Assembly (NCBI GenBank): GCA_028532985.1
Contig: JANCIK010000001.1
Location: 3,968,001-4,032,000 of the forward strand
Origin: Stropharia rugosoannulata
Taxonomy: Eukaryota; Basidiomycota; Agaricomycetes; Agaricales; Strophariaceae
DNA: 64,000 nt
Reading direction: 5' to 3'
How positions within the stretch are numbered: the stretch's first letter is position 1; the number at the start of each line of letters is the position of its first letter. Both the position numbers and the translations under genes were made by a program. The notes below the pieces were generated by a model. It saw only the letters and a list, made by a program, of their open reading frames with translations, had not been told where the DNA came from and did not search any database. Positions 1 through 64,000 of the stretch are shown here, piece after piece.

Positions 1-250
1 TTTTGTTCAGATTTTATCCATGCCGCATTCAGATTGTGTTAATGTCCTAATTGAACAGCCCCAGCAAGTAAATAAATAAAGCAGGAAAGAAGAACATATA
101 CAATTTGTTGCAGAGAGGTGTCGATGGACATGCTGTACTTACCTTCCGATAAAAATGTGCTTCTTCACTGACTATAGCTCAACTAATGGTCTAATTACAG
201 TTTTATTGCACCATGCCATCCAATAAACCATGCATAATAACTCAACTCTA

Positions 251-2244
251 CTAATCATCCGCATCCCAGTTGCCTGCTTGTTGCGGGATCTTGGGACCTC
301 CAGCCGGTTTGCTCATGATGATAGCATCGACGCTGAGTACTGAGTTCGCAGCCTCAGCAGCCAGGCGTAGTGCCCAGGTCTTGGCCGATAGCGAATCGTA
401 AATTTTGTGTTGGTCAGCCTGGAGGGTGCCATCCGACTCCGCCTGTCATAAAGATTTAGTTAGTGTCCAGGGGTAGGGATATCAAAACGAGGGGCACACC
501 TCAACATCCACACCCCATGCCTCCCCGTCCTTCTGCGCATGCTTCGCCCACAGCCTGCTTATCACCTCATTCGCTTCCGCGCCGCCGAGTGCATTCTCTG
601 CAAGTGTGCGCGGTATGACCTCCAGTGCCTGTGCGAACTTCTTCACCGCGTGCTGGGACAGGCCCTTTAGCGTGCTGCCGTAGGCCTCTATGCGCTTTGC
701 GAGCTCAAGCTCCGAAGCGCCCGCGCCGGGGACAAGTCGCGGGTCCTTGATCAGGCTCTTGATAACGTTGACACCGTCGTCAATTGCGCGCTCAAGGTCA
801 TCGAGGTGATTCGCTGTCGCTCCGCGTAGAACGATCGTCGCCGTGCGTGTCTTTTCACCCTTCGATGTTGGGTCGAAGCCGGGCTCTCCGGGAAGAAGCT
901 GACGCAACACCGTCACGCGGTCCCCGCCGATCTCAATAGTCTCGAAGACATCAACAAAACCCATCTCCTCCGGAGTAGGGGCACCGACACGGGCGAGTGG
1001 AGTGGCGTTGACGACGCGGCAGAGACGGCGCAGCTCGAACTTTGAGAGAACCTTGAGAACAGCGATACCGAAGCGGTCGAGGTAGTGCATCGCCAGTTCG
1101 CCAACACTTGACCCGGCGATGATCACTTTTACACCAGCGTCGGCGATCTCTTTCAGAATCTACAGGGGGTTAGATGATATCATGAATCAATGAGCTATAA
1201 GAACCTTTTCTAATTGCTTTTCCTCGCCGGTGGTGAAGTTCAACATCTCATCTGCAGTCTTGATCAGTACCGTGCCTTTCGTTTCGGTTTGGGAAATGTC
1301 GAGAGCGGTAGTGAAGACGGCGACTTTAGACCTCGAGACTCTCGCAACGCTGCCCTCTGGTGATCTTCCAAATACCATTCCTTGGACAACTTTGCTCCCT
1401 GCCAAACTACCTCCCATGATTTTCACGACTCGAACGTTGTCAACGTTGAAATTCTTAGGGTTTGACGGCATGATAGAGAGTGCGGCCTCCGCTACAAGGG
1501 AAGCTAGTTGATCTTCATATCCATATTGTTTTGAAGCGATCGCGGGTTTGAGGGCGGTACTTAGAGTCTCTTGGGTAAAGGGTGACGGGAGGCTGAACTT
1601 GGTCAGCTCTAGTTCCAGTTAGTTCACGTCTAGTTGTGGACAAGACATGGCACACACTTTCGATTTCGACTTGGGCTTTTGCAGACGCCATTTCGTATCC
1701 TTTGATCACCTCACTGGGATGTAGACCCATGATGAGCAGGCTTTCTGCCTTTTTGAGGAGCTCGCCTGCCAAAATGAGAACCATATTCGTCGCGTCGCCC
1801 ATCTGGCGCGGAGTTATGCAAAAGTTATGAAATCGCATTCAAAAGATGACTTGCCTCCGACTCCTGTGCCTGCGATGCCATGACCAAAAGTTTGGCAGCG
1901 GGATGAACGACCTCAACCTCCCGAATGATTGTAGCCGCATCCGAAGTTACAAATAGCCGTCCGAGATGGTTGATGATTAATTTGTTACGACCTAGTCTGT
2001 TTATGAGTACGAGTTGGCGGAACATATGAGTGCTAGGATTATGACGCGCCATTAGGGCCAAAACTTGTTCGAACGAGATCGGATAGCTCGTTTACGGCCT
2101 GAATATTCCTCAACACTGCCTCATCTAGCCCTTGCAGATGCTGATACGATATCAGACTGTGAAAGCGTGTCAAATGCTCTTTTTTACCTTGTATCCATCT
2201 TTGAATAGTTGCAGGTTATTGGATTTTGGGACTTTCAGAGACAT
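251..2244 (-). CDS. CCT8: T-complex protein 1 subunit theta (CCT8), 7 exons
   Basis: Theta subunit of the cytosolic chaperonin CCT/TRiC, the double-ring ATPase that folds actin, tubulin and other proteins. Exons on the minus strand are 2244-2188, 2140-2050, 1991-1855, 1802-1658, 1608-1205, 1159-500 and 442-251. They join in frame to 561 residues, the normal length for the family. The start gives MSLKVPKSNNLQLFKDGYK. Family landmarks seen are the SFGPNGRNK nucleotide loop, MGDATNMVLILAGELL, PAIASKQYG, ETKGTVLIKTA, TIVLRGAT, the LVPGAGASELELAKRI segment, and a C-terminus ending NWDADD. Introns are 45-58 bp. Two have GC donors: 1992-2049 (GCGCGT) and 1803-1854 (GCAAGT). The 1160-1204 intron has a weak GTTCTT donor. 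Identification is firm; exon boundaries follow from frame and family alignment. Confidence 0.96.
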
Positions 2245-2978
2245 GATGGTGATCAGAAACAGACGCGCACGCTGCGATAACCTCCTGCGCCAAAATACTT
2301 CCGCTGACAAAGCAGTTCTCGTGACGTAGACGCGTCCGACGCGTGTCTCTTGTAAGGAGACTTGCAAGGTCTGGATCAACGCGCATCAGTCATCCATCCT
2401 TTATCTTCTGGTGGCTCCAACTGTAAATTCAAGTCCCTTCAACTATTCCAAGCAAATCAACTACGCCGCGTAATACAACTAAGTAGAGTACAGTTGCGAA
2501 GTTGACGGTCACGCTTATGTAATGTTCTTCACGTGATGCTCTCATTATCATGACATCGCCACCAAATGAATTAAGCTTTGTCTCGCTTTTTATTAGCCTA
2601 CCTCCAGCAATCATTCTTCAGTCAACACTCAATGTACTCCCAGTATTAAATGCACCGCTACGTCTACTCGTAGTGGTGTAATCCACAAAAGTTTTTACTT
2701 TATACTGCGCAGGAGAAGCGGAGGATCACTGTTGCAGTTTTAACACACCTACAAAGCGATGACGACAAGAACTACACGCCAGGAAATCCTCGATTCCTGT
2801 ATGAGCGACGCGACATATGATATGGACTGGCTTTCACCACCTCAACAAAGCCATGCGCAATAATATAAAAGTAAATACCAACTAACGACAACGATACGCA
2901 ACGCGTGCTAAAACTACATGAATGTATACATAAATTAAGTAAGTAATCATAAGTTCATCCTCAATAACCAATGGTCGT
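2245..2978. other. intergenic spacer upstream of CCT8
   Basis: About 730 bp between the CCT8 start and the 3' end of the next minus-strand gene. It must hold the CCT8 promoter. No convincing coding exon, repeat or defined regulatory motif was seen; the small open frames here do not join to anything. Confidence 0.6.
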
Positions 2979-4344
2979 TCATAATGGGGAATCCATATCC
3001 TTCACGACACCCGCAATACCAGAGTAAAGGACTACTTTGGGTTTCAGGAGAACCGCTTCCTTCCAGTCCCCGCGCGTCCCGGTCACCTTTTCGGCGCGAA
3101 CAAGACCGAGGTCTGTTGTACAAATGACCGTTTCTTCTATGGTCGAACCAAGTCCAATGGCGTCGTTCATGGTCGTTGGATTATACGGAACGTCGGGGGC
3201 GATATACAACACCTCCAGGTCGCACGACGTAATGCCTTCTCCTATATGCCTGTTCAGTTCAACTGCAAGCTTCGTCACTCCCACCACCCGGCTGCCGAAA
3301 CGACTGGTCATGAGCTCGTACGCCTTCTCCGGCGTTTCTTTCAGTCCAGCAGTTATGAAAATACTGGAGATTGCGCCCAGCATATCGAACGATAAATCGG
3401 GGTCGTGCGCAAGCATTCTTTGCAAATGCTTTCTGGTTAATTGACGCCATCTTCCGGAAACAGCTTGCTCTTCTAGAGTCTCGTCAATCTAAGACGCATA
3501 GATGCAGTTCGTAATACTCACCTGCTTCGCGTACCCTTGCATATATTTCGCTCAACATATGCTCGTCCTCTGGCGTCTCGAAAACCCATGACGATATTAT
3601 CCAATGAACGTACGCTATCATACTCGCTTGCACGGCCAGCTGCACGAGTATGGGATCTTCGTGGTGTTCTGAAATCTTCAGTAAATCAGCCATCCTAGGC
3701 CCAACAGTATCCTCTGCTCGGGCGTAGGCCTCCCTCGCCTCGTCCGACTCTTGCTGTTTCCCTTCGGCGTTTATGTTCTTTTCATCTATCAGGAACTCCT
3801 CCGTCATACTGGCGGCAATCTGCATTATCTCAGAATTGAGATTCTCGACTAGCCCTACGACCTCGACATTGGAGAGAAGATCGGATTTTGTTAAGAAGGC
3901 TTCCGCGCCCTTGAGTTCCGCGGTCCGTGTGTCAAGCAGTTGTTTCGCATGTTGGTAGTCCGTCTTCGTCGCGTGGAGCTCTGTAGCCAAGCGATCCTTT
4001 TGCGCGCCAAGCGCGTTGGTGTGCTTTACCAGACTCTGGTTCGCGTCGCGCATCGCCTGCAGCTCTTCTTCTATATGTCGCGCCCGTAGCAGCAGCTTTT
4101 CTAACTCCCTTTCCCGCGCCGCCGCCACCTCAGCCTTGTCCTGCACCTGCGCCTCCTTCTCCTTCAAAGCAGCGCGCAAAGCCTCAAGCTCTCGCGCGGT
4201 CTCCCTCTTCGCGTTGTCGGCGGCGATCCAGTCCCGCTGGAGATGCTCCCAGAGCGTCTGCAATTTGCATACGCCCACAAGCGCTACGACAGACAACCCG
4301 ATCACAGCAAAGGAAGTGAACATCGGCGATGGGGACGGTGTCAT
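2979..4344 (-). CDS. membrane-anchored coiled-coil protein, unknown family (paralogue A)
   Basis: Two exons (4344-3522 and 3472-2979) joined over a 49-bp GTGAGT...CTAG intron give 438 residues. Residues about 10-26 are one hydrophobic segment (FAVIGLSVVALVGVC), a likely signal anchor. Residues about 30-150 are a charged heptad-rich coiled coil. A conserved module follows: LNSEIMQIAASMTEEF, then VHWIISSWVF, then a C-terminal part ending LLKPKVVLYSG. The same module in the same order occurs in the next gene to the right, so the two are tandem paralogues on one strand. I do not recognise the family. A cytoplasmic scaffold tethered to a membrane fits the layout, but that is inference. Confidence 0.8.
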
Positions 4345-5547
4345 GGTGGTGTGGAGGGTCGAGTCAGGTCAAGGAGGGTCGGGTGTTCTCCATACGAGTT
4401 TGGCCTGACGTACGCGTCCCGCTAGCGCTTTTGGCTATAGGTGGTGCGGCTGTGGTGCAGGTAGTTTCAGGCCATGAGGCGGAAACGTGTGAGTAAACGG
4501 GACTGCGAGCATCACCTTTCCCCTGACCTCGTGGTATGTGCCCTGCCCATACCACGCGCGAGCGGGCGCGAGAAGGCATGGCTTAGACGCTGTTTGCTTT
4601 CTTGGAACAACTATTCTCGTCTCATTCCGCCTATGTCACCCACGACTAGTGGAAGAACTACACGCGCTGATGCAGGCGCAAATATAACTCGAGTCTAATC
4701 GTGTCGCGGCCATTAACTGCGCCTCCCAGTATGTCGGGCTAAAAACGCACTTCTAGACTTCGGTGACAGCCAGGAAACGTCATCTCGTTAATTCAAGGCA
4801 CAGTCAATTCCATTCACCCATCAACCGGTTTCACGTCTCGGGGCCACGATGTGCTTACGACTCGTTGGCCAGCACTCTGCGCATTGCGCGCGATGGGCAT
4901 GCTGTATGCCGCTATGTTTTGGACAAGCTGTCAGTGTCAAGCTTGATGCGCTTCATCAGTCGGTCTCTTAACTGATCTTTGATAATCTGTTATCAGTGGT
5001 GGCTGTGACTCAGTATTTGAGCGCCAGTATCCCGACTGCCGACGGAACACCAGGTCACCGTCAAAGGCTTTAGGTGCGTACAATAGATACTGGAATCCTG
5101 ACTTGCGAAACAACTTACCTCCTGATGTGTATTCGAGGCTTCCTGAACGTGTACCGACAAGCCTACCTCACCGTCGCAGCAAGTTGCTTTCATGGCCCGT
5201 TACCGAACCGACTTTTAGAAGGCAATCCATTAATATTATTTGCATCCAAACTATCGGATCAATAATGTGCGCCTCTACATTTTTGCCAATCGTACGTCTC
5301 AGAGGATTCTTGAGCTAAAAGGATAATAGATGCATTGACGCTTATCACATATACGATGTTCTGGAATGCGTCTAAATCACCCAATGGCAAAGCTTGGGCA
5401 AGTTTTAACCGAAATAAGATTAGAAGAACAGTACATCATAGGGCCAGTATTACCGTGGGCAACTGGATTTAATGGTAGGTTAATCGAATCATTTCTCAAG
5501 AAGAACGTAAACAAAGTTCCATCAGGTCATATGTATCATTTGCAAGT
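4345..5547. other. intergenic spacer between the coiled-coil paralogues
   Basis: About 1.2 kb with no supported gene. Short open frames on both strands overlap one another and show no family motifs or usable splice joins. Confidence 0.55.
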
Positions 5548-7876
5548 TCAGAACAAGGAGCCGTACAGCACAACTTTGGGCTTGAGCAGAAGCTGACTGC
5601 CGTCTTCGTCAAGATCGTTGAAATGTTGGATTCCTAGGCCAATAGTGCAGATGACTTGTTCACTGGGTGGTGCATTACGTGCAACTCGTCGCTTGTCCTT
5701 GCGTCGGAAGTCGTCGTCATTCGCCATTCGACTTGAGTCGTACATCGTCCCTGCCTCGACACTAATGCACTCCGCTTCGCCGAGGACCCCCGCCGAAGCC
5801 CAATTGTTCACCCGAGCCGCTAGCGTTGCAATCTCGGATAGTTTCGGGACGAAGCGCGGCAGCAGCTCGCTAGTTTTTTTCTCCTTGACATCCCATCCGC
5901 AGAGGGATAATATCTTATTGATTTCAGTGACAAACAGAGTGACGAGCTTTTCGTTTAAGTTAGTTGGGGGGATACAGCCCTTTAGTGCAGTCTTGCGCCA
6001 CTGTATAGCCTTTTCCAGGCCATCTGATAAGGGCGACACTCGGTAAGATTAAACTCAGTTTTATACTTGACAAACAACTGACCTGTACCGCGAATCCTTT
6101 CAAATAGAGCGACGAGAAAAGTACCATACTCCCACTCAGTGGGATACCAGGAAGTGATGATGCGCATGCTGCAAGCGATCAGGCAGCCTTGGAGGGCTGT
6201 TTGCACCCGCATGAGGAACATGGTGCTGTCGTCGGCTAGGACTGACCGCCTGGACGAAAGGTCGTTTACGAGCTCTGTCCCAAGCATCGACTTTAGATTG
6301 GCAGCTAAGGCGGCGCGCTGGCCGTCTCCGGCGACGAACCTCACGGACATTCCTCTCGAAATGCTCTCCAATTGGTCCGTCATGGACGCTGCTGTCTGGT
6401 AGATCTCATCGTTGAGCATTCTGATCACCCGCACTGCACTGCCCAACCGATCAGTGCCGGCCCCGCGGGCTATTTTATCTGACAACGCTGAAGGGGGTCG
6501 GCGCAAGCCTTTTGAGGCGGTCATTTCGCTGGACTGTTGTCGGATCTGCTCTCCATTGAAGTAAGGCTGCTTTGAACGTCGATTAGCTGCGCGGCGATGC
6601 TGAGCTGACTCTGCTCGAGAATTGTAATCTGTAGATCCTTGGTCAGCTCTTCTTCCTTTGCACTTGAGGCGCTTTCCTCCCGGTGCAAAAGCTTCGTTTC
6701 GAGGTCGCAGTTATGAGCGTAGAGATTGTTGACTTCGGCTTGGCTCTCGGATAGCTGTGCTTCCAGCAGGTGGATACGACTTTCTTGATCGTTAAGCTTC
6801 GCCTGATGTCCGCTAATCTCAGCCTCCAAATGACTGATGAGCGTCTCTTGCTTTTCGACCATCTTCCGACTCTCCCGTACTTCGGATTCCAGTTGTTTAA
6901 TGGTCTCTTGTTGCTCGTCGACCCGTACTTGGCTGTCGTAGAGGTGGATCTCTAGGCGGTCAATGCGAGCTTCGCGCTCGTCCACTCCTGTCTGGCTATC
7001 CGTGAGGCACTCCTCCAGCTTGGCAATACGGCTTTGTTGTTCGTTGGCTTGCGTCGACAGCTCGGCAATCTGTGCGGACATTTCTGCCACTACTCTATCA
7101 TGAGACTTGCGTTCAAGCTCAGCGATGTTGCTAAGACGCGAGATCTCCGCCTGGCTTGTAGTCCGCTCGCTTTCCAGGCGTATCTGGATCTCTAGCTTCT
7201 CCTCTTCTAGGGAGTTCACATGAGCCGTAAGATACTCCATGTCATCCGTGAAAATGCTGATTTCCTTTGACTTGGTACGGATTTCCTCCTGTGCCGTCCT
7301 CAACTCGTTCTCCGCATCTCGCAAGCGTTCCTGCGCCCGATTTCTCTCCTCCTCCCTCAGCTCAATCTGCTTTTCATGCTCCTGACGTGTTGCCTCGAGT
7401 TCGGCTGCAGAGCGCCTGCGCTCTTCATTCACTGCATCAGCTACTGCCGTCGTTGTGGCATCGTTGGAATTCCGTCCATCCATGTCTAGTTGTTCCCATT
7501 CTTCCGACCGTTTGGCTAAAGAATCGGGTAGTTGAGCCAAGACATGTTCGCCACCCTCGTCTTTTCCGACTGCTTCCCTCAACTGTTCATCGTTCGGCCG
7601 GGAAGGAATGTTTTCCGCCAGGGGTGTGTCGTAGAATGAGGAAAGTGATTCGTTATCGGACGAGCGGACTTCGACAATTGACCCAGCTCTGCTGGATGTT
7701 GCGAGTGGGGATTGTGCAGCAATCACCGTGGAGAGCTTCGAAGGAGTTGATGCCTTTTGGGGAGAGGCTGCTCCCCGTTCCACAGCCAGGAGTGAGCCAG
7801 TCTCGCTGGTGCCGGTGTGTTTGCTCTTTTTGGAGCGATTTCTTGCAAGTAAATTGGATACAGAAAAGCGCGACAT
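5548..7876 (-). CDS. coiled-coil protein, unknown family (paralogue B), with a frame break
   Basis: The N-terminal frame (7876-6521) encodes about 451 residues. It has a Ser/Thr-rich head (MSRFSVSNLLARNRSKKSKH), then a very long coiled coil of heptads with repeated Q(E/A)xxIxxLE-type units. A second frame (6524-6083, then 6023-5548 after a 59-bp GTCAGT...ATCAG intron) carries the paralogue module: LNDEIYQTAASMTDQL, MRIITSWYPTEWEYG and a tail LLKPKVVLYGSLF. Stop of the first frame and ATG of the second overlap as ATGA at 6521-6524. I found no canonical intron that joins them, so this is a one-base frameshift, a missed intron or two overlapping genes. Paralogue A reads through the equivalent point, so one gene is more likely. 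No membrane anchor is seen, unlike A. Confidence 0.7.
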
Positions 7877-8537
7877 TGACGGTGATGGTAAGAGATGTGG
7901 AAGTGTGGGTGGCCAGAAGTGATTGGGGATGCTTTTAGGTTTGAAGGGCTTGAAGTACGAGGTAAGGGTCTTCAGCGTCTAATGCAGACAAAGGGCTGGA
8001 GCTGTGGCCTGACCCAACGTGGCAAGCCACGAGGCCACGAGCTTCTCTGGTCGGGGATCGTTGGACTGGTATGATTTTTTGCTAGAGATCGCAATGCGAG
8101 TTATGCATGGTGTGTCGCTCGTCAGCGGCAACCATTTGCGGTCTACCGGTGTGCGTGCTCGTTGCAGACATGTCAGTCCCTGCGTTCACTCTTTCAAATG
8201 AAAAAATAACGCCCTGGCCTACCAAAAAGAAGAAAAAAGAATATCCTCACCTGATAAACGTCAATGTTATACTCAGAGCACAACGCTACTTGTGGTAGTG
8301 TGCGCATTCCTGCTCATTCATCTGTGGACCAAGAAAGGTATGGGTATTAAAATTACGCGCACAATTATGCTGCTTAGGCTGCCTTTAAAACTTGCACAAA
8401 CTAGTAGCTAGTAACGATGCACGCATTGATCTAAAAATACTTCACTGTTGTCCAGCCGCTGTCACTGCGGGTTCCTAGATTTGACGCCGACGTTCTGGCT
8501 CTCACTGTGTCTCTCTTACTTGCCAACTACCCCTCTG
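7877..8537. promoter_or_regulatory. divergent intergenic region
   Basis: About 660 bp between the start of the minus-strand coiled-coil gene and the start of the plus-strand Hsp70-like gene, so it should hold both promoters. No clear heat-shock element array or other named site was recognised. Confidence 0.4.
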
Positions 8538-11111
8538 ATGTCCCGCTCAGTCTTCAATGGCCCAAGGCGCAAATTGGTTCTGGCGTTCGACGTTGGAACG
8601 ACATACTCAGGAATCTCTTACAGGTGAGTGTTACGCAATGTGCCCAGGTGGAACCGTGGGTTTTCTTTGGGCGCTTGTTAGATCTGATAGCAAATCGATC
8701 GTAGTGTTCTTGACCCAGGCCAAGTGCCAGAAATACATGGTGTAGTCAGGTAATCACCGCCCTTCCGCTCATACAAGTGACCTTACGAAAACGATGAACC
8801 AGATTTCCTGCACAGGAGCAGATAACCGGGGCATCGAAGATACCTACCATTATATATTATGATCGTAATGGAACGGTGAGAGCTGTGGGCGCGGAAGCGA
8901 TGCAGGAGGGCATATTCGAACAGGCTCTAGAAGAGCAATGGGTGAAAACAGAATGGTGTGCAATGTCCATAGCAGCGGAGTATGCACTTATATGTCTTGA
9001 CAGGTTCAAGCTACACCTGCGCTCCCGCGTTGGTCCGGGGGCGGGACGAGAAGTGTCGGATGAGATACCTCCTCTACCACTCAACAAGAGCGTCGTGGAA
9101 GTCTTTGCAGATTTCCTTGCATATCTCTTCCAGTGTTCCTCGAACTACATCCAAGAAAGTCATGCAAATGGTGTCGCCCTGTGGGCATCAGTTCAAGGAG
9201 ACATAGACTTCGTATTATCTCATCCCAATGGATGGGAAGGCACGCAACAGAGCGAAATGCGCAGAGCAGCTATCTTGGCTGGTCTCATTTCCAACACGCC
9301 TGCAGGTAACGCACGCTTGTCTTTCGTGACCGAAGGAGAAGCAAGCCTGCATTTTGCTATTCAACATGGGCTTCCGAGTAGCGCCTTGAGGGTATTTTGT
9401 TCACCGTCTCCGTTATTCTCTGGCTAACAATATTTAAAAGGATGGGGATGGAATAGTAATTGTGGATGCAGGTGGTGGAACCATTGACATCAGCTCTTAC
9501 AGCAAAAATCTGAAAGTCAAAGATGCTTTCGAAGAGATCGCTGCCCCCCAGTGTGAGTAACCTCTTAAATCTTCTCTTCTTTTTATCCCTGATACTATAT
9601 GTCGGACTTGGGCAGGCCACTTCCAAGGATCCGTGTTTGTAACCACCAATGCGCGCCATTTCTTGGAAAGTGAGTGGATTGCTCATCGCGCTGTCAAGAC
9701 TATATAACCAGCTTTCCCAGATTTTTTATCCGATTCCCCATTTTACGATGACATTGACCATATTGTGTCCTGCTTCGACAAAACTACGAAGCTCAGATTC
9801 AAAAACGCCGAAGACGCGCAATATGTGAAATTCGGTAATGCACGAGACACAGATGAACACTTCAACATTCGATTCGGGCAGTTGAAGCTCCTTGGGTAAG
9901 TGCTTATTGTTGAGCAGCTATATATACCTTTAATATTATACAGAACGGACGTAGCACTGTTCTTCGAACCTTCGATTGATTGTGTGGTCGCAGCTGTGCT
10001 GCAGCAACAGCGCACGGCTCACAAGCCAATCTCCGTACGTGGCTGCATGTTTCCTTGTCTCGACTCCTGAGGATCTCATTCAGACAAAAAGCATGTCGTC
10101 CTGGTCGGAGGGTTCGCAGCAAGCGATTACTTGTTCAACAAGGTGCATTCTGCGCTTGTGCCGGCCGGCTTGAACATCATACGGCCGGACCACCATGTGT
10201 ATGTACCTGTTCATGGTTCCGTCTTATTACCTGGTGGTTATTGATGCCTTTTCTTGCGTCACATATCAGTAATAAAGCTGTATCAGACGGAGCAATATCC
10301 TTTTATCTCGACCACTTCGTACGAACGAGAATATCGAAGATCACCTATGGAAACTTCTGCCATATTCCTTACAACCCCACAGATCCAGCACACCGCGAGC
10401 GACAGTCGAAGACATTTACGTCGGTATCCGGTAATAAGAGGATTAGTGACTCATTCGATGTTATTCTGCCCAAGGTCCGTGCCACCTTCCTTTATTTTTG
10501 ACTTTTCCTCATGCCAAACCCTGCTTGACATTCCGTTTATGTTCCGGTTCCTGAACTGATAATAATATATAGAATACGCAAATATCTGAAACGAAGGAAT
10601 TCAGGAAATCGTACTTCAGAGAATCAGATTCTAAGAATGATTTCAAGTCCGCATCGTTCTCTGTCTGGTGCTACCGTGGACTCGTAGCCGACCCGAAATG
10701 GAAGGATGTGGATACAAGTAAGCTTACGCCATGTGTTTTACTGCTCACAACATTTGCTAAATTATTTTCAGAGAATTACACTAAACTCTGTACTATTGAC
10801 ATCGATCTCTCACGGGCACCTCTGACAACGCGTCCCAAGCAATTTGGCGGGTCATTCTTCCGCCTTGACTACGAAATAGTGTTGCTGTTTGGGCTTACCG
10901 AGCTAAAGGCGCAGATTGCCTGGAAGGAAAATGTGAGAAACTTGTCAAAGTCTGATAGGACATTGCTGAATATTATATGATTATGTAGGGTGTAGAGAAA
11001 CGGTAAGCTGATCCAATTAACAGGCGTTACGGGCCTACTAAAGTTACTATCTACTGTAGGAGCCCAACGAAGATAGTCTACGATCCCGATATTACGAACG
11101 ATGTTGCATGA
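8538..11111 (+). CDS. Hsp70-like (HSPA12-type) ATPase domain protein, 13 exons
   Basis: Belongs to the divergent Hsp70 group expanded in mushrooms, with an actin-like ATPase fold. Exons are 8538-8623, 8705-8749, 8803-9391, 9441-9552, 9616-9669, 9721-9895, 9944-10034, 10092-10198, 10270-10474, 10573-10717, 10772-10932, 10989-11002 and 11060-11111. They join without frame loss to 611 residues. Nucleotide-binding motifs are all present: phosphate-1 FDVGTTYSGISY near the N-terminus, phosphate-2 VDAGGGTIDISSY, and adenosine loop LVGGFAASDYLF. SKIPTIIYYDRNGTVRAVG is also characteristic. The canonical EEVD tail and a recognisable substrate-binding domain are absent, as in this group. Clients are unknown. 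The 14-bp exon 12 rests on frame and splice sites only. Confidence 0.9.
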
Positions 11112-13031
11112 GCCAGAGGCTTTTGCACCATTTGTCCACTCGTCGCGGACACTATTACTTGAGTTTCTTGAATTACTTACAATCAGGTCCCACCGAGTGG
11201 AGGGACGGGTGGTTTGCGTACACTGCTGTGTATCTAGTGCATTCTTTGGTCGTATATATCATTATTCCGGCGCGCCAATGCGCCCCTCATGTATGAGCTC
11301 TACATGTGAATAGCTGTTCCATTAGATCGCTGTCAGCTATTGGGCAGAATGGCAAATGAGTGGTGTCCAGTGGCACTAACTTTGACAGCCTACTGTAAGG
11401 ATGGTACACCCATCACATGACGTATCCCTTATTTACCTTGTAGATACCTCGATCCTCTTTAGTCGTTTACCACCACCTGTACCCGTTTCTCGGTTGTCCA
11501 ATCCCACAGCTTGGTCCTCTTCACTTCGTGTGACCTTGTGTCAGTGATTTACCTGCCCGCCACGCAGGCTTTACACCTACCTATTTTTCCTTCGCCTTTG
11601 TGCAATCTACACTCACTCCAAAGCCATATGTACCACATTTCTATATTTCATTTTAGGCCTGGTCACAGCAGTTGTATTTCACCCCTTCTTCATCGATGGT
11701 GGAGTCCGAGCCCTGTCGTCGTCTTACTGTGGATGGACATATATGGCAGCTACAATACCAATTGAACCAATCGCTCCGTTAGTATATGACACGCTCGTGT
11801 TTCTAGCTATATCATGGCGCCTCTCTCGCAACTCTCCCTTCCATTCCAGCGCCGAGAAAGATATTTTACAGGATGGTCAACTATACTATTTGTGAGTCCG
11901 GATTCAGTACAACATTTGACTCTGCTACATCAGTAAAAAGTTGAGAGGTTGTTAAGGTGTTTTAACTCCGACAATCAAGGTGTCAGTGTTACCCATTAAT
12001 ATACAGACTTACAGGACAATGTGAATGAAGTTCACAACGCCTATAATCCATAATGATAGTACCAGAATTATTAATTATGATATATATGTACAAATCATGT
12101 GTATGTATACCTCAGATTTACCAGGACGGTTGAATATTAAATACAAAGTAACATTTCTTCGGGGTCTTAACATAATGTACAAACATTACATGGAGGTATA
12201 AGAACTTACACATACGATGCCACGCTTACACTTAAAGATTCCACTGACATAGTCATGACGTAGAGCAGAAGTCTGGTCATAAATTATAATAAGTCGACCA
12301 GTATGCGTGCTAATTGGAAGTAAGACCAGAAGTGGTAGCTTATCTGTAGAGACTTTAACTTAAAGGGGGTCATATCGAAGACATCGAAAACCTCTCGACA
12401 TATATTCCACTATTACATATTCAGTGCCATATCACTGAGACTTCGTCGATTCGTAGTTACATAACATGGGGCTATATTATTATCACTTATAAGCTAAACC
12501 GCAAGCCTAAAGCTAGGTCATGCTGGAGTCTGGCAGGCACCGGAGGCTCGGAGGGGCGTGCGCCGTCGCTGCTCGACGGCGGCCCTTCAATAATATAATC
12601 TACGATGTGGTTGAGAGCCAAAATGATACTGAAACATGAAACACGAGCGAATCGAACCCTATGCCTCTTCGACTACTTAACCGTTACACTATAAACTGGA
12701 CAATTGCAGCCCTTCAATATTAGTTATGATCCAACATGACTACTATGATGCTATGCTAATAGTAGGTCATCTCCCTCATATGCTACTTGGCTGAGGGACA
12801 TCTTGCAGATTAGAAAGCTGTACAAATTTGTGGTCAATGCCGCCTAGAGTAGCGTTCAATCAACTGTAACTTATTACCAAACAAGGCAGAATATAGCCAA
12901 TTACATAACGCGGGAACTTCGTCACATTGTCTTCCAAATTCAACCTACTACTCACTGTATCACTCAATCCTAATCCTCAGTGTCTAGTACTACGCCCTGC
13001 AATTCCTATCCTTGATCGTTACGTCCTTCCA
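11112..13031. other. gene-poor AT-rich spacer
   Basis: About 1.9 kb without a supported coding exon. It contains a degenerate tRNA-like stretch near 12650-12710 and a short GC-rich stem (GCCGTCG and CGACGGC arms) near 12560-12580. Confidence 0.5.
12648..12716 (-). other. tRNA-like pol III promoter remnant
   Basis: Read on the minus strand the stretch has an A-box-like TAGTGTAACGGTTAAG followed about 25 bases later by a good B box, GGTTCGATTC. The T stem and acceptor stem do not pair, so it is not a working tRNA. A tRNA pseudogene or the head of a tRNA-derived SINE are the likely options. Confidence 0.25.
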
Positions 13032-13436
13032 ATGCGTCCTTCCACTGTCCTTCGCGCCCTTCGTCCATTCATCTCTATTCTTTCTGCAAATTACCCGAAG
13101 AAGGTCGCTGACCGGAAGAAAATCGAAAACGCTGTTCGGAAATCATTTAATGCTATCAAGGAGTCGGGAAAGGTGCCCGAAGAGAGCCAAGACGGACATC
13201 TGGTTGTAGCGTAAGTACGAGCCTTACTGTTTCACCCAGACGTACTTACTAACAGAAATCCCCAAGTCATGTTATGTCCAAGGGGCACCCAAGGTATACC
13301 ACTCGAATATTCGGCGACGACGCGTGCGGGAATCGTTACCTTGGATCGTTACATTCATTTGACAACAACGAAAACGAAGACACTTACCTTTCGGAGGCGC
13401 AGGGGAAACATCAAGCTTGGAGGGGTTCCGTCTTGA
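13032..13436 (+). CDS. small spliced protein of unknown function
   Basis: Two exons, 13032-13210 and 13256-13436, join over a 45-bp intron with a GTAAGT donor, a CTAAC branch point and an AACAG acceptor to give 119 residues. The N-terminal half is basic and amphipathic (LRALRPFISILSANYPKKVA, then KKIENAVRKSFNAIKESGK). The C-terminal half is Thr/Lys/Arg-rich and ends RRRRGNIKLGGVPS. No family was recognised. The textbook intron is the main support; a remnant of a larger gene cannot be excluded. Confidence 0.4.
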
Positions 13437-13997
13437 GCCAGCATCGTACAAGGCCGTTACCTTGGTGCGTATCTATTCAAACGAAGGATGATTGTGATTC
13501 TCAACATTTTCCTTCATCCAGAGCTTGTGACTTACTTATATCTTGTTAGGCAACTTCTTGTCGATCTGGAGCCTGTCGTAGTCAATCGTACTCTTTGATG
13601 ATTCGTTTGTCACTGCTCGTCTAATATAACCGATGCACGCAAGACGGTGTACTCGGTCGTTATTCACAAATGAACTGAGCGCCCACTATCAGAAGATCTA
13701 GGCGAAATAATATGCGCACGTCGACTTGTGAGCCGAGGAAAGGTGCCCTGCTAATATTATTCAACGAACTGGCCACGCTCGATGTAGACGCGCTGAATTG
13801 CCCGCGGCGACGCTCCTTCAAGCTCTCGATCCCATCGCGATTTCGCCTGCATTTGTGGCCATGTGCCATTTCCGGTTCTCCAACTTGTCGAGGGGAGGCA
13901 CCATAGCAAGCTTCTCCTTCCAAATGAATATGAACGGGTGCAAAGGGCCAAAGTAAGACTACTGATCGATTTGTAGCTGTGCGAAAGTGCGGGAGGT

Positions 13998-14153
13998 CAT
14001 CAGAAAATCCTGATTTTGCTATGGCACTATGTAGAGGGGGGGATTTGCTATGGCACTATAAGCTGCTATGGGCTACTATAAGGTGCTATACAGATGCCCT
14101 ATAGCAAGCCATAGCAGCTTATAGCATCATAGCAAAATCAGGATTTACTGATG
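13998..14153. mobile_element. fold-back MITE
   Basis: The ends are 26-bp inverted repeats differing at one position: 13998-14023 begins CATCAGAAAATCC and 14128-14153 ends GGATTTACTGATG. The interior is built from further inverted units of the form GCTATGG...CTATAAGCTGCTATG, so most of the 156 bp can fold into one long hairpin. There is no coding capacity. A target duplication was not resolved. This is the structure of a non-autonomous DNA transposon. Confidence 0.65.
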
Positions 14154-15970
14154 GTGGGTGCGTTAGGCCAGGGTCAGGAAGCGCATGTGCGTGTGATATG
14201 GGAGGTGTACTCGGTCCTTGAAGTGAAGCGGGGGATTTCGGGGAGACATAGAATACCCGATTGGGGAGCCATATGCAGCGGAGGGAGTTGAAGTCGATGT
14301 TACCCGTGAAGAAATTGCATGGTGAGAACTGAGGCGAGCCACTAGGGGCATACATATACTGCTGTTGCGGACCAGAGGGGTAGGGCTACGGGATACGGAC
14401 TCGGATGCGGGCATGGATCCGTCTGCCAACTCTTGCTCCTTCTCTTCAGCGGAGGTCATCATCTAGGTATGTTATAATTGGTTATTCCTCAGATCAAAAT
14501 TGAATTCTTTGTAGATGTTACGAACCAGTTTAGCCTTCTGCCGTCGGGCCCTCTCCCGTTCATACGCGACAGCGCAATCGACCCATGCTCTCGCATTCGT
14601 TGAGGACCGTGGGTGGTGTCCCATCGACGCTGCCTGCGGGCGCTGCGTGGGGAAACTATCCCTCCGCAGAGCAGGCTTGAGGCGATTGAATTTACGGTGT
14701 TAAAGAACACTCCGGAGTTGAGCCTGAACCTTCACTACGTGACCCACGGACGCCTTCAATGCACGCAAGCGTGCTTGCCAGCCTCTCCGAACGAGGATGC
14801 CATGAGCGCACGCTTGTAAAGCAGTAGCCCATCGCCCTGAATCTCGTTTGAGCTGTCGGTCAGCTGCGATGCGCCTACATATTAGGGAGCCTTTGGATGT
14901 GTCTGGAATTTTGCAACATGTCGTTCAGCGAGCTTTATCCTTGCCATTTGAACCACGAGCTCCCTGCGTACAAGAGGACCGCAAGCGCATGTTTGTATAG
15001 CAATGATAGAAGCCTCATTTTCCAATAACATTCTATTCGTCTACTGTCTATTGCGCTGTTCGTCAGGCTTCTTCAAGCGTAGTTCCTCGAGCCACGAGTC
15101 ACCATTAGCAATCCGGGGCAAGTGGTTCCCGAGCTTCAGCTTGCCGGCAAGAGAACCTCAGTATATGATCCGCCTTTCTGTTCGCCATGTAACAGTTCCT
15201 GTACGGCTTTGGGTGCATGACTGACGGTGCCCCCGCCGCTTTTGTGGGCGAGGCCTGCCTGTTGGGTACTTTTTTTTTTGCGAGGTGGGCCTGGGTTGCA
15301 TCGTGGAGGGAGTGTATGGGATATGGATGGTGGTGGGAGCCATGGCGGGCGGGATGGCCTTTGGCCTTTGCTTTTCTTGACGTGGGCGGGGGTGTAGCAG
15401 TATCGAGGATAGAGTTTCTGCGATGGGGTGTGACGGGGGTTCTGTGGATCCGAATGGGGGGATGGCTCGGGTGGGGAATGTGGTGGTTGAGGAAGCGCTT
15501 GAGGTCGTGAGGGCGCCCGACTTGTAGGCAGTTGTCGTGGGTATTCCAGAGCCATGTGGAATGGCTCTGGCGGGGATTGGGAACGGCAGGAAGAGAACCT
15601 GGCGATAGGCAGGAAGCAGCGCCGGCCCTGCCTATCCCGGGTCAGATCAGTTGGTATCGATGTTCGGCGAGAGAAATCTGAAGCAGAACAAGCAGAAATA
15701 AACAGGTAAGGCATGGATGTTATGCGTCGTCAGAATTGGTGGGTAAAAACGGCTCCACATTAAGTACGTCGGGGTACGGCAAGGTATACATGTATGGCTG
15801 AGTCTGCCAAATCCGCGACAGCATGAAGGACCTGCGCGACAACACCCTCATCTGACCCAGGCCCAACATCACGCCCAGAGTTAATTGTGTCTCCCATTAC
15901 GTGCAAGATTAGCAGTCGCAATCAGAAAAACTGACTGCCCTACTGCTGCTCTTTCAATTGTTGATTTTTC

Positions 15971-16118
15971 AGGCGGGAAAGCTTGCCAGCATTCAACCAC
16001 CTTCAACCAATCTATGTACGCCGGTAGTGGAAACGTCGTACACATCAATGGCGGCGTTGTCCTGGGAGTGTTTGCATACTGGGGCAAGTAAGGGGGGACA
16101 ATGATTGTCAACCCCCTA
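15971..16118 (+). repeat. paired-hairpin repeat, single copy
   Basis: One copy of the two-hairpin family also found at 31.1-31.8 kb and 59.6-60.7 kb. Hairpin A (15971-16008) is degenerate here. Hairpin B (16092-16117) is the best example in the window: GGGG, then the palindrome GACAATGATTGTC, then AACCCCCT. Confidence 0.55.
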
Positions 16119-17348
16119 TATGACCTTGGATCGAAGCAGTAGGAATTGAAGAGCGCGCAGTCGCGACCCAGGCAGGGTGGGGAGTGTATGAACAACGTGC
16201 TTTGTTTGCGTTTGTGAGACTTTCAACTTTCAATCTCCTATTGATTTTTATGTTTGATCTGTGTCCAGCTGATTCGGCACGCTCTGTTGGACGCACGTGC
16301 TCACGGTAAACAACTTAGAGAGAAGGTTAAGTTGGGTATTCAACTTTCATTTATCGGAGAATATACATGAATATATTTAAATTTGCTTTGAAACCGCCAA
16401 CTCAAGTCATGACATCCAGTGAAAACAGCTTCCAAGCAAATTTGGAGCAAATTTGACAAAATTTGCAGGTCATCAGATAAGGTTAGGACTAAGATGTTGT
16501 TAGTAAGTTTGCTCCCTCTCCGAGGATAATCATCTGTCAGTAAATCTTATTTCCCCTTGTATCTGACCAGTACTGACTTTATCCAAAAAAAAAATTTGAT
16601 CATTGCAAAATTTATATATTACTTGTATATTACTGGAATATTACTGCTGTATACAGCTGCTATCCACTGATACATACTAATGAGTACAACTTATTTGCAA
16701 ATACATACAACACTGCCACAGATCTAATTAGGCTTTTATTTTCCTATCAAGAACACCAACAGCATTATCTCTGGTGGAATATGGGCAGAACCTGGAGAAT
16801 ATTATACTTTTGCATTGATACTAGGACTGTGGTTTGGCTAGAGAAGTAATTCACCAAAACTCAGATAAAGTAATCATCTGTGCATGGGTAAACTAAGGGA
16901 CTATGGCTGAGCCTGGCTAGTGGTCTACAACCATTAGCATGCAAAACAAGTGGCTAGTAAGCACATGCACAAGAACTGCTCAATGTACAAAGGTGAGGCA
17001 GTTGGGCTCGTACTAGCCACATGGATGATCTGTAATCTAGGCAAGGATGACCTCTCAGTGCGTGTGAAAAGCCACTGTGCAGCAAACACTGAAGGAAACG
17101 CAAGTTGAAAGACCACGAACTCACGAGGAATCACACGAAGAGACACAGGACACATGAGTATTCAAGAGAGTGAGTGGCTACGACAGGAGAGGGCAGATGA
17201 CAGGGAACACAGAGAGATCTGAGGAGAACAGAAAGAAGAAGTGAGGTGAACCCCAGGCGTGAGCACATCATATAGGACATGTCACCTGACGAGGAACAAT
17301 CCCCAAAGAATGGTCGTGTGAGGACAGTGTCCTTACAGTGTGCCATGG

Positions 17349-18290
17349 TGAGAGGTCTACTGTGTAGCTAGACTCGAAATTGCAAAACACAAACACACAC
17401 ACACCCAGCAGAGCAAGATCCTATCCCTTAGATTGAGTGAACACCCTCAACTAAATGGCTAGTATAATCTATGCTCTGCTCTGGTTCCTGTTCTGGGTGT
17501 GTGATGTGTGCACCTTGTGTCCTCTAGTCTTTGTAATAGCAAGTAGTGCCTGCAAGTTTGTTTGTAAGGAGGGGTTTAATTCTAGTAAATCTCGGATAGA
17601 GTCCGGTTGCTAGTGGCGTGCACTAAGCAAAATGATAAATGAAATAAGTTGTTTTTAGCAAACGGCTTCGCTGCACGCACTTCTGGGTCTGGTGACCTCG
17701 TGTGATGCACAGACTCTCCAAAGTCTTTCACCCGGCAGTGCAGTCTCACAGTCTAAACACTACAGCGCAAGTTTCCGTACATGGTTGTACTGACTCCTCA
17801 CTGAGTTCTCCAAATGACCCGGTGGCCAGAAGCTCTCCAAAACTCCTATGATTCACAAATACTTCACAGTTAAAACCCTAACAAAAGCTAAACACAGCCT
17901 GCTGACAGCCTGGGACAGAACCCAGCACACAGATCTAGTGGGTAGACAATTGCTTGCATTACTATAGACAAGGATACAGGTTTATATGCGATGCATGCAT
18001 GTGTACTAATAATAAGGTAAAGTAAATACTAGCAATGTGTGGCCAAAGGTCCGCACATCGCATCTGGGCTCCCCTTCTAGTGTCCCGGTCCCTTGGTGTT
18101 TGCTGTGCGCATGTTGTTTGTTCCCTCGGGCTTTTGCACATCCTTTTTGATGCATGCCACCACGGTCACCCGATGTGTGGACTTAGGCAAATTCTGCCTT
18201 TGTGATGTGCGCACAGCCCTTCACACCGCCTTTGGTACCCGCTCAGCTGTACTCACACCGCACTTTGCTGGTGCTTAACTGTTCTATGCA
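17349..18290 (+). mobile_element. decayed gypsy LTR fragment
   Basis: Starts TGAGAGGTCTACTG and aligns by eye, in the same orientation, with the LTR at 39518 over much of its length, for example CCCAGCAGAGCAAGATCC against CCCAGCGGAGCGAGATCC. Differences are mostly CpG to TpG or CpA. The stretch 17349-17956 is almost the exact reverse complement of about 24690-25297. Confidence 0.75.
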
Positions 18291-18509
18291 CACCTGATCG
18301 CTCACACAGATGGACAAACTATGCACTTTTAAAACTGTACAGTTCGCTGTCCAATCCTTTTCACAATAGGTGCGTGCAGGCACTCATAGTCATGATGCAC
18401 GCTGATAGCTATAGACTATGAGTCAGGCTCAACTCTAGTCTCTCTGTGTTTCCTGCATGCAGCTATCCCACTAATGGAACTTCTGACTATTTACACCCAT
18501 AGCCAGAAA

Positions 18510-19042
18510 GCAGCCCCATCAATGCTCTTCAGCTAAGCAGGTTATAGATGTCTATGCTCCTCCTGGTACCTCTCTGCTAAGCAGACTGTGATGTTTAAGG
18601 GTCTCGTAAGTTCAGTCCAGATGTCCACTGTACAGTGCTTGCAAGTTCGTTTTTAAGGAGGGGTTTAATTCTAGAAGTCTCAGATTAATGTCTGGCAACC
18701 TCTGCTGAGTGCAGGGTATCAATGGTAATGTATAGTTTTGATGGTGGCTCTGCAGGGTTTATTCTGCTGAGTGGGTTTGAGGTCCGGTGACTGATGCAGG
18801 TGCTCACACAAGCTGGTAATCCCTGTAGACGACATCTCAAAGGGGCTCAGCAGAACACATCACAAAGGCAAAATTTGCCTAAGTCCACTCGTCAGGTGAC
18901 CGTGGCACACGCGCTGGAGTGTGTGATGCCCGAGGGAATGAACAATGCACACAGCACAGACTCTGCTGGGGAGCTTTGGCAGCGGTAGCTAGGCCTCAAT
19001 GACCAAGAAGGAACCGCCCAGCGGAGTTTAACAGCATCTCTC
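18510..19042. mobile_element. rearranged gypsy LTR fragments interrupted by copia
   Basis: 18520-18815 matches the LTR segment 39603-39904 in plus orientation. At about 18816 the match switches to the reverse complement of 40460-40625 and runs up to the copia insertion at 19043, resuming at 24513. The internal inversion junction near 18815 shows two LTR pieces were fused head to head before copia arrived. Confidence 0.7.
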
Positions 19043-19468
19043 TGTTGGAATTCCGAGAGTCAAGGACAAATAACGACACGAGGATTGCCGCCGCCACGCG
19101 GAGTTCTTTCTGTGTCATATGTATATTTTTAGCACTCTCGTTACCTATGCAATTGCTAGCTTCGATTACTAGCTATTTAACTACACGTTCATACGTACTT
19201 AAAAACCTTTTACTCTTCATGTTTCTTACTACTTGTGAATGCTCTTCTCGAGCTCTTATTCTTCTCATTTTCAGTATATAATGTTGTGCATAAATCTGCT
19301 GCACCTCAGTCGTTTGCACCCTCTTCGAGGCAACGAGCTGAGGTGAGCACAAGTTCTTTTACTCATATTTATGTACTCGTATTTACATGACTTTGTAGGC
19401 TATTCTTACAGGTAAATACACAGTCGTTTGCACCCTCTTCGAGGCAACGAGCTGAGGCTATTCTTACA
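19043..19468 (+). repeat. copia 5' LTR (426 bp)
   Basis: Begins TGTTGGAATTCC and ends TTCTTACA. It holds two copies of a 36-bp unit (19307-19342 and 19421-19456); the first is followed by a 56-bp intron-like GTGAGC...TTGTAG block (19343-19398), the second is not. Confidence 0.95.
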
Positions 19469-19484
19469 GGTTATGAGCCCTGGT
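19469..19484 (+). promoter_or_regulatory. copia primer-binding site, initiator tRNA-Met anticodon arm type
   Basis: GGTTATGAGCCCTGG directly abuts the 5' LTR. It is complementary to the anticodon arm of initiator tRNA-Met (CAGGGCTCATAACC), not to a tRNA 3' end. Priming by a cleaved half-tRNA is known for Drosophila copia, and this fits that mode. Confidence 0.8.
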
Positions 19485-19526
19485 TGTTACCACTGCCTCT
19501 GATTGTTTTTTGCGACTCACCGAAAA

Positions 19527-21224
19527 ATGTCTACAATCACTGCTACTTCTCTCACGGATACTCTTCCTTCTTCGGTTCCGAAACTCGACGCGAGCGGCGT
19601 CAACTGGGCTATTTTTGCCGTTCGGTTCCAGGATGCTGTCGAGGCAAAGGGGTTCTGGGGGCACTTCGACGGGACGTCTTCACGTCCAACTGAGGCGCCC
19701 GCTGTTGCACCGCGCGTGGCTACTGCGACTACCACGGCACCGGGTGCTGCTGCTGCTGCTGAACCCGAGGCCAAGCCTGACGACAATACTGCTGCTTTAA
19801 TCTGTCAGTGGGAGAAAGATGAAAAATCGGCCAAATCATTGCTTACCCAAAAGATTCCCGACTCTACGTTGATGCGTGTTCACATGAAGCCAACTGTAAA
19901 GGACCGTTGGGATGCGATTGTGGCCGAATACACAGAGAAAGGTGCTTACGCACAGACTGATCTTCGTACCAAGTTCTTGGAGTCCAAGTGCCACGAGAAG
20001 GGCAATGTTCGAGAGTTCCTGGATGCCTTACGGGTCAAGCGCGAGGAGCTGGTGACCGTTGGCGTGGACATCGATGAGAAGGACTACAGATCCGTGATCA
20101 TATCCTCCTTACCTTATTATCTCTCCAACTTCGCATCATCACAGCTTGCCGCGGCCCGGATGTTTGCTCAGACCAAGACCATTGCCCCTGATTCACTCAT
20201 TTCACTCATTTCCGAGGAGTACGAGCGCCAGAAAACCCAGCGCAACAGGCGCTATGGTGGCTCGAAGTCAAAGGACAGTGACAAGGACGAGGCACTCGCT
20301 GTAGGTCACACGTCAAAGGGCGGCAAGGGCAAGGCGAAACTACCCCGTGGTGTATGCTGGAACTGCGGCGAGAAAGGTCACTACAAGGACAAGTGCCCCA
20401 AGCCCGCAAAAGACGACAAGGGCAAAGGGAGTTCCGCCAAGAAGACCACAGAAGCTGCAAATGCTGTAGCAGCTGGCGATTCCGATGCAGACAGCGATTG
20501 TGTGCTGGCTGCGGATAGCGATGTCGAGGATTCCGACTCTGACTCTTGCTCTGTGGATCTTGCTTCTATTTCTGGCTCTGACTCTGATTCTGAGGCTGAC
20601 GACTCTGATTGCGAGAGCAGCGTGGCTAATGCTAGCGACTGGTTCTCTGATGATGAGGATGGTGAGGTGGACGATGTTGAGCACTGCTCCGACGGCAGCT
20701 GGGACAGAATTTCTGATGGGGAAGACATGCAGTCAGCCAGTGATTCCGAGGACTCACTCTCCGAGGTTTTGGCTACTCACCCCACTTCGGAAACCCCAGA
20801 CGCTGCCCGCATAAACCTCATGGACTCTGGAACATCCCGACACATCTCCCCGTACCGTGATGACTTCGAAAACTTCCACGAAATCCCTCCGAAAGCCTTG
20901 CGCGCTGCAAACAAGGGCAACTTCAGTGCTACGGGCGTGGGAAGCATCACGATAGACATACCAAATGGGGTCGACATCACCAAACTCCGTCTTGATGAGG
21001 TCTTGTATTCTCCGGAGGCGGGCTACACTCTTGTGTCAGTTGGGAAGCTTGATGAGCTTGGGTTTACGCTCACATTCGGAAACGGGAAGTGCACCATCAC
21101 TGGGCCAGACGGCGAGCACATGGGACAGCTTCCGAAATCTTCAAAGGGCCTGTATCGCTTCACGATGGAAGGCGACATTGTAAATGCGGTGGATACTATC
21201 ACGTTGGATCAGTTTCACCGATGA
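19527..21224 (+). CDS. copia Gag-protease polyprotein, N-terminal part
   Basis: Starts at ATG 19527 (AAAAATGTCT context, MSTITATSLTDTLPSSVPKL) and runs 565 residues to a TGA. The capsid region has the copia-type layout (LDASGVNWAIFAVRFQDAV and following). A CCHC zinc knuckle follows, CWNCGEKGHYKDKC. Next is a roughly 110-residue Ser/Asp/Glu-rich acidic stretch, unusual in length. The aspartic protease motif is LMDSGTSRHISP. The frame ends in the pre-integrase segment DQFHR then TGA, and the pol frame resumes at the very next codon. Encapsidates the RNA and processes the polyprotein. Confidence 0.92.
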   Translation: MSTITATSLTDTLPSSVPKLDASGVNWAIFAVRFQDAVEAKGFWGHFDGTSSRPTEAPAVAPRVATATTTAPGAAAAAEPEAKPDDNTAALICQWEKDEKSAKSLLTQKIPDSTLMRVHMKPTVKDRWDAIVAEYTEKGAYAQTDLRTKFLESKCHEKGNVREFLDALRVKREELVTVGVDIDEKDYRSVIISSLPYYLSNFASSQLAAARMFAQTKTIAPDSLISLISEEYERQKTQRNRRYGGSKSKDSDKDEALAVGHTSKGGKGKAKLPRGVCWNCGEKGHYKDKCPKPAKDDKGKGSSAKKTTEAANAVAAGDSDADSDCVLAADSDVEDSDSDSCSVDLASISGSDSDSEADDSDCESSVANASDWFSDDEDGEVDDVEHCSDGSWDRISDGEDMQSASDSEDSLSEVLATHPTSETPDAARINLMDSGTSRHISPYRDDFENFHEIPPKALRAANKGNFSATGVGSITIDIPNGVDITKLRLDEVLYSPEAGYTLVSVGKLDELGFTLTFGNGKCTITGPDGEHMGQLPKSSKGLYRFTMEGDIVNAVDTITLDQFHR

Positions 21225-24074
21225 ATGGGCCATATCTCACCTGTGGTTGCGCAACGGCTTGTTGCCAACAAGTTTGTGACTGGAGTTCGTCTTGAGGACA
21301 CCCCAGCCGGCGAGCCTTTCTTCTGCGAGTCCTGTGTGTACGCGAAGGCTACGAGAAAGCCTGTCTCTCGTGAGCGCGAGGGGGAGCGTGCGGCCGAATT
21401 TGGCGGCGAGATACACTCTGATCTCTGGGGACCAGCACCTATACGCACGAAGGGCGGAAAGCGTTATTACATCACCTACACGGATGACAAAACTCGACTC
21501 ACCAACATTGACTTCTTGAAGAAGAAATCGGAGACCTTCAACTCATACAAGGAGTACGAGGCCTGGGTGGACACACAGCATGGCGTGAAGATCAAGATAT
21601 TGCACTCTGATCGGGGCGGCGAGTACGAGGGGAAGGAATTCACACTTCATCTCAAGAAACGCGGCACGCATGCGAAGCGCACTGTTCACGACACCCCACA
21701 GCATAACGGCGTTGCGGAGCGGCGAAACCGAGTCATCATGGAGCACGTGCGCGCATTGTTGCATGCCAGCGGCCTTCCGAAATCTCTCTGGGCCGAGGCG
21801 GCGCGGCACGTAGTGTGGTTACTCAATCGCACTTCAACCAAGGCTGTTGACGGCAAGACGCCATACGAAGCTGCTTACGGAAAGAAGCCCGACCTCAGCA
21901 AGGTTCGGGAATGGGGCGAGAAGGTCTGGGTACGGGTTGAGGGCGGTACAAAGCTGGGAGGACGGGTACGGCAGGGCAGGTGGATGGGCATTGATGAGAA
22001 CTCGAAGGGCGTGAGGGTATACTGGCCGGAAAAGGGTACTGTCTCCGTGGAACGGAACGTCTACTACGACAAGACGGGAGCACTGTCAGCCCCTCATCTC
22101 GAGGGGGAGCCACATCAGCCGCCGATAATGCTCGAGATGGATGCTGACAAACATACCTCGAATCCGACAGCACCAGCTGCTTCCAGAGCATCCACGGCAC
22201 CCCCAGAACACTCGACAAAGCTTGAGGAGCCCGCCGAGGACCCGAAGCAATCCAAACGCATTCGCAAACCGTCGCAGCGCATACAGGATGTGCTTGAAGG
22301 GCGTGGTACCATGGGACAAGGGGCCGGGAAGCTAGTCGCAACGGGCATTCAATTGCCATCTACGCCAGAGCAGGTCTCGAGTGTGAGCGCTGACTCCAAC
22401 ACTGCAGACTCTGTGCCCATGACCGAGCTAGCTGAAGTCTCGATGGCCGTGGATTTCGTGGAGGAATATGCTATGGCAGCCGAGATCAGCGAGGTCGAGG
22501 CGCTCGAGCCTACGTCACTTACCGATGCACAGGCGCGGCCGGATTGGCCACTGTGGGAGGCGGCTATTCAGGAGGAACTGTCAGCACTACGAACTGCAGG
22601 AACATGGGAGCTAGTCAACGCACCCAAGAATGCCAACATTGTAGGCTCGAAGTGGGTTTTTCGGGCCAAGAAGGATGCGGCAGGGAATGTCGTGAGGTAC
22701 AAGGCGCGTCTGGTCGCGCAGGGGTTCTCGCAGGTTCCAGGGGTCGATTATTTCGATACATTTGCGCCCGTGGCGCGTCTATCTTCTATCCGGACTGTCC
22801 TTGCAATTGCAGCTGCAGAAGACCACGAGATTCATCAAATCGACATTAAAGGGGCTTATTTAAATGGGGTACTCACCTCAGACGAAATCATATACATGCA
22901 GCAGCCCCCCGGTTACCCATCCCCTTCGTCTTCTGGCATGGTTTGCAGGCTGAAGAAAACCTTATATGGCTTGAAGCAATCTGGGAGGAGATGGTATCAG
23001 AGGCTGGTCGAGATCATGGTGAAGGAGCTAGGATTTACTAGGTGCGAGGTGGACCAGGCTGTGTTCTTCAGGAGACGTGGCGACGGAGACTTCATGGTGG
23101 TACTGGTGCATGTTGATGACTGTACCATTGTGGGATCAACAAACGATCTCATCACTGATTTCAAACTCAGCATCACGCGGCACGTGGACATCACGGACTT
23201 GGGTGAAATTCACTGGATTCTGGGCATCGAGGTGCGCCGTGATCGAGAGCGGCACTCCATACATCTCTCACAACGTTCCTACATTAACTCCATACTCACA
23301 CGATATAATCTCGCAGATTTACGGCCCGTTTCCATCCCAATGGAAACAAATATTCATTTTTCGACTGCACAAAGCCCATCTACCACGGAAGAAATAGCAA
23401 AAATGCGGCACGTGCCATACCACGAGGCTGTTGGATCTCTCATGTACGCAGCGCAGGGTACGCGCCCAGATATTGCTTATGCTGTTCAGACTGTCTCGAG
23501 ATATTCACGCAATCCTGGCGAAGCGCATTGGACTGCTGTTAAGCGGATTTTTCGGTACTTAAAGGGGACTATTGATCTTTGGCTTACATACGGCTCTCAG
23601 GCGACAGAATTAACCGGTTACGCGGATGCCGATGGGAATATGGCCAAAGATAGACACGCTATTTCTGGCTATGCATTTTTATTGCACGGCGGAGCTGTTT
23701 CTTGGTCCGCTAAACGCCAGGAAATTATTTCACTGTCAACCACGGAAAGCGAGTATGTTGCGGCAACATATGCGGCTAAGGAAGCACTTTGGCTTCGTTC
23801 CCTTATATCCCAAATTTACGACACATCTCTGGCAGCTACAACTCTATTTTCAGACAACCAATCAGCCATCGCTCTTACGAAAGATCATCAATATCACGCA
23901 CGCACGAAACACATTGACATCCGCTTCCATTTTATCCGCTGGATCGTCGAGAACGGATCCCTTCGTCTTGTGTATTGCCCTACGGACGAGATGGTTGCTG
24001 ACACGCTTACTAAGGCACTGCCTTCCCCGAAAGTCAAACATTTCGCACGTGAACTTGGGCTCGTGTCGATTTGA
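21225..24074 (+). CDS. copia Pol: integrase, reverse transcriptase, RNase H
   Basis: 949 codons in the same frame as the upstream gag-protease, separated by a single TGA at 21222-21224. It opens MGHISPVVAQRLVANKFVTG, the pre-integrase region whose usual HRR(L/M)GH motif is cut by the stop. Integrase core: HSDLWGPAP, then ILHSDRGGEYEGKEF, then the glutamate in HNGVAERRNRVIME. RT: FDTFAPVARLSSIR, IDIKGAYLNGVL and the catalytic box VLVHVDDCTIVG. RNase H: GYADADGNMAKDRHAISGY and STTESEYVAA. The end is TDEMVADTLTKALP. Function needs readthrough of the TGA, or it is a recent loss by CGA to TGA. Confidence 0.93.
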   Translation: MGHISPVVAQRLVANKFVTGVRLEDTPAGEPFFCESCVYAKATRKPVSREREGERAAEFGGEIHSDLWGPAPIRTKGGKRYYITYTDDKTRLTNIDFLKKKSETFNSYKEYEAWVDTQHGVKIKILHSDRGGEYEGKEFTLHLKKRGTHAKRTVHDTPQHNGVAERRNRVIMEHVRALLHASGLPKSLWAEAARHVVWLLNRTSTKAVDGKTPYEAAYGKKPDLSKVREWGEKVWVRVEGGTKLGGRVRQGRWMGIDENSKGVRVYWPEKGTVSVERNVYYDKTGALSAPHLEGEPHQPPIMLEMDADKHTSNPTAPAASRASTAPPEHSTKLEEPAEDPKQSKRIRKPSQRIQDVLEGRGTMGQGAGKLVATGIQLPSTPEQVSSVSADSNTADSVPMTELAEVSMAVDFVEEYAMAAEISEVEALEPTSLTDAQARPDWPLWEAAIQEELSALRTAGTWELVNAPKNANIVGSKWVFRAKKDAAGNVVRYKARLVAQGFSQVPGVDYFDTFAPVARLSSIRTVLAIAAAEDHEIHQIDIKGAYLNGVLTSDEIIYMQQPPGYPSPSSSGMVCRLKKTLYGLKQSGRRWYQRLVEIMVKELGFTRCEVDQAVFFRRRGDGDFMVVLVHVDDCTIVGSTNDLITDFKLSITRHVDITDLGEIHWILGIEVRRDRERHSIHLSQRSYINSILTRYNLADLRPVSIPMETNIHFSTAQSPSTTEEIAKMRHVPYHEAVGSLMYAAQGTRPDIAYAVQTVSRYSRNPGEAHWTAVKRIFRYLKGTIDLWLTYGSQATELTGYADADGNMAKDRHAISGYAFLLHGGAVSWSAKRQEIISLSTTESEYVAATYAAKEALWLRSLISQIYDTSLAATTLFSDNQSAIALTKDHQYHARTKHIDIRFHFIRWIVENGSLRLVYCPTDEMVADTLTKALPSPKVKHFARELGLVSI

Positions 24075-24081
24075 GGGGGAG
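24071..24081 (+). promoter_or_regulatory. copia polypurine tract
   Basis: TTGAGGGGGAG directly precedes the 3' LTR and is the plus-strand primer site. It overlaps the pol stop codon region. Confidence 0.85.
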
Positions 24082-24507
24082 TGTTGGAATTCCGAGAGTC
24101 AAGGACAAATAACGACACGAGGATTGCCGCCGCCACGCGGAGTTCTTTCTGTGTCATATGTATATTTTTAGCACTCTCGTTACCTATGCAATTGCTAGCT
24201 TCGATTACTAGCTATTTAACTACACGTTCATACGTACTTAAAAACCTTTTACTCTTCATGTTTCTTACTACTTGTGAATGCTCTTCTCGAGCTCTTATTC
24301 TTCTCATTTTCAGTATATAATGTTGTGCATAAATCTGCTGCACCTCAGTCGTTTGCACCCTCTTCGAGGCAACGAGCTGAGGTGAGCACAAGTTCTTTTA
24401 CTCATATTTATGTACTCGTATTTACATGACTTTGTAGGCTATTCTTACAGGTAAATACACAGTCGTTTGCACCCTCTTCGAGGCAACGAGCTGAGGCTAT
24501 TCTTACA
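24082..24507 (+). repeat. copia 3' LTR (426 bp)
   Basis: Same length as the 5' LTR and no difference seen on reading, including the internal 36-bp duplication and the 56-bp intron-like block. Followed by target duplication CTCTC. Confidence 0.95.
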
Positions 24508-24512
24508 CTCTC

Positions 24513-25297
24513 AGCAGAGGCTGGCAACACAACAGGATCAGGTTGTGCTCAGCGGAGTAGTCATCAAAACGCCCAGCAGAGGCACATGCGCTCAGCGGGC
24601 CTTTGGTCCAGCATTGCTAGTATTTACTCTCCACCTAAATTAGTACACAGCATGCATCTATATAAACTTGTAATTGTAACTACGGAAATTAAGCAATTGT
24701 CTACCCACTAGATCTGTGTGCTGGGTTCTGTCCCAGGCTGTCAGCAGGCTGTGTTTAGCTTTTGTTAGGGTTTTAACTGTGAAGTATTTGTGAATCATAG
24801 GAGTTTTGGAGAGCTTCTGGCCACCGGGTCATTTGGAGAACTCAGTGAGGAGTCAGTACAACCATGTACGGAAACTTGCGCTGTAGTGTTTAGACTGTGA
24901 GACTGCACTGCCGGGTGAAAGACTTTGGAGAGTCTGTGCATCACACGAGGTCACCAGACCCAGAAGTGCGTGCAGCGAAGCCGTTTGCTAAAAACAACTT
25001 ATTTCATTTATCATTTTGCTTAGTGCACGCCACTAGCAACCGGACTCTATCCGAGATTTACTAGAATTAAACCCCTCCTTACAAACAAACTTGCAGGCAC
25101 TACTTGCTATTACAAAGACTAGAGGACACAAGGTGCACACATCACACACCCAGAACAGGAACCAGAGCAGAGCATAGATTATACTAGCCATTTAGTTGAG
25201 GGTGTTCACTCAATCTAAGGGATAGGATCTTGCTCTGCTGGGTGTGTGTGTGTTTGTGTTTTGCAATTTCGAGTCTAGCTACACAGTAGACCTCTCA
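24513..25297 (-). mobile_element. decayed gypsy LTR, inverted arm
   Basis: The continuation of the LTR interrupted by copia. On the minus strand it ends with the LTR terminus TGAGAGGTCTACTG (boundary 25297). It pairs as an inverted repeat with 17349-17956. CpG sites of the young LTR are mostly TpG or CpA here. Confidence 0.75.
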
Positions 25298-25392
25298 GCG
25301 TCGCTCAATCTAGGGGATAGGATCTTGCTCTGCTGGGGTTGTCTGTGTTGTGTTCCTTGTGATTTGAGTCTAACCCTGAGGCAGACCTCTCA
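25298..25392 (-). mobile_element. second truncated LTR terminus
   Basis: Another copy of the first ~95 bp of the same LTR family, again in minus orientation and starting TGAGAGGTCTGCCTC at 25392. It abuts the previous fragment, so two LTR ends lie in tandem. Confidence 0.65.
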
Positions 25393-25680
25393 CCGCCTTA
25401 CTGAACTACACAGAATCCATATAATTTGGCATGAGACTTTCTCCATCCTTCACTACACCAACACTCTGCTTGCTCTCTGTCTCTGGCTACTTAACAAACC
25501 CATTTCCTCTAATGACTGGTCTATGCTGCTCAATCAACTCCTTTGTGACACTTGTGTCTAATTCACTTTACTCTTTACTCATACCAACACATATACTCAC
25601 GTTTATTGGTTGAGGGGTGCCACAGTGTCTGGGAAATGATGAATGAATCTGCAGTAAAAGTTAGCAAAACCCAGAAATTG

Positions 25681-26045
25681 CTAAACATTTTTTTTGTTCC
25701 ATGGATGGGGCCAGGAAGAGACAGCTTCAAGTTTCTTCATATCCATTTGCAGTTGTCCAAATGAGATGACAATACTGAGGTACTCGACTTCTGATGCTTC
25801 AAAGACACATTTCTTGGGTTTTAAACAGAGATGATTGTCCTTTAAGATATGGAGGACTTGTTTAGTCAAGATGCGATGAGTAGTCAGGTCATTTGTGAAG
25901 ATTAGAATGTCATCCATATAGATGATAACATGGCCTGTCAGAATGAGCTCACAGAATAAGTTGTTCATCATGAGTTTGGTGAGGTGGGCCTGTGTCTCCA
26001 TGCTTTCTCGATGTCCTTGCCTTGTCAGGATCCCCTCCTGACACA
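25681..26045 (-). pseudogene. Ty3/gypsy reverse transcriptase fragment
   Basis: About 107 codons covering the RT palm: HVIIYMDDILIFTND (catalytic YMDD box), LCLKPKKCVFEASEVEYL and a downstream SFGQLQMD. The rest of pol is missing. The YMDD type differs from the YIDD of the 16-kb element, so it comes from another gypsy lineage. Confidence 0.8.
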
Positions 26046-26146
26046 GTGTCTGTGCAAGTGGTCTAATTGCTGTGGGAGATATGAATAATCTAGAACTACT
26101 ACAAGTTTATAGTATGTTATGCTTATTTTATTTCCTTGGTACCTAG

Positions 26147-29100
26147 CTATAGATTGTCATATCCATCATCAGATGAATCCAGATCAAACTCATTTTCTGA
26201 CCATTCTTCTGCAGAAGATGAAGATGAAGTGTCATCATTGTCTGTGCTAGTATTACCAATGTCTCCATCTTCTTGAGGATTAAAATCATTGTTGTTATCA
26301 GTAGTCATTGCTATGTCATGTTCATCCTCTCCATTATTTGAAATGTCTTCTTCTTCCATGTTTTCAGAGTCATGGGACTCATTATAGGTGACTATTGTAT
26401 TGTCTTGAGTTATGTGTTCAGGAGAAGACATTTTTTGACAATGACCAATACCCATGCCAGTAAAGCGCATATACATGTCTCGATCAACAAATCTAAATAA
26501 AAGAAAGTCAGTCTTAAAAATACTAATTAATGGCAATCTTACATTCCAATATAGAAATTCATCCAATCTGATGTTACTTCACCATGTCTAGCCTCAGTTG
26601 GAAGTTGGGTAGTTAAAAGTGAATTTGTACGGCCATTATTGAATGTTGGTATCAAGTGACAGCCCCTAAGTACAAGACTTGGATCAAGAAACCCAAAGGC
26701 AAGATCGTCATCTTCAGGCACATAGCCTACCATAGGCAATTTTGCAGCTTTATGCCCATATGTGTATCCTGGCTCTATGCCTAACCAGCGTACCCAAAGA
26801 AAATCCATTTGCTGCCATGTAAAGCCAGTAGTAGAGGTAGAGGCTGTGCATCCAATATCTGCATGAAAAATGCCCAAAACTTGGGCATACCAAAAAGGAT
26901 GATCTTTAGTAGTAGAGCCTGCATTAGGAGAAATCATCATCACAAAAGGTCGAGTTTTGGGATTTATTATATCAAAGGCATGATGAATGTCGTAGGTGGT
27001 ATAGTTTATTCTTGCAGTTTGGTGCCGGTATATTGTAGAATTTTTCAGCCTTATTGTGTTACGTTCTTCATTAGAAAAGACACTAGGATCATCTCCATCA
27101 AAATCAAGTTTGCGGACTCGACCAAGTAAATGGTCTTGTAATTTAGGAATAAAGTTCTGTGAAGTTTAAATGTATTAGATTAGTTATAGTATCACAGACA
27201 CAAAGACTCAACCTTTTTGACAGGGTCATTATCTGCCACAAAAGTAAATATGTTTAGAGCATCATTGCGATTATGAGAAATTATGTGATGGTGTGAGAAA
27301 CATTCCTTGCTATATGTCTCCATGTATTCTTGCTGTTCCATTTGGCCTCTAAGAAGCTGTTGACGCATGTACCTCTTGCTGATTTGTTTTAGTGCATGCC
27401 GTTTGTTTGTCATTGCATATGCCTTTTTAATAGGTGCATGAGCAGCTTCTCCCTAGATTAACACAAATAATAAGTACCTCATAAAAAATAGGGAACATTG
27501 TGTACATACTAATTGAGTTGTATAGGAGTCAGTTGTGCCATATTGGCGGATATAGTCTACATAATCTCCAAGAGCATGGAACTTTGTGGTAGAAATATTG
27601 AGGCTTTTCTTCCGCTTGGATGATGTTGAGCCAGTTACTGAGTCTTTTATTGATGCATAATTTCCTACTTTCCGATGAACACAGGCTGCTGTTTCCTTTG
27701 GTAGTTCTACAGTGTCAAATTGTGAGCATGTGGTCTTACAAAATTGCCTCATTAGCTTTCCATATTCCACAATTAACTGATCTGTTTGCTTGAGTGTTGC
27801 CTCAGTGTGTATGCGAAGCTTTAGCAAAGAATGAAGCTCAGCAGTCCGGTAGAGTAGTTTCATGAGACACTTGTTATGGGGCATATCAAAAAGACCTTCA
27901 AATGCTGGAATAGAGCACTATGTATAAAACAAATTAATTCTTCTATAAAAGTGAATTAAATCTATACAAAACATACTTGTAAAATATCTTCAAAATCCCG
28001 AGCAGCAAGTTTCTTCATTTCTGAAACATTGGTTGAGAATTTGCGAATAGTGTCATTTCCAAACACATTGATTTCACGATACCTGTGTTTTATAAGTCAA
28101 GTTTTAGTTATTTTATTTTAGGAGGTAATTATAGTAAAATGCACCTGCGATCCAACTCTGTGACTTTGCTATCAACACCTTTTCCTGCTACATGAAGCAT
28201 TCGAATTAAGTGTATAAATAATGATTTCCAGACTCCAAGCTCAAATTCATGCATAAGATCTGGAACAAGCATTTTAAATGGATTGAAAGCTGAACCTAAA
28301 CACTCTGAAAAGGCATTCTTACACCAATTATTGAGTAACAGCTTGACACAGGGTAAAGAAAAAACACACAATAGTAGGAACACCAGAAAATGTTTTTAAC
28401 AGATTTTCCACAGCCTGGCTCCGAATTGCACGTGCCTGATGGTAAATAGCTTTACAAGCAGACTTGACATTTGATTCCATATACTGTCTGAGTTGTGAAT
28501 GACGTTTATTTTTATCATGTTGCAATCCTAGGCAATCCAATTGTGATTTGGGCACAAGGCATCGGGGACATGGATATAGACCTTTGGATCTGATTGTTGC
28601 CAAAAGAGCCCTATGTATTTAGCATAAATCAGTGAGCTGAGATCAAAGTGTATGTAAGTTGACATACTCACTTCTCAGGATAATCAGCAGAGTATGTGAA
28701 AAAACGTGGATAAACTCTCCGCTCAATACCATCACTGCACTTCACAGCAACTCCATACTGATACATATCCAGAAACTCGTCATCAAGAAGTATTTGCCAA
28801 ATGGAGTGCATTAGTTCCCTTCGACAGTGTGTTAATATATCGTTTTTTTGAGTCCGCCATTTGGCATGGAATTCTGATGCCATGTCATAAAATGAGTCTG
28901 GAAGCTATTAATTATGTCAACATATAAGAAATAAGGCATGACAAAATATTAACATACTGATGGTATATAAGCCAAGTGATGCATAGCTCCCGATTTTGGT
29001 AAGGCCTGGATGTATTTTGATAGGTTACCAAGCATCAAGTAAATAGGCCATGCTTTTGCATTTCCAAAATTTGTGAGATGTGTGGTGTCTGATGAAATCA

Positions 29101-30242
29101 TGAGAGCAGCAACTACTTTTTCAAGTTTGCATTCTGGGTTTCCAGGAGGGGACTTGCTATATTTTTGAAGATTTTCATGCTCCTCAATAAATGCATCTGA
29201 AGTAAAGAGTTCACCATATACTCGTTGGACTTTGTTATCTTGCTTTGTATCGGAATGGAAGAGTTTGAAAGGAGAGTAGTGCAAGTAGTGGGATAGCTGG
29301 TCTTGAAAAGCCTCAACTATTGTGGCAGTGAGGCTACGGTAGTAGAGACCAGGAATAGTAAAAACCTGGGGTGGAACTTTGACACTGCCTGAAGGGACCA
29401 AAATATCAACGGAAGCTTCCTTAAACTGACTTTTGATGCTGTTATCAATAGCAATAGCCTTGTCAAAGCGAGTATTCTCCCTATGAGCATCAAAATTGTC
29501 AAAATGACTTGGATCAAACTCAGGTTGTTGAATAACCTCCTTGATGAAAGTTGACACTTCACCCTCTGATTTCAAAGTACAGCCATTGTTCATCCAACAA
29601 ATTGTGCGCCAGATAGTAATATTAGCAAATGGCCAATACAATGGTTGGTCCTTGCTGGTGTCAATATTGTTATTAGGGCTTGAATGTTTGTCCAAATTGG
29701 CTAAATCCTCTAGAGACAATTCGCCACTTGGATCATAAGTTGGGCGCCATTCATAGTGTCTGGAGAGGCCAAAAGAGTTTGTAGGTGTAATGAACCTATC
29801 ATGGAGAGGAGATGTGACCCTTGGAATAGCTCTGATAGTTTCTTGTTCTTCAAAATTAGCAGGCATTAAAGGCTCTGGATAAGTATTAGCAAGTTGGGCG
29901 GGAATTCTGTAGCTGCGCTTAGGTTGGCCAACTGTGGCTGCCTGTGGTTCTGATGGAATACTCCCAATATTGGGTTGAATGGGTGTTAATAAACTCTGTT
30001 ACATAAATTGTTATATATATATAAAGGCAAATCCATTGTAAAATATCAAAACTTACAGCAAAACGTTTAGGTTGATGGCTTTGAAACAAATTTATATTGT
30101 CATTATCTCCAGAGATCCGATTTTGGTGTGATTTTGTGCGAGTTGCAAGGACATGAAGACACCCATGTCTATGCTTTGCTAATGAAGCAGGCTTAGAAAA
30201 TGTCTTTCCGCAGGTAGGCAGACATGAGAATTCTTGAGGCAT
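26147..30242 (-). CDS. Plavaka-type transposase, about 10 exons
   Basis: Plavaka is a CACTA-like cut-and-paste transposon lineage known from basidiomycetes. The product starts with a C2H2-like finger (FSCLPTCGKTFSKP...KHRHGCLH). It continues with PLYWPFANITIWRTICWMNNG, FTIPGLYYRSLTATI, PIYLMLGNLSKYI and a CX2C segment LYPCPRCLVPKSQL. Next are MLVPDLMHEFELGVWKS (catalytic Asp region) and YGTTDSYTTQLGEAAHAPIK. The C-terminus is a very acidic Asp/Glu/Ser tail. Introns seen include 29996-30056 and about 28906-28957; nine in all are needed and each keeps frame. No internal stop was found, so the gene may be functional. I could not identify the terminal inverted repeats. Confidence 0.85.
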
Positions 30243-30930
30243 GAGTATAGATTGAAGTCAATAGGGACACTAGTACAGAGTGGCAGGGTATGAAGAGAAA
30301 ACACAAGATATAAGCACAGCAGCAGTACATGTGTGAGGTACATGAAACCATAATAATTCCTCTGTTTTAAAGGAATGCAAGGTTATTTAAATTTGAAACT
30401 ATCCTTAAACTGGCAAGGCCTATTCACAGAAAACTGAACTGCGCGAGATACTAGTGTAAATGGTGTCCATAAATTAACAGTAGTGTAGCCACATTTGTTA
30501 AGACTCATGCCACAAGCCTGTTTGTGTCTTCAAACATGTTACTACGCATACTATTATTTAGTACTCTACTAAAAGTAGGCATATATCCATGTTTATTTCC
30601 CGTGATATGACTCGCGAATATACTAATTAGTAGCGCTAAATTACATTCTTCAACAATTCATGCTATAATTCGCTAGGCGCACAGCTCCCGCCTAATTCGC
30701 GCAGTCCCGCAATTTGCCCCATAGTAATCAAAGATAACATCTAACTGTTCAGGGCATCATAATGTGTGCTGCACAAGAGCGGGGACCTGAGTCAGATGGT
30801 TCACATAAGCTACCTACAAGAGCGGGCAGAAAAAATGGAGTAGCCCGGACTGGCTTTGGGGACCTGAGAGTCTAACTACAGAATGCCTAACATCATTTAG
30901 GGCCGTAACGCCGCTCTACAACAGCTGGGC
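30243..30930. other. spacer 5' of the Plavaka gene
   Basis: About 690 bp, AT-rich, no gene. It probably includes the 5' end of the Plavaka element, but no terminal inverted repeat could be matched to the 26-kb side. Confidence 0.4.
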
Positions 30931-31204
30931 GAAGAGAACTACGAGATCAAGGTTAGGGTAACGAGACTTGGAACGGCGTCTGAAGTCGCAAATATCACTT
31001 TAAAATTGTCTGAGCTAAAGCTCGCAGACCTTCCAGTTTGACAGATTAGCGGTCATAATCAATCAACGTGTTAATTGGCCTTCCGATCCACAGCGTCGTA
31101 GGAGGGAATGCTCTGTAGCATTCAACCCCCTTCAAAGACTGTCTGCGTATGGTTCGAGTCTGTTCAAGAATAATAGCGCCAGTGGCTTGAAATTGCACCG
31201 TTTG
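30931..31204 (+). repeat. 274-bp inverted repeat, left copy
   Basis: Matches the reverse complement of 60626-60899 over its full 274 bp with about two differences by eye. It includes hairpin A1 of the paired-hairpin family (31101-31131). Confidence 0.85.
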
Positions 31205-31830
31205 ATCCATCACATAGTGAGGAATTTCACGTACTGGAGTAAGTTAGGGGGGACAATATCGACCCCCTAGTATATTCACGCAGGTCGAAGAAGGCATAAT
31301 GATACGAACGAAGACGTCGAGTACACGACTTGACGGATTGGCGGCCGGGCGATTGACATGCCATATTTCCGTCCCTCCAGTCGACGATATCTCAGGAGAG
31401 AATGCTCTGCAGCATTCAACCTCCTTCAAACGTCTCAGTAAACTTCAAGTCCGTCCAAGAATAATAGAAGTGGGAGTATTTGTCAGAGCTGGCCAGGACT
31501 GGAGCAAGTTAGGGAGGACAATGAATGTCGACCCCCTGGTACATTCACGCAGGTCAAAGAAGACATAATGGTACGAACAAAGACGTCGAGTACACGACTT
31601 CATATTGCCGTCCCTCCAATCGACGATATCTCAGGAGGGAATGCTCTGCAGCATTCAACCCCCTTTCAAACGTCTCAGCAAAGCTCAAGTCCGTCGGCCA
31701 GCAGGACTGGAGCAAGTTAGGGAGGACAATGAATGTCGACCCCCTGGTAGTATATTTGCATGGCCTATGTATCGCTGCCTTCTAATCGACAGGATCTCAG
31801 GAGGGAATGTTTCGCATCATTCGACCTCCT
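31101..31830 (+). repeat. tandem alternating hairpin array
   Basis: Two hairpin types alternate. Type A is GAATGCT-CTGC-AGCATTC flanked by GGAGG and AACCCCC (31101, 31395, 31634, degenerate at 31799). Type B is GGGAGGACAATGAATGTC followed by GACCCCCT (31246, 31511, 31719). Centre spacing falls from about 145 to 80 bp. Short frames in between are not genes. Confidence 0.75.
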
Positions 31831-33023
31831 TCGAACACAGTTTGAATACGCTTTGGAATTTGCTGGTATCTACGGTGGAGAGGCAACCGGCACCTGCGAA
31901 AGTCTTGCGTAGCTACGAAATTCTGTACATTGACGCCTGTAAGGGGAGGACATGGAGAGCTGACTGTCTTGAAGTGGCTGCCAATGTTCATATACTGCAG
32001 CAAGTATGGGGAGAAGATGAATAGGACAATCGGATGTCTTAGTAATCGTCGGAGCAATCAAGCCGAGATCAATCTGTTAGCTCGGTGGCACGCGCGCGCG
32101 CGCACGCGGAAATACTTCAAGCTGATCAAGAACTTTGTGCGTACCTGTCTATATTTGAGGAAATAACACCAGGCTTGCATTGGGCTTGCACGAATGAAAC
32201 TTCAAATCAGTGAAAAGTCACTACATGATTGCAAGATATTAGAGAGATAAGGGTGCTGAGACTGGATGAATCATGTTACGAGACATGAGCTGGCAGATCT
32301 AAAATTATACGGCTTGACAGATGTACTTACATAGCAGCGGCCACAGCGCCTATGTAAGCGGCACCGATTCTTATGAACTTGTCAATAACAAACATAAATT
32401 AACAAATGGAAAACAAACGTCGTGTCCACATGGGCTATGTTTATCATGCTGGCAGTAATGAACTTAGTCAAGTTCCGCAATCTGAGCTAAAGACCAGAGG
32501 ACTGATTAAAAAGACAGTTCTGAAGTCCTGAGTCATCTATAATCTCGACTTTCAGCAAACGAATTGATTGATCTTTAGTAGGCCTGGGACATTGAAACAA
32601 TAGTTAGGCCGTAGGCGCAGCTCGTACTAAACACACCTCCTGTGGACACATCTGCATTGAAGAGGGGAAATGAGTTTTTCAGGAGGTCAGGTCAGGTTTG
32701 TGAAAGAAAGTGAAAGAATCGGAGGATTGAATATGACGAACTAGTTACAGTGGGAGCCTGGGGACTACTAGTAGTAGTAGCGATTCGGCACAGTTAGCGT
32801 TCAGTGGCTCTACCGGGTATGTACGTATCGTGACTACTAATTAGTATTGGGCTAACGTTGACTTGAACTTGGTGGTAGATAAGGTATTTCAACTTGCGTT
32901 TGTACTAGTACGGGTCTGGCAACAAAAGAGTATAATAAAATCGGTCCGTGAAATTTCGTGTTGACTAATGTAATTGTAAAAATAGAGCATGTATGCCAAC
33001 ATAATAAAGAATTTAGTGATTTT
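31831..33023. other. non-coding spacer
   Basis: About 1.2 kb with no supported gene. It includes a CG dinucleotide run near 32090-32107. Confidence 0.45.
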
Positions 33024-33971
33024 TCAAAGTGGTAATACCATCTTTGACTTGGAAGCATCCATTTTCTTCAACCGGTTCTTGCGGAAACGTTGTTGTAGAT
33101 ATTTACACTGTGTTGCTCTGGTTAAAGGCCCTTCGTCATCGTAAATATCCGTGTTGTAATGGTCCCGGGATACTCTTTCTGTCATAATTCGTCGACATTG
33201 TCCACAAACATGAAAGATTTCTCTGAACACCTCTAGCGGTACTCCTGAAGCATTATCAGCGTCATGGGCATCAAGCATGCGCATTGAAATATGCTGCCTT
33301 TGCGAAGGTGGACTGAATATGTCCGATGATATGCCTATCAAAGTCAAACGAAATCAGTCGCCACATGAGCAAGTACATTGATACTAATCACCTAACATAT
33401 CCAGACACCTGTGGTACGGAACAGTTCTTGTAGTCATGAAGTTAAGACATTCTTGACATCTGATGAATAATTTCCAAAATTCCTCTTCACCTAATCCATA
33501 CGCCGGAAGCCAGTCCAGACTCAAGAACTTCGAAAATGACGTGCTGTGTCGTCTTAGAGGATTGAACGTTGGAGACATATGTATATTCAAGCTGCGAGAG
33601 ATGTTCAGCATGCTGAGTCCTCCCATCTCCAATGGCTCGACCACCATTTCTGAAACTGCTTACGTGTACTTCAGAATTTAATTCAATATGAGCGGCTGAT
33701 TATGCGTACCCGCGGTCCTAGCGTATCGATTCCGACTATGCAACTGCGTTTTACAAGAGTTCTCGGTAATTGAGTTTCCTATCTGCTCAGAACAAACTGG
33801 GTTGGGACTGGGGGATAAAGGCGAAAGTGGGCGCATATAATAAGATCCTTTCCTCATGATAACGCGAGGCTTGAGCAGTGGCATTCCAGTATTCGAGAGG
33901 GAAGAGTGGATCATGGATGTTGGTTCAATGTTCCCGTCCGGTGTAGACTTGGAGCTGCTCAGCTTCGTCAT
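33024..33971 (-). CDS. protein with duplicated CX2C-MTxR motif, unknown
   Basis: Three exons (33971-33710, 33649-33392, 33334-33024) join in frame over 60- and 57-bp introns to 276 residues. The motif F-x2-(L/I)-F-x2-C-x2-C-x3-M-T-x-R-x5-H occurs twice. It reads FWKLFIRCQECLNFMTTR then PYH, and later FREIFHVCGQCRRIMTER then DH. Two Cys pairs with a following His suggest metal binding, and the repeat suggests internal duplication. The N-terminus is Ser/Pro-rich and disordered; the C-terminus is basic (RFRKNRLKKMDASKSK). I do not recognise the family. Confidence 0.65.
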
Positions 33972-34049
33972 TGGTGCAGTCGTTGACAAGACCGGTAATA
34001 AGCAGTCACAGACATGATGCTTTATATTAAGCTGAGAGGTTTTCCACAA

Positions 34050-34910
34050 CGCTGATTAATCTAATCTCTGAAAGGTTGGTTTGCCTCGTATTACATAAAT
34101 CTTTGACTCCCGGAGACTGGGCCCGCAGTCTAGCCGAAGATTCACGTCGGAACGAGTCAAGCCTTCATTTGTATCACTGCCGAGTGGGCGTCAAACTGCC
34201 AATAAGTAGCACTGCCGTATAAACCAGTATTTAGTAAGACTATATTGGTACTTTTAGAGGCGCAGCCATTCAATGACAATACATACATTAAAGGCCAGCC
34301 TTGTTCCCGAACCATTTGCAACTGTAGACTAGTAAACGAGCGTTTTTGTGATACTACTAGTACTCACCAGTACGGTACCCAAGTCCGAGAAACTCGTTTA
34401 CTAAAGTTGCTTTCATTTTTTTTCTGTCCTTGTCCCGCGCTTATACACCATCACGGTAGTACCCCCGCCAAAAGATAATGTTATGCTGTTGACAGAGGCA
34501 TGAACAGGCCCCATCACCGTGCTGAAAGATATTGATCAGCCCGGATGTCCCCTCCCAATTTGGTATTTTTGGCACAACACGCGTAAGCATACCAGGATCA
34601 AGTACAAGTCATTTTGCATTTCTTTCAGGGTGGTTTAAGGAGATGTCGGAATGGCTTGGGAGCGGCGACCCTTCATCTCAATGTGTTGTGAGAAAATGAC
34701 GGTAAGCATTCATAAAGTGCAGTCATGACAGTTACACATCAATAATAAGCAGCATCAGCATCAATTGATTGAACCCAATCACAAAAATAGTATGAGCGCC
34801 CGAACTCGGAGGTCGTTGTAAAAGAAAAGAGCAGAAAAGAATAGAAAACGGTTGAGAAAATGAATGGGAAGGGAAGAAATAAAAGATTAGTAACCAAGTA
34901 ATTTGTGACT
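34050..34910. other. intergenic spacer
   Basis: About 860 bp, no gene recognised. It should contain the promoter of the 33-kb gene and the 3' end region of the 35-kb gene. Confidence 0.45.
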
Positions 34911-36990
34911 TCAAATAAAGTCAAAGCTACGAAGTTCTTCAAGAAGCGTGAGGACTTGTTCTTGAGATAAGTCTACCATAGGTGGATGCGGTAAAACGGG
35001 ACTAGATAACGAAGTTTCTGTAGAGGAGGGCATGTTGGACTTGAGATCTCTCAAAACTTCATGCAATGGTGATGAGGGTAGTGCGCGAGTCTTGCGTCCT
35101 ATGGATGTCAGCATGAATCTGTGAGCTTTCAGAGCGACATTCAGCTCTAAGTTCAATGATGGGTGGGTCACTTTTGGCTTGACGTGCTCTTCCTGGGCAA
35201 TCGCCTTTAAGGCACAGTCAACCTGACATTTATAATTATCAGTATTATCACTTGTCAATCGGTTATTATGACTGGCGTGCTTACAAAAGCTGCTGCGTAG
35301 CAGAGAATGATGGGGTGGAACATACGCTTGATCTTGCCGTCATCATAGATTGGGCTGACAGAGACTGCGCCCCAAAATTGCACCATGTCTTTGAACACGC
35401 ACTTGACAATAGTAGAACAGTAGAACGAAATCATTTGATCCTCACATTGTTCATCCACTGCAACAAATCTATGCTTTTTCTGGCCCTCAGAGCTTTCTGC
35501 CGCGGAGCTGTTGCCTCTGCCAAACTGGGACATGGCGTCGGCTTCCCTTTGTGTTCGCCAGAATACACCAAGGCCTATCTTGCCAAATATTAGGCGGCCG
35601 TAGTCACGAATCTCGGCTGGGACATGGCGTAAACGGCGCGAAAATACAGGAAGGCATAGATACTCCTTGGTGGAACAACTGAATAGAGACAGGTACTCAT
35701 CGGTCTTGTTTAACATCGAATTGACGAAGACCGTAAACATGTGCCCGTTCTAGGAAGAAACACAAATCAGCGCTAGCACAGTATAAACACTTGAGATCGG
35801 GACGCCCACCTGAAGTCGCAGAGTTTGAATAAAGTAAGAAAAAAGAGAGTCTTCCTCAGAAATCCCCTCTCTTAACCATGCACCGCTTCGGAGGGATGTT
35901 GATTGAGTGCATATGGTTTTGCAGATGAACTTCGACTCGATTATGCTCCACACGTGCCTGAAGGTATCGTCTTGGATGGCATTACCCATAGCGTTAACCA
36001 CATGTTGCTGCGATGACCCCGGGACTCAAATTAGTATCGGATGCTGGACTAGAAGATCACTGTCATGACACGCACAGAAATTTGGTTTATGTTTTCTCCC
36101 ATCCATAGGCATGTCGTCAAAGAGTTTCTGATCAGGATTTGAACATACTGCAACATTATAATTAATGTAAACAGATCTTGAATGCAGGGACGAGGGTATC
36201 CGGACAGAGAATTGGCTTTCACAAACCAGAAGTTATCATCGTTATCCCTGGAAAAGGGATTTACCGCCGAGCCAAATGCGCACGCATTAGCGAAGAGGGT
36301 CTCGAACAGAGAGATGCTATGTCTGATAACCGGGGCCGACTCTCCAGAAGAATGCAGCTTAAACGTTTCCTGTAAATTCGGTGCATCAATTTTAAGAATT
36401 AGACTCGGACTCGTTGAAATTGACTACTGACGTCATCTAGGAAGAGTAAATGATGGGGAATGAGATCTTTGGACCGTGATACCCAGACAGACTGCGCTCC
36501 AAATATCTCTTCGCGAATGGTGGAAGGATTGGCGGCGGAGGATTCTATGTTTGACGTAACATCTAAAGGTACATCTCCCGATTTGGCCCCATCATCTTCA
36601 TTACGGCTGAGGCTCGGGGAGTCATTTAGAATTGCCGCCGGCAATGGCAGGGTCAATGCCGTCATTGTGTGCTCCTCACCGGTACCGCTAGAGGTCACCG
36701 TGGGCGAGATCGGGGTATTGCTAGTAGCAACAGTAGTAAGAAGACTCTGAGCCTGCTGAATTGAGCTGTGACACCACTTACTGTTCTACAACCAGCCTTG
36801 TAGCGGGACTACGCCTTCCGGTTGCGCGCTCCTCTCCGGTATCGCCAGTATCGGACAGATAGTCAGCCGCCCCTGAAGACTGCGCCTGCTGGTAGCCATT
36901 ACGCAGGAAGAACTCGGTGAAGGAGACCAAAAGCGAGTCCAAAGATACGCGAGGAGCCTTGTGATGGGCGTCAAGCTTGGGCCGGGACAT
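34911..36990 (-). CDS. unknown 573-residue protein, 7 exons
   Basis: Exons 36990-36782, 36720-36432, 36369-36173, 36127-36076, 36007-35810, 35749-35285 and 35222-34911 join without a stop. The first acceptor (CTACTAG at 36721) is chosen for intron length; other in-frame acceptors exist nearby. Residues 1-165 are low complexity (Ser/Thr/Pro). A folded part follows with PVIRHSISLFETLFANACAF, then CLWMGENINQISQHV. Next come IIESKFICKTICTQSTSLRS, FSRRLRHVPAEIRDYGRLIF and FYCSTIVKCVFKDMVQFWGA. The end is DLSQEQVLTLLEELRSFDFI. No membrane segment or catalytic motif was recognised. It looks like a fungus-specific gene. Confidence 0.65.
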
Positions 36991-38085
36991 TGTCCACAAC
37001 AAAATAGCATGCCACTGCTACTTGTTATCCTGAGGGATAACTTACAAGGCCTTTTATACTGCTCGTCAGCACTGTTTCCTAGTAGTAGCTTTAGTGATAA
37101 CTGTTCAATCGAATGTCACGGTTGAAATCACCTGGAACTCTGAAATTATCGCAGTGTCCCAGGATCTTACACTTGTGTGAGCTTTATATTTTAAGATGTG
37201 ATTTATCATATAAAACTAGATGAAATATATGGGAGAATTTCAACTACTAGGTGAATGTCTCCATACATACTACAGTGAACAGGTTCACAGTATACCTTTT
37301 CTTGGAGATACTGGTCTCAGGTTATTTATACTGGCCATAGGCGAATATTCCTAATGATGGTTATTTTTAGCGCGCTGGGTTAAGGTTGAACCGTACACCG
37401 GATGACAAGTGTGTGTGTATAAGAAGATATGTGTAACAGGAATACTGGGAAATGTTTTACAATTAGTGGACAAGTCACTTAGTCAAGTGATCGCTGGCTG
37501 GTAGATAACATGTGAAACTTGAAGCCATGTTAGGACTATCAATGTTTTGAAACGGGCGCGCACTGCGCCTGTGCCAGCTTTCAGGTGACCTGTCGGGCCT
37601 GAACCTTTGAACGTTAAAATTATGTTAAAACCTGACTGAGCAGCTTACTAGGCCTTTGACAGGCGTTGTTGTTATTGTGGCTTTATTTCCGTTTTTAATA
37701 TGATTCAGCGGAATCATAAATGAGATGATCTTAACTAAAATACTGCCTTGAACAAGCCTTGAAAACATGTAAACGAGAAGTTACCGTAGGTAATTTCACT
37801 TGCCAGTTGTCGCCTGGCTAGACTCATGTCCTGAGAAACCGCAGACAAAATGAAAAATGGGTGGGCGTGTCGAGATCAAAGGTGGAAGGAGAAATGCGCT
37901 GCAAATTTAAGTTGCGAGGGCGGATATGATAGGACAGCACCATCGCATCATTCACTCTTCACGGACTTAGGTAGGCCGTTCCTTTACATGATTACGTAGC
38001 CTACTTGCTTATACATATATGTAGGGTAGCATTGGATGTGCTGAATTCACACGGGGCTGATCAAGACCCAGTACTCTGATTCATC
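36991..38085. other. divergent intergenic region
   Basis: About 1.1 kb between a minus-strand gene and a plus-strand gene. No coding exon or repeat recognised; it should hold both promoters. Confidence 0.45.
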
Positions 38086-39040
38086 ATGACTACACCATTC
38101 ATCGACTGTTGGCTCAAGACGGGATACCCCACGGAACGTGTTCCCAGTGATTCGCTTTTTTCTGTAGCAGTTTCTCCGGAGCCAGACCCACTCGCATCCC
38201 TTATCCTGGAAAAACGCCCGTGTTCTCCAAATTGTCCGTGTTCTCCGGATGTCGATATCCAAGAAACTGACAATGTGGTGAGGCGTTCCTTTTCTTTTCT
38301 TTTCTGGCGTACTTATATTCGCTGCTGAAGGTGCCTGATTACGACGATACTTGGTCCTCTATCCACAGTGGAAGCTCATTCAGTGACGACGAAAATCCTG
38401 AGGATGATCTAGTCTCGCCCTTCTGTCTTACCAGAGGTCTGCTGGAGGCCTCAGCCGCTGCAATAGCTTCTTACGATGCCATACTCGAGTCGAAGTCTCT
38501 CAAGGATGGTCAGGACGTGAGTACTCACTGCATGCTATTAATTGCAGGCAAGTAACAAGCAACTAATGTTTTTATTATCAGATCGCATTGTACCTTTCTC
38601 GATGTTCACCACAATCCGTAGAACATCTTCATTCTGCCGCGATTGACGCTAAAAACGCCGCTGAACTTCGCCGCTCTGCTGCTTTGCTCGATATCGATTA
38701 TTTTTTGCGAAGACTCGACCCTATTCTAGCGGTCTACAAGAAGGGGAATCTAACTCTCGCGAGCGTAGTTGACACCGTCAAGTGCACTCAGAAGGCAATC
38801 CGTCAGCTGGAGCATTCGGCCTCCTCCAGATGTTCCAAACCGCAAGTTCTAACGACTACAAGATTCTTTCCCGGCACTTTCATGCACAAACAATACCGAA
38901 TACGATCAAAGATCCACGAGGAGACCGAACGGAGGCCTGTGGCACACTTTGCTGCCCGACTTTTCACCGAAGATGGTCGCTTTCTCACAGACCATCGTCT
39001 GTCTAAATTTTTGGCAACTGAAGACATGGTGAATCAATGA
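38086..39040 (+). CDS. unknown 278-residue protein next to the gypsy insertion
   Basis: Three exons (38086-38277, 38331-38516, 38582-39040) join in frame over 53- and 65-bp GT-AG introns. The N-terminal part is acidic and Pro-rich with a duplicated CSPNCPCSPD motif. The central part is helical: RRSAALLDIDYFLRRLDPIL then AVYKKG. This resembles EALLDAQDRFRRLRPALAVY in the first antisense gene of the adjacent gypsy element. The C-terminus is basic. No known family recognised. The gypsy element inserted about 470 bp downstream. Confidence 0.6.
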
Positions 39041-39469
39041 GAACACGATCACTGCTGCTTACAGCTTTCGTTCTCTTTGCCAGTCAGCCTTTTATTCGTT
39101 ATTTATGGCCGAATACTTTTTACTATCTGAATATGTACCAGCTGTAATGATGTTACACTCGTCTTGCATCTCCGTCATCGCTATTCCAGCATATCTCCGC
39201 TGCGCATCAAGGAACATTGAAGTTTGTTGAAGTCATGGCAATGACTCTGCCAGAACACTGCAGGGCTTACCGGTTTTGGCGACCAGAAGAATTGAAGATA
39301 ATTAGCATAGCATCTGACAATACTTAGGTGCTATACTAACCAAGGCTGGATGACAAGTGAGTCATAACGACTGTTTGACGTACGCAGCGCTGTCGACAAT
39401 AGAGACACGATTTCCTTTCCGAGAAGGCGCAGTCGTGAGAACAATGGACAAAATATCTAACCTTAGGCT

Positions 39470-39510
39470 TTCTCCCTCTCCCTCCCTCTCCCTCCCTCTC
39501 CCTCCGCCTC
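39470..39510 (+). repeat. pyrimidine microsatellite (CTCCCTCC)n
   Basis: About 40 bases of repeated CTCCCTCC immediately left of the gypsy target site. Confidence 0.85.
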
Positions 39511-39517
39511 GTCACGC

Positions 39518-40933
39518 TGAGAGGTCTGCCGCGGGGCTAGACTCGAATCACAAGAAACACAACACACACAACCCAGCGGAGCGAGATCCTATCCCTTAGA
39601 TCGAGCGACGCTCTTCAGCTAAGCGGATTATAGATGTCTTCACTTCTCCCGGTACTTCCCTGCTGAGCGGACTGTGATGTGTAAGGGTCTTGCAAGTTCA
39701 GTCCAGATGTCCGCTGTACAGTGCCTGCAAGTTCGTTTTTAAGGAGGGGTTTAATTCTAGAAGTCTCAGATTAATGTCTGGGCAACCTCCGCTGAGCGCA
39801 GGGTATCGATAGTAATGTATAGTTTTGATGGTGGCTCCGCGGGGCTTATTCCGCTGAGTGGGTTTGGGGTCCGGTGACCGATGCAGGTGCTCACACAAGC
39901 TGGTAGTCCCAATTGTGCCTCGCTCCGCTGACTATCCAAAGTCGTTCCGCTGGGACTGTCCAAAGTCCTGTTCCGCTGAGGCTATCCAGAACCTCGTTCA
40001 CCCGGTGGTGCAGTCTTAATTCACAAAAACACTACAGCGCGAGTTTTCGTACACGGTTGTACTGACTCCCCGCTGAGCTCTCCAAATGACCCGGTGGCCA
40101 GAAGCTATCCAAAACTTCTATGATTCACAAAACACTTCACAGTAAAGACCCTAGCAAAAGCTAAACACAGCCCGCTGACGGTCTGGGACGGAGCCCAACA
40201 CACAGATCTAGTGGGTAGACAATTGCTTGATTTCCGTAGTTACAATTACAAGTTTATATAGACGCGCTGTGTACTAATTTAGCTGGAGAGTAAATACTAG
40301 CAACGCCGGACCAAAGGTCCGCTGAGCGCATGTGCCTCCGCTGGGCGTTTTGATGACTACCCCGCTGAGCGCGACCTGACCTCGTTGTGTTGCCAGCCTC
40401 CGCCGAGAGACGCCATTGAACTCCGCTGAGCGGTTCCTTCTGGGTTATTGAGATCTGGTTACCGCTGCCAAAGTTCCCCAGCGGAGTCTGTGCTGTGTGC
40501 ATTATGCCTTCCCTCGGGCATCACACGCTCCAGCGCGCGCGCCACGGTCACCTGACGAGTGGACTTAGGCAAATTTCGCCCTCGTGATGTGTTCTGCTGA
40601 GCCCCTTTTGAGATGCCGTCTACACACAGTCCTGCTCGTCGCCTTTGATATTTTCCGCTCAGCTGTACTCCTGCCTTCCGCTGGGACGACAGTAACCGTT
40701 ATGTGCTCCGCTGACAACTATTCCGGGTACTCCAACTGTGTACTTGTGGTCCGTACAGTCCGCTGAACCCCCACACAAGCGTCCGCGGAGCACATGCGTG
40801 ATAGATTTGTGATACACGCGCTGAGCGCTGAGACGGCTGACCAGGCTAGTCACCGTTCCGCTGTGCCCTTACACTTCAGCCCAAACCGCCCGCTGTGGTC
40901 TCTTACAGCCTTGGTGTAAACGCAGGCCTGTCA
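39518..40933 (-). repeat. gypsy LTR (3' LTR of the minus-strand element)
   Basis: 1416 bp, TG...CA. It matches 54143-55558 except for a GC dinucleotide indel near 40264, one C/G change near 40282 and a small difference near 40360. It contains over 20 CCGCTG or CAGCGG motif copies. Confidence 0.95.
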
Positions 40934-40946
40934 TCTCCCCCTCACT
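40934..40946 (-). promoter_or_regulatory. gypsy polypurine tract
   Basis: On the minus strand AGTGAGGGGGAGA directly precedes the 3' LTR, as expected for plus-strand DNA priming. Confidence 0.85.
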
Positions 40947-41364
40947 AAAAATTTTGACTGTCCTCAGTCAAGTTCCACCTCTATTTTTAGACGCAGTACT
41001 GTCCCCGCGCCTACTTTTAGCACTTCGTTTTCTATTTCTAGCTTCCCTGGGCGCTTATTTCGCTATCTTTAGCCCTCGGCCGTCTCCAATGGCCAATTCC
41101 ATTGTTATTTGCTCCTCTCTCCGCATAAGGATATTCTTCCCCTTTTTCTGTCTTGTGCCGCTGCTTCTAAACCCCCGCTCTCTATGTAGGTCGCCTGAAA
41201 GTTTATGTGACGCCGCCACCCGTACTTTTATCTTCCAGAAAATTCTTCCGCTGGGCAAGCCTTTGTCTTATAAACGTTGGATACTGCTCCTTAGCTCTTT
41301 TCATTCTTTCTTTCCCTCTCCTCCTGCAGACCCCCTGCTCACTTTCCTCCTTATTCTACCTACC

Positions 41365-43365
41365 ATGGCTTTCCGCAATTTCGACCGCCGCCAACGCGAG
41401 AAAGAGCGCGCCGAAGCCCTTTTAGACGCTCAGGACCGCTTCCGCCGCCTCCGTCCCGCGCTCGCTGTTTATCAAGAATTCGAAACGTTGGCGGGGGCCG
41501 ACAACCTGCCCGACGACGGAATGGCGCGACTAGACGAACTGCGGGTGGTCATCGACAACGCTGTCGAGGACCACCTGAGCCTCCATTGCTCCGACGGCCT
41601 CTACCACAACGGGGTTCACGAGTTTTGTATCCTCCTCTCCGCTGTGGCCAACATGCTCATCACAAACGACCCTTCCCTGGCTTCGACGCTGCAAGCGCGT
41701 CGCTGGTTCACGAGCGGTCACCAGCCCCTGTCTTCCTATATCCAATTTTTTGCGACCGCCTTCCCAACTCAGTGGGATGGTTCTCCCACCCCAGGCCCTC
41801 GCCCCCTCGTGAACTCCGCTCCGCGCCTCTCTCCTGTTCTCACTCAGCTTGCTCCCGCGGTTGAGGACATAATTATGGTTTCCGACGACGACGCTCCGCG
41901 GCCCTTTTCGCCCTCGCCAGCGGTTCGCAAAGACAAGCGCAAGCGTCTTCCCTCCCCGCCTGTCGTCTTCGTTCCTCCCGCGCCGCTCCCAAAGCCTATT
42001 AAACGCCAGCGCCCTGCTGCGCTCGCTGCCAGCGCCGCTATTGCTGGTAAGTTTTCTTTTAGATTTCTTTATTTCTCTATCCTGATCCTTCCCAGCCCAG
42101 GCAGATCTCGAGTCCCCAGCGGTAGCTTCCGTCGCCCGCTCCGCTGGTGGCCCTACCTTGGCCCTGACCGACAGCGGAATCGAAGAAATCACTAATACCC
42201 GCCCTGATAGCAACAAAATCGCATACAAGTCTACTTACCCCATTCTCGACGTCTTGCCCCCTGTGTTCTCCGCTAAGCTCGCCCTGGCTGGCGCTCCGCT
42301 GCCCGACGCGATCGACATGAGTATGCTCCCCTCCGAGTCCCGACTTGAAGGCGCTATTATCGTGCGTGTCTCCTTTGTCCGCTGGTCTCTCTTTTTCTTT
42401 TCTTTTACTGACTTATTTCACTTCTCACAGAGGGGAATGGTGTGCAATCACTGCGCTCGTCCCTTCAATGCTCGCATAAATGAAGGCCTTCACCAGTGCA
42501 TCTGCCGTGGGTGGGCGCGGAATTGCTGTACTTGCAGTACTCAGCAAAAAGGAAAATGCCTCTTTTGTTGTGAGCCCGCGGAGGTCGACAAAACTATCGA
42601 GGACTCCTCCCTGTGGCATCGCACTTCCTTGACCAGTGAGTCTATTTCCCATCTCTTTTCTCTTATTCTGACTTGTAATTTTCTTTCTTTCTAGGCCTTC
42701 TGTCTGGCTTCGCTCGCCTCAGCGCCTATACAGAGCAAGCTCGCGTGGCCGAAGAGCAGCGCCGCTCCGCGGAGCGCATGTTCTTTGGTCAACTCATTGA
42801 ACTTTCCCAGCTGGCGCGCGCTATGGCGCTCACCCTTCCCACTGGGATCATTATTGGCCCGCGCTTCCGTGATTGCAAAACCTTCGACGCTCTCCGCTGC
42901 CTCGACCTCGGTCGACTCCACGAGGCCTACGCCTCTCTTTGTGCCCCCGCTGTCGTGGAAGACCCCCTTATCGTCGCCCCCGCCGCCTCTTTCTATGATC
43001 CAAAGCATCCGTGCTTCGATCCTACCACCTTCATCCCTGCCCCCCAGCCTGACCAGGCCATCACGCTAGAGGCCTTCAATGCGGCCGAATCTCAAGCTTT
43101 CGAGGACGCGGCCCTCCGCCAAGCTGAAGAGGCCGACGCTATCATCGCAGCGGAGAAGGTCAAACGCTTGCGCGATCGTTCGTCCAAGAGAGGGACTCCC
43201 GCGGAAGGCTCTCTCCCTGCCACTCCGTCCGCCAGTACTTCGCGCCTCGAGCCCCTAACCACCGCTTCCAAGGGCAAGGCCCCCGCTGTGGTTCGTACCT
43301 TCCTGACTCCTTCGCGCGTCCCTAGCGAGGTTGACGCTGCCGAGGTTCCCGCGGAGGGGGATTGA
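41365..43365 (+). CDS. antisense cargo gene 1: Cys-rich 607-residue protein
   Basis: Four exons (41365-42046, 42096-42361, 42431-42635, 42695-43365) with GTAAG, GTGCGT and GTGAGT donors join to 607 residues. The N-terminus is charged and helical (MAFRNFDRRQREKERAEALL), then Pro/Ser-rich with a basic stretch RKDKRKRLPSPP that could be a nuclear signal. Exon 3 encodes a Cys/His cluster: CNHCARPF, then HQCICRGWARNCCTC, then CLFCC, a probable zinc-binding domain. Exon 4 is helical and ends with an Ala/Glu-rich coil and a Ser/Thr/Pro tail. It lies on the strand opposite to gag-pol. No family recognised; DNA or RNA binding is a guess from the Cys cluster. Confidence 0.8.
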
Positions 43366-43824
43366 GGGATGTTGCGCGCTCCGCTGGTTGTCAGGCCTTG
43401 GGGCCTTTATTTCTCTTTTCTACATTTCTTGTTCTCCTGTATCTCTTTTACTTTACCTGGCATATGTAAAGTAAATAAATGTCTATCATAATTTATATGC
43501 CCTCTTTTTAATCCTCTTTTACTTGTGTGAACCTGAAATTTCCGAGGTCCGTTGTCATTTTCTTAAGTCTTCTGTCAGGATTTTGCCCCGCTGAGCGACC
43601 TGCCGACCTCTGAGTGGATGACCTAATTGTTTACCCAGGTTCTTCTACCCTTGACTCTCTCCTGCTGCGTGTCCCTGGTTTCTTTCTCTTCTTGTCAAGT
43701 CCGCTCAGCGGACTTCTTTTCCCCACACGTGCTCCGCGGCCAAATTTTTAGCGGGCTCTCTCCCCCTCACTATAAAATCAACTGTCCCCAGTTGACAGAC
43801 TCTTTACTTTTCTTTTTCTCCATC
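43366..43824 (+). promoter_or_regulatory. spacer between cargo genes 1 and 2
   Basis: About 460 bp. It carries AATAAA-like TAAATAAATG near 43470 after gene 1, a near-palindromic GTCCGCTCAGCGGAC at about 43700, and a CACTATAAAA box near 43775 about 50 bp before the gene 2 ATG, a plausible TATA element. Confidence 0.5.
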
Positions 43825-44296
43825 ATGCAACGCTACCAGCGCACGAATGTCGCCCGCCAGTTCACCTGCATCCTCAAGCAGCTGGCTGTCCATGCTGAGC
43901 TCACCGAAGACTCCGCTGAGGCCACGCTCCATTTGCCATTGCAGTCCGCGCAGGCGGTTGTCCGTGCTCTGGTAAGGCCTACTTCTATAGATTCTACTCC
44001 GCTGACTATTTCCACAGGATCGTATTACCCTTCCGCTGAGATTCGTTGACTTTAATCGTCAATTTCTATCGTTCCTCATGACCATCGTGTTTTACGAGGC
44101 CCGCGCCCAGCGGAAGTTCAGCGATGATCACTTCGACCCCCGCCTACTCAGTAATGCCGCCTTACGTGTTCTCGACCGATACAGTCATCTGGGCATGCCA
44201 TTCCATCTGCTGCCTTCTTCTGAGCGAATTGCAGCCGATGTTCAAGAAGTGGACCCTGATGCCGCGCTCATCGTAGACGACGTGTGCTCTGATTAG
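43825..44296 (+). CDS. antisense cargo gene 2: 141-residue protein
   Basis: Two exons (43825-43971, 44018-44296) over a 46-bp GTAAGG...CACAG intron. The product starts MQRYQRTNVARQFTCILKQL. It is mostly helical with Leu-rich segments (DRITLPLRFVDFNRQFLSFL, RLLSNAALRVLDRYSHLG) and ends in an acidic tail. No known domain. The upstream TATA-like box and clean intron support a real gene transcribed against gag-pol. Confidence 0.7.
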
Positions 44297-44365
44297 GGCG
44301 GTCCGCTGCGCTGACCATCTCCATATATAATATAACTCCCTCTGTCTGTAGTTGTATACGTCAAC

Positions 44366-44910
44366 ATGCCCTCCTTGTCCGCTGAGCGTAATCTCTTATT
44401 ACTTGCACATTCAGATCCTCGCATCCTTCGTCTCGATGCTTTGTCTAGGCGTCCGCTGAGTGACATTCCTCCCCACGATGTAGCCCGAGTATGCCGAATC
44501 TATATAACTGCCCTTCACTATATTCTGGACTCCGCTGCAGAGGAACGGCTACCCATGAGTGTCTGTCTCCTGCTGCTTAACCGAGTTCAAGATCATGCTG
44601 TAAGCCCTTTCTCCCCTGTCCATGCACTCCCGCTGAGTAGTCCGCGCAGCGCGGCCTAGAACTGACCGAGTCCACCTGTCATTCACTGCTTCTTTCTCAT
44701 CTCTGTGCTCAGCTGTATTACACCGAACTTGTGCTTCGCCTGTGTGGTACCAACGACGCTGAGCGCTACGGCGTTCTTAATCACACCGAACACTTTCAAC
44801 GCCTCCATTATGCCGCCCAGCATTTCTACCAGGAGGACTTCTTCCCCGTCTGTCCCCTTTTTTCTTCCTCCTCCGCTGCGCTGAGACCCGGATTATGTCA
44901 GGATGTTTGA
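44366..44910 (+). CDS. antisense cargo gene 3: 143-residue protein
   Basis: Two exons (44366-44599 and 44713-44910) join over a 113-bp GTAAGC...CTCAG intron. The start is MPSLSAERNLLLLAHSDPRI. Size and helical Leu-rich character are like cargo gene 2 (RVCRIYITALHYILD, LYYTELVLRLCGTND), but no clear sequence match was seen. An ATATATAATATAA stretch lies about 40 bp before the ATG. No family recognised. Confidence 0.65.
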
Positions 44911-45362
44911 GGCATTGCGCCCCTTCCTTGGTTTACTCCGTAGAGTACCCTTGTTACAGTAACCAGAGTAAATGGCTCTACATGTGGTGCCTCCATAGCT
45001 ATTTGAAATGACAAGTATCTAGTTAGGCACTATGTATTGTCGGTGCCAATACCTGATTCGGACATAATTTTTCCAAATGCGGTAATCACACGATCAGCCT
45101 CCGCTGAGCGCTTTCAGCTAGGCGTGCCTCTCCGCTGGATCTCATTTCGTCTACCAATTGCTCCCGCTCTGCACCCTGTTTTATGCGAGCCTGCATGTGG
45201 TGGTCTGTTTCTACCTCCAGCGTTCATGCCATAACTCCGCTGCGAGTCTGGTCCGCTGGGATGCCACATTCCTCGCCGCTGGCCGCCCCTCCTTAGGTCC
45301 TCTGTGCTCTACTGAGCCTATATATATGCCCTACTCTCATACTTTCAATCACTCAGCCACTC
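44911..45362 (+). other. spacer between cargo genes 3 and 4
   Basis: About 450 bp. Several TCCGCTGAG motif copies (near 45100, 45130, 45238, 45250) and a TATATATATG box near 45322, about 40 bp before the next ATG. Confidence 0.45.
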
Positions 45363-46678
45363 ATGTCCAACGCACCCGCTCCGCTGTACAACTTTAGTAA
45401 TGTCAAGCATCAGCTGGCATTAATCCAAGATATCAGAGGCTTGGCTTCCGCCATGCCTTCCAACTATACCGGGAGCCTCGAGCTTCTGGCTATTGACTTA
45501 GTACACACAACACTCAGCTGGTCCGCTGGGTCCTTTTACTCCGCTGACCACTCGAACTTTTTTAGAACCGCTGGCGTGATCCCCACGGTGGCATTACTCG
45601 TATCATTAATAACAGCGAGGCTGTTGATATTCTCAACGAGACGCGTGCCATCTACACCTCCTTAGAGGCGGATCACCACTTCCGCACTTTCTCTCCCGCT
45701 GCCAACGCTTTTATCACTCTGCATGAGCAAGTTTTAAAAGCGAAAGCCGCTGCCTCGCGTCAGCGCATGCATACTCCCACTGGACCCGTACGCTGTGTGC
45801 TTGCTGCCTCTCTTTATCTTTTAACCGCCCGCTCAGCGCAATGTTCGCCTCCTCTCGCGCTCCGCTGCCGATCCTGAGACGGTATCTGCCCCTGGAGGTA
45901 CCTCATCCCCCGATTCCGATGATGACAAGGTGTGGCTGACTTCCTTCACCCTTTTAGATATTACTAACATGCAGCTGTACCTCCTCCTTAAAAAGATGGC
46001 CCTTGATGACAAGATCGAGGCTGCCACTGAGGGCGGAGTACCTAGCCGCCAGAATACCCCAGAGCCTAGCCCTTCGAAGAAGCGCTCAGCGCCTCCTCCC
46101 GACACTCCTCGTCAGGTTCGTTTTGTTGCGTTTTCCCTCCCTCGTTACTTTCTCACTTCTATGTCAGCGGGAGCGTACTGAGGCCAACGGACATCGCACT
46201 CGTGCGCTTGGCCGCGGCATGACACTCCGCTCCTCTGACAACCGGCGCTCTCCGCGCGACACACCGTTCCACGACGCTTCCTCTAAGAAGGCCCGTCTCG
46301 GCGCTGACGGCGTTCCTACTTTCGCCGATTCTCCTTTCATTGTACAGGGTGCGCTCTTTGCCCTCACTCTTCTCCGTTGCGTCCGCTGAACTACTTCATC
46401 TTCTTTTAGGTACCAATCTTACTCTTTCGAATGACAAAGTCAATGCCTGTCTCGACGCTGCTACCAACCTCATTAAGGAACCGCTGAACACCGGGAACCC
46501 ATCCGAGCTCGTCACTCGCCGTCTCATCGGAGACTTGCAAGCTGAGATCATCTGTGACTTGCACAAGATTGACTTCATCCTGAAGCGCCGCGCTCTGCTC
46601 GTTAAAGAGTTAGAGACTTTACAGCGCAGCTTGGATTTGACAGGGACCAGCCCCGCTGAGGAGCCCGCGCCGCAGTGA
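45363..46678 (+). CDS. antisense cargo gene 4: 347-residue protein, 6 exons
   Basis: Exons 45363-45500, 45566-45787, 45837-45929, 45975-46115, 46168-46348 and 46410-46678 join in frame with GT-AG introns of 45-65 bp. The N-terminal half is helical (NVKHQLALIQDIRGLASAMP, EAVDILNETRAIYTSLEADH). A Ser/Pro-rich basic middle follows with SPSKKRSAPPPDTPRQ and DASSKKARLG, possible nuclear signals. The C-terminal part is a helical pair (KIDFILKRRALLVKELETLQ). The stop lies only 120 bp from the end of pol on the other strand, so the two converge. No family recognised. Five introns kept in frame are strong evidence for a real gene. Confidence 0.78.
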
Positions 46679-46798
46679 TGACCCTCTTAATTACTCCGCT
46701 GAGCGCCTCAAAGTGGTCCTTAACTAGTTTCTTTTGTACCTTTCTCCTTTAGTTTACCCAATATACTCTATTGTGGTCTCCTTTTCTACTTTGTGCCT

Positions 46799-49700
46799 CT
46801 AAGCATCGGGCTCCGCCCACCCATCCTCATCATCATCTTCTTCGTCCGCTGAGACTCGGCCGCTGCCTGAAACCACTCCTGGTTCATCAAAGATGTAGTC
46901 TTTAGGTATGGCCGGCTCGTAGTCTGGTGCTGACATCATCTTGTTGAGGTTCTCGCGCGTTTGATCAATGATATCGTCTAAGTCCGCTGGCAGCTTCAGC
47001 TGACGCCTGGCAAAGTAGGGTATTAAGCGGAATGCTGCGACTTTGTCTTTCAGCACCGACCCATCCAGCTCAGCGACTAGATAAGCGCCTCCTTCCTTCC
47101 GTGCGATGACGATGTATGGTCCATTCCAGCGCGCCAACATTTTGCGATTTAAGCTGGACTCAATGCCAGAGTTACGCATCAGTACGACATCGCCAGGTTT
47201 GAATGCATAGTCTCTGATCTTAGCGGAGTGTTTCCGCTCAAACTCTCTAATAGCATCCCGCTTTATCTTTGACACCCGCTGACGCATCTCCTCCACTGTG
47301 TCCCTGTGTTTGGCCAGCGCGCGCGCACGATACCCTACTAACTCCTCTGTGGTAAGTACCCGATCTGGTAACTTGACCAGCCACGTCGCTTCAGCGATGT
47401 CCAGCGGTAGTATCGGGTGCGTGCCAGTGACCATGAAGAAGGGTGAACACCCAAATCCTCGGCGGACTGTAACACGATCCGCCCACAGCACATGGTAGAA
47501 GAACTTGCTCCAGCGCTTATGTGCGCCCTCGGTACCTCCACACGCTTTCCACAACATTTGTCTGATGTCCCAATGGGGCCGCTCTATCTTTCCGTTCGCC
47601 TGAGAGTTGTACGCTGAGATTGTAATCCCTGTAATACCATACTTCTTTTCTAAGTACTTGAGCGCTGCGCGGAATGGTCCACCGTTGTCTGTGATTATCT
47701 CTCTAAGACATCCCCAGCGGCAGATAATATCCTCAAACATCCACTGCGCTATCGCCCTTGCGTTCTCTTTCTTCAGCGGACGACCTTCCACCCATGAGCT
47801 CAGCGCGCACCGCCCGTGCACTATGTAGTTGTACCCATTCGAGGCAGGTGACATGTGCATAGTGTCCGCGTGTAGCTGCTGGAAGATGGACGGCGTATGT
47901 GTCTCTGTCCGCGGAATCTGGATAATCGTCTTTTGCCTCAGCTGACACACATGGCATGTCTTGACATACCAGTAGACATCCCGCTCCAGCTCTGGCCACC
48001 AGAAGCGCTCCATCAGCAGTTTGCGTGTGGCGTATGCGCCTCTGTGCCCCAGACTGTCATGTGCAGCGCGCAACATGCGCGTCCGCTGAGCGGGATCAAC
48101 TACCAGCTTATGTGCCTCGTCCACTGAGCGCCGGTACATCCGCCCATCCTTGTCTAAGAAGAAGTTTCGTGCATTACGGATGAAATTCTGATACTCCCGT
48201 TTGCTCATATCCTTGGGTCTTGTACTGGGATTTTGCAGCCAATACCTTATCATTGGCAGCTTACCATCCATGTCCTTCCCCGCTGACGTTCGATTCCGCT
48301 CATCGTACTCTTCGTCTTCCAACTCATCTATCCTTGACTCGGGAATTACATGTGCCAGAACAAATTTCTCTAAGTACGCCCGCTGAGCGGGCGACACCTC
48401 CTCTGTCTGTAAGAAGTTACGCACTGTCCGCTGTTCTTCTCTCGTCTCTTTTCTAGCCCGCTCCAGTTCTAACTGGAAGCAGTCAACCGAATGTGCCTCC
48501 GTTCTAGCTGGCTCAGCGGGACCATCAAACAACTCGTTGAGGAATCCAGCTTGGAGATACCCTCCGCGGTCGTCAATCTGGTCCTTGAACTCTTCTAAAC
48601 TCAGCGGATCGGGATCCTCTTCATACACTTTCTCGTGTTCCAGCGGACCTACTTCTTGGTCATCATCCTCCGCTGAGTGCTCATACTCTTCATCTCCTGC
48701 TTGTCCTTCTCGTCGTGACAGACCGTCCGCGCCAAACGTTTTGCCTGCTACATGCTTCAGCTGAAAGTGGTACATAAGGATCTTGTCTATCCAGCGGTTA
48801 ATGGTAGCGTTAGGTCCCATGCCCGGATTATCCAACATCCCTTTGAGATATTTGGCATCTGTCTCCACTACCAACTTCCGCGCTCCGATGAGCCAGTAAT
48901 AGCATGCCTGCAGCGCCCGCAATAGCCCGTATAGCTCTCTCTTTGGTTGTGAGAACCGCTGTTCCCTCTCAGTTAACAGAATTGACCCAAAGCGGGCGTA
49001 CACGCGCTTCTTCGCGTTCAGCGGATCTTGCTGGTAGATATAAAATCCTACAGCGCGCCAAGACGTATCTACTGCCAGCGTGATTGGTCCTGGCAGTGTA
49101 TAGTCCAGCGGCTTAACACAGTGTGCGTTCCGCACTCCATCCTTCAGTGCGTCCATACTGGCTTGCTGCGCTGGCCCCCACTCGAAGGGTTCTTTCCCAC
49201 GCAACAATCGCTGTATGTGCTCCGCTCGCTTAGCGTAGTCTGAGATGTAAATACGCAGGAGCCCCATCGTACCCATGAAGGCGCGCACATCGCTGACATT
49301 CTTACACAGCCCCCAGTTGAGGATAGCGTGTACTTTATCTGGCGCTGGCTTTCGACCCTCGTAGGTACATAAGTGTCCCACCACTACAATCTCCGCTGCA
49401 CACAATATGGATTTCTTTCCGCTGAAAGTCCCTCCTGAGTACTTCATCCGCTGAACTATCCTATTCACATTCTGCATGTGTTCCCACACAAAACGCCTGA
49501 TTCTGCTGTTCTCTGGAATCGTCTCATACCCTCCATCCTCTAATTCATACCGTGTCTTTGGTCCGCGGATAGGTACGTCGTCAATGTACGGTTCCGTGAC
49601 GTCTGGTATTTCATCGCGGAGAATATAAGTTACGTCTTCATGGAAGATGGGTACAGAATTGGTCCAGCCCATTGGTAAGGTTACTAAGCGGAGCGCACCA

Positions 49701-50833
49701 AACGGTGTCTGGAATGTTGTTAAGTCGCGAGACGACTCCGCTAAGAGCCGCTCGTCGTAGCCTACATACAAGTCCAGTATTCCGCCACACGCGCGCCCAG
49801 CGAAGTGTTCTGCCAAACTCTCTGCTGCCGGCGGCAATCCTGAGTGTGCGATGGTAACAGCGTTCAGCGGCTCTAAGCTGTGTACTATTCTAAAGGACAC
49901 CCCATCTTTCTTTGTTACTGTGAACCAGCGCGACCGGTACGATGAACTGGATGGTTCATAAGTCCCAGCGCGGATCTTAGTAGCGATGAACTCGCACACC
50001 CGCTCATACATGCCTGGCGGAATGGGTATATTTTTCAGTACCCACGGCGTATGTTCTACCGTTGGAATATCCACCGGCGGGAAGAAGTCTGTTCTAAACC
50101 TCCCCTTTTCCGTGTCATCCCACGCAAACGCCTCATTCTGCTGCATGAACACCTGATGTACTAGCTTGCGCTCCTCTGGCCACAGGAAATCTCCTCCGTG
50201 CGCTTTATCTATTTCCTCCTTCCGCTCCGCTGTGTACCTTCCCGTGGGTACAAACTCTGGTGGGTGTACCGTCAGCGGAGGCATTTCTTTCAGCAGATCT
50301 CCCTTTATCTCCCTCACTATCCTGAATTTCTCTGGTAGCTCTTGATAAACGGGCCTGACCTTGTCAGCGACCGGCTTATATTTCTTTCCTGCAAAGACGG
50401 TTACAGTAGTGGCATTCTTACCACTTAACCGCTTTCTAGTTACTCCTTTCCGCGCTGACTGGCCTTGCTCGAGGTCCGCTGAGCGGAATTGCCCCCTAGG
50501 CTCTCCTTTCACTGTCTCTTTTTCTCGCCATTCCTTTTGCTGAAAGTACTTATAAATTGATGCTTTCTCTTTATCCTCCATCTTAGCCTCGTGCACAGCT
50601 TGAGCCATGTACACATCTCTCAGCTCAGCGGAGCCAAATCTCCCTCCCTTCTTTGGCAACGCATACCCCGCTATCTCTATCTTTCCAGTCCTATCATCCC
50701 GCTCGAACATTAACGCGACCTCTCCTTGACGCATCAAATCATCGAGGACTGAAAATCCTGGTCGGCGTGCGGCTCCTCCGCTGCGCTGGAGTCCTGCACA
50801 TCTGGCTCCCGCTGAAGTATCTTCGGCCCGCAC
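46799..50833 (-). CDS. gypsy Pol: reverse transcriptase, RNase H, integrase
   Basis: 1344 codons from a GTG-preceded frame; the first ATG is at 50734, leaving 1311. RT: SRWFTVTKKDGVSFRIVHSL, LDLYVGYDERLL (motif A) and the catalytic box EPYIDDVPI near residue 416. RNase H: TLAVDTSWRAVGFYIYQ and PKRELYGLLRALQACYYW. Integrase: HHCC zinc finger (HDSLGHRGAY...TCHVCQLRQ), then DDE residues in LHADTMHMS, IITDNGGPF and SQANGKIERP. A chromo-like tail FKPGDVVLMRNSGIE follows. All catalytic residues are present. The ATG overlaps the upstream stop as TGATG. Confidence 0.95.
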   Translation of the reverse strand: MRAEDTSAGARCAGLQRSGGAARRPGFSVLDDLMRQGEVALMFERDDRTGKIEIAGYALPKKGGRFGSAELRDVYMAQAVHEAKMEDKEKASIYKYFQQKEWREKETVKGEPRGQFRSADLEQGQSARKGVTRKRLSGKNATTVTVFAGKKYKPVADKVRPVYQELPEKFRIVREIKGDLLKEMPPLTVHPPEFVPTGRYTAERKEEIDKAHGGDFLWPEERKLVHQVFMQQNEAFAWDDTEKGRFRTDFFPPVDIPTVEHTPWVLKNIPIPPGMYERVCEFIATKIRAGTYEPSSSSYRSRWFTVTKKDGVSFRIVHSLEPLNAVTIAHSGLPPAAESLAEHFAGRACGGILDLYVGYDERLLAESSRDLTTFQTPFGALRLVTLPMGWTNSVPIFHEDVTYILRDEIPDVTEPYIDDVPIRGPKTRYELEDGGYETIPENSRIRRFVWEHMQNVNRIVQRMKYSGGTFSGKKSILCAAEIVVVGHLCTYEGRKPAPDKVHAILNWGLCKNVSDVRAFMGTMGLLRIYISDYAKRAEHIQRLLRGKEPFEWGPAQQASMDALKDGVRNAHCVKPLDYTLPGPITLAVDTSWRAVGFYIYQQDPLNAKKRVYARFGSILLTEREQRFSQPKRELYGLLRALQACYYWLIGARKLVVETDAKYLKGMLDNPGMGPNATINRWIDKILMYHFQLKHVAGKTFGADGLSRREGQAGDEEYEHSAEDDDQEVGPLEHEKVYEEDPDPLSLEEFKDQIDDRGGYLQAGFLNELFDGPAEPARTEAHSVDCFQLELERARKETREEQRTVRNFLQTEEVSPAQRAYLEKFVLAHVIPESRIDELEDEEYDERNRTSAGKDMDGKLPMIRYWLQNPSTRPKDMSKREYQNFIRNARNFFLDKDGRMYRRSVDEAHKLVVDPAQRTRMLRAAHDSLGHRGAYATRKLLMERFWWPELERDVYWYVKTCHVCQLRQKTIIQIPRTETHTPSIFQQLHADTMHMSPASNGYNYIVHGRCALSSWVEGRPLKKENARAIAQWMFEDIICRWGCLREIITDNGGPFRAALKYLEKKYGITGITISAYNSQANGKIERPHWDIRQMLWKACGGTEGAHKRWSKFFYHVLWADRVTVRRGFGCSPFFMVTGTHPILPLDIAEATWLVKLPDRVLTTEELVGYRARALAKHRDTVEEMRQRVSKIKRDAIREFERKHSAKIRDYAFKPGDVVLMRNSGIESSLNRKMLARWNGPYIVIARKEGGAYLVAELDGSVLKDKVAAFRLIPYFARRQLKLPADLDDIIDQTRENLNKMMSAPDYEPAIPKDYIFDEPGVVSGSGRVSADEEDDDEDGWAEPDA
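50732..50736 (-). promoter_or_regulatory. UGAUG stop-start overlap between protease and pol
   Basis: The protease-frame stop TGA (50736-50734) shares its last base with the first in-frame ATG of pol (50734-50732). Such overlaps support termination-reinitiation in some retroelements and mycoviruses. The frames also overlap by 100 nt in minus-1 register (50734-50833), but no good slippery heptamer was found there. Confidence 0.6.
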
Positions 50834-52002
50834 CCCCGATTATACGTAGGTACCACTAGCTTCCGCTGAGTGTTTGGGTCCGTCAGCGTAAGTTCCACTG
50901 TGCCATCCCCGCGCGTCTTCACATTGCTTTCAGTGAGAATTTCAAACGGCTTCCCCAACAGAACCTCATAGGCAGCCGCGCTGATAACGTGCACTTGTAG
51001 GTACACTGTCAGTCCGCTGAACACAAAAGGTACATTCCGCGCTAAGCCCTTAGTCGACTCGACTTGTTTGTTAGCGCTCTGCATCCTAATGGTAAAGTCA
51101 GGATCCCAGCTTAAGCCTAGTCGCTCCGCGGTATCTTGCGCCATGGACACTATTTGCGATCCGCTGTCGAGCAGAGTCTCTGCACGGCCTTTCCCATTGA
51201 TCAGCGGAAATACCGCCTTGAGATGGTGCGACTCTCGTGCCACAATTAATCCCTTTGGCTTTTCGCCTGGTTGTAACGTCGAGATGTATTGCTCATAGGG
51301 ATCCTCCATGATTATTGTGCCGGGTTGTAATCCACCGCGCTCCTCCGTGCAAGTGAGGAACGTCGCCGCTGGGAGCTCGTCCATTCGCATGAACTCTTCT
51401 TCTTCATTCTCCTGCTTCAGCTGGGCGATGGCCTCGTCCATCTCCCACTCCTCTGCCTCATAATCCAGCTGCAAAACCCGCATGGTATTTACATCCAGCG
51501 GAACTTTGCGCGGTATGATATGCTCGACAAACTTCCTCCTAAACCCCGCTGTAGAGATCCCCAATAATTGCCCTTGAGTGATCTCTATTTTCTGGCTCTC
51601 TAAACGCTTAAGGACTTTGTCCGCTTGCACTTCATCCTCAATGGCCGCGCGCAACTTATATGCTGGCTTCCTTTTCTCTATCACTGGCACCGGCGCTTCT
51701 CTTACAGGCGGCCGACTCTTTTCTGGAACGCGCAGCGGAGGAACCATTACATACGGCACCTGCGCTGGCTTTTTATTCTCCCCAACTTTCTGCGCTGGCG
51801 CTGCGAAGCTTACTTTCTTTTTCTCTGCTCCGCTGGGCGCCTGTCTACTAATCTCTTCTATAAACTCTTCCTCATCTCCGCTGTCGACCTCCTCGATAGT
51901 TGTCCTTGGTGTACTTCTTACTGGTAGCTTCTTATTTACGTCTTCCGGGTTCTTGGGTTTATCAGAGCCGCTACGCTGAACTCTGCCCGCACTTCCCTTC
52001 AT
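50734..52002 (-). CDS. gypsy protease-region protein
   Basis: ATG at 52002 (MKGSAGRVQRSGSDKP), 422 residues; if reached by frameshift it is fused to Gag. N-terminal disordered, Lys/Pro-rich region; central helical region (RMDELPAATFLTCTEERGGL); then the retropepsin: AVFPLINGKGRAETLLDSGS with the DSG active site, ending VLLGKPFEI. It processes Gag and Pol. The frame is minus-1 to gag and overlaps the end of gag. Confidence 0.85.
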   Translation of the reverse strand: MKGSAGRVQRSGSDKPKNPEDVNKKLPVRSTPRTTIEEVDSGDEEEFIEEISRQAPSGAEKKKVSFAAPAQKVGENKKPAQVPYVMVPPLRVPEKSRPPVREAPVPVIEKRKPAYKLRAAIEDEVQADKVLKRLESQKIEITQGQLLGISTAGFRRKFVEHIIPRKVPLDVNTMRVLQLDYEAEEWEMDEAIAQLKQENEEEEFMRMDELPAATFLTCTEERGGLQPGTIIMEDPYEQYISTLQPGEKPKGLIVARESHHLKAVFPLINGKGRAETLLDSGSQIVSMAQDTAERLGLSWDPDFTIRMQSANKQVESTKGLARNVPFVFSGLTVYLQVHVISAAAYEVLLGKPFEILTESNVKTRGDGTVELTLTDPNTQRKLVVPTYNRGCGPKILQREPDVQDSSAAEEPHADQDFQSSMI

Positions 52003-52007
52003 CAGAC

Positions 52008-53957
52008 TCAATCGAAACCCTGGCTCAGCGCTGCATCCCGCTCCGCTTTCATGGTCGCGATCAGCTGCCGATTTTCCTCTATCACCTCCTCTGGCGTCTT
52101 GACCGCTGAGCGCTCTTTTAAGAACGCCTTCCGACTGTCCAGCTCCTGCTGCAGCGTTCGAATTTGCTCTTCATAAGTCTCATCGAGAGAGCTGGCTGGT
52201 TGGTAGACCTGGGCGTACACCATGCTCGGCGGAGTCCCCATGTACACTGGGTGTACCGGCGCCATGTAGGTCTGCTGCGCTGGCGGCCCATTCTTCTTAT
52301 GCCACTCATCTACACGTTCTTTGATAGCGCGCGAAGGGTCCCAAGGTAATGACGATCCATCTGGCAGCTGGAGCCTTCCAGCTTCCGTGATGATTATCTT
52401 CCCAGCGGACAGATCCTGTTGCCTCACAATACACTCCGCTACGATGTGTCCCGTCTGTTTACAATAGAAGCACCTCGGTTCAGGTCGCTGTTGGTATTGA
52501 AACGGACGCGGCGGCGCTCCGCTGAAACCTGGTCCTCCCATTGGCATCATAGGTACCGCTGGCTGGACTGGCGCAGCGACAGGCGCCGCCCGCGATGACA
52601 TTACATTGCGCAGAATATCTTCCAACTCCTTCTTATTGGTCTCCTTTGACTTCGACACCGTCTTTTCTACCAGCGACAACGTATCTTTAAACGACGCTAC
52701 AAAACCCTTCAAGTCCTCAATCTCCCCGCGCAGCGTATGCACCTCCGCTGACTCGGTCTTGATGGCAGGCACAGGCATGAGCCCGTCCGCTGAGTCTCGA
52801 GTCAAGCTGAGCGAGGTGCTAGGATTCTTGGTGCGCGCCATCTGCTCTGCCATTTCCGCCACCTGCTTCAGCGGATACATGTCCTCAGTCCGCGCTTCCA
52901 CCTGAATCCCCGCTGGCGCCGTAAAGGGTATATTGTGTTCCTTTAGGTACTTGTCAAACGATGTTCTCGTAGTGTAGTCGATATCCAGCTTGTTAAACAA
53001 CCTCTCCCTGAACCCCGCTGTGAGACTGTTGGTGAAGTAGGTCACCAGCGTATGATTGGCCAGCAAGGTAGGCGCCTTGGTCAACTTCGCTGCCTCCGCT
53101 AAGAATGCCCGCTTGAAGTCCAACAGCACCTGGAGGTCTTCCTCCGAGATGCGCTGGTTCTCCTTGCACAGCTTCTTTAGGCGCGCGATGGACCCCGTCT
53201 GAATACTGATCACCTCAGGATATTCATTGAGGATCATTTTCTTCAGCTCAGCGTAACTCTTGGTGTCATAGCCTGGTAAATTCTTCCACTCCTCCGCTGT
53301 CTGCATGGGTACATATTTGATTACATAGCCTCTCCTCTCATCATCCTCCGTCACCTCAGCGCGCTTGAACCAGTCCTCTAAGTCCTCGAAGTAGCGTGGG
53401 AGTTCATCACGCTCAGCGGAGGGGTCGAAGCTTGGTGCACCGCGCGCTCCGCGCACAGGCATAGATGTTTCCTTAGGCATGGTGATAATTTCAGGGGGCA
53501 GTTCGTGTTCACTTGTGGAAAGGTCTGACAAGTCTCCTTCAAATATATCTCTGGCCACGTGCTCGGCCTCACTCTCACTATTATCTGTCGTCCGCTGAGC
53601 GGATCTCTTAGCAGTCTCGAATACTTCCGAAAACGGAGGAGGTGTGTCTTGAGTAGCTTGGCTATCTGATGAGCCAAATGGTGCAACTTCAAGCGTAATG
53701 TTTCCGTCCGCTGAGCAGTCGTCTGTTTCAATTCCAGAAGGCGGTCCCCAGAATCCGCTGGGCCCATCCTCCCGCTCTGAGTCACTCTCTGTAAGCGCTC
53801 CTGGTATGCGCTGAGCAAGATCCTGCGTTTCTATCTGTAGCCACGCCTCTTCCCTTGCTTTCCTCTTCGCTTTTCTATCTCGAGTAGGTGTAATCACCAA
53901 TGGTTCCACAAGCTCAGCGTCTTTCTTGCTCCTAGTCAATCGCCCGCTTGGAGGCAA
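52008..53957 (-). CDS. gypsy Gag capsid-nucleocapsid protein
   Basis: An open frame with no ATG before 53480; from that ATG (MPKETSMPVRGARGAPSFDP) it is 490 residues. Upstream the frame stays open to about 54090 and encodes an acidic, low-complexity extension. Capsid: LPRYFEDLEDWFKRAEVTED, SYAELKKMILNEYPEV and FTNSLTAGFRERLFNKLDID. Nucleocapsid: CCHC knuckle CFYCKQTGHIVAEC. It ends LSQGFD then TGA. Translation may begin at the internal ATG, at a non-AUG codon or on a spliced leader. Confidence 0.88.
   Translation of the reverse strand: MPPSGRLTRSKKDAELVEPLVITPTRDRKAKRKAREEAWLQIETQDLAQRIPGALTESDSEREDGPSGFWGPPSGIETDDCSADGNITLEVAPFGSSDSQATQDTPPPFSEVFETAKRSAQRTTDNSESEAEHVARDIFEGDLSDLSTSEHELPPEIITMPKETSMPVRGARGAPSFDPSAERDELPRYFEDLEDWFKRAEVTEDDERRGYVIKYVPMQTAEEWKNLPGYDTKSYAELKKMILNEYPEVISIQTGSIARLKKLCKENQRISEEDLQVLLDFKRAFLAEAAKLTKAPTLLANHTLVTYFTNSLTAGFRERLFNKLDIDYTTRTSFDKYLKEHNIPFTAPAGIQVEARTEDMYPLKQVAEMAEQMARTKNPSTSLSLTRDSADGLMPVPAIKTESAEVHTLRGEIEDLKGFVASFKDTLSLVEKTVSKSKETNKKELEDILRNVMSSRAAPVAAPVQPAVPMMPMGGPGFSGAPPRPFQYQQRPEPRCFYCKQTGHIVAECIVRQQDLSAGKIIITEAGRLQLPDGSSLPWDPSRAIKERVDEWHKKNGPPAQQTYMAPVHPVYMGTPPSMVYAQVYQPASSLDETYEEQIRTLQQELDSRKAFLKERSAVKTPEEVIEENRQLIATMKAERDAALSQGFD
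52014..52020 (-). promoter_or_regulatory. minus-1 ribosomal frameshift site G_GGU_UUC
   Basis: On the minus strand the gag codons CAG GGT TTC GAT TGA contain GGGTTTC in the exact X_XXY_YYZ register. Slipping back one base gives GGG TTT CGA TTG AGT, which continues into the protease frame. The gag stop is four bases after the heptamer. A short downstream stem (CAGAG with CTCTG) can form, but it is weak. Confidence 0.75.
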
Positions 53958-54122
53958 TATACCAAATGATGGTCTAGCCTCCGCTGGTTCTGCTAGCGAC
54001 GACGGTGCAGGAAATTTGCCTCGCTTGTTACTCGTCCCCGTTGTATTTGAAATTTTTGAAATGTTTTGTAATAGGCGCTAAGCCGTGGTCCCCGAAACAC
54101 TATATGAGATTTCTGAACCTAC

Positions 54123-54140
54123 CCCTCGCGGTGGGCTCCA
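54123..54140 (-). promoter_or_regulatory. gypsy primer-binding site
   Basis: Two bases inside the 5' LTR, on the minus strand: TGGAGCCCACCGCGAGGG. TGG matches the CCA end of a tRNA, so this is a conventional tRNA 3'-end primer. I cannot name the tRNA. Confidence 0.75.
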
Positions 54141-54142
54141 GA

Positions 54143-55558
54143 TGAGAGGTCTGCCGCGGGGCTAGACTCGAATCACAAGAAACACAACACACACAACCCA
54201 GCGGAGCGAGATCCTATCCCTTAGATCGAGCGACGCTCTTCAGCTAAGCGGATTATAGATGTCTTCACTTCTCCCGGTACTTCCCTGCTGAGCGGACTGT
54301 GATGTGTAAGGGTCTTGCAAGTTCAGTCCAGATGTCCGCTGTACAGTGCCTGCAAGTTCGTTTTTAAGGAGGGGTTTAATTCTAGAAGTCTCAGATTAAT
54401 GTCTGGGCAACCTCCGCTGAGCGCAGGGTATCGATAGTAATGTATAGTTTTGATGGTGGCTCCGCGGGGCTTATTCCGCTGAGTGGGTTTGGGGTCCGGT
54501 GACCGATGCAGGTGCTCACACAAGCTGGTAGTCCCAATTGTGCCTCGCTCCGCTGACTATCCAAAGTCGTTCCGCTGGGACTGTCCAAAGTCCTGTTCCG
54601 CTGAGGCTATCCAGAACCTCGTTCACCCGGTGGTGCAGTCTTAATTCACAAAAACACTACAGCGCGAGTTTTCGTACACGGTTGTACTGACTCCCCGCTG
54701 AGCTCTCCAAATGACCCGGTGGCCAGAAGCTATCCAAAACTTCTATGATTCACAAAACACTTCACAGTAAAGACCCTAGCAAAAGCTAAACACAGCCCGC
54801 TGACGGTCTGGGACGGAGCCCAACACACAGATCTAGTGGGTAGACAATTGCTTGATTTCCGTAGTTACAATTACAAGTTTATATAGACGCGCGCTGTGTA
54901 CTAATTTAGGTGGAGAGTAAATACTAGCAACGCCGGACCAAAGGTCCGCTGAGCGCATGTGCCTCCGCTGGGCGTTTTGATGACTACCCGCTGGCGCGAC
55001 CTGACCTCGTTGTGTTGCCAGCCTCCGCCGAGAGACGCCATTGAACTCCGCTGAGCGGTTCCTTCTGGGTTATTGAGATCTGGTTACCGCTGCCAAAGTT
55101 CCCCAGCGGAGTCTGTGCTGTGTGCATTATGCCTTCCCTCGGGCATCACACGCTCCAGCGCGCGCGCCACGGTCACCTGACGAGTGGACTTAGGCAAATT
55201 TCGCCCTCGTGATGTGTTCTGCTGAGCCCCTTTTGAGATGCCGTCTACACACAGTCCTGCTCGTCGCCTTTGATATTTTCCGCTCAGCTGTACTCCTGCC
55301 TTCCGCTGGGACGACAGTAACCGTTATGTGCTCCGCTGACAACTATTCCGGGTACTCCAACTGTGTACTTGTGGTCCGTACAGTCCGCTGAACCCCCACA
55401 CAAGCGTCCGCGGAGCACATGCGTGATAGATTTGTGATACACGCGCTGAGCGCTGAGACGGCTGACCAGGCTAGTCACCGTTCCGCTGTGCCCTTACACT
55501 TCAGCCCAAACCGCCCGCTGTGGTCTCTTACAGCCTTGGTGTAAACGCAGGCCTGTCA
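54143..55558 (-). repeat. gypsy LTR (5' LTR of the minus-strand element)
   Basis: 1416 bp, partner of 39518-40933. It should hold the element promoter driving gag-pol leftward. Confidence 0.95.
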
Positions 55559-55756
55559 ACGCTCTACACCTCACATATTCACTCTCACTCCACTTGAACC
55601 CGTCTAGTTGCGAGAATACAATACCAGACCCACATTCTTGTTGATATTTCAACCGAGCACTAGTTGTCAGAATCATTGGCGCTAGTAATTGGTTGGAAGG
55701 TCGCCGAGCACCAGTTGTCTACCTCAGGCGCTGGTAATTGGTCATCAGTATCTACA

Positions 55757-58700
55757 ATGAATTTGAAGTTTGTCCTCGCTACCCCCTGCTTATTTTCAAT
55801 AGCGGGGTACCATGACAATCCATATGTATACGCGACCATGTTTTTCATTATTCCTTCATGCATCTTGGTTGCCTCTCGGTTCGTTAAAGTTCGCGACATT
55901 CGGTATGAACTGTGGTCCCCAAACTCTAAGCAACGACCTTTCTACCCTGGCCTGCCTTGCCAAGGCCTCAAATCCAGCATGTCTTTACCAGAGCAGGACC
56001 GTCGAGGCGATGGGCACAATTGCAGATTTGACGCAACCGTAGTTCCGCAGCACTTCTCCATGGACAACCCATGGCTAGGGTACATACGAAGAACTGCGAG
56101 GGATGATTTACCAGAATTCTTTCCCTTAGTAGAGCACTGGAAATCTCACCCTGGCGGACAAAAGGGGGTGCTACAACCGAAACTACTCTACGCCTTACAA
56201 GCTAGAGCTCAAGTAGTGGTTACTCGTTCAAAGCAGCTACAACGCATTGACAGCCTGCATCCAAGCCTTTGGAAGAACCAACCTATGATGAAAGAAGAAG
56301 CACTTTCACGGCTATCCTCTTCCCTCCCATTGGGTGAAGCCATCGATACTCTCAGTCTTGTACAGAGATCTATCAAAACGATTGACGCATGGAATCGTAT
56401 GGTTGGGAAAATTCTCGAGGAAGAAGAGTCGAACCATACGCCAGATTTCTCCATAATTCAACCAGCCGATGATGACCTCATGGGTGTATGGCTTAACGGT
56501 GCCAATGAATTTTGGGGGCTACAGCTTCTTGCACATCGGGTGCCCTGCTTCGTCATCAGTCGGGTAACCAGCACCTGCGATATAGAAAGATTCAACAGAT
56601 CGACGGTGGCTGAGAATTTGGTTGTCGGAACAGCTGTAGAACAGCTGGATAAGAGGTACAATCTCTATGATTATGAACTCTTGAAGTGTGGGGGAGACCT
56701 GCGATATCTTCAACATGACCATTGGCTTCCTATGGGTAGCTTACCTGCTGCTAAAATTGAGGATGAACTGCGAGCAAGCCCTGCCGCACATGGAGCCTTG
56801 AACATGGATGGCACTATCCGGAAGCAAAACGTTACTCTTGCAAAAGCTGATGAACTTGAGATCATCCCCCCAGCAGTTCAAGCCGTCACACCCGGAAAAT
56901 GGACGACTTGGGTTACTTGTTTCATGGATTATTCAAAGGAAACATGGTTGATACCGGTGGGGAAGAAACAACAGAAGCACGCCCATGGACACTTCTACTA
57001 CGATCGTGTTCTTAGGCGAGTAATCATTTTGGAGGAGAAAATAACTCCGCCGAGTAATTACAAGGCGAGCATTGAACTTTTCGGTCTTCCGGCTTCATCG
57101 ATACCTTTCGCGGTCTACAACGAACATGGCATTCCAGAAAAGCGACAGTCGTCGATATGGCTATACCTACAAGAAAAGCCATTACCGGGTAAAGAGGGAA
57201 CATCCTACGTTTCTACCACTTCCCGAGTGCTCTCCGCTGTCGCCACAGATTTACAACCCAATTGTTCACCCATGGGTAACACTCGAGGTATAACGCCAGA
57301 GGTCAAACCCCAAGATGCTCACCCCAGCTTTACGGTGAATGGCCAGTACCGCCGACAAGATGCTCAGCCCAATCGTACCATCAGTGCCCAATACTGTCGA
57401 CAAGACTTTCGACCTACTGCAGGGAGTTCGTCCTGGGGTGAGCGACCGAGTTCGCAAGGCGGAGCTCCGTACAGAAACAGACAAGGCGACTACTATCGAT
57501 CCCAAGAGTACAATTGGAACTCGAGATCGCGTGAGTCCTACACACGAGGTAGGAGTCCTCCACGGCGGCCAAGAAATTCCTCGTGGAGCAGGACCTCGGG
57601 TTGCCACCACAGTCCAGCTCTGAGCACGGAACGTATGAGACCCTCCTGAAGTGCTTCTCGTACTCGTAAGCAATTCAACTCTCGAGGTGCCTTGGCAGAA
57701 CATTCTGCTAATGACAAGTCTTGTTGCGAGATCAGCAATATCGTTGGGCCATCGGATTCTCTGGATGACTTTTCGCATAGGCACCACCCTGTCACACCGC
57801 AGAGTCCTCTCAGACAAGTACCATCACAGCCCAGCCCAGCAACAGTGCCATATCCTGTACGAGATCCACCGGATGAAAACATGTCCGCCCCGTTTGAGAG
57901 ACCACGATCGTTGTCTCCAATGCCCGTAGACGCACCTGAAGTCCATGAAGGACCAATTCCAAACCCAGTGGCCGGGATGGAGAGTGATTGTGATATTCTG
58001 ACGGACGCTGCTTCTATGGATATGAGACGTGAGCATATCACATCGGCAAAGGAATGTGCGGAAGACAACGCCCTAGAAGAACAGAAAAAAGTTACAATAG
58101 AGAACGAATGCGACGTTCGAACCACCGTTACCCTGAATGATATGACGGGAGGCGCTATGAGTAATAGTACTCCGGCGATGGAATGTGAGGAAGATGATGC
58201 ACCAGAAAAACAGGTAGCAATCAATTGTTCAAACGAGAGCGAGAGCGAATGCAATGTGCAGATCGACAATACTCCCAATGATACAGGAGGTGGATCTATC
58301 AGCGCTCCGGCAAAAAAATGCGAGGAAAAGTCGGCTCTGGCCAGCCCGTCTAAGCTTTCACTACTGCAACGCTTAGGAGATGTCCCCCAGCAACCAGAAA
58401 GTGTCGAGCAATACAAGAGTAACTGTCAATCTCCCAACGCCTTCGCACGCATCAGCCCGCACGATGACGCTCTAGACGAAATATTTGCTCCGGCCACTAT
58501 CGCTCCAGTCCCGGTGCTCACGCATATGTCGTTTGGGTCGCAGACGCGCTACATTGCTATATGGAACTTACCAGTTCACTACATCTGGCACAACGTTGTA
58601 GCCTGGATTAGTTCTGTGTGCGATTACTTACATTCGGTTTCTGTTGAATGCATTGTACGCACGAATGAATTGGGCCATCAAGTCTTTTGGGTGAAGTTCC

Positions 58701-59038
58701 GTTCAGTAGACAATGCTATTCGGTTCCGGGGGGTGGTCTCCTCGCGCAGTATTGAAGTAGACGGTTTGCTGGTGCACTGTGATTTTGTCTGGGCAAGCGA
58801 CTACAACGGCGCTCGAGGACGTTCCAGAGATTTCTGGCAAAGAAACGCTCTGTCGGGCAACCGTTCATTGTCAGCTCCATTTTCCGATAGTCTCTGTGTT
58901 CGCCAGGTTCCTCCACCAGACTTGCTTACGAGGTTAGGAATGAAGGTTGTTGGCACTGCCCCTGTACATCTCTCAAAGCGCCAGCGTCGTCGTCGCAATG
59001 GTTTGAATGCAATAGCTGGTCCTTCTACTTTTTCTTAG
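55757..59038 (+). pseudogene. RRM-type RNA-binding protein gene split by one in-frame TGA
   Basis: One frame runs from about 55757 to 59038 with a single stop, TGA at 57647-57649. The first part has a globular region (DNPWLGYIRRTARDDLPEFF, GVWLNGANEFWGLQLLAHRV) like uncharacterised mushroom proteins. An Arg/Tyr/Ser-rich low-complexity stretch (YYRSQEYNWNSRSRESYTRG) follows. Past the stop the frame continues SASRTRKQFNSRGALAE, then an acidic stretch. It then has an RRM-like fold (RYIAIWNLPVHYIW for RNP2, GHQVFWVKFRSVDNA for RNP1) and ends RQRRRRNGLNAIAGPSTFS. The stop falls in an Arg/Ser run, so CGA to TGA is likely. It could be read through, or be two genes. The true start is uncertain; no intron was needed. 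Confidence 0.65.
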
Positions 59039-59507
59039 CTTCTGTCGCCACATACTTACAATTAGTCTTTCTTTGCAAGCTTTGTGAATATTTTAAATAC
59101 ATTGGACTAGTTTTCTATGATGTACAGACTCTTGCTATTTACTATATCTTGACCAGCCTCCTTAAAACCAATTAGCAATACTGGTAGCAACTTGTTCCAA
59201 ATATATGTCGCTTTTCAATGTCAATCATTTGATCCAGAGTCGGAATCTGCGTACCCTGGGCGGCGCCTACTCTCGCCTACTACACCTTACACAATACAAA
59301 CAAAGCAACCGCTTGACGCGTCGTGACGTTGCCCGTACGTGAATCTCAATATTCGGTATACTACTGAGTCTCTGACGACCTGCGTACCAACAGCGTGCAC
59401 CAAGCTCGGACATCTGAGCTTCAATATTTCAATCTCCGCTTGACATTCAACCCAAGCTCCCCAGAATTGCCACAGAATCTACTATGATAGTACCACAACC
59501 AAACCGC

Positions 59508-59545
59508 GACGCTAGACCTCCTTAAAGACGCTAGACCTCCTTAAA
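59508..59545 (+). repeat. 19-bp tandem duplication
   Basis: GACGCTAGACCTCCTTAAA occurs twice head to tail (59508-59526, 59527-59545). Confidence 0.9.
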
Positions 59546-59593
59546 GATCGTCAACTATTCATCCTTCCTTTGTCGATATATATACCACGTATT

Positions 59594-60730
59594 TAGGGAG
59601 TTGACATTTATTGTCCTCCCTTCAATGCCTGCGCCAGTATACGAATTTTGCCGATACATACACGCGAGACTTTCACTGCGCACACTGTTCAAAGGAGGTT
59701 GAATGCTGTGAAGTCATTCCCTCCTGAGATATTGTTGATTGGAAGAACGGGAAAAATGGCTTTCTTACGACCGCTAATCTTTCAAGCCATGTAGTCTTGA
59801 TGTAGTCGACGACGACCAATTCTTCAATCTGATCACATACAGAATGGGGTTGAGCATACAGCACACTCTCTCGTCGTCGACTCAGCAAATGTTTTCGCTG
59901 TCTACAAACCTGTCCCGCCTCCCAAAGAAAAGACCCCGGAAGAAGATACCCCGCCGTTGACACCCTCGCTGGGGGTTCTCCCCCCACCACCGAATCTTGC
60001 GGTCTCAATAATCTACCCCCTCCGTCGCCACCCCCATCCAGTCTCCGGATATTGTTACCCTCTCTGTGGACACGAAGGCCACGGACACTGACGATGCGGA
60101 CATCTCCACGGAAGGAAACGGCTCTGGCTACTACTCCATCTCTCTCGAACCATGAACCTGTACGTCTTCACGTTCATACTTCTTTAATCTATGAGATTTT
60201 GTGGAGTTGGCATTCATGTAGATCCCTTTATTTGCACCACTAGACAAAACTGCCGACCCAGCTCCGTCACTTCTAGAGTCTATTGCAACGGATGCCAGCA
60301 GGCTCGAAGTGTACGGAGACAGTGTTTGAAGGGGTCGAATGCTAAAAATCCCTCCGTCCTGAGATACTTTCAATTGAAAGAACAGAAGTAGGACAATCTT
60401 CAATCTGTGCGAACTTGGGAGTCCATATTTATTGTCCTCCCTTCACTTGTACCAATTGTCGAAATTGCGGAGCCATGCTAGACTTTCGCAGTCGTCGTTG
60501 CCTCTCCCCCAAAATTCCCAGGAGACTCGAAGCGTAATCAAACAGTATTCAAAGGGGCTTGAATATGCCCGGGGGTTGACATTTATTCCTCCCCAACTTG
60601 CTCCAGTCCCAGCTACACTATGTCGCAAACGGTGCAATTTCAAGCCACTGGTGCTATTATTCTTGAACAGACTCGAACCATACGCAGACAGTCTTTGAAG
60701 GGGGTTGAATGCTACAGAGCATTCCCTCCT
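59594..60730 (-). repeat. alternating hairpin array, inverted relative of 31.1-31.8 kb
   Basis: Type B hairpins (reverse complement) at 59594-59621, 60417-60441 and 60571-60594. Type A at 59693-59725, 60331-60360 (degenerate) and 60700-60730. The array is in the opposite orientation to the 31-kb array and contains part of the 274-bp inverted repeat. Confidence 0.7.
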
Positions 60731-60899
60731 ACGACGCTGTGGATCGGAAGGCCAATTAACACGTTGATTGATTATGACCGCTAATCTGTCAAACTGGAAG
60801 GTCTGCGAGCTTTAGCTCAGACAATTTTAAAGTGATATTTGCGACTTCGGACGCCGTTCCAAGTCTCGTTACCCTAACCTTGATCTCGTAGTTCTCTTC
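60626..60899 (-). repeat. 274-bp inverted repeat, right copy
   Basis: Reverse complement of 30931-31204 with about two differences, same length. Confidence 0.85.
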
Positions 60900-60904
60900 A
60901 TCTC

Positions 60905-63400
60905 TGCTCGCCTATGCTAGTATAAAAGGCTGATGAAATGCGCCTCTTGATATGAACGAGCATGTGTAGCCGGTGAAGACCGTCGCCGGCAGAAGTCCGA
61001 GGACTCCTTGCACTGTGTCACACTTCTGCGCAGTAGATGGAGACAATGCCATGTCCAGCCGTCGTCTTCTTTAACGAGAACGAAGCGTGCAATGTTTTTG
61101 CTATTCAGGCTTATGTTGCAATTCGCCTCCCTTAGATAGGCACCCATTATCATCTTTTTGTCTGTTTCCCTCTCAACTATTTGTAGGGCGGTGTTAAATT
61201 TCAAAGGTGAACCACATGTGGCTATCTTCTACTTTGTAGACTACTTTATGATCTCAAGGGCAAGTAGCCATTTAGGACTCATGACGAGCGCAAGCAAGCC
61301 CACGCTTTCATCTGCGACGCGGTCAATGAGAATATATTAGTACAGGCACGGGTGCTCTGTGGACGCAGGAGGCCAAGAACCTCTGTCAAGATGCCCTCAA
61401 TGCAGGCGCTAGTCACGTCCCTACTCTCAAAAGCTACATGGCCACTACAAGGGATACCCCAAAAACGTCTCCAGATTCTATCGCGATGTCATTTATGATC
61501 TGAATATACTGGGTGCTGATATATCGGACCGCTGTTCATGGTTGCAGATAGCTCTTCTATTCCTCCCATGATCTACAACTGAGTCCCTACTGTTACAACG
61601 ATTGGGATCTGGGATCTGACCTTATTGGAACTACTAAGTAACCATGCGGAAACGTTATAAAGCTGCAGCGTATCACCTTCTAAATCTTGTTGATGGAGTT
61701 CTATGTTCAGTGACACTGTACCACAGTCAAGCGCCATGAAGGAATGCGGCCCAGCGTACGCCTCAGTGAGGGGAGTCCCGAATGCTCAACTTCCAATGTA
61801 ATGTGCGCAGGTGCGAAGAAATCCCGTTTTGTTGAATGAGAAGAAGCACTTTCTTCCTGGTTCGGTTTTGTGTATGTTGTCGACGACGCTGAGTAGCAAG
61901 CTGAGTACAAGCAAAATGGCGTAATCGAGTCCGTGGAAGAATTCGTTGCGCCCGCCCGCAGCGAAGAGCTTGGCAGACGATGTGGGTGTCTTAAAGAATG
62001 CGCTTACTGTGTAGAAGCTTCTGCTCTAGGAAAAAATATCAGCAGGACGTGCGCCATTGTTATTCCTGGCCGGGAACAGTTGAGCAAGTGCTTCCTTGTT
62101 AACCTCGCGTTGTCCAGACACCTACAGTCGAGACTAGGTGTAAGACCAGGATGAGAGACGGTACCGTGACACCCGTGTTCGGATGCTTCTTGAATACAGA
62201 TGCTTGTTAAATTCATCCCATCTCTACTTGATTTTGACAGAAAGTTTTGAGAAAGTTTTGAGCGAAGAGCACTGTAGTGATCACGATGGCTTGGCATCAA
62301 GTCATCCTACGGTCATGAGGCTTGGAAAGCCTCGAGCCTAGCTTGAGCAGGCCGGGGAAATTGAGGTTCAAAATTTCATGTTGTGTAAAATGCGCACGTA
62401 AGGCTAGTAGCGGCCAAAATCGACGTACAGTGCAGGTGGCAATACCCAACACTGCCACTGGCGCCGACCTGTGTTTGGTGACGAAAAAGATGCTTCCATC
62501 GGATATGTCATGTTTTTGGTGGCATCGTTTTGCCTTGGTTTTGGCGGGCAAAAAGGCATCGGCCTTGCCATTTGAGGAAACTCCGACGACTTTTGTTACC
62601 TTTTTGTGAGCCATACATGTCATTTTGAAAATATGACATATTTGCCGGCACATTTTTGGCCATGAAACATGCAGTGTTGCAAGTACTAGTAGTAGTACTA
62701 GTACAACTCTCTTCCTGCGCTATTAAGAACTAATGTGCTTTCAACAACAAGCAATGTTCGTGCTTGCGTTTCTTACATTCTGCACCGTCGCTATCCGTCC
62801 TTCAAATACTTGAGTATGTACCGTGACCAGGGTCCAGTAGGAGTTACTACCTACGACAGTCACTGCACGACGATGTCTGAATTCTCAGCTTGATGTTCAC
62901 ATTTGGCTTCAAGCTTGATGCAGGTTTGGTCTCGGGCTGTCTCGGGCGACCTGTATCCTACGATGGACTAACTCAAAGACCCCCTGAGTGCTGAGGCTTG
63001 GAAATGAACGCAGTGAGGACATTTACACATCAGGAAAATGACTTTTGTCCCCAGGGGCTTTGTATCTCCCTGGCACTGCCTTAGAGATCCTAAGGCAGCC
63101 AGGGCATGCAAAGCAGCCAGGGCCCTTAGGTGCACTCAGGGCAAGGTCCCTCTGCAAACAACCAGGTACAACTTTCCCAAGGCAATCCAGGGCAGCTCAA
63201 GGCATCCTAGGATCCACCAGATGGGCCTTGTATCATTCAAAGATGTTTACATATAATGCCATTTAACAAGTACTATTCAAACTTCTTATAAAAAACAAGT
63301 TATATATTGACTCTAACTACACTAGATAATACAGTATTCATGTAGATACATATAATACAACACAGTGATAGGGCGCTTATGAAGATGATAATTCTGCTTG
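60905..63400. other. gene-poor region
   Basis: About 2.5 kb without a supported gene; short frames show no family or splice support. A stretch near 61365-61500 reads LWTQEAKNLCQDALNAGASH and may be a lone exon or remnant. A perfect stem (TGCCTTAG and CTAAGGCA arms) lies at 63077-63097 in a field of CAGGGCA-like repeats. Confidence 0.4.
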
Positions 63401-63536
63401 GAATAACACGTTCAGGGGCTCGTTAGAAAGCCTGAATTAACGCAAAGAAGCTCAAAAAAACTGCGAGGCAATTGAAGAAGTTGTTCTGGAATTAGAGCAA
63501 AATTAGTCCAAGACAGGGAGATGGAGGAGGACATGG

Positions 63537-63773
63537 CTACTCACAGGCATCCAGGAATCTCAAAATTTGTGTAAGGAACGCGTTCAAACCCCACATAAAT
63601 GGTGAATAAACATGCCAAGTTGCGAAAGCCTTTGTTGAAAATTGAAGGAAGGAGATGATATTCAACTCTGCAATAGTAGTCATATGGTCAATAGGGACAT
63701 CAGATATTGAGGGCGTATCGGACGCCATAAACTGGTTGATTAGTCGATAAATATCTATAGTAAAAGACTCCAA
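63537..63773 (-). CDS. possible exon of unknown gene
   Basis: 78 codons (MESFTIDIYRLINQFMASDT...ILRFLDACE), hydrophobic and helical. Flanking sequence at 63416 and 63893 repeats GTTAGAAAGC, suggesting the area belongs to a repeat or duplicated gene running off the window. Low confidence. Confidence 0.2.
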   Translation of the reverse strand: MESFTIDIYRLINQFMASDTPSISDVPIDHMTTIAELNIISFLQFSTKAFATWHVYSPFMWGLNAFLTQILRFLDACE

Positions 63774-64000
63774 AAAGAATTAGCCAAAAATACGAACAGG
63801 AACCCAAGATATGAAGTACTTTACCTGGAGGAGGGAGGGGGAGGAGGAGCACATGGCGGATTTTTGGATTCCAAGCGACGATATATAGCGTTTGAGGGCT
63901 TGTTAGAAAGCTACAATCAAGGTGAGTTCATCATAGAAAGAATTAAGGAGATTGGAGACGAACCTATGTCAGAATCAAAGAAATACTTCAAAACTCCGAA

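Follow-up and report, generated by a model that had tools for sequence, protein, structure and literature searches.

In plants, most copies of the Retand, Grande, RIRE2 and PvRetro13 types of gypsy element carry antisense ORFs in the stretch that separates pol from the 3' LTR, which is 2.9-6.6 kb long (available text of PMC11963269 and PMC7264820); the original prediction for the locus described here had named Grande and RIRE2 in this connection. The same text reports an own promoter and a nuclear product for Grande gene23 and a TRP28 domain (PF04195) in 97% of Retand clusters, and calls the function of antisense gypsy genes unknown; the word "intron" does not occur in the available text of either paper. 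Antisense genes are also described in Boty-like gypsy elements of Botrytis cinerea (brtn; Zhao 2011, via PMC7264820, PMC8365987 and PMC4227169) and in retroviruses, for example HBZ of HTLV-1 (passages of PMC11963269). In the Arabidopsis VANDAL elements, every family bears a short motif of its own, dense over its copies, different in related families and located mainly in non-coding tandem repeats; the VANC anti-silencing proteins, whose binding is proven, have conserved and variable regions and a diverse exon-intron organisation (passages of PMC5735166).

We analyzed a 64,000-nucleotide window of DNA from the basidiomycete Stropharia rugosoannulata, in which a gypsy element carries four spliced genes antisense to pol. 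As far as the published passages go, this element resembles the Retand type in its superfamily, in having antisense genes located between pol and the 3' LTR in most copies, and in the length of that region (5.9 kb here); it differs in that TRP28 was not found and in having four spliced genes, one of them hypervariable, an element-wide family motif and a fungal host. Compared by description, Boty shares the fungal gypsy context and an extra antisense gene, and HBZ is a regulatory gene in antisense whose product is nuclear, but each is one gene where four separate genes are present here. The titles, abstract openings and passages of the literature searched contained no fungal element with a cassette of four spliced antisense genes. 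Since single antisense genes were already known from plant Retand/Grande and fungal Boty elements, four spliced genes are, on the sources available, a new variation.

Results

Organization of the element

The element spans 39518-55558 (16.0 kb). It has the hallmarks of Ty3/gypsy elements, with paired TG...CA LTRs (∼99% identical), a flanking 4-bp target duplication (ACGC) and a polypurine tract, and its domains follow the gypsy order of protease, RNase H and integrase H2C2. Its features, in window coordinates, are as follows.

39518-55558, no strand assigned: element-wide motif TCCGCTGAGCG/CCGCTG, 8.5 CCGCTG per kb
39518-40933, minus: 3' LTR (pol sense), 1416 bp, TG...CA ends
40934-40971, minus: polypurine tract and adjoining dyad TTGACTG...CAGTCAA; plus-strand view CCCCCTCACT...
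41365-43365, plus: gene 1, 607 aa; introns 42047-42095, 42362-42430, 42636-42694
43459-43473, plus: GGCATATGTAAAGTA downstream of gene 1
43762-43795, no strand assigned: second box of polypurine tract plus dyad, containing TATAAA ahead of gene 2
43825-44296, plus: gene 2, 141 aa; intron 43972-44017
44366-44910, plus: gene 3, 143 aa; intron 44600-44712
45363-46678, plus: gene 4, 347 aa; introns 45501-45565, 45788-45836, 45930-45974, 46116-46167, 46349-46409
46799-50773, minus: pol, with RNase H and integrase H2C2 zinc domain matches
50734-52011, minus: ORF with an aspartic protease domain match
52008-53957, minus: gag-like ORF; sub-threshold zinc knuckle (18.3 bits; curated cut-off 20.8)
54143-55558, minus: 5' LTR (pol sense), 1416 bp, TG...CA ends

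At E ≤ 5, neither the reverse transcriptase model nor the integrase core model matched the pol of the window, but some relatives have PF00078 and PF00665 listed. The box at 40934-40971 shows few changes among eight aligned gene 1 lineages and has 43 matches in the genome with up to 2 mismatches, and the box at 43762-43795 has 91 at the same threshold; reversed-pattern controls gave 0 for both.

The original prediction had placed four plus-strand genes between pol and the 3' LTR, antisense to the minus-strand gag-pol, with ten GT-AG introns that keep the frame. The models built from the window and the copies elsewhere in the genome agree on this: all four spliced models are open, and the splice sites hold when checked against other copies. 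In gene 4, many alternative splice chains likewise keep the frame open, so models were settled using other copies and not the window alone; all five of its introns retain their GT and AG ends in each of the 6 other copies, with introns 1-3 varying in length by 1-2 nt. The AG that ends gene 1 intron 1 at 42095 is also kept across copies. TATA-like boxes had been predicted ahead of three of the ATGs, and we located them at 43771, 44323 and 45318, 43-54 bp upstream of the start codons in genes 2, 3 and 4, and conserved in 6/6 copies. The sequence GGCATATGTAAAGTA, whose core GCATATGTAAWGTA is kept in 8/8 aligned lineages, is likely a TATGTA-like 3'-end signal of gene 1.

The cassette is present in two families. 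Antisense gene 2 with its promoter box was located ∼2.5-3.4 kb 3' of pol in 30 of the 35 pol copies scored (from 473 candidates). Gene 1 has 129 matches in its own genome and gene 2 has 165, and no host homologue of the cassette genes was recognized among the subset of these matches inspected. The second family, represented on the pol and LTR side by one sampled element, has a pol 88-90% identical in amino acids; one sampled cassette contains genes 1-4 in order with spliced models and two frame breaks in gene 4, and genes 2-4 are 71, 62 and 77% identical (amino acids) between the families. As the box ahead of gene 2 is matched 91 times in the genome, the lineage may have about 90 cassette-bearing copies.

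Selection on the cassette genes

We compared genes 1-3 in 11 copies from the same genome and gene 4 in 6 other copies. Out-of-frame indels occur in the introns and intergenic DNA of the 11 copies, with exons mostly free of them; gene 1 is in frame in 9/11 (L006 and L011 are shifted), and one of the 6 copies of gene 4 is shifted by 1 nt close to the C terminus. Counting the window's own, 21 of 29 family 1 gene 1 loci are open and 8 are damaged or partial (L015, L024, L025 and L026 were left out as further pieces of the L012, L023 and L027 copies), which goes against the randomly broken frames that would have refuted the original prediction.

Differences per site at codon positions 1/2/3 were 0.068/0.051/0.256 in gene 1, with 0.254 in its introns (exons from 9 copies, minus L006 and L011; introns from 11); 0.078/0.040/0.206 and 0.168 in gene 2 (11 copies); 0.041/0.041/0.121 and 0.066 in gene 3 (6 copies); and 0.012/0.012/0.070 and 0.068 in gene 4 (6 copies). 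Positions 1 and 2 of gene 1 thus change ∼4-5 times less than third positions, and in genes 1 and 4 the third-position rate matches the intron rate. Relative to the window, dN/dS was 0.09-0.17 for gene 1 (9 unshifted copies), 0.11-0.15 for gene 2 (8 copies without local indels), 0.10-0.17 for gene 3 (11 copies) and about 0.04-0.23 for gene 4 (5 copies; computed by division). The comparison of dN/dS across copies that the original prediction had proposed therefore gives 0.04-0.23 in unshifted copies, and the cassette genes are under purifying selection.

Domains and relatives

In Pfam, genes 1-4 matched no family up to E 5, nor did four relatives of genes 1-3 up to E 10, and TRP28 was absent over the same ranges. 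Gene 1 had no match among PDB sequences up to E 5, and neither it nor its exon 4 alignment had a protein-database relative at E ≤ 0.001 among ∼8000 candidates scored of 5.8 billion. A pol segment searched against the protein database yielded 1292 relatives among 7999 scored (best 88% identical), so the database does contain related pols; IMG/VR viral contigs gave no match for gene 1 exon 4 or pol. Given these null results for genes 1-4 in Pfam and for gene 1 in PDB and the protein database, no known domain shows DNA binding. AlphaFold predictions of gene 1 exons 3 and 4 taken singly were poor (mean pLDDT 45 and 67, pTM 0.27 and 0.35), with exon 4 mostly helical where ordered, at low confidence.

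By our own reading, the gene 1 protein appears to have a Cys/His cluster and NLS-like basic stretches. We compared its Cys spacing with the features of the GAL4-type Zn2C6 family and rejected that assignment, because the spacing differs and Pfam gives no match. A retroviral env was likewise rejected, as env lies between pol and the 3' LTR on the sense strand and encodes a signal peptide and a membrane span, and the cassette genes are antisense; no membrane spans were seen by eye in the cassette proteins.

Hypervariability of gene 1

Gene 1 is hypervariable; this and the element-wide motifs described below are additions to the original prediction. Alleles of gene 1 range from 100 to about 50% amino acid identity in elements with pol 97-100% identical, and several gene 1 lineages occur among 11 near-identical pol copies bearing the gene. 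Pairwise dS between gene 1 lineages was 1.0-3.1 in the 10 pairs measured, with dN/dS low (0.07-0.28) in all of them, versus a dS of 0.08-0.15 between the pol end and the window in 4 copies; one element had a pol dS of 0.147 and a gene 1 dS of 1.34. The window's nearest copy is C7 at gene 1 (0.548) and C1_4886 at gene 2 (0.117 versus 0.495). Because divergent gene 1 alleles sit in elements with near-identical pol, we conclude that recombination has moved these alleles between elements. Site-specific swapping at the two polypurine-tract-like boxes was considered and set aside, since the divergence begins and ends at varying places.

Element-wide motifs

The two families differ in their element-wide motifs, TCCGCTGAGCG in family 1 and TGCGCGCA in family 2, each of them short, dense over the element and rare elsewhere, as judged for family 2 from one element only. 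In the window, the density of CCGCTG inside the element compares with 0.36/kb in the 38.9 kb outside it. Family 1 pol has 27 CCGCTG, versus 4.9 ± 2.0 (maximum 12) in 500 synonymous shuffles, and family 1 gag has 14, versus 2.6 (maximum 7); family 2 pol has 24 TGCGCG, versus 7.6 ± 2.5 (maximum 15). In the other family's pol each motif is near chance (4 versus 2.6 and 6 versus 5.0 in synonymous shuffles). Sites of the family 1 motif are conserved more often than control CpG hexamers (66, 75 and 84% versus 50, 56 and 75%).

Both motifs contain CpG, and that of family 2 is a DNA palindrome. The family 1 motif shows a strand bias (89 plus versus 27 minus in a sum that omits the right LTR and 5'UTR), so recognition at the RNA level may be considered, and within pol it occurs on both strands (15 plus, 12 minus). 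Motif density within gene 1 was 1.9-3.5/kb in L030, L039 and L040 and 3.0 in L018, versus 5.3-6.0 in six others. The elements that contain the various gene 1 alleles all belong to family 1 and share one motif; therefore, motif and gene 1 do not covary within family 1.

Discussion

The four genes are almost certainly functional accessory genes of a Ty3/gypsy lineage, and would be neither host cargo nor chance ORFs. Conserved TATA-like boxes precede genes 2-4, and a conserved, likely 3'-end signal follows gene 1. The original prediction of functional cargo or accessory genes traveling with the element holds for function, in the evolutionary sense, and for travel; "accessory" is a better term than "cargo", since the lineage has the cassette as a regular component. 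Introns on the antisense strand of a retroelement persist by an established logic, since the genomic RNA corresponds to the opposite strand, on which they have no splice sites. The copies examined agree with this, with the exception of gene 1 intron 1, which is missing from four loci, all of one allele lineage. Gene 1, adjoining the 3' LTR, comprises a number of old and divergent alleles, which recombination has redistributed among otherwise near-identical elements, most likely by template switching between copackaged RNAs.

We propose that one or more cassette proteins may recognize the short motif repeated across their own family's elements and so keep those elements expressed or unsilenced; transcription of the cassette, DNA binding, the identity of the binding protein and anti-silencing are all inferred. 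That a cassette protein is such a motif-recognizing regulator we regard as a tentative idea, which could prove right but has the odds against it. Gene 1 would be the first candidate because of its putative Cys/His cluster and basic stretches; genes 2-4 have also diverged across the two families, so no single gene is singled out as the binder. VANDALs are Mutator-like DNA transposons with VANA, VANB and VANC, and the carrier here is an LTR retrotransposon, so we speak of a protein that "works like" VANC and not one that "is" VANC. As in the available description of VANDALs, the motif is dense and family-specific, and gene 1, like VANC, has conserved and variable regions and a diverse exon-intron organisation; unlike VANDAL motifs, those here are interspersed, lie also within coding sequence and contain CpG, and their binding is putative. 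The likeness suggests an element-encoded, motif-recognizing regulator working like plant VANC anti-silencing. In its most specific form, the proposal is a self-recognition and anti-silencing system in which proteins of the antisense spliced cassette would bind a family-specific CpG motif written throughout the element, gag and pol codons included; motif and proteins would have changed together at the lineage split (CCGCTGAG to TGCGCGCA or the reverse), with the most variable gene traded by recombination. This specific form is speculative and we think it rather unlikely to be correct in full. The broader explanation, a selected accessory cassette with allele shuffling and a self-motif regulator of its own elements, we somewhat favor.

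Other readings of the cassette differ in how much of the evidence they accommodate. Its proteins might instead serve replication (particle assembly, nuclear import or RNA packaging), with the motif acting as an RNA signal on the genomic RNA; the strand bias of the family 1 motif would fit, four co-conserved uncharacterized proteins could form a complex, and the low-confidence helical prediction for gene 1 exon 4 is compatible with this. However, the near-even strand distribution in family 1 pol, the palindromic family 2 motif, the CpG in both motifs and the NLS-like basic stretches that we read in genes 1 and 4, which suggest the nucleus, make this an improbable account. It is also improbable that gene 1 acts in self/non-self recognition or as an immunity-type gene, for instance in copy control or exclusion of rival families, in which rare alleles are favored and old alleles and hypervariability thereby kept. 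The contrast between gene 1 and pol-end dS and the several lineages among near-identical pol copies are what such selection might produce, but ordinary recombination among older subfamilies would yield the same picture without selection for diversity, and dN/dS is low in all 10 pairs.

Capture of host genes as passengers serving the host would account for the introns and promoter-like boxes, and only part of the own-genome matches of genes 1 and 2 was inspected for an adjacent pol; but the cassette holds the same position in two families and lies beside 30/35 scored pol copies, it contains no known domain and no outside homologue of gene 1 was found, and we consider capture very unlikely. Antisense shadow frames of non-coding or pol-sense sequence have practically no chance of explaining the cassette. 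GC-rich DNA can hold long chance frames, and the minus-strand ORF at 42691-43008 (105 aa) is open in 6/11 copies, with stops or shifts in 5/11, but the longer minus-strand ORF at 41530-42228 is broken in 11/11, and codon-position rates, splice-site conservation and dN/dS all favor the plus frames, which refutes this reading for the cassette.

Spliced genes of this kind are probably listed as host genes in fungal genomes, which would be a warning for annotation. Perhaps 90 cassette copies, two families, allele swaps and two motifs make the role of antisense genes open to simple binding assays. If the motif is the target, retrotransposons would have independently evolved a VANDAL-like, sequence-specific self-recognition, within coding sequence.

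Architecture of the element

The element is flanked by a 4-bp target duplication (ACGC), and its LTRs are 99.2% identical (3 mismatches and 8 gaps in a 1434-column alignment extending a few bases beyond the LTR). Gag, protease and pol are encoded on the minus strand, and the antisense genes occupy the region between pol and the 3' LTR. The gene coordinates and intron count of the original prediction were correct, with splice models giving 3, 1, 1, and 5 introns.

Main features of the element (protein lengths are after splicing)
39518-40933 and 54143-55558, LTRs, direct repeats 14,625 bp apart with TG...CA ends
40933-46799, four-gene region, 5.9 kb from the pol stop (46799) to the 3' LTR (40933), genes on the plus strand
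41365-43365, plus strand, gene 1, 607 aa
43825-44296, plus strand, gene 2, 141 aa
44366-44910, plus strand, gene 3, 143 aa
45363-46678, plus strand, gene 4, 347 aa
46799-50773, minus strand, pol
52008-53957, minus strand, gag

A polypurine tract (PPT) and its adjoining dyad at 40937-40971 are nearly duplicated at 43762-43795, directly before gene 2. The dyad stems of these two boxes carry compensating base differences (TTGACTG..CAGTCAA versus CAACTG..CAGTTG), and the tract tends to match within a family, being CCCCYTCAC in family 1 (the window element and its close relatives) and CCCCCCCAC in family 2 (pol 88-90% identical). The copy next to gene 2 may act as an internal (central) PPT or as a shared promoter box. 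Downstream of gene 1, GCATATGTAAAGTA (43459-43473) is near-invariant in all eight aligned gene 1 lineages, and its surroundings are far more variable.

The window holds other repeats. A relative with LTR pieces, some of them inverted, lies at 17331-25315; it is in part 88-92% like the element LTR, and 17331-17955 is 99% complementary to 24691-25315. Several of its CG sites read TG or CA by eye, as decay of methylated CpG would give. Repeats of 65-77 nt at 31068-31831, together with a 274-nt stretch (30931-31204) that is 99% complementary to 60626-60899, form a separate repeat family.

The four antisense genes are under selection

Many splice chains are open through gene 4 in a single sequence, so open frames alone are little proof; other copies in the 48-Mb, 20-contig host genome settle that the genes are real. 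We aligned genes 1-3 from 11 copies, ten of them 83-92% identical in DNA across gene 1 and one (L013) 71%. The gene 1 frame is intact in nine and shifted in two (L006 and L011), and gene 2 contains small indels summing to three in L002, L003, and L011; introns and intergenic DNA, for their part, have numerous indels of lengths not divisible by three. Six further copies of gene 4 retain GT and AG at all five introns, the first three of which differ in length by 1-2 nt, and their exons are free of indels save for a 1-nt loss near the C terminus of one copy. The TATA-like boxes previously proposed before three of the ATGs are present before genes 2-4 and retained in six of six copies.

Codon position 3 changes far more than positions 1 and 2, at the intron rate in genes 1 and 4 and somewhat above it in genes 2 and 3. 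The dN/dS ratio is 0.09-0.17 for gene 1 (nine unshifted copies; 0.37 for L006 and 0.11 for L011), 0.11-0.15 for gene 2 (eight copies; 0.26, 0.47, and 0.14 for the locally indel-bearing L002, L003, and L011), 0.10-0.17 for gene 3 (11 copies, over codons 1-129), and ∼0.04-0.23 for gene 4 (five copies). We conclude that the antisense genes are under selection and that their splice sites are conserved.

The cassette is a regular component of the lineage

The cassette is present across the lineage. The best 35 of 473 candidate pol copies scored fall into amino acid identity classes of 97-100% (12, self included), 92% (one), and 88-90% (22). Antisense gene 2 and its preceding box lie 2.5-3.4 kb from the pol 3' end in at least 30 of the 35: at least 11 of 12, 0 of 1 (among the matches listed), and at least 19 of 22, respectively. 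Among the matches listed, the remaining five had neither within 8 kb, and two of these (C3:1830999 and C13:1524218) retain parts of the gene 2-4 region. The box has 91 genome matches at up to two mismatches (0 for the reversed pattern), which suggests ∼90 copies bearing a whole or partial cassette. The one family 2 cassette that was fully read (L037) has four genes in the same order and strand as the window, with introns; identity to the window proteins is 41% for gene 1 (residues 6-511), 71% for gene 2 (99/139), 62% for gene 3 (84/135), and 77% for gene 4 (265/342, with two frame breaks).

Gene 1 is hypervariable and recombines between elements

Genes 2-4 in 26 other copies are 89-96% identical in DNA across most of their length (best 40 of 142 candidates), and full-length LTR matches are 90-99% identical (best 40 of 327 scored). 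Family 1 gene 1 alleles range from 100% to ∼50% amino acid identity. Spliced alignment found gene 1 damaged or partial in eight of 29 family 1 loci (window included) and open, from ATG to query residues 605-607 without break or stop, in at most 21, an upper estimate because the aligner can mask a lesion as an extra intron and because some alignments ended 1-2 residues before the stop codon. The open loci scored 1290-3117, versus 41-79 for controls (other window DNA and reverse complements). Introns 2 and 3 are at constant positions among loci, intron 1 is absent from L020, L021, L028, and L029, and additional introns were called in other lineages.

Synonymous divergence from the window is 0.147 at the pol end (333 codons) versus 1.34 in gene 1 for the L013 element, 0.13 versus 0.548 for C7, and 0.08 versus 0.234 for C12. 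In gene 1, the window is nearer the C7 copy (dS 0.548) than the C1_4886 lineage (∼1.96, taken on L021 since L020 is shifted); in gene 2, it is nearer the C1_4886 copy (0.117 versus 0.495 for C7). Because the nearest relative flips, gene 1 recombines between elements, and since breakpoints vary, a special swapping site is unnecessary. Between lineages, gene 1 dN/dS is 0.07-0.28 (10 pairs).

A family-specific motif extends into the gag and pol codons

The most surprising feature we met, which goes beyond the original observation, is an element-wide motif written into the codons of gag and pol. CCGCTG, frequently part of TCCGCTGAG, occurs at 8.5 per kb in the element versus 0.36 per kb in the 38.9 kb of window outside, and is found in the LTRs, the cassette genes and their intergenic DNA, gag, protease, and pol. 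Relative to 500 synonymous-codon shuffles, it is enriched in family 1 pol (27 versus 4.9 ± 2.0, maximum 12), where it uses all three frames, and in gag (14 versus 2.6, maximum 7). Genome-wide, TCCGCTGAGCG occurs 522 times and its reversed pattern 24 times.

Family 2 does not share this motif (4 in pol versus 2.6). Its pol is instead enriched in TGCGCG (24 versus 7.6 ± 2.5, maximum 15), which is at chance in family 1 pol (6 versus 5.0). In family 2 we counted the palindrome TGCGCGCA 14 times in the 6-kb cassette stretch, seven times in 2.2 kb of the LTR side, four times in pol (versus 0.4, maximum 4), and 0 times in outside DNA. The family 2 pol and LTR side come from one element, and three more family 2 gene 1 stretches likewise carry the motif. 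The two pols share ∼89% protein identity, so the motif switch presumably lies to a large extent in synonymous change.

Motif sites in family 1 were retained more often than other GC-rich hexamers containing CpG: 95/144 versus 1444/2875 for the first pair (which leaves out L006 and L011), 74/99 versus 483/869 for the second, and 86/102 versus 756/1002 for the third, these cells being non-independent. Counts per copy are similar, at 19-25 across genes 1-3 (12 copies) and 14-18 in the gene 4 part (seven copies), window included.

A candidate motif reader and comparison with known systems

We propose that genes 1-4 are transcribed from their own promoters and that a cassette protein may recognize the motif and then protect or activate copies of its own family; the introns would survive because the genomic RNA is their complement. 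The Cys/His pattern and basic stretches of gene 1 make it the first candidate for the reader. C-x2-C-x12-H-x-C-x8-C-x2-C-x7-C (window spacing) is invariant in seven of seven aligned exon 3 sequences, with two additional residues after H in family 2, and most of the 15 aligned proteins contain DKRKR, KRQR, or comparable basic stretches; exon 4 is predicted helical, with low confidence, by a structure model. Against gene 1, alleles down to 50% identity have one common motif background, and the reader could alternatively be gene 4, which is basic and the most conserved, or a complex.

The window element belongs to the antisense-ORF kind of gypsy element. Passages of PMC7264820 and PMC11963269 describe such ORFs in plant elements and give their function as unknown; PMC7264820 presents Boty as a fungal case, and its antisense gene, brtn, is mentioned in passages of PMC8365987 and PMC4227169. 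The window element carries four such genes, and its motif pattern resembles that of VANC systems. VANC proteins, according to passages of PMC5735166, bind short motifs that occur at high density in the respective VANDAL family and co-evolve with them. The window element is not a VANDAL, and by this analogy its cassette may at most work like VANC.
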